Assembly (NCBI GenBank): GCA_028871815.1
Contig: JAGWMJ010000017.1
Coordinates: forward strand, 1 to 43,768
Length of the DNA: 43,768 nucleotides
Reading direction: 5' to 3'
Origin: Armatimonadota bacterium
Lineage (GTDB): Bacteria > Armatimonadota > Chthonomonadetes > Chthonomonadales > Chthonomonadaceae
Position numbers and translations under genes: made by a program. The notes under the pieces are model-generated. The model saw only the letters and a list, made by a program, of their open reading frames with translations, searched no databases and had not been told where the DNA came from. Shown piece after piece: positions 1 through 43,768 of the stretch. The first letter of the stretch is position 1. Every line of letters starts with the position of its first letter.

Positions 1-447
1 ACCCCGCCACGACGGAAAATGCTAACCCGGTGACGATCTGTGTACCGTAGAGGCGCTGGAATCCGATTCCGACATTGGGATCCGTGTTGCGCAGATGGTC
101 GCAGTCATCAGAGAAAGGGCGGTTGCGCAGTACATGACCTAGCAACCACACAAGACGCCGGCGCGTCTCAGAGTAGCCGACAACTGAACTCGACGCGAGA
201 TTCGGAGCGCATTTTCACGCGAGGCGTATACAGTCGCAACGCAAACAGCGCAATCTAGCGCCACATGGACTGGACAAGCGCCAACACCGGACCCTAACCC
301 ACGATATTTCGACCGCTAGACGGCACCTGAAACCGGCCGCGGAAGCCAATCCGAGAAAGCGGCGACCAATAACGCACGTGTCGCGACAGCCGACAGCGTA
401 GCTGGAGGATTACGGGCGCGAAGTCGTCTACCGATGCGAGAAACAAC
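1..447. other. Gene-poor left edge
   Basis: I see no supportable gene here. Short open frames exist on both strands, but they lack ribosome binding sites and recognisable protein motifs. The DNA lies next to an RHS fragment, so it may be decayed DNA from the same lost RHS locus. That is inference. Confidence 0.4.
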
Positions 448-756
448 ATGGTAGAATGCCGATATGGCTGCGCCAGCCCCCTCGCCTTCGATGACCACGG
501 CCAGCTCAAGTCGATCATGCAGTGCACCGTGGTGACCAGTTTCGGCTACGACGCTCTCGGCCGCCGCGTGAACCGCATGGCCTCAGGCACGCCTACCTCC
601 ACACAGTACGCCGGCGGCGCGCCGGTAACGGAAACGCAGGGAAGCGCCTTTACGGCGGCTTACACCCTCGGTAACGACCTGCTGCGCCGCAACGGCGAAT
701 ACCCGGCCTTCGACGGAGGCCGCGCACGTGAAACCACGCCAACGGTGATGTCGTAA
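448..756 (+). pseudogene. RHS/YD-repeat protein remnant
   Basis: The translation carries two YD/RHS-like stretches: FDDHGQLKSI followed by FGYDALGRRVNRM, then LGNDLLRRNGEYPAFDG and RARETT, which resemble the repeat leading into an RHS core. Intact RHS proteins usually exceed 1,000 residues and have a hypervariable C-terminal toxin or adhesin domain. Only about 100 residues remain here, with no signal peptide, no complete core and no toxin tip. The frame closes shortly after the core-like segment, before the next gene. I read it as a decayed fragment. The apparent start codon is probably not biological. Confidence 0.6.
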
Positions 757-834
757 TCCATCCGACGGCCGGCTCGCTGTGGCGCCGCCACCAATCGCAG
801 CCTGTTGCGCGCCTCCTGCGCCGGAGCGGAACCG

Positions 835-1401
835 ATGACCTTTCTGCGAGCTACGTACGCATGCTGGTGGGCATTCCTGGTGATCTGGCTTATTGCTTCC
901 GTCAGGAACAAGCGAACCCAGTCGCGCATGAGCATTGGCAGCTTGCTGGTTTACGCCGTGCCGCTCTGGGTGGCGGCCTGGCTGCTGCTCTGGAACCGGC
1001 TGAGACATCCGGTGCTGGCCGAGATGGTGATACCCCGCACCGTCGCGTCGGGTGCCACCGGCTTCGTTATCGTACTTCTTGGCCTCGCCGTGGCCGTTTG
1101 GGCGCGTTTCACCATTGGGCGCAACTGGAGCGGTACGGTCACCTTCAAGGACGATCATAAGCTGGTTCAAAATGGCCCGTATGCCTTTGTGAGGCACCCG
1201 ATCTATACCGGATTGCTGCTCATGTTTCTCGGGACCGCTATCGCAGGTGGAAGGTTGAGCGGTCTGGTGGCTCTGCCTCTGGCGGTGCTGAGCTGCTGGA
1301 TCAAGCTGAGGCAGGAGGAGGGGTTGATGGTGCAGCACTTTGGCGCGCAATATACCGAATACAAAACCCGCGTCAAAGCGCTGGTTCCCTTCGTTGTCTA
1401 A
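835..1401 (+). CDS. ICMT-like membrane methyltransferase
   Basis: This is an integral membrane protein of about 188 residues with four to five hydrophobic segments. The C-terminal part carries the pattern of the isoprenylcysteine carboxyl methyltransferase/PEMT-like family: GPYAFVRHPIYTG (the RHP-Y motif contacting S-adenosylmethionine and the lipid-linked substrate) followed by an EE pair in RQEEGLM and FGAQYTEYK. Bacterial members methylate small hydrophobic or lipid-linked acceptors, but the substrate cannot be read from sequence. I chose ATG at 835 over the frame opening at 805 because a purine-rich GGAGCGG lies just upstream and the hydrophobic N-terminus begins there. It stands alone, with no operon partner. 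Confidence 0.75.
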   Translation: MTFLRATYACWWAFLVIWLIASVRNKRTQSRMSIGSLLVYAVPLWVAAWLLLWNRLRHPVLAEMVIPRTVASGATGFVIVLLGLAVAVWARFTIGRNWSGTVTFKDDHKLVQNGPYAFVRHPIYTGLLLMFLGTAIAGGRLSGLVALPLAVLSCWIKLRQEEGLMVQHFGAQYTEYKTRVKALVPFVV

Positions 1402-1494
1402 CCGTTCGCGAGTGAGCCTGATCGGCGTGGACGGTTTGGTGACGCATTCGGGCGGTATGCGCCATTGTATCGCGGCGATCGCCTCGCAGTCGCT

Positions 1495-2754
1495 ATGGCA
1501 ACCTCCCGCATAGACCACACACAAGATCGGCGCCTCTGCCCTACGCGGCGGCAACTTCTGCACGCTGCCGCGGCCGCCCCAGCTCTGCTTGCGCGCGGCC
1601 TGGCGCCGGACAGCCGCGGGAAGTGGGTGTCTCCGCGCTCAGAGTGGCTGGGCCGGTGGCAGCCCTACATCCTGAGCGAATCGCGAGACCGGTATTGTGA
1701 CCGCGAGATGGGCGAGGAGCTGGGATGGCTTGTAAGTCCTTTCCTTCGAGGTTTCTGCTACGGCTATTTTGCAACGCGGGAGACCGCATGGCTCCAGCGG
1801 CTCGTCGATTGGTCGCACGCCTGGATGCGCCGCGGCGTGAAGGAGGCGGATGGCTTCATCGGCTGGCCAAAACCGGCTGGCGCCAGCACCAGTTTTGTGC
1901 CGGATTTTACAACCGACAATATGTTGGGCGAGGCCATGGCGCTGCGTCCGGCCGTGCTGATGGCGCGCCATATCGCAACCAACAAGAGGCTCTCCGCCCT
2001 ATTCGGGGCCAGCGCGCGAACCTGGCTGGAGCTTTCTGAGGCGACGTTCCGCAAGTGGTCGGATCGCGGCTGCTGGCGAAGCGTCCAATCCGGCGGTGGT
2101 GTGTGGGCCGTTCCGGAGTTCGGCATCGAGGCGGCCGGCGGACAGTTCACGAACGGCTATGGCGCCCGGTTCACCACGGGGTTCACGCTGCCGGCAAACA
2201 AGCAAAATGCCATCGCGATGTGGCTGCTTGCGATGTATGACGCCACGCATAAACCGATCTACCGGCAGCGCGCCGAGGCGTGGTTCAAGACGATGCGTCT
2301 GCGAATGAAACCTGCGAATGGCGGCCGCACACTTGTCTGGAACTATTGGGATCCAGCCGGGCCGTGGGACGCGCCGCGGTCCGGCAAACCCGGCATGTGG
2401 GTGGGTGTGCATCCCAACGGTGGTTACTACGATATCGACGTTCGCGCTATCGTATGCGCGTATCAGCACGGGATTGTCTTCACCAGGGAGGATATCAACA
2501 AGCTGATTGCAACCAACCGCGACTTTATGTGGAACCAGAAGGTTCAAGGGGCTTTATTTCAGCGGATCGATGGCGGACCGGCTGATCCTCGTTGGAAGAG
2601 TTCACCGGGCGTGCTTTGGACCGGTCTGCTGCCGTACGACGCCACGCTCCGGAAGGTCTTCGAAGCAAACTTTGAACCGGCATCGTGGGGCGGACTTGCC
2701 CTCACGCCCTGGTACCTGGCTGAGGTGGCCGAGGCGAGTAAGTCCCTAAGATAG
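1495..2754 (+). CDS. Tat-exported protein, probable alpha/alpha-barrel fold
   Basis: This protein of about 419 residues has a twin-arginine N-terminus (TRRQLLHAAAAAPALLARG), so it is probably exported folded. The rest is rich in Trp, Tyr and Gly, with repeated helical blocks containing conserved-looking aromatic motifs (NYWDPAGPWD, GVHPNGGYYDIDV, TGLLPYDATL). This is the style of (alpha/alpha)-toroid proteins that act on carbohydrates. I cannot assign a glycosidase or lyase family, and the call is fold-level inference only. ATG 1495 was preferred to the upstream frame start at 1465 because it places the RR motif at a normal distance. It ends 8 bp from the convergent hydroxyproline operon. Confidence 0.6.
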   Translation: MATSRIDHTQDRRLCPTRRQLLHAAAAAPALLARGLAPDSRGKWVSPRSEWLGRWQPYILSESRDRYCDREMGEELGWLVSPFLRGFCYGYFATRETAWLQRLVDWSHAWMRRGVKEADGFIGWPKPAGASTSFVPDFTTDNMLGEAMALRPAVLMARHIATNKRLSALFGASARTWLELSEATFRKWSDRGCWRSVQSGGGVWAVPEFGIEAAGGQFTNGYGARFTTGFTLPANKQNAIAMWLLAMYDATHKPIYRQRAEAWFKTMRLRMKPANGGRTLVWNYWDPAGPWDAPRSGKPGMWVGVHPNGGYYDIDVRAIVCAYQHGIVFTREDINKLIATNRDFMWNQKVQGALFQRIDGGPADPRWKSSPGVLWTGLLPYDATLRKVFEANFEPASWGGLALTPWYLAEVAEASKSLR

Positions 2755-2762
2755 CGGCTGGC

Positions 2763-4046
2763 TTATGCGAGAACTGCTGGAGTTGAGGCGCTCTCGAAAC
2801 GCTCGACGGCAAATGGCGCGATGTTTTGCTCCGGGGGTTCATCCCGCAGCAGTTGCGTTACCAGGCGGGCCGTAATCGGCGCCAGGCTGATTCCCATCAT
2901 GGCGTGGCCCGTGGCTACAATCAGGTTCGGCAGGCTGCTGCATCGCCCAATCACCGGCAGGCCATCGGGTGTGCATGGGCGCAGCCCGGACCACACCGGC
3001 AAGCCAACAAAGTCGCCGGCCCGGTACTGCGGAAAGTAACGCGGTATCCGGCTGCGCATACCGGCCGCGCGACGCTGGTTCACGCGCGGGTCCAGGCCGG
3101 CTATCTCCATCGTTCCGGCAAATCTCACGCCGGATCCCATCGGCGTTACGGCTACGCGTGCCTCGGTGAGTATCGCGCCAACGGCCGGCAAGCGCGAGGC
3201 CTCCGGCAGCGTGAAGCTGCACCCCTTTCCGGCCTGCAGGAGCAGCCGAATGCCGAGCGGCCGCAGCAGGCCGGCAGACCAGGAGCCGGCGGCCAGCACC
3301 ACGGAATCGGCAGGAAGCGTTTCGCCGCCAATCCGCACGCCGGTCACGCCCACACCACGTGCCTCGATCGCATCGACGCCGGCGCCGTACGATGTCACCA
3401 CTCCGGCCTGTTCGGCAGCGGCGCGAAGCTCTCGCATCAAGCCCTCCGGTGAAAGGGTGCAGTCATCGCGAAACCACGCCGCACCGGCGCCACGAAACCT
3501 GCAGCTACCCAGTTTGGCGTCGGCTTCGGCGGCCGAGAGCACTTCGGCAGTGACACCGAGTTCGTTCGCTCTGGCTGCAGCCCTGGCTTCCTCTTCGAAG
3601 CCCCGCTCGGTGGCACACAGCATCAGGAGGCCACTCTCACGAAGCTGCATTTGTGGCCACTCGGACTTGTGCTCGGAATAGATGAGCTGGGCGGCGCGGT
3701 GAAGATCGCGCAGGATCGGCATGCAGCGCTCCGTGTGCGCGTGGGTGCAGAACCGGCGAAAGGCATTCAGCCAGGACAACAGGTCACGATCCGGTCGCGG
3801 ACGAATGGCAAATGGTCCGCGCGGATTGGCGAGCATGCGGAGTCCGGCGCCAACCATCCCCGGCGCCGGAAGCGGCGCGATGTGGCTGGGCACCACCATG
3901 CCGGCGTTCCCAAAGCTGCAGCCACGGTCGTCGGCGGCGCCACGTTCGAGCAGCCTGACTTTGAGGCCGGCCCGGGCGGCATTCAACGCGATGAAGCAGC
4001 CCACAACGCCTCCGCCGATCACCACCACGGAGCCGGACCGGCTCAT
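2763..4046 (-). CDS. FAD-dependent D-hydroxyproline dehydrogenase (DadA-like)
   Basis: This is a DAO/DadA-family flavoprotein of 427 residues. The N-terminus has the dinucleotide-binding signature VVVIGGGVVGCFIA and then the acidic LLERG. The C-terminal FAD contact is seen in GLRPCTPDGLPVIG and ATGHAMMGISLAP. DadA-type enzymes oxidise D-amino acids to imino acids. The gene starts inside the stop codon of the 4-hydroxyproline epimerase (ATGA overlap at 4043-4046), so the likely substrate is cis-4-hydroxy-D-proline, giving 1-pyrroline-4-hydroxy-2-carboxylate. The context makes this more specific than a general D-amino-acid dehydrogenase. It is the last gene of the operon. Confidence 0.8.
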   Translation of the reverse strand: MSRSGSVVVIGGGVVGCFIALNAARAGLKVRLLERGAADDRGCSFGNAGMVVPSHIAPLPAPGMVGAGLRMLANPRGPFAIRPRPDRDLLSWLNAFRRFCTHAHTERCMPILRDLHRAAQLIYSEHKSEWPQMQLRESGLLMLCATERGFEEEARAAARANELGVTAEVLSAAEADAKLGSCRFRGAGAAWFRDDCTLSPEGLMRELRAAAEQAGVVTSYGAGVDAIEARGVGVTGVRIGGETLPADSVVLAAGSWSAGLLRPLGIRLLLQAGKGCSFTLPEASRLPAVGAILTEARVAVTPMGSGVRFAGTMEIAGLDPRVNQRRAAGMRSRIPRYFPQYRAGDFVGLPVWSGLRPCTPDGLPVIGRCSSLPNLIVATGHAMMGISLAPITARLVTQLLRDEPPEQNIAPFAVERFESASTPAVLA

Positions 4047-4993
4047 AACTCGCGGGCCAGATCGATGCCATACGCAAAGGGATCGTCAGGCGACACCAGT
4101 AACTCGCCCTCGCCGGTGATATGCGCCCGCCCGGTAATCGATGGAACCACTCCGCCGGGAACGGCTCGTGCCGTTGCTTCGAACACCGTTCCCAGAATGC
4201 CCTCCTGGCGCCAGGGCTCGCCCTCCTGAAGGCGGCGATCGGCGAAAAGGCAGGCGAGATGCGCGCTGGTACCGGTGCCGCACGGCGAGCGATCCCATGC
4301 GAGACCGGGACACAGCACGAAATTGCGTCCCGAATTGGCGGGGTCAATGGGTGGAGCGGTCAACTCTACGTGATCGATCTCGGCGCCGTCGTCGCCCGTG
4401 ATGCCGGCCGCTGCAAGCGCTCGCCATACGCGGGTGGAGTAGTCCACCAATTCGGGAATCGAACTCCGCTTAAGCAGAATCGGGCAGCTTTCCGTGATGT
4501 AGAACCAGTTGCCGCCCCATGCCACATCTCCGCACACGGCGCCAGCGCCCGGAACCTCGAGGCGGATGGCGGAGGCTGTGCGGCGAGCGGGTACATTCTC
4601 GATCGTCACCTGGCCATCGCGATGAAGACGGGCCGTAATCGTGCCAACCGGGGTTTCAATCGTATGGTCGCCGGCGTCGATTCGTCCCAGGTGCGCCAGA
4701 GTGGTGACAACCCCCATGGCGCCGTGCCCGCACATTCCGAGGCAGCCGCGGTTGTTGAAGAAGATGACGCCGGCCGCAGCTGCCGGATCCTCCGGCGTCA
4801 AGAGCAGCGCCCCAACCATTCCCTCGGTCCCGCGCGGTTCCAGGATGACGGAACGACGGAAGATGTCGAAATGCTCCTCAAAAAGGCGGCGTCGCTCGGC
4901 CATGCTGCCCGTATCGAGCGGCGGACTGCCCTCCACCACCACGCGTGTGGCCTCACCCGCTGTATGGGAGTCAACGACCCGGATACGCTGCAT
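4043..4993 (-). CDS. 4-hydroxyproline 2-epimerase (proline racemase family)
   Basis: The 316-residue protein belongs to the proline racemase superfamily. Both catalytic cysteines are present: Cys88 in GMCGHGAMG and Cys238 in DRSPCGTGTSA. A second Cys means epimerase or racemase; the related trans-3-hydroxyproline dehydratases have Thr at that place. Conserved DSHTAGE (residues 8-14) is also seen. In this family the enzyme interconverts trans-4-hydroxy-L-proline and cis-4-hydroxy-D-proline in the cytoplasm. Its neighbours, a DapA-like deaminase 2 bp upstream and a DadA-like oxidase overlapping its stop, support hydroxyproline rather than proline as the substrate. Confidence 0.88.
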   Translation of the reverse strand: MQRIRVVDSHTAGEATRVVVEGSPPLDTGSMAERRRLFEEHFDIFRRSVILEPRGTEGMVGALLLTPEDPAAAAGVIFFNNRGCLGMCGHGAMGVVTTLAHLGRIDAGDHTIETPVGTITARLHRDGQVTIENVPARRTASAIRLEVPGAGAVCGDVAWGGNWFYITESCPILLKRSSIPELVDYSTRVWRALAAAGITGDDGAEIDHVELTAPPIDPANSGRNFVLCPGLAWDRSPCGTGTSAHLACLFADRRLQEGEPWRQEGILGTVFEATARAVPGGVVPSITGRAHITGEGELLVSPDDPFAYGIDLAREL

Positions 4994-4995
4994 GC

Positions 4996-5913
4996 TTAAT
5001 CCACCGCCGGCATGGCGGGCCTGGATGCCAGAGCTGTTTGAATTGCGCTAATCGTAGCAGTGCGGTCGGACCCATCCAGCGGCAGCCGCGGAGCGCGCAC
5101 CCACTCCGCTCCGAGACCGGCTTCCTGTACCGCCAGCTTGATCTTCTGGATGAACTTGGGACCCACATCCAGGTGCAGAACCGGCATCATCCACCGGTAG
5201 ATCGCCCGGGCATCGTCCCACCGCCCGGCCATCATCAGGTTCCACAGGTATTGATTCTCAACCGGCAGAGCCAGCCCGGCCCCGGCGATCCAGCCTACGC
5301 CTCCCAGCAGCGTGCACTCCATAATCAGATCGTCTACGCCTGCAAACAGACGGTACCGCTCACCTACCGTGTTAAACAGGTCGGTGAATCGGCGCGTGTC
5401 GCCGGATGACTCCTTGATAGCTTCCAGGTTCCGCTCACGCGCCAACTCAGCAAACATATCGGGCGTGATATCCACACCATACGCGATCGGGTTGTTGTAA
5501 CAGATGATCGGTAGATCCACAGAGCGTGCGACGGTGCGGAAATGGGCGACGGTTTCGCGTGGATCGGAGCGGTATACCATCCCGGGAAGAAGCATCAGGC
5601 CGTCTGCGCCCAATCGGCGGCACTCGCCGCCATACCGGCAAGCCATGGCGGTGGTGCACTCGGCGACTCCACTCAGTACCGGTACGCGGCCGCCCGTTAC
5701 GCCGAGCGCCATCTCCATCACCGCCAGCTTCTCGTGTGGCTCGTGAGCCGTGTTCTCACCGAGAGAGCCAAGCATCACCAGGCCCTGCACGCCGGCCGAA
5801 ATAAGGGCCTCAATGTGCCTTGCCGTGGCGGGCAGATCGAGCGTTCCGTTTGAGTGGAACTGGGTTGTAACGGCGGGAAATACGCCTTGCCACACGATGT
5901 TCACTGCGCTCAA
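4996..5913 (-). CDS. DapA-family lyase, probable Pyr4H2C deaminase
   Basis: This is a 305-residue TIM-barrel protein of the dihydrodipicolinate synthase/N-acetylneuraminate lyase family. The Schiff-base lysine is Lys167 in LEAIKESSGD and the proton-relay tyrosine is Tyr139 in IICYNNP. The usual substrate loop GTTGE is changed to GSLGEN (about residues 49-54), so the enzyme is probably not a true DapA. With the epimerase and oxidase genes directly downstream, the likely reaction is deamination and dehydration of 1-pyrroline-4-hydroxy-2-carboxylate to 2-oxoglutarate semialdehyde. The next enzyme, a semialdehyde dehydrogenase, is not in this window. Confidence 0.8.
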   Translation of the reverse strand: MSAVNIVWQGVFPAVTTQFHSNGTLDLPATARHIEALISAGVQGLVMLGSLGENTAHEPHEKLAVMEMALGVTGGRVPVLSGVAECTTAMACRYGGECRRLGADGLMLLPGMVYRSDPRETVAHFRTVARSVDLPIICYNNPIAYGVDITPDMFAELARERNLEAIKESSGDTRRFTDLFNTVGERYRLFAGVDDLIMECTLLGGVGWIAGAGLALPVENQYLWNLMMAGRWDDARAIYRWMMPVLHLDVGPKFIQKIKLAVQEAGLGAEWVRAPRLPLDGSDRTATISAIQTALASRPAMPAVD

Positions 5914-5952
5914 ATCTCCTTCGCCGCCACCCGGCAGCCGGCTTACGCAACC

Positions 5953-6258
5953 TTATTCCGGCGGAAGTTCGGGCAGCTTCGCTCCATCGCCGATCACGGT
6001 GCTCCACTTTCGCGTTTTCCACTCCGTGACCAGGCCGTTCTGCACGTAGGGATCGGCGCGGGCGAACATCTCCGCAATCGCCGGGTCACCACCGCGAAAT
6101 ACCAGCACGGCGCCGTCTGGTGGGTCATCCAGAGCGCCGGCTAGGGCCAGTTCGCCGCGCTCGAATGCAGCACGGGCGTGAGCCAGATGCGCCGACCGGA
6201 ATGGAACACGCCGGGCGGGATAGTCTTCACATACGGTATACGTCAACAGGATGTGCAT
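5953..6258 (-). CDS. YciI-like small protein
   Basis: The 101-residue protein has the ferredoxin-like fold pattern of the YciI family: an N-terminal beta strand (MHILLTYTV), a helix with a His (FRSAHLAHARAAF), GELALAGAL, and a C-terminal GDPAIAEMFARADPYVQNGLVTEW stretch. Some YciI-like proteins are dehalogenases or muconolactone-type isomerases, but most have no known role. It is the first gene of the hydroxyproline operon, 39 bp before the deaminase gene, so it may help with an unstable pyrroline intermediate. That role is inference. A TAGGTT box lies 6 nt before its ATG. Confidence 0.7.
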   Translation of the reverse strand: MHILLTYTVCEDYPARRVPFRSAHLAHARAAFERGELALAGALDDPPDGAVLVFRGGDPAIAEMFARADPYVQNGLVTEWKTRKWSTVIGDGAKLPELPPE

Positions 6259-6264
6259 GGCCGC

Positions 6265-6270
6265 AACCTA
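6265..6270 (-). promoter_or_regulatory. TAnnnT box, possible leaderless promoter of hydroxyproline operon
   Basis: On the minus strand TAGGTT ends 6 nt before the ATG at 6258. That is the spacing expected for a -10 element of a leaderless mRNA. No convincing -35 hexamer is seen, and no Shine-Dalgarno sequence fits in the gap. Confidence 0.3.
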
Positions 6271-6362
6271 AATGGTACCGCGCGATGGGCAGCCAGACGG
6301 CACGGCGATGAGCAACCCCACGCCACGTTATGCGCCGCCGGCCCTGATGGGAAGGAGCCCTG

Positions 6363-8195
6363 ATGAAACGAGTTACCGTGTTTCTCTCTACCCTCTACGT
6401 GGTGGCGTTGGCAGCCTGCGCACAGGGACAGATACCGCACGGGTGGACGCGGCGGACGCTGGCGGATGGCAGTGTGGTCTTGACGAGTCCCGATCAAACC
6501 GCGGTGATCACCTGGCAGGCCATCGCCGATCAGCCGACGGTCAGTCTGCTCGATCAACTCCGCGGCGCCGTGAACCAGATGACCGCGGCCACTCCGCAAA
6601 TCCGCGCGATCGACGCCCCGACCGAGACGGCGCTGGGAGTCACGCATTGGGCCGACATCATCCTGGCTTTGAACAGCGGCGGAGTTCAGTACGAACGTCT
6701 GGTGCGCATCGTCCAGACCGGCGGGCATGAGTTCCTCATGACCGCGGCGGCTCCGCAGGCCGAATTCGGCGCGCTCATACGGGCTGTCAAAGCGGGAATC
6801 AATCCGATGGCGCCGCTGGCCGCGCCTGCCGCGATTGAGGCGCCGGCCACCTGGCGGGTCACGAGTATCCCAAACGGCCTTTCCGCCATCGCTCCGGACG
6901 GCCGGTCCGGCGAGGATTTGATCCTGACGGAGAGTTCCGGCAGCATTCTCACCGATCTGCACCGCCGGCTGATCGCCGAGCGTAAGCACGATGGCCCGCT
7001 GCGCGCGGTTCAACTGCAGGTCAGCCGAGACCGACATGGAGCGGTCGCGGAGTTCGTGGTATCACGCGCCGGCGTTCCCACCAGAGAGCGAGTCACCGTG
7101 ATGGCCAAAGGTGGTCGTGCCGAAGTCCGGCAGGCGTTCGCGCCCGTCGATCGCTCTCTTCCGCGCTTCACACGTGACGTTGACGGCGTTGCATCGTCCA
7201 GTCCGGAACCGGCGCCACCAATGCATCGCGCGGTTGCCGCAGACGGCAGCTTCAGCATGGATCTGCCCGCAAACTGGCATGTGATGCGCATGAGCGCACG
7301 GCAGGGCATCGTCGTTTGGGGTCCGGCAGGCGACCGGGTGTTTCAGACCACGTTCCAGGTTCCGTCAACGCTGCAGGCCGCGAATGCGGCGCTCCAGAGC
7401 CTCTCGATGGACGCCGACGGTCAACTGCCACCGGGCGCAGCCGAACTGTATCACGCGTTGGTGTCACCACGGCTCGCGCCGGCGGCGGTTATCGGCACCC
7501 TCTACCCCCATGCGGCGGCCGGCATGATCGGCCACATGAAGGTGCTTGCCGTGACGCCTGCCGGCGCCGCCGACGCGCAGGCAATTGCCTTCCGCCACGG
7601 CGCGGCCGCCATTGTGCACTATCGCTATACGCTCAACCCGACAACCGGAAGTTTGCTCATGCGCGCCACCCTGTCTCCGCCGCTGGTTCAACGCGCCGCG
7701 GTGGAGATGGAGGGCGACGCGCTGGTAATCACATATCCTTCAACAACTGCAATGCTTCGCGCCGCCGGCATCGGCGGCATGCGGTCCGCCGACGCCTGGA
7801 CGCTTTCGATCACCGGCGTTGAGGCTCCGGTCGCCGTGTTCCGGCGCCACCTGGCCACGTACGTGGCGATCGCCGAATCCACACGGATGAACATGGCGGT
7901 GCTCAAGGCGATTGTTGGTCAGCAACTGGCGCAGTCTCACGCAATCGGCCAGGCGATCTCCGGCAGCCTCGCCGACATGACGCGTTCGCAGCTGCGCGCG
8001 GCCAGCGGTTTGCGTGTGGAACCACGTGCCGGGGCGAAGCGAACACTCTACGAACTTGCCGCAGGCAGTATGTGGAGCTCGCCCGGGCAAATGCGGTTCC
8101 ACGATCTACCGGCCGACTGGCCGGCATGGCCGGCGCCGTCCAGCATGGTCGCGGCGTCGAGCGCGCAGTTCCGCAAGGTTATCGCCGGCCTGTAG
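6363..8195 (+). CDS. Large lipoprotein of unknown function
   Basis: This 610-residue protein has a signal peptide ending in the lipobox LAAC (Cys19), so it is probably acylated and anchored in the envelope. The body is rich in Ala and Pro with few charged clusters. It seems to hold repeated segments beginning in a similar way: HGWTRRTLADGSVVLTSPD near residue 27, WRVTSIPNGLSAIAPD near 160, and ADGSFSMDLPANWHVMR near 295. This suggests two or three copies of one beta-rich domain. I recognise no enzyme motif. A strong ribosome binding site (GGAAGGAG) precedes the ATG. It is divergent from the hydroxyproline operon and converges on the thioesterase gene, 19 bp away. Confidence 0.65.
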   Translation: MKRVTVFLSTLYVVALAACAQGQIPHGWTRRTLADGSVVLTSPDQTAVITWQAIADQPTVSLLDQLRGAVNQMTAATPQIRAIDAPTETALGVTHWADIILALNSGGVQYERLVRIVQTGGHEFLMTAAAPQAEFGALIRAVKAGINPMAPLAAPAAIEAPATWRVTSIPNGLSAIAPDGRSGEDLILTESSGSILTDLHRRLIAERKHDGPLRAVQLQVSRDRHGAVAEFVVSRAGVPTRERVTVMAKGGRAEVRQAFAPVDRSLPRFTRDVDGVASSSPEPAPPMHRAVAADGSFSMDLPANWHVMRMSARQGIVVWGPAGDRVFQTTFQVPSTLQAANAALQSLSMDADGQLPPGAAELYHALVSPRLAPAAVIGTLYPHAAAGMIGHMKVLAVTPAGAADAQAIAFRHGAAAIVHYRYTLNPTTGSLLMRATLSPPLVQRAAVEMEGDALVITYPSTTAMLRAAGIGGMRSADAWTLSITGVEAPVAVFRRHLATYVAIAESTRMNMAVLKAIVGQQLAQSHAIGQAISGSLADMTRSQLRAASGLRVEPRAGAKRTLYELAAGSMWSSPGQMRFHDLPADWPAWPAPSSMVAASSAQFRKVIAGL

Positions 8196-8214
8196 GCGCG
8201 GCGCGCGACTGCTT

Positions 8215-8634
8215 TTACGGTTGGCAGAAGAGCCGCTTGAGCCGGTCATCCATTCGGCGTGGCCGACCGGTGCCGGCATCCACCGCAACCCAGGTGGTGA
8301 TGGCAACCATCAGCGGCTGCGGTTCGCCATGCCGGAGAATCTCCACGCGCCGCGTGCAGGTGGCGCCCGAGGCCGCTTCAACCCAGGTCACGGCCTCCAG
8401 ATCGTCATCCGCAAACGCCGGCTTGAGGTACTCCAGGTTGTGGCGTCGAACTACCCAAACGACCTCGGCGCGGATGGCTTCCGAACTCAGCTCCTCCCAG
8501 TGCGCCCGCGCAGCCTCAAGGGCCCATCGCAGGTAGACGATGTTGTTCACGTGACGGAGACGGTCGATATCGGCCGACTCCACGCCCACCGGCATCCGGA
8601 ACACGCGTGGCGTGCCGGGCAGGCCACCGGCCAC
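8215..8634 (-). CDS. Hotdog-fold acyl-CoA thioesterase (4HBT/YbgC type)
   Basis: The 139-residue protein has the signature of 4-hydroxybenzoyl-CoA-type thioesterases: VGVESADIDRLRHVNNIVYLRW, where Asp sits in the catalytic region and HVNN is the family motif, followed by a long hydrophobic helix. Such proteins hydrolyse cytosolic acyl-CoA thioesters; chain length cannot be predicted. The start is GTG at 8634, whose first G is the last base of the esterase gene's TAG stop (a 1-base overlap). The two are therefore translationally coupled, an odd pairing of an exported esterase with a cytosolic thioesterase. Confidence 0.8.
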   Translation of the reverse strand: MAGGLPGTPRVFRMPVGVESADIDRLRHVNNIVYLRWALEAARAHWEELSSEAIRAEVVWVVRRHNLEYLKPAFADDDLEAVTWVEAASGATCTRRVEILRHGEPQPLMVAITTWVAVDAGTGRPRRMDDRLKRLFCQP

Positions 8635-9746
8635 TATGGGGCCAACTTCCAGTGCTCATCGTGACCGATGCGTCGCGCCATCGTCTCCGCCATGATGGCG
8701 TCGGTTTTCACCGACGGATGCCAGTCCGAACCGTAACCGTTCTTCGCATCCTGCGTAGCGAATTCCAGCACCGCAACGCGCCGGTTTCCCGCCGCGTGTT
8801 CATCCGCGACGATCTTCCCGAGATAGGCGATCAGAGTGGTGAGGGCGTTCTTTCCGGGCGGATACGCGTCCGACATCATTGGGCCGGAGGCGCAGTAGAT
8901 GCGGGCGGCAGGATAGTGGCGAAGCAGCCGCGCGATAAACGACTCATATGCGCCGGTCCACGCGGCCTCATCCGGAATACCGGCGCCAAAGTCGTTAGTG
9001 GCCAGATTGATCACAATGGCGCTCGGCGTCCAGCGCGAATAGTCCCACCTGCTGGCCGCATCCTGGGGCAGCGTGCGGTTGTAGATCTCCGGGATCGTGT
9101 TGTCGGGCCAGAGCTTTCGGCCGGACCACGCGACGCAGGTATAGTTGGCGCCGAGCAGGCGCGCAGCCACTGCGCCATAACTGAGGTAGGCATCCTCGGT
9201 ATCCACCGAAAAGTGCTGGTACTGATCTTTGCCAAGGTTGCCATAGCCGCAGCTGATGGAGTCACCGATCACCTCCACATTCCGCGCGGAGGGCCGCGGA
9301 AGCGGCAGGAGCCGCCCGCTGGCGGATAGTTCGATCGCGGTGATCTGCGTGGTGCCCACAAACGCTTCCGTGCGCTTTACAAGGCTTACCGTATGCGCGC
9401 CGCTTCTGAGATCGGCAGCTACCGGCTGCATCGATCCTCCCGGCGTAAGCCGAAGCACCGCCGTTGGAACGCCGTCGACGACCACCTGCCACTCATCATT
9501 GCCCGATTCGTTGAAGGCGATGCTGGCCGCTGAGCCACGGAATCGAAACTGCATCTCCGACGCCGGCCAGGCGCATCGAGGGCCGTGCGGATCGCTGACG
9601 TCCCAGCGGCCGATCGTTCGCACCAGTCTGTTCGACGGCGCAACCGAAACAGGTAGAGCGGTTTGCTGCGCGCCGGCGAGAGCTGCGCAGAACACGCACA
9701 CGAGCGATAGGGTTACAAAAGCGGTTCGCACGGTATCTGGCTCCAT
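8634..9746 (-). CDS. Exported CE2-like SGNH carbohydrate esterase
   Basis: The 370-residue protein has a signal peptide (hydrophobic core about residues 8-25, cleavage near AGAQQ). An N-terminal beta-sandwich follows (about 40-145, with FRFRGSAASIAF), then an SGNH hydrolase domain. Catalytic Ser163 lies in VIGDSISCGYG, block III Asn in NLATNDFG, and the Asp/His pair at D340 and H342 in SDWHPS. This two-domain plan matches carbohydrate esterase family 2, which removes acetyl groups from xylan or other glycans outside the cytoplasm. It shares a 191-bp intergenic region with the divergent LacI gene, so it is the likely target of that regulator. Confidence 0.82.
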   Translation of the reverse strand: MEPDTVRTAFVTLSLVCVFCAALAGAQQTALPVSVAPSNRLVRTIGRWDVSDPHGPRCAWPASEMQFRFRGSAASIAFNESGNDEWQVVVDGVPTAVLRLTPGGSMQPVAADLRSGAHTVSLVKRTEAFVGTTQITAIELSASGRLLPLPRPSARNVEVIGDSISCGYGNLGKDQYQHFSVDTEDAYLSYGAVAARLLGANYTCVAWSGRKLWPDNTIPEIYNRTLPQDAASRWDYSRWTPSAIVINLATNDFGAGIPDEAAWTGAYESFIARLLRHYPAARIYCASGPMMSDAYPPGKNALTTLIAYLGKIVADEHAAGNRRVAVLEFATQDAKNGYGSDWHPSVKTDAIMAETMARRIGHDEHWKLAP

Positions 9747-9838
9747 TCCAAACGGCGCTCGGCCACCCTACGTTCGGCGCCGGCGGCCGTTTCCCTGCGT
9801 CAGGCTGCCGTCGATGGCGCTGGTGGCGCGGTCGCAGC

Positions 9839-9866
9839 TTTACTTTCGGCGTTGGTGTGATATACT
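9839..9866 (+). promoter_or_regulatory. Promoter of lacI-family gene
   Basis: An extended -10 element, TG-A-TATACT, lies at 9858-9866. TTTACT at 9839-9844 gives a 4/6 match to the -35 consensus with a 16-bp spacer. The predicted start of transcription, near 9873, is about 65 nt before the GTG start codon and just upstream of the palindrome at 9878-9895. Confidence 0.45.
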
Positions 9867-9877
9867 GTACCGTAGAG

Positions 9878-9895
9878 TGATAGAACGTTTGATCA
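9878..9895. promoter_or_regulatory. Candidate LacI-family operator
   Basis: TGATAGAACGTTTGATCA is an 18-bp inverted repeat with 14 of 18 positions symmetrical (TGATnnAACGTTnnATCA). It has the central CG typical of LacI/GalR-family operators. It sits just after the predicted -10 of the lacI-type gene and in the intergenic region shared with the divergent esterase gene. Binding there could repress both. Confidence 0.55.
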
Positions 9896-9937
9896 ACCCC
9901 GTGCGCAGCTGGACTAGAAGGCAAGGCAGGGCTTAAA

Positions 9938-10981
9938 GTGGCTCGAATTACGCTTCGCGACGTGGCCAACGCAGCCGGCACGTCGGTGTCGGCCGTCTCC
10001 GCGGTTGTCAACGCCAATCCGCGCCACAACATCCGCGTGAGCACGGCCACGCGCGACCGGATCCAGAAGGCGGCGGCGGCGCTGGACTACTCGCCAAACC
10101 TGCTTGCCCGCAGCCTGGTCACCCGGAAAACGGGAGTCCTCGGCCTTGTTTTTCCCTACGCGCACGCATACACGGAAAACAACCCGTTCTTTTCGGAGGT
10201 GCTTTCGGGCGTGTTTCAGGCCGTTATCGCCGCCGGCTACAACGTGATGCTGCATACCGGCATCGGTGATGACTGGGACGCAGCCGACGAAAATACGCAG
10301 CCGGATCCCCGCACTGATGGCTTGATCCTGGTGCTGCCACGTACCGAGAGCCTAATCGCAGAGCGGTGCATCAAGCAGCGCATACCCTTCGTTTCTTTGG
10401 TGTGCCGGCCGGGTTGGCCCGATGGCTACGTCATCAATGCCGATGAGTTTCACGGAGGCTGGCTGGCAGTGCGACACCTTACCGAGCTGGGGCACAAGCG
10501 AATCGCGCATTTCACCGGCAATCCCAGGATCGCCACCAGCGCACCCCGGTTAGAGGGCTATCTCGCCGCGCTTGGCGCTGCCGGGCTGGAAGCCGACGAA
10601 CAGCTCATCGTTCCCTCCAACTTCAACGGACAGGCCGGCTACGAAGCCATGTGCCATGTGCTGGCGCTCCCCAAATCGAACTGGCCGACCGCGATTTTCG
10701 CGGCGAATGACCTGTGTGCTGAAGGCGCCCTCCGAGCGATTACGGAGCAAGGGCTGAGCGTCCCGCATGACTTTTCTCTGGTGGGTTACGACGACACCTG
10801 GTTCGGCGCAATGCTGCAGCCCTCACTGACAAGTGTACATATGCCCATCGCCGAGATGGGCGCCCACGGTGTTTCCATGCTGATAGAACTCCTGGAAGGC
10901 CGCGGTGTTCCGAATCCGCAGCCCGTTTTGCCGGTGCACCTTACCGTGCGCCAATCCAGCGGCCCGCCGGCGCGCCGCTAA
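9938..10981 (+). CDS. LacI-family transcriptional repressor
   Basis: The 347-residue regulator has an N-terminal LacI helix-turn-helix (ITLRDVANAAGTSVSAVSAVVN, residues 4-25). The hinge (YSPNLLARSLVTRKTG) comes next, then a periplasmic-binding-protein-like effector domain with GLVFPYAHAY and the typical C-terminal VGYDDTWFGAMLQPSLTSVHMP. The segment NPRHNIRVSTATRDRI between recognition helix and hinge is longer than in E. coli LacI. The start is GTG 9938. Substrate is unknown, but the divergent CE2-like esterase suggests a plant-glycan-derived sugar. Autorepression is suggested by the palindrome at 9878-9895. Confidence 0.9.
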   Translation: MARITLRDVANAAGTSVSAVSAVVNANPRHNIRVSTATRDRIQKAAAALDYSPNLLARSLVTRKTGVLGLVFPYAHAYTENNPFFSEVLSGVFQAVIAAGYNVMLHTGIGDDWDAADENTQPDPRTDGLILVLPRTESLIAERCIKQRIPFVSLVCRPGWPDGYVINADEFHGGWLAVRHLTELGHKRIAHFTGNPRIATSAPRLEGYLAALGAAGLEADEQLIVPSNFNGQAGYEAMCHVLALPKSNWPTAIFAANDLCAEGALRAITEQGLSVPHDFSLVGYDDTWFGAMLQPSLTSVHMPIAEMGAHGVSMLIELLEGRGVPNPQPVLPVHLTVRQSSGPPARR

Positions 10982-11365
10982 AGAACAAAAGTCGAACGCG
11001 CACTCAGCGTGTCTCGAACGATGAGTGCAGTCACACGCATCGAATTACAGGTTGTTATAGCTATTATCGTGCCGATATTCGCCGTCGACGCCTAGGCTGG
11101 GAGCAGCCGGCGCTGCGTTCAGCCGAATATCAGGAACACGCAGATCTACGGTTGGCCAGACAACACCGTCAAGGGCACAGGGCAGGCCCGGCGCACCCGG
11201 TACCTCTCCGGCGTCCAGAACAGGCAGGTAGCCGCGCCGGAGACTGCAATCGAGCGCCGCCGCTGCGGCCACCGTGCAGGAGGATTTCCCCGCAGCGCGT
11301 CGCACTGTAAACGAAACGGTGCGGCTCGTATTGCCCGGCTTTCGGACGGTTCTCGCAAGCAGCTT
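10982..11365. other. Intergenic region after lacI-type gene
   Basis: A weak 7-bp stem (GCACTCA and TGAGTGC, loop about 15) lies just after the regulator gene and could be a poor terminator. A minus-strand frame (11045-11479) runs through the region and into the first codons of the next gene. It has no recognised domain and I do not support it as a gene. No clear promoter is visible. Confidence 0.35.
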
Positions 11366-12700
11366 ATGATCACTCCCTCCACACATCGCATCGTGCGATT
11401 CTCCACTCTGGCGGCAATGCTTGGCGTCGGCATGGTGAGCATCGGCGGTGCCGCGGCTGGCGCGAAGACTTCGCATCATCCGTCGCCACCGCGCCCGGTG
11501 CCCGACACGGAACGTGTTCTTGTGGTGGAAAACGCCTCCAGCCCGGCCTCAGTGACCATCGCAAACGACTATATGCTTCGCCGGCACGTCCACAATATCG
11601 TCAAGATTCAATGTGCCGATTCGGCAGTTTCGGCTGCGAACGAAACCACCACGTGGAAGGTATTCGAGACCGCAATCCTCGGTCCCGTGGTTGACTTCGT
11701 GGAAGCTCACCCGGCAATCGATTTCATTGTGCTCACAAAGGGCGTACCGATCCGAATCGCCGATGCTCCGGGCATGGGCCTTCATAACACCACGCCATCG
11801 GTAGATAGCACTCTGGCCGCAATCGGCTACGACTCCAATCCGGCAGCGGAGCGGTTTCATATCAACGACAGCGGCTTTACCGGTACTGGTTGGGCAAACC
11901 GGTTCTGGCGGTCGGAGGTTCCATTTTCGCACGCGCGTTTCGGCGGCTATCTGGTTACGCGGCTCGATGGGTACACGGTAGCGGACGCCATCGCGCTGAC
12001 CACGCGGTCGCTGGAGGCAACCCGCCCACCCACGGGCGATATTCTGCTCGACACGAACCCGGGAACCGGCTATGTGCTGATCAATGATCAACCCCTGGGT
12101 ATATTCGACGCGGCAAAGCCCGGCGATCCCACCCGGACACTTCCGGACATCACCTACAACAACTACAATACCGACATGGTGAAGGCGGCGATGATGCTGG
12201 AATCGCGGCATGTGCCGGTGGAACTCGATCTGAGGCCGAAGTTCGTGGGCAATCGCCAGGACCTGGCCGGCTATGCATCCTGGGGCAGCAACGACGGCAA
12301 CTTCGATCCAAAAGCGTACCACTCGCTGACGTTTGCACCGGGCGCTATCGGCGACACCGCCGTCTCAACCAGCGGCCGAACGTTTCTGCCAACCACGGGC
12401 GGTCAGTCGCTGGTGGCCGACCTGATTGCGCAGGGAATAACCGGTGTAAAGGGCTACAGCGATGAACCCCTTCTGAGCGCGATTTCCAGTCCATCCGTGC
12501 TCTTCAAGCGGTATACCGAAGGCTGGACGCTGGCGGAGAGTTTTTACGCCGCATCACGGTTTCTCGGGTGGGAGGATATCGTGCTGGGCGATCCCATCTG
12601 CCGTCCGTATGCAAGGCGCATGCCGGCCGAAGCGCCCACGGCGCCCCACACGAGCAGGCACGCGCCGGCGCGGAGGCGGGCGGTCAAACATCGGCCTTGA
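11366..12700 (+). CDS. TIGR03790-family exported protein
   Basis: The 444-residue protein has an N-terminal signal-like hydrophobic stretch (about residues 12-32). It then shows the pattern I associate with the TIGR03790 family: RVLVVENASSPASVTIANDYMLRRHV, then IDFIVLTKGVPIRI, DTNPGTGYVLIND, and a C-terminal WTLAESFYAASRFLGWEDIVLGDPICRPY. The family is found in environmental bacteria and is of unknown function; members are secreted and end with the GDP-x-C-x-P motif seen here. The C-terminal 30 residues are Arg-, Pro- and His-rich and probably disordered. It lies 384 bp after the LacI gene with its own start and weak ribosome binding, so joint regulation is unproven. Confidence 0.75.
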   Translation: MITPSTHRIVRFSTLAAMLGVGMVSIGGAAAGAKTSHHPSPPRPVPDTERVLVVENASSPASVTIANDYMLRRHVHNIVKIQCADSAVSAANETTTWKVFETAILGPVVDFVEAHPAIDFIVLTKGVPIRIADAPGMGLHNTTPSVDSTLAAIGYDSNPAAERFHINDSGFTGTGWANRFWRSEVPFSHARFGGYLVTRLDGYTVADAIALTTRSLEATRPPTGDILLDTNPGTGYVLINDQPLGIFDAAKPGDPTRTLPDITYNNYNTDMVKAAMMLESRHVPVELDLRPKFVGNRQDLAGYASWGSNDGNFDPKAYHSLTFAPGAIGDTAVSTSGRTFLPTTGGQSLVADLIAQGITGVKGYSDEPLLSAISSPSVLFKRYTEGWTLAESFYAASRFLGWEDIVLGDPICRPYARRMPAEAPTAPHTSRHAPARRRAVKHRP

Positions 12701-12734
12701 GCCCTGTGAATGAGGTGATACGGGAGGTCATAAC

Positions 12735-13238
12735 ATGACGGAAGCCTGCCCCGGATGTGCGGCCCCGATGAAGCAGGAGACCTTTCACGGCGCCGTTATC
12801 AATGTGTGCGGCGCGTGCGAAGGCATCTGGTTTGAAGGTGGCGAGCTCAGGGACCTGCTGGAGCAGGATCCGCACGTGTTCACCGATCTGGCCGCTGCCG
12901 AGGCACAGCCGGGCGGCGCGGTGAAGAAGGCGCCTTCCACGCTCACCTGCCCGCAGTGCGTGGTCCCGCTCGAGGCACAGCACTATCTGGTTACCTCGCC
13001 GGTGATCATCCATGGCTGCCCGCAGTGCGGCGGCCTCTGGGTGCCCGCCGATGAGTTGGTGAAGATGCAGCAGACGCTGGATGCGAGCCGCCAGCCACTG
13101 ACTCCGCAGGAGGATGCCGCGATCTCGATGGCCGCGATGACGGCAAAGCATGAGGCGTTCATGGCGCGCCAGCAGAGCCTGACGCAGTTGTTCACCCGGC
13201 TGGATCGGTACTATTCGGGATGGTGGGGATTGATCTAG
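12735..13238 (+). CDS. Double zinc-ribbon protein (zf-TFIIB-like)
   Basis: The 167-residue cytosolic protein has two copies of a four-cysteine ribbon. The first has CPGC (residues 5-8) and CGAC, the second CPQC and CPQC. Each ribbon is followed by an IWF/LWV-x-GEL or ADEL helix typical of the zf-TFIIB family. The linker is Ala/Gly rich and the C-terminal 60 residues look helical. Family members are small zinc proteins of unknown function. A good GGAGGT site lies upstream. An alkylation repair gene follows 76 bp downstream, perhaps after a terminator. Confidence 0.75.
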   Translation: MTEACPGCAAPMKQETFHGAVINVCGACEGIWFEGGELRDLLEQDPHVFTDLAAAEAQPGGAVKKAPSTLTCPQCVVPLEAQHYLVTSPVIIHGCPQCGGLWVPADELVKMQQTLDASRQPLTPQEDAAISMAAMTAKHEAFMARQQSLTQLFTRLDRYYSGWWGLI

Positions 13239-13251
13239 GCCGCGCGCGGCC
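13238..13251. terminator. GC palindrome after zinc-ribbon gene
   Basis: GGCCGCGCGCGGCC is a perfect 14-bp palindrome overlapping the stop codon, followed by ATTTCT. It may fold as a short hairpin and act as a weak terminator. The lack of a T run makes this uncertain. Confidence 0.25.
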
Positions 13252-13302
13252 ATTTCTGGACTAAGAGTCCGAAAACGGCGAGCATTCTGCCCGCGGACGC
13301 TG

Positions 13303-13308
13303 TAGAAT
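13303..13308 (+). promoter_or_regulatory. TAGAAT box before Ada-AlkA gene
   Basis: TAGAAT ends 6 nt before the ATG at 13315, with no Shine-Dalgarno sequence between. This fits a -10 element for a leaderless message. No good -35 hexamer is visible, so the site could also be activator dependent, as expected for an Ada-controlled gene. Confidence 0.35.
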
Positions 13309-13314
13309 GGCGTC

Positions 13315-14745
13315 ATGACGCTGGATGCCGACACCTGTTTCCGCGCGGCTGCCGCCCGCGACGCGCGCTTCGACGGCCTGTTCTTTATCGGTGTGCACAG
13401 CACCGGTATCTACTGCCGCCCGATCTGCCCGGCCCCTCCCGCCCTTCGCAGGAACTGTACGATCTACCCGAGCGCGGCCGCGGCGGAGCGGGATCACCTC
13501 CGACCCTGTCTGCGCTGCCGGCCCGAGCTTGCCCCGGGCTGCGCCCGCATCGACTCGGCGCCGCGCCTCGCGGCGGATTCCGTCAGCCTCATTGAGGACG
13601 GGGCGCTTTCCGAGCTGAACGTGCGGCAGCTGGCTGCCCGCCTGGGCGTGTCCGAACGCCATTTGCGGCGGGTTGTGCGCACGGAGTTTGGAGTATCTCC
13701 CGTCGAGCTTGCCCAGACCCATCGCCTGCTTACCGCAAAGCGACTTCTCACCGACACCGCCCTTCCGTTATCGGAAGTGGCGTTTGCCAGCGGCTTCGCG
13801 AGCCTGCGGCGGTTTAACGCGCTCTTTGCCGAGCGATACCGTCTCGCACCGGGAGAGCTGCGCCGATCACGTGCCGCCGCCATGGCGCCGCCGAGCCTGA
13901 CGTGTGACCTGGCATACCGGCCGCCACTCGACTGGCAGTCGCTGCTTGGCTGGATGAGGCGCCGCGCGATTGCCGGCGTGGAGGTGGTTTCAGCCGCCCG
14001 GTACGAGCGAACCCTGCGCCACGGGCCACATTCAGGCTGGCTGACCGTGGAACATCTGCCCGAGCGGCACCTCATCCGGGCGCAACTGTCCGCTTCGCTG
14101 GCGCCGGCGCTGGTTGCCATAACGGCACAGATCAAGCGCGCGTTCGACGTTGGCGCCAACCCGGCGGCAATCTCCGAAACGCTGGGCCGGCTGGCGGCGC
14201 CGCATCCGGGTCTCCGGATACCGGGAGCCTTCGACGGCTTCGAGACCTCCGTGCGCGCGATCCTGGGGCAGCAGGTCTCTGTGCCTGCCGCTTCAACGTT
14301 GATGAATCGCACCGTGTGCGCGTTCGGAACCGGAATTGAGACCGGCAGGGCCGGACTGGAGTGGCTCACGCCGAAGGCAGATGCCGTGGCGGCCGCGCCG
14401 CAGGAGCAGCTGCACGCTCTGGGGATAACGCCCGCCCGCGCGCGATGCATCCAGTCGCTCGCCCGGGCCGCGGCCAGCGGCGCCGTCGACCTCTCGCCTG
14501 GCGGTGACGTGGAACGAAAGATCGCCGGCCTGATGCAGCTCTCCGGCATCGGGGCGTGGACGGCGAACACGATCGCCATGCGTGTTTATGGGTGGCCCGA
14601 CGCCTTCCCGCACACCGATCTTGGTATCACCAAAGCGCTTGGCACGCGCAATCCGGCCGAGGTTCTGCGGACCGCGGAGACCTGGCGCCCCTGGAGGGCT
14701 TACGCCGCGATGCATCTCTGGAAATCGCAGGAGGTGGTGCGTTGA
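13315..14745 (+). CDS. Ada sensor-AraC HTH-AlkA glycosylase fusion
   Basis: The 476-residue protein joins three modules. Residues 1-85 are an Ada-type zinc domain with Cys34, Cys38, Cys65 and Cys68; in Ada, Cys38 takes a methyl group from DNA phosphotriesters. Residues 90-190 form an AraC-type double helix-turn-helix (LNVRQLAARLGVSERHLRRVV and LSEVAFASGFASLRRFNALF). Residues 195-476 are an AlkA-like 3-methyladenine glycosylase, with the helix-hairpin-helix GIGAWTANTIAMR and the catalytic Asp435 in FPHTDLGI. It can sense methylation, switch on genes and excise damaged bases. No alkyltransferase domain is fused; that job falls to the next gene, which overlaps its stop. Confidence 0.9.
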   Translation: MTLDADTCFRAAAARDARFDGLFFIGVHSTGIYCRPICPAPPALRRNCTIYPSAAAAERDHLRPCLRCRPELAPGCARIDSAPRLAADSVSLIEDGALSELNVRQLAARLGVSERHLRRVVRTEFGVSPVELAQTHRLLTAKRLLTDTALPLSEVAFASGFASLRRFNALFAERYRLAPGELRRSRAAAMAPPSLTCDLAYRPPLDWQSLLGWMRRRAIAGVEVVSAARYERTLRHGPHSGWLTVEHLPERHLIRAQLSASLAPALVAITAQIKRAFDVGANPAAISETLGRLAAPHPGLRIPGAFDGFETSVRAILGQQVSVPAASTLMNRTVCAFGTGIETGRAGLEWLTPKADAVAAAPQEQLHALGITPARARCIQSLARAAASGAVDLSPGGDVERKIAGLMQLSGIGAWTANTIAMRVYGWPDAFPHTDLGITKALGTRNPAEVLRTAETWRPWRAYAAMHLWKSQEVVR

Positions 14746-15278
14746 CCTGGTTTTGCACTCTGCCGAGTCCCATTGGCGAGCTGACTGTGACGTCCGATGG
14801 CGAAGCGCTGACGGGCCTCTACCTGCCGCAATGCCGGTACGGTCCCGCCAACACAGATGGCTGGAAACGCGATGAAGCCGCCCGCCCGTTTGACGACGTA
14901 GCGAAGCAGTTGGATGCGTGGTTCGCCGGACGGCTTACCGAGTTTCATCTGAACCTCCGCCCGGCCGGCACGCCGTTTCAGCAGGAGGTTTGGCGCTGCC
15001 TGTGCTCCATTCCATACGGCGCCACGGCAACCTACGGAGAGGTTGCCGGGTTGACGGGACGACCCAGCGCCTCGCGGGCCGTTGGGCTTGCAAACGCCCG
15101 CAATCCGATTGCGCTGGTTGTTCCATGCCACCGCGTCATCGGTTCCGGTGGCCGGCTCACGGGCTACGGTGGCGGCCTGCCGCTGAAGCAGGCGCTTATC
15201 CAATTCGAGGCCGAAGTGCGCATGTATGGCCCTACGCAGTTTGCGTGCCGTTGGCCAAACCTGACGGCGGAGACATGA
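14742..15278 (+). CDS. ogt: Methylated-DNA-protein cysteine methyltransferase
   Basis: The 178-residue protein has the O6-alkylguanine-DNA alkyltransferase active site ALVVPCHRVI with acceptor Cys129, the helix-turn-helix YGEVAGLTGRPSASRAVG, and GYGGGLPLKQALI. It transfers the alkyl group from O6-alkylguanine to itself and is used once. I chose the TTG at 14742 because GCAGGAGGT lies just upstream and the start overlaps the stop of the AlkA fusion (TTGA), a sign of translational coupling. A longer frame starting inside the previous gene is not needed. The C-terminal 20 residues run to the edge of the REP array. Confidence 0.9.
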   Translation: MTWFCTLPSPIGELTVTSDGEALTGLYLPQCRYGPANTDGWKRDEAARPFDDVAKQLDAWFAGRLTEFHLNLRPAGTPFQQEVWRCLCSIPYGATATYGEVAGLTGRPSASRAVGLANARNPIALVVPCHRVIGSGGRLTGYGGGLPLKQALIQFEAEVRMYGPTQFACRWPNLTAET

Positions 15279-15287
15279 CCTCGCAAG

Positions 15288-15979
15288 CCGGTTCCACCTC
15301 ACCGTCCCCCATCATCAACGCATCGACCATCATCACTGGGAGCGCGGATACTTGAATCCGCATCTGGCCGACGTTATGCTTCACCATAAGCTCCCGCCTC
15401 CGTCCTGACGCAGCGGTATTTTCAGATGCGGATTCAAGTATCCGCGCTCCCGGTATCGCCGTGCACATCTCGACGGCAGCGTAAGGTTCCCCCTCACCGT
15501 CCCCTGTCACAAACCCTTCGACCGTCATCACTGGGAGCGCGGATACTTGAATCCGCATCTGGCCGACGTTACGCTTCACCACAACCTCCCGCTGCGGCAC
15601 GTTCTGCCTCAACCCGTAGGCAGCGGCATTTTCAGCTGCGGATTCAAGTATCCGCGCTCCCGGTATCGCCGTGCACATCTCGACGGCAGCGTAAGGTTCG
15701 ACCTCACCGTCCCCAATCATCAACGCATCGACGATCATCACTGGGAGCGCGGATACTTGAATCCGCATCCGGCCGACGTTACGCTTCACCATGAACTCCC
15801 GCTGCGTCACCTTCCGCCTCAACCCATAGTCAGCGGTATTTTCAGCTGCGGATTCAAGTATCCGCGGTCCCAGTATCGCCGTGCACATCTCGACGGCGGC
15901 GTAAGGTTCCACCTCACCGTCCCCTGTCATCAACGCATCGACGATCATCACCGGGAGCGCGGATACTTGAATCCGCATC
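15288..15979. repeat. REP array, left part (BIME-like)
   Basis: The array consists of 24-nt palindromic elements: GGGAGC followed by GCGGAT, loop ACTTGA and ATCCGC. Forward copies start at 15338, 15533, 15743 and 15953. Inverted copies start at 15428, 15638 and 15848; the last has GGTCCC instead of GCTCCC. Each forward/inverted pair encloses about 66-81 bp, and pairs are joined by a conserved spacer containing CCTCACCGTCCCC and CATCAACGCATCGA. The GGAG tetranucleotide plus hairpin is the form of REP elements mobilised by RAYT transposases. The array starts 10 bp after the ogt stop codon. Open frames through it (repeated MRIQVSALPV) are by-products. Confidence 0.9.
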
Positions 15980-16037
15980 CGAATTACCTTGAGCTTCGTC
16001 GTTAACTCGTGTGTCGGCTTACGTAAGTGTTTGTAGG

Positions 16038-16655
16038 TTACGGCACCGGGGTATCACGAGGGTAACTTTGTTCGGCATGCAGGCGCGCGCAGCTGCCGAA
16101 CGGCCACTCCTCCGGCACGCAGCATAGGCCGGCCTTCACTGGGTTACGATCAATGTAGGCGATCGTACTCGCCATGTGCCGTTCGTCACGGATGAATCGG
16201 TCGAAATAGTCCGGTGCCCAGATTGAGCCAGAGCGCTCGAGCACAGCGTTGATGGAGCGCGCCGAGGCTACCTTCCAGGCGCGAATTATCGTCGAGAGGC
16301 TTACCTCTGGCATTGGAGTGATCAGCGCATGTATGTGGTTTGGCATTACGACCCAAGCGTGCAGGTGGTAGCGAACCGCGTCGTACTGCAGTAGCCCGCA
16401 CTCAACAATCCTGGCGAGCGCCGGGTCTGAGAGCAGGGCCGATCCGCAGTTGGCGTCTGCATATGCCTCGATGTTGCGCGCCACAAGGTTTCTAGGGCCC
16501 GACGGATTGGCGGCGGCTGCCTCTTTCCATTGTTCGATCAGTGAGGTCGGTACGGTGCCGTACAGCCGGTAAGTGATGAATTGCGCCACGGCTCCGCCGT
16601 CAAAGTGTGGCAAGTAGCCGCGGGACGTCCAGCCACGCACATGGTCCGGTGACAT
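16038..16655 (-). CDS. REP-associated tyrosine transposase (RAYT)
   Basis: This 205-residue transposase belongs to the Y1/HUH superfamily of IS200-like enzymes, RAYT branch. It has the HUH motif in VMPNHIHALI, the typical WAPDYFDRFIRDERH block, and YIDRNPVKAGL near the C-terminus. RAYTs nick single-stranded REP hairpins through a catalytic tyrosine. The gene sits inside the REP array with a forward REP at 15953-15976 on one side and a truncated inverted copy at 16771 on the other. The reading frame is full length without disruption. TATAAT lies 8 nt before the ATG and there is no ribosome binding site, so translation may be leaderless. Confidence 0.92.
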   Translation of the reverse strand: MSPDHVRGWTSRGYLPHFDGGAVAQFITYRLYGTVPTSLIEQWKEAAAANPSGPRNLVARNIEAYADANCGSALLSDPALARIVECGLLQYDAVRYHLHAWVVMPNHIHALITPMPEVSLSTIIRAWKVASARSINAVLERSGSIWAPDYFDRFIRDERHMASTIAYIDRNPVKAGLCCVPEEWPFGSCARLHAEQSYPRDTPVP

Positions 16656-16663
16656 AACATGCG

Positions 16664-16669
16664 ATTATA
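16664..16669 (-). promoter_or_regulatory. TATAAT box of RAYT gene
   Basis: On the minus strand a perfect TATAAT ends 8 nt before the ATG at 16655. The predicted transcript would start about 2 nt before the codon. No -35 match is found at 16-18 bp. Confidence 0.4.
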
Positions 16670-16770
16670 GTCGAAAAGCAACTGCAGGCACCAGCCAGTG
16701 CCTCACCGCTAACGGCCGTCCGCGCGAATAGGTACCTGACAGCCAGCCGACCATGCTGCCGCACCCGCTA

Positions 16771-17663
16771 GCGCTCCCGGTATTGCCGTGCACATCTCGA
16801 CGGCGGCGTAAGGCCCCACCTCACCGTCCCCTATCATCAACGCATCGACGATCGTCACTGGGAGCGCGGATACTTGAATCCGCATCCGGCGGACGTTACG
16901 CTTCACCATGAGCTCCCGCCTCCGTCTTGACGCAGCGGCATTTCAGCTGCGGATTCAAGTATCCGCGCTCCCGGTATTGCCGTCACCATTCTGGCGGCAG
17001 CGTAAGGTTCCACCTCACCGTCCCCTATCATCAACTTGTCGACCATCATCACTGGGAGCGCGGATACTTGAATCCGCATCCGGCCGACGTTACGCTTCAC
17101 CATAAGCTCCCGCTGCGGCAGCTTCCGCCTCAACCCATAGGCAGCGGCATTTCATGTGCGGATTCAAGTATCCGCGGTCCCAGTATCGCCGTTCACATTT
17201 TGGTGGCCGCCTCACCGTGGGCCATCGCCCTTTGCCGATTCATCAACGCATCGACGGTCATCACTGGGAGCGCGGATACTTGAATCCGCATCCGGCCGAC
17301 GTTACGCTTCACCATGAACTCCCGCTGCGCCACCTTCCGCCTCAACCCATAGGCAGCGGCATTTCAGCTGCGGCTTCAAGTATCCGCGCTCCCGGTATTG
17401 CCGTGCACATCTCGACGGCAGCGTAGGGCCCCACCTCACCGTCCCCAGTCATCAACGGATCGACCATCGTCACTGGGAGCGCGGATACTTGAATCCGCAT
17501 CCGACGGACGTTACGGTTCACCATAAGCTCCCGCCTCCGTCTTGACGCAGCGGTGTTTTCAGATGCGGATTCAAGTATCCGCGCTCCCAGTATTGCCGTG
17601 CGCATTTTGGCGGCAGCGTAAGGTTCCACCTCACCGTGGGCCATGGCGCCGTGGCGATTCATC
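16771..17663. repeat. REP array, right part (BIME-like)
   Basis: The array resumes after the RAYT gene with a truncated inverted REP (only the GCGCTCCC end, 16771). Full forward copies start at 16860, 17054, 17266 and 17475. Inverted copies start at 16949, 17158 (GGTCCC variant), 17370 (one change in the stem, GCGGCT) and 17565. Spacers match those of the left part. The last unit decays between 17600 and 17663, before the GH27 gene. Unit lengths here are 194, 212 and 209 bp, so the frame is not kept, which argues against coding. Confidence 0.9.
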
Positions 17664-17840
17664 AACTCGTCGAGGAGCAGTCACGGTGCAACTGCCCGAC
17701 CGCTTGAAACCGCCATGTGACTGCAATCTCCCGATACAGACCGATTCCCGGCCACGGAGGAACCAGCCGCCGGCACGCGTAACCTGCGCCGTGATGGGCC
17801 GCCGGTAGCGAAACTGCCGCGGCCGTTACTGGAGGTCTTT

Positions 17841-19865
17841 ATGCGCATCGCCACTGTTCTCGCTGCCGGATTGCTAACGACCGTTCTGCTTCCGGCATCC
17901 GCCAATTCGGTACGGCCTGCCACGCAGACGCCGTCCGAGTTGACGGGCGCCACGCCGCCGGCCGGCGCCATCTGGCTCGACTCGCTGGACGTGAGCACGA
18001 TCCAGCAGGGTTGGGGCCAGCCCCACGCCGGCCAGTCGGTTGGCGGCAGCGCAATCACGCTGGGACAGATGGTGTATGCGCACGGCGTGGGTACGCACGC
18101 CCGAAGCGAGTTCAACATCCGTCTGAACGGCAGCGCGACCCGATTTGTGAGCATGGTCGGTGTGGACGCCGAGTCCGGCACGCGTGGCTCGGTGGTTTTT
18201 CAGGTATGGGCGGATGGCCTCAAGCGGGCTTCCACGCCCCTGCTCCGGGGCGGTGACCCGCCGGTTCTCGTTTCGGCGAACCTCAATGGCGCCAAAACGA
18301 TGCAGCTTGTGGTTACCGACGGCGGTGACGGCATCGACTTCGATCACGCCGACTGGGCCGGCGCCGTTCTCTATCTGAAGCCCGGAGCGAGGTTCCGGCC
18401 GACAGCCATGAAGCCCGATGTGGCGCCGCCACGCCTCATCGTTCCGGCAGAAGTCATGCGGCCCGAGATCCACTACCCGCGGATTACCGGCTGCACGCCC
18501 GGCCATCCGTTTCTCTTCCTGGTGCCGGCCAGTGGCCCGGAACCGCTTACCTACACTGCCCGCGGCCTTCCCGGCGGGCTGAAGCTGAACCGCGTCACGG
18601 GAATCATCAGCGGCGTGGTTCCGCACGCCGGCCGGTGGGTGGCCACACTCACCGTCAGCGGGCCCGGCGGCGCAGCACATGCCAGGCTTACCATCATTGC
18701 CGGCGACCACAAGTTGGCGCTGACACCGCCGATGGGCTGGAACTCGTGGAATGTGTGGGCCGGCAACGTGAATGCCGACCGGGTGAAGGCCGCGGCCGAC
18801 GCCATGTCGTCAGAGGGCGGGGCCGCGCATGCGCGATACCGGAATGGCCTTTCGGCGCACGGCTTCCAGTACGTCAACATTGACGACACATGGGAAGGCC
18901 CGCGGGACGCCTCCGGCGCGATCACCACGAACGAACGCTTTCCCGACATGGCCGGGCTGGCCGATTATGTTCACCGTAAGGGGTTGAAGCTGGGCATCTA
19001 CAGCTCGCCAGGACCGAAAACCTGCGGTGGGTATCCCGGCAGCTGGCAGCACGAACTTCAGGATGCCCAGACATATGCCTCGTGGGGCATCGACTATCTG
19101 AAATACGACTGGTGCAGCTACGGCGGTGTGGCCACCGGCGCCGGGCTGGATCGGCTTCAGAAGCCGTACCAGGTGATGCACGATGCACTGGACAGCGTGA
19201 ACCGCGACATCCTCTTCAGCCTGTGCCAGTACGGCATGGGCGATGTGTGGAAGTGGGGCGCGCAGGTTGGCGGCAACTGCTGGCGCACCACCGGCGACAT
19301 CAACGACAGCTGGGGAAGCCTCCACGGTATCTACTCTTCGCAGAACGGGCACGAAAAGTACGCCGGCCCCGGCCACTGGAACGACCCCGATATGCTGGTT
19401 GTGGGAAGCGTGGGCTGGGGCAATCCGCACCCGAGTCACCTTACACCTAACGAGCAGATCCTTCACATCTCCATGTGGTGCCTGCTCTCGGCGCCGCTCC
19501 TCATTGGATGCGACATGACGAAGATGGACAGCTTCACCCGCGCGCTGCTGACCAACGACGAGCTGATCGCCATCAATCAGGACCCGCTCGGCAAGCCGGC
19601 CGGCCGTGTCTGGACCGATGGCGAACACGACGTCTGGTCGCGCCCATTGGCGGATGGCACGCGCGCCGTTGGGCTGATAAACGCCGGCCCGGCGCCGGCG
19701 AAGATCGCCGTTACGTGGAGCATGATCGGCCTGGGCGGACGGCAGCCAGTTCGAGACCTGTGGCTGCATAAAAACGTGGGAGAGCACGATGGGGGCTACT
19801 CGGTGATCGTTCCGTCTCACGGCGCCGTGGTCCTGAAGATCGGCGGCATCCGGCGCCAGCCGTAG
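17841..19865 (+). CDS. Secreted NPCBM-GH27 alpha-galactosidase-like enzyme
   Basis: The 674-residue protein has a signal peptide (1-21). An NPCBM galactose-type binding domain follows (about 43-182, with GVGTHARSEFNIRL), then a putative Ig-like He_PIG domain (about 205-288, LTYTARGLPGGLKLNRVTG). A GH27 clan-D barrel comes next (about 295-570) and a C-terminal beta domain. The nucleophile is Asp423 in YLKYDWC and the acid/base is Asp486 in WRTTGDI. NIDDTW and GHWNDPDML are also typical. Members release alpha-galactose, alpha-N-acetylgalactosamine or beta-L-arabinopyranose from glycans. A GGAGGT site precedes the ATG. It stands alone next to the REP array. Confidence 0.88.
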   Translation: MRIATVLAAGLLTTVLLPASANSVRPATQTPSELTGATPPAGAIWLDSLDVSTIQQGWGQPHAGQSVGGSAITLGQMVYAHGVGTHARSEFNIRLNGSATRFVSMVGVDAESGTRGSVVFQVWADGLKRASTPLLRGGDPPVLVSANLNGAKTMQLVVTDGGDGIDFDHADWAGAVLYLKPGARFRPTAMKPDVAPPRLIVPAEVMRPEIHYPRITGCTPGHPFLFLVPASGPEPLTYTARGLPGGLKLNRVTGIISGVVPHAGRWVATLTVSGPGGAAHARLTIIAGDHKLALTPPMGWNSWNVWAGNVNADRVKAAADAMSSEGGAAHARYRNGLSAHGFQYVNIDDTWEGPRDASGAITTNERFPDMAGLADYVHRKGLKLGIYSSPGPKTCGGYPGSWQHELQDAQTYASWGIDYLKYDWCSYGGVATGAGLDRLQKPYQVMHDALDSVNRDILFSLCQYGMGDVWKWGAQVGGNCWRTTGDINDSWGSLHGIYSSQNGHEKYAGPGHWNDPDMLVVGSVGWGNPHPSHLTPNEQILHISMWCLLSAPLLIGCDMTKMDSFTRALLTNDELIAINQDPLGKPAGRVWTDGEHDVWSRPLADGTRAVGLINAGPAPAKIAVTWSMIGLGGRQPVRDLWLHKNVGEHDGGYSVIVPSHGAVVLKIGGIRRQP

Positions 19866-20052
19866 AGCCCTGTCGATAGTCATCCGGCGGGTTCGTGGCA
19901 TCGATGTGAGCGCTTAAGGCCCATTTGCATCTGCCGGTGCGTATAAGGCTTGATGATCGATGTTGACTGGGTGGGAGCTCTTTACCGCGCCTTGATTGCG
20001 AATGTAACTTTATGCGGGCTGTATTCCGCGGCCCTGGTGACTTGAGAATGCG

Positions 20053-20562
20053 ATGAGCGATGACTGCCTTGGCGCCAACATCACCGAAACGGCGCTGATC
20101 GGCCTGCTCCGGGCTCTCATCGAGGACCCGGTGCTGGCGGCCTACGTGGCCGAGTTCGACGCGGGCGAACAGCCGGTGGTGTGGCTGGCGTACGGGGCGT
20201 ACTTCACGTTCGCTCTGGTGAACGGCATGGCCGTCTCGCGACGACTGCCGCATGCCCGGATGCCATCGAAGTGCATGTTCGTCTGGCTCGCCGGCAACAG
20301 CTGGTACGACGAAGAGACCTGCAGGAGGCTGGTCGCTCCAACCGTCAAGAACTTCCGCGCCGCCATGAAGTCTGCGGCACGGACCGCTGCGGTATCACAT
20401 TCCGCGAATGTGACACGGAATATGGCGCAAGCCGGGTACCGGGCCATAGCCAGGCGATCCGTAAGCGCGGGTACCCTGGCGGCGCTGGACCAATGGCTGC
20501 TTGAAGTTTGCGACGCTATTCATTGTATTGCCGGGGATGTGGCCAAAACGTCCAAGCTGTAA
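20053..20562 (+). CDS. Unknown 169-residue protein
   Basis: I do not recognise this family. The protein looks alpha-helical, with four Cys and a hydrophobic central part (WLAYGAYFTFALVNGMAV, CMFVWLAGNSWYD). A basic helical stretch follows (KNFRAAMKSAARTAA) and a C-terminal helix LAALDQWLLEVCDAIHCIAG. There is no signal peptide. The Ala/Arg-rich composition fits the local codon bias. It lies between the GH27 gene and a repeat-containing gap, with no operon partner. It may be accessory DNA carried near the restriction locus, but nothing in the sequence proves a function. Confidence 0.45.
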   Translation: MSDDCLGANITETALIGLLRALIEDPVLAAYVAEFDAGEQPVVWLAYGAYFTFALVNGMAVSRRLPHARMPSKCMFVWLAGNSWYDEETCRRLVAPTVKNFRAAMKSAARTAAVSHSANVTRNMAQAGYRAIARRSVSAGTLAALDQWLLEVCDAIHCIAGDVAKTSKL

Positions 20563-20885
20563 CGGACGTTAGCGTGACGCGAGAGGGGCGGCGCATGCCA
20601 TGGCAGCGCGCGACGCTTGGTGAAATGGGACCAATAGGACCTATGAGACATATGCGGGGCCGGAACCATTCCGCTTGCTAGCCGCGGGTGCCTGAGCCTA
20701 TATGTCCTATATGTCGCATTGGTCCCATTTGGTGGACGCCCCCTCCGGCCACCGAGCCGGAACCATCCCACTGGCATTCTTCCGCCATGCGCGATCCGCT
20801 TGCTGGCAAATGCCTTGAGCGGGACCGCCCGGTTCTTCAGCTGGGCAAGTTGCCGGGCTTGCTCGCGGCCGTCACGCGCAGACTC
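20563..20885. repeat. Intergenic region with imperfect long inverted repeat
   Basis: AAATGGGACCAAT (20623-20635) is inverted exactly as ATTGGTCCCATTT at 20718-20730. The inner flanks are built of related words (ATAGGACCTATGAGACATAT and ATATGTCC-TATATGTCGC), so the arms partly pair further inward. GCCGGAACCAT occurs twice, near 20659 and 20755. The structure lies just beyond the 3' end of hsdM and could be a terminator-like hairpin or a small mobile repeat. No gene is supported here. Confidence 0.6.
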
Positions 20886-22520
20886 TCAGCGCTCCGTCGG
20901 TTCCGAATCCGCCGCCGGCAGGGCCGGCAGCCCAAGCTCCTGCAGGAAGACGTTGTGCTTTTCGGTTGCAGTCCGGATTTCATCCTCAATCTGGGATAGC
21001 TTCGCGTGGACGGCCACCAGATCGATCTCCTCTTCGACCGTCGCGGTGCTGACGTATCGGGAGATATTCAGGTTGAAGTCGTTGGCCTCGACCTCTTCCA
21101 TCGATACGCGGCGCGAATAGCGGGGCTCCTCGCGACGGTACTGGTACGTTTCGACTATTCTGGCGATGTGCTCTTCCGTCAGCTGGTTTTGCCGCTTGCC
21201 CTTCTCGAAGTGCTCCGCCGCGTTGATGAAGAGCACGTCGTCCGTCTGCCTGCACTTCTTGAGCACCAGGATGCAGACGGGGATGCCGGTGGAATAGAAG
21301 AGATTGGCTGGTAGTCCGATAACGGTGTCAATGTTCCCGTCCTTCAGGAGCTTGGTGCGGATTCGCTCCTCTGCGCCGCCTCGAAACAACACGCCGTGGG
21401 GCAGGACGATTGCCATCACACCGTTATCCGTCAGGTAGTGGAGGCCATGCAGGAGGAACGCGAAGTCGGCGGCGGACTTCGGAGCGAGACCGTAGTCCTT
21501 GAAGCGCATGTCGTCGGCCAGCGACTGGCTCGGCTCCCATCGGTAGCTGAACGGCGGATTCGCGACCACCGCATCGAAACGCGGCTTCTTCGCCGGGTTC
21601 ATCTCGCGGAGGAAGTCCCAGTCGTTGGTGAGTGTGTCGCCGTGATAGATCTCGAACTCGCTGTCCTTCACCCCGTGCAGCAGCATGTTCATGCGGGCCA
21701 GGTTGTAGGTGGTGATGTTCTTCTCCTGGCCGTAAATCTTGCCGATGCCGCGGTCGCCCATCTGGTGGCGGATATTCAGGAGCAACGAGCCGGAGCCGCA
21801 GGCGAAATCGAGCACGCTGTCCAGGCGGTCGCGCCGGCCCTGCGCCGGGTCCTGGGCGTCGAGGGTGACGATGCCGCTGAGGATACTGGATATCTGTTGG
21901 GGCGTGTAGAACTCGCCCGCCTTCTTGCCCGATCCGGCGGCGAACTGCCCGATGAGATACTCGTAGGCGTCGCCAAGCGTGTCCGTCGTAATCGTGAACT
22001 CGGAAAGCCGTTCGGCGATCCTCTGGATGACCGTGCAGAGCTTCGCGTTTTGATCCGTGTAAGCCTTACCGAGCTTTTCGGAGTTCAGCCGAATCTCTGA
22101 GAACAACCCTTGAAAGGCGCTCTCGAACGACTCGTTCTCGATGTACTCGAAACAATGCTGAAGCGTATTCAGGAGGCCGTCGCTCTGCGTTCTAGCCAGG
22201 TTCGCGATGCTCGTCCAGAGGTGTTCGGGCTTGATGACGTAATGCACCTTCGCCCGCATCTGCCGCTCGAAGACGGGCACGTCATCCGGGTGGTTGGCGT
22301 ACCACGCTGCGAGCGGCACACTCTTCGCGCCCTCCATGACCAGCGGATAGTCGGAGCCGAGCTCTCTCTGCGCCGCTGCCTCGTAGTTGTCGGAGAGGTA
22401 ACGCAGGAAGATGAACGCGAGCATGTAGTCGCGGAAGTCGTCCGCATCCATCGCTCCGCGGAGCTGGTCCGCTATGCTCCACAGTGTCTTGCCGAGCCGG
22501 TGGTTTTCTTGAGCTGTCAC
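20886..22520 (-). CDS. hsdM: Type I restriction-modification methyltransferase subunit
   Basis: The 544-residue protein is an N6-adenine methyltransferase of the HsdM family. The N-terminal helical domain (1-150) is followed by GQFAAGSGKKAGEFYTPQQI, the SAM-binding motif DFACGSGSLLL (about 238-248) and the catalytic NPPF (about 321-324) in VVANPPFSYRW. The C-terminus is a coiled-coil segment (about 500-535) that would meet HsdS. It methylates the target site as an M2S complex and also forms part of the nuclease. The GTG start at 22520 overlaps the stop of the ATPase gene (GTGA). It is the last gene of the operon, an unusual place for hsdM. Confidence 0.93.
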   Translation of the reverse strand: MTAQENHRLGKTLWSIADQLRGAMDADDFRDYMLAFIFLRYLSDNYEAAAQRELGSDYPLVMEGAKSVPLAAWYANHPDDVPVFERQMRAKVHYVIKPEHLWTSIANLARTQSDGLLNTLQHCFEYIENESFESAFQGLFSEIRLNSEKLGKAYTDQNAKLCTVIQRIAERLSEFTITTDTLGDAYEYLIGQFAAGSGKKAGEFYTPQQISSILSGIVTLDAQDPAQGRRDRLDSVLDFACGSGSLLLNIRHQMGDRGIGKIYGQEKNITTYNLARMNMLLHGVKDSEFEIYHGDTLTNDWDFLREMNPAKKPRFDAVVANPPFSYRWEPSQSLADDMRFKDYGLAPKSAADFAFLLHGLHYLTDNGVMAIVLPHGVLFRGGAEERIRTKLLKDGNIDTVIGLPANLFYSTGIPVCILVLKKCRQTDDVLFINAAEHFEKGKRQNQLTEEHIARIVETYQYRREEPRYSRRVSMEEVEANDFNLNISRYVSTATVEEEIDLVAVHAKLSQIEDEIRTATEKHNVFLQELGLPALPAADSEPTER

Positions 22521-23695
22521 GGTGTCGGTGCAGACGGCCCCCCTCGCGGGAAGTGATCGGGGTTGAAGGGAAACTTGTCCAGAAAGGAGCTAAGTATCGC
22601 CCGGAAGTATTGCTTGGTCTCGTCGCCCATGGGCACCGGCTCGAACATCGAATAGTTGCCATGGCTCAACAGATCAACAAAGCGCTGGTGAAGGATGCCT
22701 TCCGCGTCGTCGTCGGTCTGCTTTATGCACTTACCGAAATGGGTGTACCCATGGAACAGAGCCGTCTTCTCCAGGATCGTGCGCAGTTGGTTAAAGTGAT
22801 GGGTCTGGAGTGCGTCCTCCTGGGCGATGATGGCGAGTTCTTGCAGAGCGGCGATGTGGTGAAATGAAGGTGTGTCGCCAGAGAACCTGGTCAGCTTGTA
22901 TCTGCCTTTGCCCCTGTCGCGAGCTAGCACGAACTGAACCGATTTGCTGTTGAAGTGGCTCTTCAATTCGTAATGCAACACGTTGAAGAACAGGTTATGG
23001 TGGGTCGAGACTATAGCCGGGACATCGGAGTCGGATTCTCGAAATAACTGCACCAGGTGACTCGCGACGACTATTGCGTTGTGCTCGTCCAGTGATGAAA
23101 CAGGATCGTCGATGTAGATATACTTGACCCAGTCGTACGCTTCATCTCCATCAAGTACCAGCTTCACGTTTGCAAGAAACCAGCACCAGACGAAAATGTT
23201 CTGCTCACCGCGCGAAATCTTCATTGGGATCGGCACATTGTCTGTGTCGCGCTCGCGGAAGAAAGTAACGGCCGGAGGTGCCGGAACCTCTTGACCATCC
23301 GGCGTCTGTCTCTTCCGGTCATAGTTAATGGCGAAACTAAAGCCCGCATAGCGCTGGAGCAGCTCACCAATCTTGACCTCCATCTCCAGTTCGCGAACGC
23401 CGTCGAAAAAGCTCGACTCCTGGTTGAACTCGAGCACTCTATCCTGGTCTTTCTCCAGGTCGTTATCCCATGTGAACAGGTCTTCGGTGTAGGCGTTAAA
23501 GTAGAGTGTGTCGCGCTGAATAGTTCGACCGTCATCGTCTTTCCTCTGTCCCTGCGTCTTGAACTCGCTGCAGAGCCGAGTCTTGCCCGTGCCGTTGTGT
23601 GCATAGACGAGAACGAACCGCTTTGCCGAGCCTTGCTCACGGACGAAGCGAGCAGTGTCCGTCAGGTCTGCAAAGGCGTGCACGACAGGCGGCAT
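22517..23695 (-). CDS. PrrC-like ABC-ATPase anticodon nuclease candidate
   Basis: The 392-residue protein has ABC-ATPase motifs: Walker A AHNGTGKTRL (about 32-41), signature ISRGEQNIF (160-168), Walker B with D-loop YIYIDDPVSSLD (192-203) and the H-loop STHHN (230-234). This order and the DDPVSSLD string match the AAA_13/PrrC group. The C-terminal part has Arg305-x3-Glu309 and His345, a spacing close to the anticodon nuclease triad of E. coli PrrC (Arg320, Glu324, His356, as I recall it); total length is also close (PrrC 396). PrrC cuts tRNA-Lys when a phage disables the linked Type I enzyme. It lies between hsdS and hsdM, 3 bp after hsdS. A non-nuclease RM-linked ATPase remains possible. Confidence 0.6.
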   Translation of the reverse strand: MPPVVHAFADLTDTARFVREQGSAKRFVLVYAHNGTGKTRLCSEFKTQGQRKDDDGRTIQRDTLYFNAYTEDLFTWDNDLEKDQDRVLEFNQESSFFDGVRELEMEVKIGELLQRYAGFSFAINYDRKRQTPDGQEVPAPPAVTFFRERDTDNVPIPMKISRGEQNIFVWCWFLANVKLVLDGDEAYDWVKYIYIDDPVSSLDEHNAIVVASHLVQLFRESDSDVPAIVSTHHNLFFNVLHYELKSHFNSKSVQFVLARDRGKGRYKLTRFSGDTPSFHHIAALQELAIIAQEDALQTHHFNQLRTILEKTALFHGYTHFGKCIKQTDDDAEGILHQRFVDLLSHGNYSMFEPVPMGDETKQYFRAILSSFLDKFPFNPDHFPRGGPSAPTP

Positions 23696-23698
23696 CGG

Positions 23699-24904
23699 CT
23701 AGGCGCCTTTCAGAGAGGGGAAAAGACCTTGCATGAGGCCTTGCTTGTGGGTCTTGAGTGCGTCGAGCACTTTTGTTTGCCCTGAGATGAGGTCGTCGAG
23801 CGAGAGCAGACAGCCAGCGACGCCTTCCTGCTCGACCCGGTCAATCGGCGCTGACAGCTCGATATTGTTGAGCACATCCACGGACAAGCCAGGCTGGGCT
23901 TGGCCCGTCGCGAAGCGGTTCAGATTCAAGAAGTCGAGGGCGTAGTAGAGCCAAGCCGCATCCGTGGCAGCATTGGGAGTCGCAACGATGGCGTGCTCGG
24001 TGGCATGAAACTTGCCACGCGCGAGCATGACGTTTCCACAAAGGGCTCCCTGCCTGCCCACCAGTGGATAGTCGCCGTCGTGGGTATAGGTTTGCACGTA
24101 TCCGCGTAACCCGTTGCCACCGTAGCACGGATACAATTCGCCGACGGGGCGCCCTACAATGTCGCACGCGGGAACGAACGCCCCTGCTCTCATAGCGCAC
24201 AGGTTCTTAAGGGTTAACCGCGTCCACGCCCCCGCGTCGCGAAACTCCGGAAACCGGAGCCTCGGTCTGGATTCGCCCTCGCCGGGGAAAAGCTGTTGCA
24301 GCAGCCCCTTCTTGAGGTCGCGCAGCGCCTCCAGCTTCCGCCCCTGCGCCGCGATCAGTTCGTCAAGCGACATCAGGCAGTCGGCGATCTTTTGTTGCTC
24401 GGCTGGAGGCGGCGCAGGAAGGCGGAGGTCTTGTAGGGCGCTACCGGAAAGCTCTTTGAAAGTGCTGCCTGCTCCGAGGTCAATCAATTTGGGTTTCATG
24501 CACAGCAGGGAACTGTAGAGAAAATATGTCGCATTACCGGCAAACGGGATTAGACCTCGGCAACCCTGGTTGATCGCCATTGGGGATAGATTTATCGCGA
24601 GATGCCCAATGGGAGCTCGCGTCGATATAACGACCGAGCGGACAGGCAGTAACTCTGATGAGCAGTTGGCGAGTCCGAGATGACTTATCGTACGGACCGT
24701 TGCCGCGATGAATGGGCAGTCGCTCTTACCCATTTCCGCCGGCGTCAGCCACATTACGGAGCCGCGCCAGTATTCTGGCTTGGTCGTGTCGGGAGTGCCT
24801 CCCTGGGTTATGCGAGCCAATTTATGTAGCGGCGTTGATTCCCACCCCGGCGCCTGGTGGAATTCAGGGAACCGCAACTTCGGCACCAGCGGATTACTCT
24901 CCAT
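23699..24904 (-). CDS. hsdS: Type I restriction specificity subunit
   Basis: The 401-residue protein has two target-recognition domains. Each starts with a LRFPEF motif (KLRFPEFHQAPGW and RLRFPEFRDAGAW) and ends in a conserved helical spacer: PPAEQQKIADCLMSLDELI with KLEALRDLKKGLLQQLFP, and the parallel EQEGVAGCLLSLDDLI with DALKTHKQGLMQGLFP. The layout is complete, so the enzyme should recognise a two-part asymmetric site; the sequence read cannot be told from here. The ATG at 24904 overlaps the end of hsdR by 11 bp. The two recognition domains are not alike, so the halves of the site should differ. Confidence 0.92.
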   Translation of the reverse strand: MESNPLVPKLRFPEFHQAPGWESTPLHKLARITQGGTPDTTKPEYWRGSVMWLTPAEMGKSDCPFIAATVRTISHLGLANCSSELLPVRSVVISTRAPIGHLAINLSPMAINQGCRGLIPFAGNATYFLYSSLLCMKPKLIDLGAGSTFKELSGSALQDLRLPAPPPAEQQKIADCLMSLDELIAAQGRKLEALRDLKKGLLQQLFPGEGESRPRLRFPEFRDAGAWTRLTLKNLCAMRAGAFVPACDIVGRPVGELYPCYGGNGLRGYVQTYTHDGDYPLVGRQGALCGNVMLARGKFHATEHAIVATPNAATDAAWLYYALDFLNLNRFATGQAQPGLSVDVLNNIELSAPIDRVEQEGVAGCLLSLDDLISGQTKVLDALKTHKQGLMQGLFPSLKGA

Positions 24905-27900
24905 CTGCGTTGTACTCCGCGCGCGTCTCGTACACCTTGAGCCCTGCGATCTCTCGCTCGCCGGCCCGGCGTCGCAAAAGCGGCTCGAGCTCGTTCATCA
25001 GGGCGAGCTCCTTCTCTACGCGCTGGCGCCAACCCAGGCCCAGCGGCTCCAGCAGCGTGGTCAGCCGGTCTCCGTTGAAGATTCGCCGCTGGAGCACTTC
25101 ATCTACCAGCCGCTGCACCTCCTCCGCATTGAGCCCTTGTCGCGCGGCGAGCTCTGCTACCTCCTGCGCATCGCGTTCGGTCTTGAACGCGACATACCCG
25201 TCGCAGACCTGGCGCTTTTGCAGCGGCTTTCCGACCTCCAGCGAGCGGACGTATTCGGTGATGAGGTCGCGCTCGTCGAGGAACTTTGAGTCGGCGGCGA
25301 TCACGCCGATCAGCCGCTCCAGCGTAATCGCCTCCTTGCCCGGCTTCTGTTGGGAGAACCTGGCGATGAGGCTCATGATGTAGTCGTAGTCGATGAGCGC
25401 GGAGGCGAAGAGCACGAGCTCGAAGTCCACTTCTTCGACCGCTGCGTCCGGGTCGGCGCCCGTCTTGCGCTGCTTTTCTCTTAGCGCAAGTGCGGTCGCA
25501 AGGTATGCGCCCTTGAACCCGCGCAGTTGATCCTCGGGGAGTATGTTCTCCAGCTCCTGCTCTTGGTCGGGAGTGAGGTCGGTGTACTGGTCGAGCTGGG
25601 TCCGGAGCGTCTGTACCGCCTTGAACTTCTCAATGAACCCGACGCGGGCGTGGTCGCCCTTGAGATTCGCAACCTGGTCCGGCTTCATTGCGGCGCCCTG
25701 CGACGTCATGAACTCGTCAAGCTTCTGGACGGCCTCCTTCAGCTTCTCAATGATGGCGGGCGCCTTGTCCACCAGCCAGATTTCCTTTGGCGGGCGCGGG
25801 GAGGCGCCGGAGAACATCGCGATGGCGTCGTCGACCTCCTGCTGTTGGGCCCGGAAGTCGAGGATAGTGCCGTAGGGCTTCGTTGCGTTGAGGATGCGGT
25901 TCGTGCGACTGAACGCCTGGATCAGTCCGTGGTGCCTCAGGTTCTTGTCCACGTAGAGCGTGTTCAGGTACTTGGAATCGAACCCGGTGAGAAGCATATC
26001 CACCACAATGGTGACGTCGATCTTCTCGCTATCGGGCTGGTCACTGTTCGGGTACTGCTGGTCCTTGATTCGCTGCTGAACGTCCTGCTTCTCGCTATGG
26101 GGCTGGTGACTGTTCGGGTACTGCTGGTCCTTGATTCGCTTCTGAACGTCCTGGTAGTAGAGGTCGAACTCCTCGATGCAGTGGTTCGTCCCGTACCGCT
26201 CGTTGTAATCGGCGATGATCCGAGATAGCGCCTCCTTCTTCTCCTCGGGCTTTACCTTATTGTCTTCCCGCTCTTGAAGCAGGTCTTCCTGGATCTGCTT
26301 CACGTCGGCGCTCACGTCTCCGGGCGGGGAGAAGACGCAGGCGATGTTAAGGGGGATATAATCGGGATCCTCAGTAATCCGCTCGCGCTGGCGATCGGCG
26401 AACCGGTTGAAGTAGTCGATCGCGTCGTTGATGGAGCTTGTGGCGAGCAACGCGTTGAAGCGGCGATTGCCGGTGGCAGCGTCGTGCTTTTCGAGGATGG
26501 CGTTCACTACGGCAGCCCGGGTCAGGGGCTGACCGGGTTTGAGTTTGTCCTCGCCTTGCGGCTCGAAGTAATCCACGTGGAAGCGGAGGACGTTGCCGTC
26601 GTCGATGGCGTGGGTGATCGTGTACTCGTGGAGCCGTTGTTGAAACACAACGTCGGTGGTCAACAGGGACGCCTCACCGGCCCGGACGTTCACACGCACG
26701 GCGTTGTCTTCGAAAATCGGGGTACCCGTGAACCCGAAAAGTTGGGCGTTCGGGAAGAACTCCTTGATGGCGTTGTGGCTCTCGCCGAATTGGGACCGGT
26801 GGCACTCGTCGAAGATGATCACCATGCGCTTGTCGCGCAACGGATGGAGCTGCTCCGTGAAGGTCGCATGGCCGCGCTTCTTCCTGTTCTCGTTTCGCTT
26901 ACTGCCTTCGTCGAGCGCGAGGCCGAGCTTCTGGATTGTGGTGACGATCACTTTGTCGGCGTAGTCGTCCGACAGCAGGCGCCGGACAAGGGCGGCGGTG
27001 TTGGTATTCTCCTCGACGCACCCGGGCTGGAAGCGGTTGAACTCTTCGCGGGTCTGGCGGTCGAGGTCTTTGCGGTCGACGACGAAAAGGACCTTCTGAA
27101 TACTGTCGTTGGCCTTGAGAAGGGTGGCGGCCTTGAAGCTCGTGAGCGTCTTGCCGCTGCCGGTAGTGTGCCAGATGTAGCCGTTGCCGCTGTTCTCTTC
27201 GATACACCGGACGATGGCGTCCACCGCATAGATCTGGTAGGGCCGCATCATGAGGAGCTTCCGTTCGCTCTGGACGAGCACCATGTAGCGGCTGATCATC
27301 CGGCTGAGCGTGCATTTGGCCAGGAACTTCTCCGCGAAGTCGTCCAGGTGCGCGATCTTCCTGTTGTCCCGGTCGGCGAACTGGCAGATGGGCAGGTAGC
27401 GCTCATCGGCGTCGAATGCGAAGTGGCGAGCGTTATTATTGGCGAAGTAGTAGGTTTGGTCGCGGTTGCTGACAACGAAGAGCTGAATAAAGCACAGGAG
27501 CGTCTTTGTGTAGCCGTTGCCGTGGTCGTTCTTGTACTCGACGATCTGTTCCATGGCCCGTCGAGGGTTGATACCGAGGGTCTTGAGCTCGATCTGGACG
27601 ACGGGAATGCCGTTGATAAGCAGGATTACGTCGTAGCGGTGGTGACTGTAGTCCGTGTTAATCCGCAGCTGGTTGATGACCTCGAAATCGTTCTTACACC
27701 ATTCTTTGGTGTTGACGAGAGTGTAGTTCAGAGGGGTGCCGTCGTCGCGGCTGAAGCTGTTGATGTTACGAACGGTTTGGGCAGCGGTGAACACGTCCGC
27801 TGTGACAATCTCGTCCAATAGCCGGTTGAACTCGCCATCTGTAAGGTGGACCCGGTTAAGGGCCTGGAACTTCTCCCGGAAGTTCTGCTCCAGCGCGGCT

Positions 27901-27989
27901 CTATCTCTGATGTCCGCGCGGTACCTATACTTCAAGGCCACGAGCTTCTCGATCAGTTCATCCTCAAGCTGGCGTTCGGACAGTGTCAT
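24894..27989 (-). CDS. hsdR: Type I restriction endonuclease subunit
   Basis: The protein has about 1,031 residues. The N-terminal nuclease domain has Asp120 (RYDVILL) and the Glu134-Leu-Lys136 of the PD-(D/E)xK core (VVQIELKTLG). The SF2 translocase part has Walker A TTGSGKT (about 275-281), DECHRSQFGE (motif II) and LIQAFSRTNR (motif VI). The C-terminal helical region contacts HsdM. I chose ATG 27989 over a frame start at 28151 because the extra residues are Arg/Pro-rich and unlike any HsdR, and because 27989 overlaps the stop of the preceding small frame (ATGA). A 22-codon tandem duplication lies before motif V. Confidence 0.93.
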   Translation of the reverse strand: MTLSERQLEDELIEKLVALKYRYRADIRDRAALEQNFREKFQALNRVHLTDGEFNRLLDEIVTADVFTAAQTVRNINSFSRDDGTPLNYTLVNTKEWCKNDFEVINQLRINTDYSHHRYDVILLINGIPVVQIELKTLGINPRRAMEQIVEYKNDHGNGYTKTLLCFIQLFVVSNRDQTYYFANNNARHFAFDADERYLPICQFADRDNRKIAHLDDFAEKFLAKCTLSRMISRYMVLVQSERKLLMMRPYQIYAVDAIVRCIEENSGNGYIWHTTGSGKTLTSFKAATLLKANDSIQKVLFVVDRKDLDRQTREEFNRFQPGCVEENTNTAALVRRLLSDDYADKVIVTTIQKLGLALDEGSKRNENRKKRGHATFTEQLHPLRDKRMVIIFDECHRSQFGESHNAIKEFFPNAQLFGFTGTPIFEDNAVRVNVRAGEASLLTTDVVFQQRLHEYTITHAIDDGNVLRFHVDYFEPQGEDKLKPGQPLTRAAVVNAILEKHDAATGNRRFNALLATSSINDAIDYFNRFADRQRERITEDPDYIPLNIACVFSPPGDVSADVKQIQEDLLQEREDNKVKPEEKKEALSRIIADYNERYGTNHCIEEFDLYYQDVQKRIKDQQYPNSHQPHSEKQDVQQRIKDQQYPNSDQPDSEKIDVTIVVDMLLTGFDSKYLNTLYVDKNLRHHGLIQAFSRTNRILNATKPYGTILDFRAQQQEVDDAIAMFSGASPRPPKEIWLVDKAPAIIEKLKEAVQKLDEFMTSQGAAMKPDQVANLKGDHARVGFIEKFKAVQTLRTQLDQYTDLTPDQEQELENILPEDQLRGFKGAYLATALALREKQRKTGADPDAAVEEVDFELVLFASALIDYDYIMSLIARFSQQKPGKEAITLERLIGVIAADSKFLDERDLITEYVRSLEVGKPLQKRQVCDGYVAFKTERDAQEVAELAARQGLNAEEVQRLVDEVLQRRIFNGDRLTTLLEPLGLGWRQRVEKELALMNELEPLLRRRAGEREIAGLKVYETRAEYNADGE
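26022..26153 (-). repeat. 66-bp in-frame tandem duplication within hsdR
   Basis: Two adjacent 66-bp copies (26022-26087 and 26088-26153) differ at only a few bases and encode two 22-residue units, each containing RIKDQQYPNS. They lie just before VTIVVDMLLTGFDSKYL of the second helicase domain. Confidence 0.85.
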
Positions 27990-28195
27990 GATGACTGCGC
28001 GCTCCTCGCCGCCTTCGCCAGGCCGGTGGTCGGCTTGCCCAAAGGCTCGATGCCGGTGCCGACGCTGTCGTGCTCGACCGTTCGGTGGTGGCCGCGCGTT
28101 AGCTCGGCCAGCGCATCCACCATGCGGAAGCGGCTGTTGTCGGCCACCCACTCTCCTGGCACGGTGGGATTCGGGGCTTGCTGTTCATCGGACAC
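27986..28195 (-). CDS. Small ORF heading the Type I operon
   Basis: This is a 69-residue frame starting with GTG. Its TGA overlaps the hsdR start (ATGA), so ribosomes could pass straight on to hsdR. The peptide is hydrophilic (MSDEQQAPNPTVPGEW, ALAELTRGHHRTVEHDS) with no known domain. AAGGAG lies 11 nt before the GTG, a rather long spacing. It may be a genuine small protein, a leader for coupling, or the stump of a lost gene. I cannot decide between these. Confidence 0.4.
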   Translation of the reverse strand: MSDEQQAPNPTVPGEWVADNSRFRMVDALAELTRGHHRTVEHDSVGTGIEPLGKPTTGLAKAARSAQSS

Positions 28196-28275
28196 GGGCG
28201 GCGTGGCTCCTTCGCGGATGTGTTGGTCTCATGCCTTTGGTTCGATGCGCGCCACATCGATACCTGCCGAAGGCC

Positions 28276-28294
28276 GCGCGACACGGTGTCGCGC
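28276..28294. promoter_or_regulatory. Perfect palindrome upstream of restriction operon
   Basis: GCGCGACACGGTGTCGCGC has two perfect 9-bp arms around one base. It lies 80 bp before the first start codon of the operon. A possible -10 (TATCGA, minus strand 28262-28257) would put the -35 inside it, so it could be an operator. The remainder of 28196-28413 holds a G-rich tract on the minus strand (28331-28349) and no gene. Confidence 0.4.
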
Positions 28295-28413
28295 TTGTGG
28301 CCGGTTTCAGGGCGTGGTTCAGGCAGTGCCGCCGCCCCCGCCCCCGCCGTTGACGCCGGCGCGTCGAAAACGATTCTCTTCTCACAACCGGATGGGTCGG
28401 CGCCGGTAGCGTT

Positions 28414-29172
28414 TTAAACCGACATGCCCCCGTCGATAACAAGGCCGCTGCCGGTGATGAACGAGGCCTCGTCGGAGGCCAGGTAGAGCGCGGCGGCGGC
28501 GATCTCGTCTGCGCTGCCGAGGCGGCCCAGCGGCTGGCGGGCGGCGTACTTCGCGCGCTCGGCGCCCGGGTCGGCGGCCGATTCGATGCGGCCGCTGAGC
28601 GATGGCGTTTCGATGGTTCCCGGCGCCAGGTAGACGGCGCGGATCCCGGTTCCGGCGTAGTCGACGGCGATGGCCCGGGTGAGGCCGATAACTCCCGCCT
28701 TTGCCGCGCAGTAGGCCGCCCGGTTCGGCAGGCCCATCACACCGGCCACCGATGCCATGTTGAGCAGCAGCCCGCCGCCCTGTCGCAGCATTACGGGGAT
28801 GGCGAAGCGGCAGCCGAGATACGCGCTTGTGAGCGTGGTGGCGATCTGCCGCTCCCATTCGGCGTGGGCCGTCTCCTCCACCGTGCCCTGTACGACGATG
28901 CCGGCGTTATTGAAAAGCACATCCAGCCGGCCGAACGCGGAAACCGCCGCGTCGATCATGCGGCGCACATCGGCCTCCACCGAGACATCGGCCTCGATGG
29001 CGAGCGCCCGCCCGCCGAACTCCTCGATCCGGCGCGCCACTTCGCGAACTCCCTCAGCGTTGATGTCGGCAAGGGCCACGGTGGCGCCTTCGCGCGCAAA
29101 CAGCTCGGCGGAAGCGCGGCCAATGCCCTGCGCGGCCCCTGTAATCACAACCGATCTATCTCTAAGCTTCAT
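28414..29172 (-). CDS. SDR-family NAD(P)-dependent oxidoreductase
   Basis: The 252-residue classical short-chain dehydrogenase has the cofactor motif TGAAQGIG (about 11-18), DVS, NNAG, catalytic Ser in NMASVAG, and YxxxK in YCAAK. The C-terminal end FITGSGLVIDGGMSV is typical of FabG-like members. An acidic residue after the second strand (ALADINAEG) suggests NAD(H) preference. The substrate is unknown. I chose ATG 29172, since the longer frame adds residues that precede the Rossmann strand and lie inside the terminase gene. A TATCAT box ends 7 nt before the start. The next gene, a phage small terminase, is divergent only 7 bp away. Confidence 0.88.
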   Translation of the reverse strand: MKLRDRSVVITGAAQGIGRASAELFAREGATVALADINAEGVREVARRIEEFGGRALAIEADVSVEADVRRMIDAAVSAFGRLDVLFNNAGIVVQGTVEETAHAEWERQIATTLTSAYLGCRFAIPVMLRQGGGLLLNMASVAGVMGLPNRAAYCAAKAGVIGLTRAIAVDYAGTGIRAVYLAPGTIETPSLSGRIESAADPGAERAKYAARQPLGRLGSADEIAAAALYLASDEASFITGSGLVIDGGMSV

Positions 29173-29179
29173 ACGCAGA

Positions 29180-29185
29180 ATGATA
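29180..29185 (-). promoter_or_regulatory. TATCAT box of SDR gene
   Basis: On the minus strand TATCAT ends 7 nt before the SDR start codon. The same six bases form the first two codons (ATG ATA) of the divergent terminase gene. It is a candidate leaderless -10; no -35 match is seen. Confidence 0.3.
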
Positions 29186-29608
29186 CAGCATCGCACTTCG
29201 AAACAGCCGATAGAACCCGAAGCGGCTGACCGGCCGGAGCTGGTCACAGCCATTATTACGGCTCTGCTGCAGGGCGCTACGCGGCGTACAGCCGCGGCTG
29301 CGGCCGGCATCAACGAGGCCGCGCTCCAGAGCATGCTGCGCCACAACCCCTGCCTGGAGGCAGAACTTGCGCAGGCGGAAGCTCAGTGTGAAACGCGGTG
29401 CGCCGCCGCCGTGATGGAGGCGGTTGAGAAGGGCGATTGGCGCGCCGCGCTGGCCCTGCTGGCCCGCCGTGACCCGGCCGCATGGCAGGAGCGGAGGCAG
29501 ATTGACGTTAGAAAGCTCACCGATCTTCAGATTGTCGCCCTCCTTGAAGCAGATGCTGAGGCAGGAAGCGAGCCGCAGGGGACTGGTGGTGAGCCAGGCG
29601 GCGAATGA
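29180..29608 (+). CDS. Probable phage terminase small subunit
   Basis: The 142-residue protein has a helix-turn-helix-like N-terminal half (LVTAIITALLQGATRRTAAAAAGINEAALQSML) followed by a helical oligomerisation stretch (EAELAQAEAQCETRCAAAVMEAVEKGDWRAALALLARR) and RRDPAAWQERR. This is the form of many phage small terminases that bind the packaging site and load the large subunit. Identity rests on its fold-like pattern and on its place directly before the large subunit, whose frame overlaps it by 56 bases. ATG 29180 fits that order; a much longer frame opening upstream is a shadow of the SDR gene. Confidence 0.65.
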   Translation: MIQHRTSKQPIEPEAADRPELVTAIITALLQGATRRTAAAAAGINEAALQSMLRHNPCLEAELAQAEAQCETRCAAAVMEAVEKGDWRAALALLARRDPAAWQERRQIDVRKLTDLQIVALLEADAEAGSEPQGTGGEPGGE

Positions 29609-31100
29609 CGCGGAACGCGCACGCTGCGCGGCGGATGTGGTCTACTGGCTCACCACCTTCTGTAAAACCTACGATCCCCGCCTTCCGGAGCCGATTCTGC
29701 CCTTTGTTCCGTTTCCGCGGCAGATCGAGTTCCTGCTCTGGCTGAAAGAACGCGAGGCAAATCAGGAGGATGGCGTCGCCGAAAAGTGCCGCGACGTCGG
29801 GTTTACATGGCTTTGCTGCGCCTATATGGGGCACGCCTGGTTGTTTCGAAAGGGTTTCAAGGGGGCATTCGGCAGCCGGAAGCTGGAGCTGGTCGATCGG
29901 CTCGGCGATCCCGACAGCATCTTCGAGAAGATCCGTATCGTGCTGCGCCACCTTCCGGGCTGGATGCTGCCCGCCGGATTCAGCTGGCGCGAGCACGATA
30001 ACCTGTGCAAGCTGATCAATCCGGAGTCGGGCGCAACGCTCACCGGCGAGGGGGGCGACAACATCGGACGCGGCGGGCGCGCCACCCTCTACATTATTGA
30101 TGAGGCCGCGCACCTGGAGCGTGCCGAGCGGGTGGAGGCTGCGCTCAGCCAGACTTCGCGCTGCAAAATCTGGGTCTCGACCCCGAACGGCATCGGCAAC
30201 CTCTTTGCCCGCAAGCGTTTCAGCGGCGCGTACCCGGTCTTTACGTTTCGCTGGCAGGATGATCCACGCAAAACGGAAACCTGGTTCCAGCAGCAGAAGC
30301 GGACCCTGGACCCGGTTGTTCTGGCGCAGGAAGTGGAGATCGACTACGCCGCCAGCGTGGAGGGCATCTGCATACCGGCCGCATTTGTGCGCGCAGCCAT
30401 CGAGATGACGAAACGCCTGGCCGATGAACCCGTGCATGGCCCGGCGGCCGCCGGGCTGGACATTGCCGAGGAAGGCAAGAGCCGCACCGTGCTCATCGTC
30501 CGGCGCGGCCCGATGGTAACCGACGTGCTGGATTGGGGCGCGGCCAACACCACGCAGACGGCATGGCGGGCGCGGGATGAAGCGGAGCGCCGCGGGGTGG
30601 TGACACTCTGCTACGATGCCACGGGTGTAGGCGCCGGTGTGCGCGGCGCATTCGAAAGCGCGGAGCGTAAGCCGGCCTTCGCCGCTGTGGCGATCAATGG
30701 CGGAGCGCGCCCCGGCAACCGCCGCTGGCCGGACGGCGCCACCAGCGCTCAGCGATTCCTCAACCTTCGCGCCGAACTCTGGTGGATGCTTCGCAGCCGG
30801 TTTGAGGCCGCGTTTGAGCTTGTGGAGCACGGCATCGAACACCCGCTGGAGGAGCTGATCGCCCTGCCGCACCACGCCGACCTTGCGGCGCAGCTCTCGG
30901 CGCCGCGGTGGTTCCACACAGAGACGGGCAAAATCCGCATCGAGAGCAAGCTGGAGATGGCGCGCCGCGGCGTGGCAAGCCCCGATTTCGCGGATGCGCT
31001 GGCCTATGCTTTTGCTGCCGGCGTGCGGCCGGTTGCGTTTGTGGCCGGCGGCCGGCGAGAAGCCACGCTGACCCCAAATCGTGGCCTGCGCCGTGGCTGA
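29553..31100 (+). CDS. Phage terminase large subunit
   Basis: This packaging motor has about 515 residues. The ATPase part has a deviant Walker A region (EKCRDVGFTWLCC) and Walker B with the catalytic Glu (LYIIDEAAHL), then the coupling motif (WVSTPNG). The nuclease part has the RNase H-like acidic residues in AAGLDIAEEGK, CYDATGVGAG and PDFADALAYAF. It cuts and pumps DNA into the head through the portal. A TTG at 29502 with GGAGG 4 nt upstream is an alternative start adding 17 residues. All motifs look intact. Confidence 0.85.
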   Translation: MLRQEASRRGLVVSQAANDAERARCAADVVYWLTTFCKTYDPRLPEPILPFVPFPRQIEFLLWLKEREANQEDGVAEKCRDVGFTWLCCAYMGHAWLFRKGFKGAFGSRKLELVDRLGDPDSIFEKIRIVLRHLPGWMLPAGFSWREHDNLCKLINPESGATLTGEGGDNIGRGGRATLYIIDEAAHLERAERVEAALSQTSRCKIWVSTPNGIGNLFARKRFSGAYPVFTFRWQDDPRKTETWFQQQKRTLDPVVLAQEVEIDYAASVEGICIPAAFVRAAIEMTKRLADEPVHGPAAAGLDIAEEGKSRTVLIVRRGPMVTDVLDWGAANTTQTAWRARDEAERRGVVTLCYDATGVGAGVRGAFESAERKPAFAAVAINGGARPGNRRWPDGATSAQRFLNLRAELWWMLRSRFEAAFELVEHGIEHPLEELIALPHHADLAAQLSAPRWFHTETGKIRIESKLEMARRGVASPDFADALAYAFAAGVRPVAFVAGGRREATLTPNRGLRRG

Positions 31101-31160
31101 AGCGAATCGGTGCGATCGTGGCGTCAGGGCGCGGGATGTGGGGAGATCGAAGAGGTAGCC

Positions 31161-32555
31161 GTGGCCAAAGCAGCTCCCATCGTTGAAACTGTAGTAACGG
31201 GCGAAGCGCCGGCGGCCGGAATGCCGGGCGCGCCCGCATCTGGTGGTGGTGAGCGCCGTGTGAGCCGGATATCGGCCAACCCGCTGCTGGAGTATGTGGC
31301 AGGCGGTTCGTACGCATGGACCGCCAGCTTTCTTCGCAGTCTGCCGTTTGCCATCGACGACGTAACGCGCGACTTTGGCGACGATCTCTACGAGAGGATG
31401 CTGCTGGATCCGCAGGTTGCCTCCAGTGTGAACACGGTCAAGATGGGCGTTCTGAGCAGCACGATGCGCCTGCTGCCCGCCGGCGATTCGCCAATTGCCC
31501 GGGCGGCGTGCGACTTCTGCAGCCGCTGCCTGGATGAGCTGGAGACGCCGCTCTACACCGTTCTGTGGAACCTGCTCGATGGCCTGGCGCTGGGCAACAA
31601 GGTGGCCGAGCAGGTCTATGCCATCCGCGATAGCCGGTTGGCGCTGGCTGCCCTCAAGGTCAAGCCACGACGCGCAACCGCCTTTGTGACGGATGTCTAC
31701 CTTAATCTCGTCGGTGTGCTCGGCCTCATTCCCGGTCAGGGCGCGCCGGTGCTGGTTGAAGGTCTTATCGGCGAACCGGCTCGCACGCCGCATCTGCTGC
31801 CGCGATCCAAGTTTCTGGTGTTCACATTCCGCCAGCGTGACGGCGATCCGCGCGGGCAGAGCATTCTCCGTCCCGCGTACAGCGCCTGGTTCCTCAAGAC
31901 GCAGATGTGGCAGGAGTATCTCAAGTATCTCACTCAGTTTGCCGGTCCCAGTCTCATCGGCTTTACTCCGGAAGAGGCCCAGCAGACCGTGCAGACCGAT
32001 TCGCTGGGCAATATCCAGACCGATGCCAACGGCAGCCCGATCTACCTCAATCCCGAGCAGGCGATGCTCGCAGCGCTGCAGACATTCCGGAATGGCACGG
32101 CAGCGGTCTTCCCCTTCGGAAGTCGCGTCGAGCCTCTGCAGATGGCCGGTGACGGGGGCGCATTTCTGCAGGCGATCGGCCTATTCAACAGCGAGATTGA
32201 CCGCGCCGTCACGGGCCAAACTCTCGCCACACAGGAGGGCGAGCACCAGAGCCGTGCGGCCAGCGCCGTGCACCAGGATGTGCTGGGGCTGGTGGTGCGC
32301 GCCGGCAAGCACGCTCTGGAGACCGCGCTCCAGCGCGACGTCCTCCGCCCACTCACCGTGCTCAACTTTGGAGGCGCCGCGGCGGATTTAACGCCCCGGC
32401 CAACGCTGGCCGACACCGAAAGCCAGGATTTCGCTGATACCGCGGCCTCGATCGCAGCCCTGCAGACATCGGGATACCTGGCCGCATCCCAGTACGCCGC
32501 ACTCGATGCGATGCTGGGCCTGCCTGAACGCAAGGAGGAACCGGAGCAGATATGA
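31161..32555 (+). CDS. Phage portal protein (DUF935/Mu gp29-like)
   Basis: The protein of about 464 residues has the layout of DUF935 portal proteins: DDLYERMLLDPQVASSVNTVKMGVLS near residue 75, then FRQRDGDPRGQSILRPAYSAWFLKTQMWQEYLKYLTQFAGP (the stem and wing helices), and GQTLATQEGEHQSRAASAVHQDV before the C-terminal crown. Portals form the 12-subunit ring at one head vertex through which DNA passes. The GTG at 31161 was chosen for its AGAGGT site; frame codons before it lack one. The protease start overlaps the stop (ATGA). Confidence 0.85.
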   Translation: MAKAAPIVETVVTGEAPAAGMPGAPASGGGERRVSRISANPLLEYVAGGSYAWTASFLRSLPFAIDDVTRDFGDDLYERMLLDPQVASSVNTVKMGVLSSTMRLLPAGDSPIARAACDFCSRCLDELETPLYTVLWNLLDGLALGNKVAEQVYAIRDSRLALAALKVKPRRATAFVTDVYLNLVGVLGLIPGQGAPVLVEGLIGEPARTPHLLPRSKFLVFTFRQRDGDPRGQSILRPAYSAWFLKTQMWQEYLKYLTQFAGPSLIGFTPEEAQQTVQTDSLGNIQTDANGSPIYLNPEQAMLAALQTFRNGTAAVFPFGSRVEPLQMAGDGGAFLQAIGLFNSEIDRAVTGQTLATQEGEHQSRAASAVHQDVLGLVVRAGKHALETALQRDVLRPLTVLNFGGAAADLTPRPTLADTESQDFADTAASIAALQTSGYLAASQYAALDAMLGLPERKEEPEQI

Positions 32556-33622
32556 ATCGTACGGTCGCATTGCACTTCGCCGGTGGTGCAGACGGTGTTC
32601 CACCCGGCAGCGTTAGACTGAAAGGCAAGCTGTTTCAGGCGGGTGAATACCTGGACAAGAGCTTCAGCCTGACTCGCGAAGAGATGGAGTCGGCGGCGGC
32701 GGCATTCGTGCCGATTCCGCTCAATCTGGAGCACCTGGGCGCACTTGGCGTGGAGACTCTGCTCGATGGACGGCTCGGGTGGTTGACGCGCATCTGGACC
32801 GATGGCGATAGCCTGTTTGGCGAAGCGGATGTACCGCCGTGGCTGCGTGAAGCCATGGCCGGGGCGCCGCTCCGCGTGAGCTGTGAGTGGGACCGGGACT
32901 CCAAAACGCTCGCCGGTCTTGCGCTGGTGGCGCTGCCAAGGGTCGCTGATGCCGCCTTGATGGCGCGCCTGAAAGCTTCCAGAAACGAATCGTGTGATGC
33001 GGGCGTCTGCCCGAGAGAGGAGTTGGCAAGAGTGTCGTTCCGTGAATCGGTGATGAACTGGCTCGGGGCAGGCGCCCCAAATGACGATGTGCCCGATCCC
33101 GATGGCGCCGGTGGAGACGCCTCGGCGCCGGCTGCGCCGCCGGAAGAGACGGCGGCGTTTGCCGCGCTCCTGCGCACCCGGGATGCCGAAATCGCGCAGA
33201 TGAAGGCGGAGCGTGCCCAGATGCTGGCCGCCGCCAGAGCCGATGAGGCGGTTCGCGACGGCCACGCCGTGCCGGCCGAGCGCGAGGCTCTTGCGGCCCT
33301 GTTTGCGCAGGCGCTGCACGATGACGAGCAGGGATCTGCCGCGTGCTTCGGCGCCTCCGGCGCAAGCCGTGTTGCGATGCTCCACGCGCTGCTTGATGCA
33401 CGGCCGGCCAGCCTGCTCTGTCTTGAGGCTCTGCAGCCGGCCGATCCGGCTGCCGCGGGTCGCGATACGCTCACGCTGCTCAACTGCAGCGATACGCCGC
33501 AGGTGGGGGATGCCGCGCCGCCCGACAGCCGGCGCCGGCTCGAGCTGCACCGGCTTACCCCGATGGGCCAGGCATTTCTCTCCACCGATGCCGGGCGCGC
33601 GCTCTCGGCATCCGCGCGATAA
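32552..33622 (+). CDS. Capsid maturation protease/scaffold
   Basis: This 356-residue protein has two parts. Residues 1-150 resemble prohead proteases: a His in IPLNLEHLG and a Ser in LRVSCEWD are candidate catalytic residues, in the usual order. Residues 190-250 form a charged coiled coil (TRDAEIAQMKAERAQMLAAARADEAV) of the kind that serves as scaffold and is cut away on maturation. The family resembles the Mu-type protease-scaffold arrangement, but the assignment to a peptidase class is inference. It follows the portal with a 4-base overlap and precedes the decoration genes by 3 bp. Confidence 0.7.
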   Translation: MNRTVALHFAGGADGVPPGSVRLKGKLFQAGEYLDKSFSLTREEMESAAAAFVPIPLNLEHLGALGVETLLDGRLGWLTRIWTDGDSLFGEADVPPWLREAMAGAPLRVSCEWDRDSKTLAGLALVALPRVADAALMARLKASRNESCDAGVCPREELARVSFRESVMNWLGAGAPNDDVPDPDGAGGDASAPAAPPEETAAFAALLRTRDAEIAQMKAERAQMLAAARADEAVRDGHAVPAEREALAALFAQALHDDEQGSAACFGASGASRVAMLHALLDARPASLLCLEALQPADPAAAGRDTLTLLNCSDTPQVGDAAPPDSRRRLELHRLTPMGQAFLSTDAGRALSASAR

Positions 33623-33625
33623 CCG

Positions 33626-34054
33626 ATGCCCACAACCGCCGCGGCTATCCTGGATCTACGAGGGCTGCAGCCATGGAGCGACCCGTTTCTGGCGAGACTG
33701 GCCGATGTGAAGATCGCGCCATCGGTCATCCTGGCAAGCGGTGTCGTGCTGGGTGAGCTGACCGCACAACCCGGTACATACGGCGCTTACGGCGCGCAGC
33801 ATATCGACGGCACCCAGATCCCGAAAGGGATTCTGGCTTACGATGTGCAGACCGACGCCGGCGGCAGCATATCGCTCACCGGGCTCGTGGCGCCGTTCGG
33901 CGTGCCGGCGCCGACGGTTCAAAGCGTGGGTATGTACTACACCGGCGTCTTCGCCTGCTCCGAACTCACCGGCATGGATGCCAATGCGCTGGCCGTCCTC
34001 GGCGGCCACCTGATCTCCGGCGATCTCACCTCCGGCGTCGTCTGTATCGGCTAG
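33626..34054 (+). CDS. Head decoration protein, short paralogue
   Basis: The 142-residue protein resembles gpD-like decoration proteins: SGVVLGELTAQPGTYGAY, GILAYDVQTDAGGSISL and a C-terminal TGVFACSELTGMDANALAVLGG. Such trimers clamp the expanded capsid. It is similar to the next gene over both ends, so the pair arose by duplication. It has no signal peptide and no membrane segment. The ATG at 33626 follows the protease gene by 3 bp. Confidence 0.65.
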   Translation: MPTTAAAILDLRGLQPWSDPFLARLADVKIAPSVILASGVVLGELTAQPGTYGAYGAQHIDGTQIPKGILAYDVQTDAGGSISLTGLVAPFGVPAPTVQSVGMYYTGVFACSELTGMDANALAVLGGHLISGDLTSGVVCIG

Positions 34055-34120
34055 CCGGCCCAGGTCATCGCCGCCTGCCCGGCGGCTGGTCGACCACTTT
34101 CTCAATCTGCGAGGAGCAAT

Positions 34121-34846
34121 ATGCCTGTTTCTGCCTCCACCACATTCACCAATCTCAAACTGGAGCCGTTCATGAGCCCGGATTTGGCTCGCGAGCAGAC
34201 GGTGGCCCTGGGGCCCTCGCTCAGCCTCCCTCGCGGCACCGTGCTCGGCGAGGTCACGCCGGTGCAGACGGTGACGATCAGCGGCGCGCCGACGGGCGGA
34301 ACCTTCACACTCTCGTGCAGCGGCCTCGCCACGGCGCCCATCGCCTATAACGCCACCTCGACTGCCGTACAGGCCGCACTTTCAGCCCTCGGTGTGCTGA
34401 ACGCGGTCGCCGTGAGCGGCAGCGCCGGAGGGCCGTGGTCCGTGACGCTCTACCCACCGGCAAACACCATCTTCCCAACGCTTTCGGCAAGCGGCGCCGG
34501 GCTTACCGGCGGCACAAGCCCGGCCGCCGCCGTCGCCTGGGCCTCGCCCGGCTACACATCGTGGGGAATCTACCGCTCCTATGCATCCGCCAACACCGAT
34601 GGCAGCCAGGTGGCGAAGTGCCTGCTGGCATACGATGCACAGACCGATGCGGCCGGCAACATCACGCTCTCCGCATCCGCCCTGCAGGCAGGCGGCGAGT
34701 GGGGTGAAACCAGCCTCGGCGCGCCGGCGTGGTTCAGCGGCATCTTCCGGTGCGAGGAGCTAAGCGGACTGGACGCCACAGCGCTCGCCGCGCTGGACGG
34801 CAGCCTCATCGAGGGAACCGTGACGCAGGGGATCGTACGTCTGTAA
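34121..34846 (+). CDS. Head decoration protein with inserted beta domain
   Basis: This 241-residue protein shares its ends with the preceding gene: RGTVLGEVTP near residue 38 and LLAYDAQTDAAGNITL, SGIFRCEELSGLDATALAALDG at the C-terminus. Between them, at about residues 47-140, lies an extra domain (TFTLSCSGLATAPIAYNA, TAVQAALSALG, WSVTLYPP) resembling the small beta-sandwich repeats of surface and virion proteins. The insert would be displayed outside the capsid and may bind glycans or cells; that is inference. A GAGGAG site lies before the ATG. Confidence 0.65.
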   Translation: MPVSASTTFTNLKLEPFMSPDLAREQTVALGPSLSLPRGTVLGEVTPVQTVTISGAPTGGTFTLSCSGLATAPIAYNATSTAVQAALSALGVLNAVAVSGSAGGPWSVTLYPPANTIFPTLSASGAGLTGGTSPAAAVAWASPGYTSWGIYRSYASANTDGSQVAKCLLAYDAQTDAAGNITLSASALQAGGEWGETSLGAPAWFSGIFRCEELSGLDATALAALDGSLIEGTVTQGIVRL

Positions 34847-34879
34847 GCGGCGCAGCCGCCAGGGAGGTTCAACAGCCGG

Positions 34880-35896
34880 ATGCCAGACTTTGTTTACCCC
34901 ACCAGCGCTGAGCTGGAAACGATTGCCCAGGACTATATGCCGCGCCTGATGGAGGAGCGGCCCATCTTCAACATCCTCCCGGTTCGCGCGGTGGATGCGC
35001 ACCTGCTGATGTGGGAGCAGATGGACAACTACCAGGGCCTGCAGCAGGTCCGCGGGCTGGACGGCGACGCCACGCGCGTCCGAAAGACCGGCATCAAGCG
35101 CTATCTGATGCAGCCGGGAGTCTATGGCGAGTTCGACAACATCGATGAACAGGAGCTGACAGCTCGCCGCGCAATGGGAAGCTTCGGCGGCCCGATCGAC
35201 ATCAGTGATCTGGTGCTGATGGCGCAGAGCAAGCTGCTGCAGCGCCGCCTGGACCGCATCGAGTCGATTGGATGGACGCTTCTTTCTGAAGGCACGTTCA
35301 GCGTGCCGGACGGCACGGGAAAGGTGCTGCACACCGATACGTTCGCGCTCCAGAGCTATACCGCCGCCACACCGTGGAACACCGCGGCCACGGCAGCGCC
35401 ACTGGCCGATCTGCGCGCCGTAAAGCTGATGCGGCGCGGCCATTCGGTAGATCTCGGCGCCGGCGCGCAAGCGTGGATGAACCAGACCACCTTCAACAAC
35501 CTGATCATGAACGACAATCCGAACGACCTGTTCGGACGCCGTACTGCGGGCCTGGCCACGATCAACAACCTGAAAGACGTGAACACCATCCTGAGCGGCG
35601 ATGCACTGCCGGAGCTGGCTGTGTACGATGCCGGCTACTTTGATGACAGCGGCGCCTTTCAGCTGTACATTCCCAATAACAAGGTGGTGGTGGTAGGGCG
35701 CCGTCCCGCCGGGCAGGTCGTCGGCGAGTACCGCATGACGCGTAATGCCAACAACCCCAACCTCGCGCCGGGACCCTATATGAAGGTGATTGATACCGGT
35801 GAGTTCAAGGTGCCGCGCTCGCTGCAGGTTCACGACGGGCACAACGGCGGGCCGGTGATCTACTACCCGGGCGCCATCGTGGTGATGAATGTCTAG
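34880..35896 (+). CDS. Major capsid protein (gpE family)
   Basis: The 338-residue protein has the pattern of the lambda gpE-type major capsid family: an N-terminal region with ILPVRAVDAHLLMWEQMDN, the middle FDNIDEQELTARRAMGSFGGP, a long helix ISDLVLMAQSKLLQRRLDRIESI, and the C-terminal P-domain with ELAVYDAGYFDDSGAFQLYIPNNKVVVVGRR and YYPGAIVVMNV. It forms the icosahedral shell, stabilised by the decoration proteins encoded just upstream. The frame is complete. A GGAGG site lies about 14 nt before the ATG. The next gene overlaps its end by 8 bases. Confidence 0.88.
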   Translation: MPDFVYPTSAELETIAQDYMPRLMEERPIFNILPVRAVDAHLLMWEQMDNYQGLQQVRGLDGDATRVRKTGIKRYLMQPGVYGEFDNIDEQELTARRAMGSFGGPIDISDLVLMAQSKLLQRRLDRIESIGWTLLSEGTFSVPDGTGKVLHTDTFALQSYTAATPWNTAATAAPLADLRAVKLMRRGHSVDLGAGAQAWMNQTTFNNLIMNDNPNDLFGRRTAGLATINNLKDVNTILSGDALPELAVYDAGYFDDSGAFQLYIPNNKVVVVGRRPAGQVVGEYRMTRNANNPNLAPGPYMKVIDTGEFKVPRSLQVHDGHNGGPVIYYPGAIVVMNV

Positions 35897-36197
35897 CGCG
35901 GTCGGCGAGGATGCCGGGGGCCCGATGGAGAGCCAAACGGCCGCCGCGGCAGAACGGCCTCACGCCGGTTCGCCGTCGGTCCGCATGCGCCCGCCGAGGT
36001 GGTATCGCGTGGTGCACACCGCCATCGGCTCGGGTGGCGGAGTCGGACCCTGGTTCGAGGGCGACGTCATACCGGCGAAGGCATTTTCGCCGTCGGAGGA
36101 GGGCGCAGCCGTTCGCCGGCGGCTGCTGGCGCTGGGCGCTATCGTGGAGGCCGCCGGTCCGCCGCCGAGGTCGGCCGAGGCATCCACGGATGGCTGA
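35889..36197 (+). CDS. Small phage head-region protein
   Basis: The 102-residue protein has an unstructured, Ala/Gly/Pro-rich N-terminus and a core RWYRVVHTAIGSGG, GPWFEGDVIPAKAF and RRRLLALGAIVEA. The last part resembles short phage proteins of unknown role that follow capsid genes. It overlaps the capsid gene by 8 bases and the next gene by 8 bases, which supports translation. No enzymatic motif is seen. Confidence 0.55.
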   Translation: MSSAVGEDAGGPMESQTAAAAERPHAGSPSVRMRPPRWYRVVHTAIGSGGGVGPWFEGDVIPAKAFSPSEEGAAVRRRLLALGAIVEAAGPPPRSAEASTDG

Positions 36198-36543
36198 CGG
36201 CGCCACCATCGTTCGGCAAGGCGAGATACGCGACTTGGTAGCCACGCTGACCGCGCCGGCCAACCTTCAGTTGGCCGGTACGCCGCTCTTCTTCCTCTTC
36301 GATGAGACCAACCAGCCGATCACTTCACCTATCGACTTTGTGGCCGGCCAGCCGGCAGCAACCGTGGCAGCCGGCCCTGCCGGCTCCATCCAGGTGAAGT
36401 ACACCATAGACTGCCTGAACAACCTCTGGCCGGCCGGCTACTACACCGGCAGCTTTCGACTTCAGGATACGTCCGGGCATATCCACGTCTGCGAGCTGAC
36501 CCTCTACATTGCGCCGGCGCCTAATCTTCCGTGGTCACCGTGA
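36190..36543 (+). CDS. Beta-rich phage structural protein
   Basis: The 117-residue protein is mostly beta strand (IRDLVATLTAPANLQLAGTP, GSIQVKYTIDC, GYYTGSFRLQDTSGHIHVCELTLYIAP). The plan suits an Ig-like or connector protein at the head-tail region, but I cannot name it. The ATG at 36190 overlaps the previous stop by 8 bases, so I prefer it to the longer frame opening at 35911. Confidence 0.55.
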   Translation: MADGATIVRQGEIRDLVATLTAPANLQLAGTPLFFLFDETNQPITSPIDFVAGQPAATVAAGPAGSIQVKYTIDCLNNLWPAGYYTGSFRLQDTSGHIHVCELTLYIAPAPNLPWSP

Positions 36544-36594
36544 CGAGGCGGCGGCAGGCTGCCGGCGCGCAGCGCGCAGCAGCAGGAGGCCGAT

Positions 36595-37038
36595 GTGGCA
36601 AGTTCCGATCTGATCCCGCAGCAGAAACTCATTCTGGAAGAGTTGAACCAGACGGCTGCAGACCCGCTGGCGCCGATGATCAAGACCATCTGGAACCTGT
36701 ACGCCGCGCATGCGGCCATCGCGCCCGAGCTGCAGTACCTGTACTCCAGGCGCCACTGCATCATCTACCTGCTGGGCCAAACCGCCGCCAATGTGGATGT
36801 TACGCTGGGAAGCGATCGGATTCTGCAGAGTCAGCAGTACGCCATGCTGCTGAAGATGGAGCAGCTGACGGATACCCAGATCGCCAGGATCCTTGCGCGC
36901 GCCCGTGCTCAGCGCGCCGCGGCAGCCGGCGGCATTTCGGCCACAGCGCCGGAGCAAGTATCGCCCGGTGGCGCGGACCCGGCCGATACCGCCTACAGCG
37001 GCGACCCACAAAAGCCGCTGCGTGCGCAGGATCTTTAA
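36595..37038 (+). CDS. Phage connector-region protein of unknown role
   Basis: The 147-residue helical protein (QQKLILEELNQTAADPLAPMIKTIWNLYAAH, YSRRHCIIYLLGQ, QYAMLLKMEQLTDTQIARILARARAQ) has a disordered C-terminus. Its place after the capsid gene suggests a head completion or connector function, as for small helical proteins in that position. The start is GTG, with AGGAGG 5 nt upstream; the ATG two bases earlier is out of frame. Confidence 0.55.
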   Translation: MASSDLIPQQKLILEELNQTAADPLAPMIKTIWNLYAAHAAIAPELQYLYSRRHCIIYLLGQTAANVDVTLGSDRILQSQQYAMLLKMEQLTDTQIARILARARAQRAAAAGGISATAPEQVSPGGADPADTAYSGDPQKPLRAQDL

Positions 37039-37068
37039 CTTCGGTCACGGCGGCGAAAGGCGAACCAT

Positions 37069-37407
37069 ATGGAGTCGCAGACACTGGCGGATACCACCGC
37101 GCAGGCGCTGAAACAGTTCGGCGATCCCACGGCAATCAATGGCCAGGGTGGCGCTACCGCTCTGTGGCAGCGAGCGGAAGCGGGGCGGATCAACCGGTTC
37201 ATCGAAGTGCAGAACCTCCAGTCGCCGGCCTACCTGGTTCACTTTCCAGCCTCGGCGCTCGCAGCGCCGTGGAACCTGAATGTGGGGAGCGAAATCGATT
37301 GGTCCGGCGTCGGCGTGACGGGAGTCTGCCGCGCCCTCGAGTTTCACTCGCTATCGGGCAGCGTGGTTTCGGTAACAGCCGTAGTGGTGTTGATCACGCG
37401 CGAATGA
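37069..37407 (+). CDS. Phage structural protein of unknown role
   Basis: The 112-residue protein has a helical start (TLADTTAQALKQFGDP) and beta strands after residue 40 (RFIEVQNLQSPAYLVHFPA, VTGVCRALEFHSLSGSVVSVTAVVVLIT). It lies in the head-to-tail connector part of the cassette. I recognise no family. The frame is clean and follows the previous gene by 30 bp. Confidence 0.5.
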   Translation: MESQTLADTTAQALKQFGDPTAINGQGGATALWQRAEAGRINRFIEVQNLQSPAYLVHFPASALAAPWNLNVGSEIDWSGVGVTGVCRALEFHSLSGSVVSVTAVVVLITRE

Positions 37408-37588
37408 GGTAAGCCCGCCCTGCGCTGTGGCGCAGATCCGACCCATCACCAGCGGATCGCTCCACTTCGGTTGAGATGAAGCCGCCGGTGTGTGTGTGTA
37501 CCGTAACGGGTACGCCAACCGGCCGGCGCCGCCGCCGTTTTCGGGCGCCGCAATGCCGCCGATTTTGTATCTCCAACCACAAGCAAAC

Positions 37589-38143
37589 ATGATAGAAACC
37601 ATCACGACACATCTCTTCGATCTTCTTGAGGCCGACGCTCAGCTCATCGCGGGCGGCAGCGCCTGGCCGGCGGGATTTGCCGGCGTCCGCCGGATTGCCA
37701 ATGGTGATGCCGCCACTGCCGGATGTGTGAACCTCTTTGATCACGTGGAGGATGCCGACTCCAACACTGCCCGTCCGGCCATCTATTGCGGCGCGAAAGC
37801 TCTTGAACTGGAAGACCGGTTGGAGAGCTGGTCGCAGAGCAGTCCGGTCGGGCGTACCGAGTACCGCCTCCTCACGATCCCGCTGATGCTTGTTTGCGCG
37901 GCTTCAGGATATCTGGATGCAAAACGCCAGCGCAATCAGCTGCTGGCAAACGTCCGTTCCATCATGATGGCCCATATGGTGGAACCGGGCTACTGGTTCG
38001 AGCAGACGGCGCCCGGTGCGGCGGCCGGCGGCGATTCGCGGGAAGTGCTGACCAGCAGCGCGGCCGGTGGCGGGGCAGCAGAGTCCGGCGCTGCATACCC
38101 TCTGGTTATCCGATACTCAATTCGGGCCGATAGCCCCGCATAG
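37589..38143 (+). CDS. Tail terminator-like phage protein
   Basis: The protein of about 184 residues starts with a helix (MIETITTHLFDLLEADAQL) and has a middle of the type RPAIYCGAKALELEDR, YRLLTIPLMLVCAASGYLDAKRQRNQLLANVRSIMM. This resembles tail terminator or tail completion proteins that cap the tail where it joins the head. An upstream ATG at 37553 is possible; I chose 37589 because the family-like helix begins there. It is the last phage gene. A tail tube, sheath or tape measure gene would be expected next, yet none follows. Confidence 0.5.
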   Translation: MIETITTHLFDLLEADAQLIAGGSAWPAGFAGVRRIANGDAATAGCVNLFDHVEDADSNTARPAIYCGAKALELEDRLESWSQSSPVGRTEYRLLTIPLMLVCAASGYLDAKRQRNQLLANVRSIMMAHMVEPGYWFEQTAPGAAAGGDSREVLTSSAAGGGAAESGAAYPLVIRYSIRADSPA

Positions 38144-38449
38144 CCCATCCCCTCCATGGCGGTTTGGGCCGGCAGGCATGCCGGATAGATGCTGCAGCCG
38201 GGCAGCCCGTCATGGGCGGCGAGCTGCCGATTCCGGGTCACCGATCTCCCTGGCGACCACGGTTTAGCGAACGGCGCAAGCGGCGCTCAACGGGAACCAA
38301 TCGGTGGGGTTGGCCGTCAACAAGTGGATGGCGGATCCGCAACCGCCATGGCCGAGCCGCCGTCGGCTCGGCGCCAACCACCCGCGGCGAACTAGCCCGC
38401 CGCCTCGTGCAGCGCCTTCCGTCTTTCAGGCTTGCAAGGGAGAAGAAGC
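38144..38449. promoter_or_regulatory. Upstream region shared by both FecR-like genes, copy 1
   Basis: No gene is seen here. The segment 38270-38449 is a diverged copy of 41125-41247. Both hold a 22-base identical stretch (38283-38304 and 41137-41158), GGCGGATCCGCA-CCGCC, CGCCTTCCG and the same ribosome binding region. The 5' region was therefore duplicated together with the gene. Confidence 0.5.
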
Positions 38450-40828
38450 GTGAAACCTGCGACACGATTCCGGGCCATCCGATGGCCGATCGCCACGGCT
38501 GCAGCCGTTCTAAGCGTCTCTGCAGTTGTTATCGCTTTGCACCGCGCGCCCGTGCGCGACAATGGGCCGGCGTTGGCCAGCCAGAACCCAAATCCAGGCG
38601 CCGACACGCAAGGGCCGGTGCGAATGGCACGATTCTCTAACAACGTCGGAGCCGTGATGTTCCGCCCGTCCTCCACCAATCTGTGGGCCACAGCTACCAT
38701 CAATCAGCCGCTCCGGCAGGGCGCGAGCATCTACCTGCAGCGCGGCGCCGATTCGGAGGTTCAGTTCGATGACGGCGCCGCGATGCGCCTGGGATACCAG
38801 GCTGCGGTAACGCTGCAGACCATGTACAGCGACTCGCAGGGCGAGTTTACGGAGCTGCGTCTCACCACAGGCGCCATGACGCTTCATCTGCGGCATGGCA
38901 ATTCGATCTACCAGGTAGACACGCCGTTCGCTTCGGTGCGAGCCGATGGTCCGGCGGACTTTCGTGTTGGAGTGGGCGCCGCATTGACGGTATCCGACTA
39001 TGCGGGCCGCGCGCAGGTTCAGTCCTCCGGCGGGAACCGCTGGGTCGATGCGGGTCAATCGGTGCGGTTGGGCGGCGCCGGCGCTGCGATCTCGCTGCAG
39101 TCCCGGCCTCGCAGCGACTCGTTCGATCACTGGTGCCGGCACAGAGACACCGTGCTCTATGGTGATCCGACCTCTGAACGTGTGCTGCCTTCCGACATTG
39201 CGCTGGTTTGCGGCAATCTGACGGATTATGGCAACTGGTACCACGACCCCAACTACGGCTCGGTCTGGCGGCCCATCGAACCGATCGGCTGGCGGCCGTA
39301 CCACTCGGGACGCTGGGTATGGGTGGCGCCGGTCGGTTGGACCTGGGTAGCCACTGAGCCGTGGGGCTGGGCGCCGTACCATTACGGATCCTGGGCATAC
39401 GAAGAGGGCGCATGGGAGTGGATTCCCGGTCCTGTGTACCAGTACTGGTCTCCCGCCGTGGTCAGCCTGAGCTACTACAGCGGCGGATACGCCTGGTGTC
39501 CGCTGGGCCCGTCCGAAGTTCGTTACCCCGCCGCCTTCAGTATCGGATTTAGTTCCGGCAACTGGGCGGTCGACTTCTCAATCGGCGGCGCCGGCAACTA
39601 CTATCCGTACGGCGGTGGGGCCTACTACACCGGCGATCCATGGAATACCGGCTATGTAAACCGCGTCACCAATATCAGTATCACCAACATCTACAACAGC
39701 CGTGCTGTTGCTGGCGCGTGGTACAACGGCGGTGTTTACCAGGGTGGCAGCGTGCCGACGGCTGGTTTCAACAGCGCGTACAACGGCCGGTTTATCCCAC
39801 AGAATGCGCGCTTTGCCGCCGGCGCGACTTTTGCCTCGGCAGCGGCATTCGGGGGTCGCGGTGTATACCGCGGTCTAAACGCCGGAAACGTAGCGCCGTT
39901 CAGCCAGGGCCGCATTATCGGAGCGCCACGCGCCGGATTCCAGCCGGTTTCGGGTCCGCGCGGCGGAGCTACGCTGGCATCGTTCTCGGCTTCACGTCGA
40001 ACGTTTGCCAGTTCACGGCCGTCGATGGTGCTGTCGCGCGGTGTCTACCGTGCAGCGCTGCCCTCTTCGGTAGCTGCGCTGTCGTCGCACCGTTATGCCG
40101 GCTCAATCCGCACCCTGCCGGCTCGCGTCGCATTCGGGCGCGCGCCAGGCCGGATAGTTGGTCGAACGGGCCGCACGCCTGGATTCGCTGGAACCGCGCG
40201 GAGTCCCGGGATGCCGGCGTTCGGGCGGAACGCCCGGCCGATGGGCTTTGGCGCGCGCCGCGCCGCGCCCGGCCATCCCGGTGTGCCGGCAAACGTGGCC
40301 GCGGCCCGCAGAAGCATGGGGTTTGGTGGTAACAGGGGCCGCGCCCCGGCATCGCATGCGTTCGGGAGGTTCGCACGGCCGGCGCCCGGCTCGCATGCGG
40401 GCAACCGGCCCGGTGTCGGCCGCAGGGCCAACCCGGCCGGCTTCGGTGCAAGGCGCGCTCCGGCAGCGGTCGGCGCCGCACGCCGGACTTTCGCCGGCGG
40501 GCGCCGCCCACAGTACCGGGCGCCATCGCGGCCTCAGTATCGCCGGCCATCGCAGCCTCGGTACCGGGCGCCATCGCGACCTCAGTACCGGCCGCAGTAT
40601 CGGCGGCCTTCGCGACCTCAGTACCGGCCGCAGTATCGGCGGCCATCGCGACCTCAGTACCGGCCGTCGCGGCCTCAGTACCGCGCGCCGTCGCGGCCTC
40701 AGTTCCGGCCGTCGCGGCCCCAGTACCGCGCGCCATCGCGGCCTCAGTACCGGCCGTCCCGGCCTCAATACCGGGCGCCATCGCGGCCTCAGTACCGCCC
40801 GCCATCGCGGCCACAGAAGCACCGCTAG
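38450..40828 (+). CDS. FecR/DUF6600-like envelope protein with RPQYR tail
   Basis: The 792-residue protein has a signal-anchor helix (about 10-32) and a FecR-like beta domain (about 55-205, DDGAAMRLGYQAAVTLQ and RLTTGAMTLHLRHGNSIYQVDTPFASVRADGPADFRV). A Trp/Tyr-rich DUF6600-type region follows (about 240-345, WRPYHSGRWVWVAPVGWTWV and EPWGWAPYHYG). The C-terminal 300 residues are Gly/Ala/Arg rich and end in about 110 residues of repeated RPQYRAPS-like units, very basic. The role is unknown; the domains suggest an envelope protein interacting with polymers. GTG 38450 was chosen because GGGAG lies 8 nt upstream. A close paralogue follows downstream. Confidence 0.75.
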   Translation: MKPATRFRAIRWPIATAAAVLSVSAVVIALHRAPVRDNGPALASQNPNPGADTQGPVRMARFSNNVGAVMFRPSSTNLWATATINQPLRQGASIYLQRGADSEVQFDDGAAMRLGYQAAVTLQTMYSDSQGEFTELRLTTGAMTLHLRHGNSIYQVDTPFASVRADGPADFRVGVGAALTVSDYAGRAQVQSSGGNRWVDAGQSVRLGGAGAAISLQSRPRSDSFDHWCRHRDTVLYGDPTSERVLPSDIALVCGNLTDYGNWYHDPNYGSVWRPIEPIGWRPYHSGRWVWVAPVGWTWVATEPWGWAPYHYGSWAYEEGAWEWIPGPVYQYWSPAVVSLSYYSGGYAWCPLGPSEVRYPAAFSIGFSSGNWAVDFSIGGAGNYYPYGGGAYYTGDPWNTGYVNRVTNISITNIYNSRAVAGAWYNGGVYQGGSVPTAGFNSAYNGRFIPQNARFAAGATFASAAAFGGRGVYRGLNAGNVAPFSQGRIIGAPRAGFQPVSGPRGGATLASFSASRRTFASSRPSMVLSRGVYRAALPSSVAALSSHRYAGSIRTLPARVAFGRAPGRIVGRTGRTPGFAGTARSPGMPAFGRNARPMGFGARRAAPGHPGVPANVAAARRSMGFGGNRGRAPASHAFGRFARPAPGSHAGNRPGVGRRANPAGFGARRAPAAVGAARRTFAGGRRPQYRAPSRPQYRRPSQPRYRAPSRPQYRPQYRRPSRPQYRPQYRRPSRPQYRPSRPQYRAPSRPQFRPSRPQYRAPSRPQYRPSRPQYRAPSRPQYRPPSRPQKHR
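40500..40825 (+). repeat. RPQYR-coding low-complexity repeat
   Basis: About 15 short units of 15-24 bp, based on CGGCCATCGCGGCCTCAGTA-like words, encode RPQYR and RPQYRAPS/RRPS variants. Copies are near identical in DNA as well as protein, so the tract is recent and likely to vary in length. Confidence 0.85.
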
Positions 40829-40856
40829 GCGGCAGCGGGATCGGGTAAGCCGAGCC

Positions 40857-40895
40857 TGCAAACGGGCCGGAGCATGCAGCTCCGGCCCGTTTGCA
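40857..40895. terminator. Strong hairpin terminator after FecR-like gene
   Basis: A perfect 17-bp stem (TGCAAACGGGCCGGAGC and its complement) encloses a 5-base loop ATGCA, 28 bp after the stop codon. The outer part of the stem gives a GTTTGCA end rather than a long T run. The hairpin should stop or protect the transcript. Confidence 0.7.
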
Positions 40896-41247
40896 TTGCA
40901 GCGTTTGATGTGCGCCGTAGATCGAAAGGAGCGCAGATTCCGATCAATCCGGCGCGCCCTCCGTAGTATTGGCTTGCAGACACGGTGGAGCGATCCGCCG
41001 GATCCAGCGAGTAAGCTGCCCGGCCGCGCCACCGCCGGCATTCCGGCATCGCACAGCGGTGCAGTCCGCGCCGTGTCATGGTCGCGCGGCGTCACGGTAC
41101 TCCCTGTGAATCGTCTCATAATTCGCGGCGTAAGCCGCGCTCAACGGGAACCAATCGGCTCGCGTAGCAGTCAGGAACATACGTGGCGGATCCGCAGCCG
41201 CCTCGTACAGCGCCTTCCGACTTTCAAGCCTGCAAGGGAGACGAAGC
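40896..41247. promoter_or_regulatory. Intergenic region between FecR-like paralogues, with leader copy 2
   Basis: The first 230 bases hold nothing I can name. From about 41125 the sequence repeats the leader of the first gene, including the identical 22 bases at 41137-41158 and the ribosome binding region GGGAG before the GTG. Shared regulation of both copies is likely. Confidence 0.5.
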
Positions 41248-43768
41248 GTGAAACTTCCAACAAGAATCCAGGCCATCCGATGGCCACTTACCACCGCTGC
41301 GGTCCTTCTGTCTATCTCGGCAGCTGTTCTCGCTTTACACCGGTCACCAGCGCGCGATAATGGACCTGCGCTGGCCGACCAGAACGCCTATTCCGGCGCC
41401 GACACGCAAGGGCCGGTGCGAATGGCGCGATTCTCCGATAACCGCGGAGAGGTGATGTTCCGCCCGGCTTCCACCAATCTGTGGGCCGCGGCCAGTGTGA
41501 ACCAGCCGCTCCGACAGGGCGCCAGCATCTATCTGCAGCCTGGCGCGGACTCGGAGGTTCAGTTCGATGACGGCGCCGCGATGCGCCTGGGCTATCAGGC
41601 TGCGGTAACTCTGCAGACCATGTACAGCGACTCGCAGGGCGAGTTCACCGAGATCCGGCTCACCACCGGCGCCATGACCCTGCATTTGCGCCATGGCAGT
41701 TCGATCTACCAGGTGGATACCCCGTTTGCGTCCGTACGGGCAGATGGCCCTGCGGAGTTTCGCGTCGGCGTGGGAGCGGCGTTGACGGTCGCCGACTATG
41801 CCGGTCGGGCGCAGGTTCAATCCTCCAGCGGCAGCCGTTGGGTGGATCCGGGCCAGACGGTTCGACTGGGTGACTCCAGTGCTCCAATCGCGGTGCAATC
41901 GCCGCGCCGCAGCGACTCATTTGACCGCTGGTGCAGCCACAGAGACAACGTGCTCTATGGCGATCAGATTTCTACACGGGTGCTTCCGTCCGACATCGCG
42001 CTGGTAAGCGGCAACCTGTCGGATTATGGCAGCTGGTACAACGACCCGAGCTACGGTTCCGTGTGGCGGCCCACCGAGCCGGTCGGCTGGCGGCCGTATC
42101 ACTCGGGGCGCTGGGTGTGGGTGGCGCCGATCGGCTGGATGTGGGTGGCCTATGAGCCGTGGGGCTGGGCGCCCTATCACTACGGATCGTGGGCCTACGT
42201 GGACAGCGCCTGGGAGTGGATTCCCGGGCCCGCCTGCCAGTATTGGTCTCCCGCCGTGGTCAGCCTGAGCTACTACAATGGTGGGTACGCGTGGTGCCCG
42301 CTCGGCCCTTCAGAGGTTCGCTACCCGGCTGCCTTCGACATCGGATTTGGTTCCGGCAACTGGTGGCTCAACTTCTCGATTGGTGGCGCCTGCAACTACT
42401 ACCCATCGGGGTATGGAGACTACTACTCCGGTGATCCGTGGAATACCGGTTACGTAAACCGCGTCACCAATATCAACATCACCAACATCTACAATAACGG
42501 TGCTGTTGCAGGCGCGTGGTACAACGGCGCCTACACCGGCGGTTACCAGCCCGGCTATCAGGGCGGCTACCTGCCATCTGCGGGTATCAACACGGCGTTT
42601 GGCGGCAGCTTCATACCGCAGAATGCGCGCTTTGCTGCCGGCGCCACGTTTGCCACCGCAGCCGCATTCGGCGGGCGTGGCGTTTACCGCGGCCTGAATG
42701 CGGGGAACGTAACGCCGTTTACCCGCGGCCGTATCATGGGCGCGCCACGCTCCGGGTTCCAGCCGCTTTCGGGCCCTCGCGGCGGAGCTACCCTGGCCTC
42801 CTTCTCGGCTTCTCGCCGGGCGTGGTCCAGCTCACGGCCCTCGATGGTACTCTCGCGCGGCGTGTACCGCGCAGCGCTGCCCGCTCCTGTAGCGGCGCTG
42901 TCGTCACACCGATATGCCGGCTCCATCCGCACGCTGGCAACTCGCACGGCATTCGGGCAGACGGCCCGGCCATCCGCCTTTGGCGGTTTCGGCGGGCGGG
43001 CGTCGAGTCTCGGATCCGGAGCCGCAGGTCGCAACGCGGGGTTCGCAGGAACATCCCGGATAGCGGGGATGCCCGCATTTGGGCGGAGCGCCCAGGCGAT
43101 GGGCTTTGGCGCCCGCAGCGGAGCGTCACGCAACTCCGGCGTGCCGGCAAACGTGTTCGCAGCGCGTAGGAGCATGGGTTTTTCCGGCTACCGGGGCGGA
43201 ACTCCGGCGACCGCGCATGGGTTCAATTCGTTCACCCGGCCATCCGGCGGTATCGGCCGCGGAGTGTCACGCAATTCCGGAATGCCGGCAAACGTGTTCG
43301 CAGCGCGTAGGAGCATGGGTTTTTCCGGCTACCGAGGCGGAACTCCCGCGACCGCGCATGGGTTCGGTTCGTTCACCCGGCCGTCCGGCGGCATTGGCCG
43401 CGGAGCGCCTTCCTCGGCATTCGCGGCGCGGCGAAGCATGGGATTCAGCGGCAGTTCGCATGCGGCAGGCCGACCGGCGTTCGGGCGATCCGGCAACCTG
43501 ACGGGCTTCGGTACACGCCGCGCACCGGCGAACGTCGGTGCGGCACGCCGGAGCTTCGGCCGCGCGCCGCAGCAGTTCCGGCAGCAGTTCCGGCAGCAGT
43601 ACCGCGCACCGCAGCAGTTCCGGCAGCAGTACCGCGCACCGCAGCAGTTCCGGCAGCAGTACCGCGCACCGCAGCAGTTCCGGCAGCAGTACCGCGCGCC
43701 GCAGCAGTTCCGGCAGCAGTACCGCGCGCCGCAGCAGTTCCGGCAGCAGTACCGCGCGCCGCAGCAGT
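41248..43768 (+). CDS. FecR/DUF6600-like paralogue, partial
   Basis: At least 840 codons are present and the frame runs off the window. The first 550 or so residues are closely similar to the preceding gene: signal-anchor helix, FecR-like domain (DDGAAMRLGYQAAV) and Trp-rich region (GRWVWVAPIGWMWVAYEPWGW). The C-terminal part differs by expansion: a 47-residue unit occurs twice in tandem (coded from 43143), and the end is a 10-residue repeat rich in Gln, Phe and Tyr (RQQYRAPQQF) in place of the RPQYR tail. GTG 41248 matches the start of the first copy. The 3' end is not visible. Confidence 0.8.
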   Translation, partial: MKLPTRIQAIRWPLTTAAVLLSISAAVLALHRSPARDNGPALADQNAYSGADTQGPVRMARFSDNRGEVMFRPASTNLWAAASVNQPLRQGASIYLQPGADSEVQFDDGAAMRLGYQAAVTLQTMYSDSQGEFTEIRLTTGAMTLHLRHGSSIYQVDTPFASVRADGPAEFRVGVGAALTVADYAGRAQVQSSSGSRWVDPGQTVRLGDSSAPIAVQSPRRSDSFDRWCSHRDNVLYGDQISTRVLPSDIALVSGNLSDYGSWYNDPSYGSVWRPTEPVGWRPYHSGRWVWVAPIGWMWVAYEPWGWAPYHYGSWAYVDSAWEWIPGPACQYWSPAVVSLSYYNGGYAWCPLGPSEVRYPAAFDIGFGSGNWWLNFSIGGACNYYPSGYGDYYSGDPWNTGYVNRVTNINITNIYNNGAVAGAWYNGAYTGGYQPGYQGGYLPSAGINTAFGGSFIPQNARFAAGATFATAAAFGGRGVYRGLNAGNVTPFTRGRIMGAPRSGFQPLSGPRGGATLASFSASRRAWSSSRPSMVLSRGVYRAALPAPVAALSSHRYAGSIRTLATRTAFGQTARPSAFGGFGGRASSLGSGAAGRNAGFAGTSRIAGMPAFGRSAQAMGFGARSGASRNSGVPANVFAARRSMGFSGYRGGTPATAHGFNSFTRPSGGIGRGVSRNSGMPANVFAARRSMGFSGYRGGTPATAHGFGSFTRPSGGIGRGAPSSAFAARRSMGFSGSSHAAGRPAFGRSGNLTGFGTRRAPANVGAARRSFGRAPQQFRQQFRQQYRAPQQFRQQYRAPQQFRQQYRAPQQFRQQYRAPQQFRQQYRAPQQFRQQYRAPQQ
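43143..43424 (+). repeat. 141-bp tandem duplication in FecR-like paralogue
   Basis: Two consecutive 141-bp copies (starting at 43143 and 43284) encode 47 residues each, containing PANVFAARRSMGFSGYRGG. They differ at few positions and keep the frame. Confidence 0.8.
43591..43768 (+). repeat. 30-bp coding tandem repeat, cut by window end
   Basis: Five complete copies and 28 bases of a sixth are visible. Each encodes RQQYRAPQQF. Copies differ only at one base (CGCACC or CGCGCC). The true number is not known because the window ends inside the array. Confidence 0.9.

Follow-up and report, generated by a model that had tools for sequence, protein, structure and literature searches.

The window analysed here, i.e., the whole stretch of DNA of 43,768 nt, is the complete contig C17 of the draft genome G000 (3.68 Mb, 22 contigs, 98% complete) from the little-known phylum Armatimonadota. 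By an ORF scan, the GC content by codon position and scans against PHROGs and Pfam, an uninterrupted phage head and packaging block of 12 intact frames on the plus strand was identified at positions 29180-38143. It encodes the small and large terminase subunits, a Mu-type portal, a protease, two decoration proteins, an E-type capsid and five small proteins in neck position. The features of the block and its borders are as follows:

28420..29172, minus strand: left border, host SDR oxidoreductase, divergent, with its start codon 7 bp from terS
29180..29608, plus strand: terminase small subunit (terS), 142 aa (phrog_4102, E 1e-12)
29532..31100, plus strand: terminase large subunit (terL) (phrog_2, E 7e-29)
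31110..32555, plus strand: portal protein of the Mu type (DUF935) (PF06074 Portal_Mu, E 2e-54)
32552..33622, plus strand: head maturation protease, possibly a scaffold fusion (phrog_976, E 2e-6)
33626..34054, plus strand: head decoration protein, lambda gpD-like (PF02924, E 1.5e-6)
34121..34846, plus strand: second decoration protein (40% identical to phage contig L212)
34880..35896, plus strand: major capsid protein, Phage_cap_E (PF03864, E 3e-15)
35889..36197, plus strand: small protein after the capsid gene, 102 aa (by position only, that of a 115-aa protein in L155)
36190..36543, plus strand: "RQGE" protein, predicted beta-sandwich, 117 aa, BppU-N-like (HMM search)
36595..37038, plus strand: probable head-tail adaptor, 147 aa (27-30% identical to phage homologues)
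37069..37407, plus strand: possible head-closure protein, 112 aa (by position and pattern only)
37408..37588: gap of 181 bp
37589..38143, plus strand: possible tail terminator, 184 aa (by position and pattern only)
38144..38271: right junction interval, from the last phage stop codon to the repeat upstream of both FecR genes
38432..40828, plus strand: right border, host FecR/DUF6600 protein (PF04773, PF20245)

None of the 12 chosen frames contains an internal stop codon and GC3 exceeds GC2 in all of them. The genes mostly touch or overlap (spacings of -77 to +66 bp), with the 181-bp gap before the last gene as the exception, and both codon usage and GC content of the block are host-like. Profile scans of the other window proteins revealed no integrase, lysis, replication or tail families, nor a Mu-type transposase for replication. 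The preliminary description of an intact head module lacking these functions is thus borne out. The sole transposase-like gene of the window encodes an IS200-type Y1 protein and lies 12 kb from the block. This RAYT-type gene (16038-16655) is surrounded by repeats of about 210 bp with palindromic elements of 30-39 bp, of which at least seven copies are found at 15279-17673.

The first seven proteins of the block are backed by profile or clear tblastn matches. The terL frame is open from 29424 and its start is uncertain. The protein retains a DEAA Walker B, an STPNG motif and the three nuclease aspartate positions. It is 40% identical to terminases of Acinetobacter phages and 50% identical to those of G006 and G013, with D310, D362 and D485/D488 invariant in the alignment. 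The G006 terminase belongs to a contiguous prophage-like element (L042, L037; G006:C176) with a phrog_1005 capsid and large unknown proteins, which shares a family of 726-790-aa proteins (26% identity) with a second element in G027:C40. The DUF935 portal places the block in the Portal_Mu clade. In the protease, the candidate catalytic residues His61 and Ser110 are conserved among relatives (alignment A4). The gpD-like decoration protein is 44% identical to that of L155, and the second decoration protein holds an inserted domain which is also present in phage tail tubes.

For the 102-, 112- and 184-aa proteins no significant profile match was obtained. The names "connector" and "tail terminator" used in the preliminary description therefore fare unevenly: the 147-aa protein has homologues in the phage contigs L155, L156, L207 and L212 (tblastn), whereas the other assignments rest on position and weak similarity. 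For the 112-aa protein no reliable fold was predicted (pLDDT 45), and at the place of the 184-aa protein G157 encodes a protein matching the tail terminator family phrog_78. Between stopper and terminator, a Neck1-type/tail completion gene is found in G157 and L155, where the block has the 181-bp gap. The RQGE protein is predicted with moderate confidence (pLDDT 76) to adopt a beta-sandwich fold; its matches include phage proteins, one of them a BppU-N protein, and by HMM search it is common to other Chthonomonadales elements.

Both borders can be assigned to the host, because orthologues of the SDR are found in 10 family genomes (47-62% identity) and the FecR protein is present in 15 of the 17, which agrees with the host-like borders described before. 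The coordinates of the FecR gene are those of its open frame; the likely start is at about 38451. The right junction was delimited by a repeat detected with blastn (38000-38700 against 40800-41800). Further downstream, at 38432-43768, FecR/DUF6600 genes that are 79% identical lie in tandem; their upstream regions are duplicated, repeats of the RPQYRAPS type are present, and the contig ends inside the second gene. Directly to the left of the SDR, at 20886-28151, lies a type I restriction-modification operon (hsdM, an AAA_13 ATPase-like gene, hsdS, hsdR). A shared empty site could not be found among the relatives, in which the SDR and FecR orthologues are not adjacent to each other. Due to the spacing of only 7 bp between the starts of terS and the SDR gene, the block has no promoter region of its own. 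A scan for sigma-70-like promoters, which is a weak test, gave no site near terS.

An artefact of assembly or binning, in which a phage contig was joined to host DNA, could be suspected for a single case in a draft genome. It is extremely improbable here, as host genes typical of the family form both borders on this contig, the codon usage of the block matches that of the host, and a chimera would require two separate junctions, both of them coinciding with the edge of a gene. A satellite that borrows the tails of a helper phage is also very unlikely. The capsid-forming PICIs encode terS, terL, portal, protease, capsid and connectors (PMC10690885), and the block resembles them in gene content, with a complete capsid and packaging set and no tail genes. 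In contrast to them, neither integrase nor regulatory or replication genes were detected among the window proteins scanned. Excisionase and HNH endonuclease genes are likewise absent from the scanned proteins of the contig, and no direct repeat of at least 12 bp occurs at the block borders.

The closest relatives of portal and capsid are IMG/VR contigs. The siphophage-type contigs L212, L203, L205, L207 and L211 carry Portal_Mu, decoration and Cap_E genes in the same order as the block, and so do the Microcystis phages Mae-JY24 and Mwe-Yong1318-1. In all of these, further genes follow the head genes, whereas the block stops before the tail. L212 (49.7 kb; portal 50%, decoration 40%, capsid 55% and adaptor 27% identical) continues with neck genes, a tube-like 149-aa protein and a tape-measure-like protein, the latter two being named by position and size without a Pfam match. 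The block capsid is 58% identical to that of L155.

Among 291 Armatimonadota genomes, the block capsid was found in 15 by profile search, while a search of the genome contigs with the window's own capsid gave no relative. Of these, the clusters of G157 and G120 (family f14) are similar to the block in capsid (51-55%), decoration (32-42%) and, for G157, portal (45%). Here, the capsid and decoration genes are followed by a 437-aa tube-like protein and by RcGTA-like distal tail genes (DUF2460, gp84 baseplate hub, g15-like; NlpC/P60 shown for G120). Unlike the block, these clusters thus keep tail genes, and they have host genes interspersed among the phage genes and a different terminase. The loci (L168/L169, G157:C1:353001-393000; L170/L196, G120:C20) can be described as GTA-like or prophage clusters, and both are followed, on the opposite strand, by acyltransferase-like genes that are related to each other (40% identical). 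The preliminary description had named tail and integrase genes beside the module in relatives as the mark of a plain prophage remnant: tail genes do adjoin it in L212, G157 and G120, while no integrase was seen there. As tail genes follow the shared head genes in these relatives, the tail appears to have been lost in G000; of the possible histories this is the simplest and, judged from the relatives, the best supported.

The proposal to look for the module in related genomes and for a matching tail module elsewhere in the genome gave negative results in both respects. The block-type head module is absent from all 16 other family genomes, and profile searches of G000 for tape measure (PF10145), DUF2460 (PF09343), Phage-tail_3 (PF13550) and tube (profile A10) detected no tail gene, with positive controls in G157, G120 and a separate prophage of G005. 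The one match of the tube profile in G000 was rejected, as it corresponds to the inserted domain of the second decoration protein. The terminase of G000 was not detected with PF03237, a model which is therefore too narrow here. A GTA or prophage whose tail module lies elsewhere in G000 and is of a type unrecognised by the profiles used is therefore unlikely, also because the closest complete relatives hold head and tail together. In its favour, G000 is 98% complete in 22 contigs, which leaves a small part unseen, and tail-position genes of Armatimonadota can be novel.

Such genes are found in genus g31, in which four species share a collinear element with capsids of 89-93% identity. The dN/dS of 0.03-0.04 is a bound rather than an estimate, as synonymous sites are saturated. 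After the tube position, this element encodes novel proteins of 790 and 1,000 aa, whose relatives have no Pfam matches; a fifth, more distant element of this type is present in G102. Copies of a small pilin-like gene are located next to or between the portal and protease genes of the g31 element in L173 (2074-3908, G116) and L175 (19547-19996, G111); in G113, the gene is not between portal and protease.

From these comparisons, with a probability of roughly one half, the most likely reading is that the block represents a recent remnant of a prophage with a deleted tail. It would be the head and packaging segment of a former siphophage-type prophage that has lost its genes for tail, lysis, replication and integration by deletion. 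The tailed relatives, the negative tail searches in G000 and the lack of the module in the 16 family genomes argue for this, as do the close terS-SDR spacing and the gap in place of a Neck1-type gene. The deletion would have been recent and the remnant non-functional, with decay still to come. The block also shows what is expected of a defective prophage, namely homology to a known phage lineage and the loss of essential modules that relatives such as L212, G157 and G120 possess for the tail. Broken frames, which are usual in defective prophages and not required, were not found.

It had been argued that decay would have broken the frames of a mere remnant. This argument turned out to be weak. 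Assuming rates of 4.5% nonsense mutations and 10% indels per substitution, 9 kb would stay intact under neutrality with a P of about 0.08 at 0.2% divergence and of 0.02 at 0.3%. A neutral residence is ruled out only for divergences above about 0.3% if indels are counted, or about 1% if nonsense mutations alone are considered, so that the intact frames are as compatible with a recent deletion as with selection. The dN/dS of 0.30 determined for the window comes from one near-saturated comparison (capsid against L155) and reflects the lineage, not the copy in G000.

Several observations speak against the remnant. All 12 frames are intact, candidate enzyme residues are kept, and codon usage and GC content are those of the host. 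Furthermore, both breakpoints are located at the edges of the head module and not inside genes, which random deletion rarely achieves, and other head-only sets in the order appear to be retained under selection. For the earlier suggestion of a domesticated particle, a GTA head or a satellite, the evidence is mixed: the cut at the module edges, the host-like codon usage, the kept candidate residues and the domesticated look of the other head-only sets in the order are in its favour, the tail genes adjoining the module in relatives are not. If the block were expressed, its proteins should assemble a prohead, mature it, fill it with DNA and perhaps close it. The product would be heads without a tail, which therefore could not inject on their own, and the block has no lysis gene for their release.

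Like the GTAs classified as viriforms (RcGTA, BaGTA, BhGTA), the block consists of head genes of phage origin among host genes without an integrase, and its particle proteins derive from Caudoviricetes. The particles of known GTAs are caudovirion-like, package random host DNA and deliver it, and these GTAs are inherited mostly vertically, co-diversifying with the hosts (PMC9662315). The block differs from them in that it occurs in one genome and lacks a tail as a means of delivery, the four tail profiles being negative in G000.

Searching the family with the portal and terminase of the window also revealed a second type of head-only gene set, here called S-elements. They occur in at least eight genomes (G005, G007, G009, G017, G020, G027, G028, G030) of the host families f1, f2 and f3. 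The S-element capsid also led to named relatives, by which G000 is placed near Chthonomonadales, in the family comprising Chthonomonadaceae and uncultured Chthonomonas MAGs. The gene set, complete or incomplete according to the length of the contig, comprises terS, a Walker-A terminase, a DUF3467 protein, portal, protease, decoration and a phrog_1005 capsid, followed by a 100-119-aa protein, adaptor, stopper and adhesin-like proteins. The latter are a GDSL esterase (G005, G017), RQGE and, in G027, proteins that are Gp80/GP4 fibre-like and, by eye, LamG-like. The loci are L021 (G027:C27:11800-23600), L024/L058 (G005), L036/L059 (G007), L023/L057 (G009), L025 (G020), L035 (G017), L034/L073 (G028) and L074 (G030).

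Host genes separate the S-element genes, which stand alone or a few in a row; dinB and an epimerase gene are recurrent neighbours. In G005, portal and epimerase are followed by protease, decoration, capsid and dinB; in G009, terS and terL are on one contig and the portal is alone on another; in G027, the entire element covers about 12 kb, includes dinB and an epimerase gene and is flanked by host genes at either end. Since the MAGs are fragmented, the evidence for dispersal is strongest in those cases in which a phage gene has flanking host genes within one contig, as in G005, G007, G009, G017 and G027. The four profile searches found no tail genes in seven of the eight genomes. Those of G005 were rejected as an S-element tail, because they are part of a separate complete prophage on contig C215 with its own terminase and capsid.

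In the five genomes with both sequences, capsid identities (69-77%) are on about the same level as those of RpoB (68-82%), and dN/dS is about 0.12-0.26 in comparisons that fall short of full saturation at synonymous sites. The f3 genomes are grouped in the terminase (support 100) and portal (99) trees, and a concatenated tree separates f1 and f3 with moderate support (SH-aLRT 100, UFBoot 72), while capsid and protease trees are poorly resolved. Capsid and RpoB identities show no rank correlation (rho -0.10, n=10), so that co-divergence rests on the family-level clades only. Taken from these comparisons of sequences, vertical inheritance with purifying selection fits the S-elements, without being proven.

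As a serious though less likely alternative, the host may retain the block of G000 for tailless particles that pack DNA (domesticated, GTA-like, or storing or removing DNA), which the S-elements of the order may form as well. Its complete, intact head set with a cut at the module edges is consistent with this, as are the tailless S-elements in eight genomes of three families, with their capsid conservation, dN/dS and separation of f1 and f3. Block and S-elements are both head-only, occur in the same bacterial order, share the 117-aa RQGE protein and have portals of 27-28% identity. The block itself is, however, no S-element: these have a different capsid family (phrog_1005), a terminase lineage of the Walker-A type and a DUF3467 protein, and are dispersed. 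G000 has no match to their capsid profile A1, and its single portal is that of the block. In addition, the block is known from one genome, has neither a promoter region nor a lysis gene, and RQGE is also encoded by an ordinary prophage (G005:C215) and by phage contig L097. Of the two readings, the tail-deleted remnant is the more likely.

Taken alone, the block is probably a further case of a truncated prophage. Several structural gene sets derived from phages are located among host genes in Armatimonadota, and more important than the block is the head-only set which is conserved in at least three families of the order to which its host belongs. A partial search of the literature gave no description of such elements in Armatimonadota, which is weak evidence of novelty. 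To our knowledge, all known GTAs deliver DNA with caudovirion-like, tailed particles; a conserved tailless set for DNA packing would therefore raise the question of what use a DNA-filled head is to its maker. It is a doubtful idea that Chthonomonadales repeatedly keep tailless phage heads, in the block and, independently, in the S-elements, as DNA-filled, possibly adhesin-bearing particles that serve the host. If true, such particles may function in gene transfer by another entry route, in DNA release or in another role.
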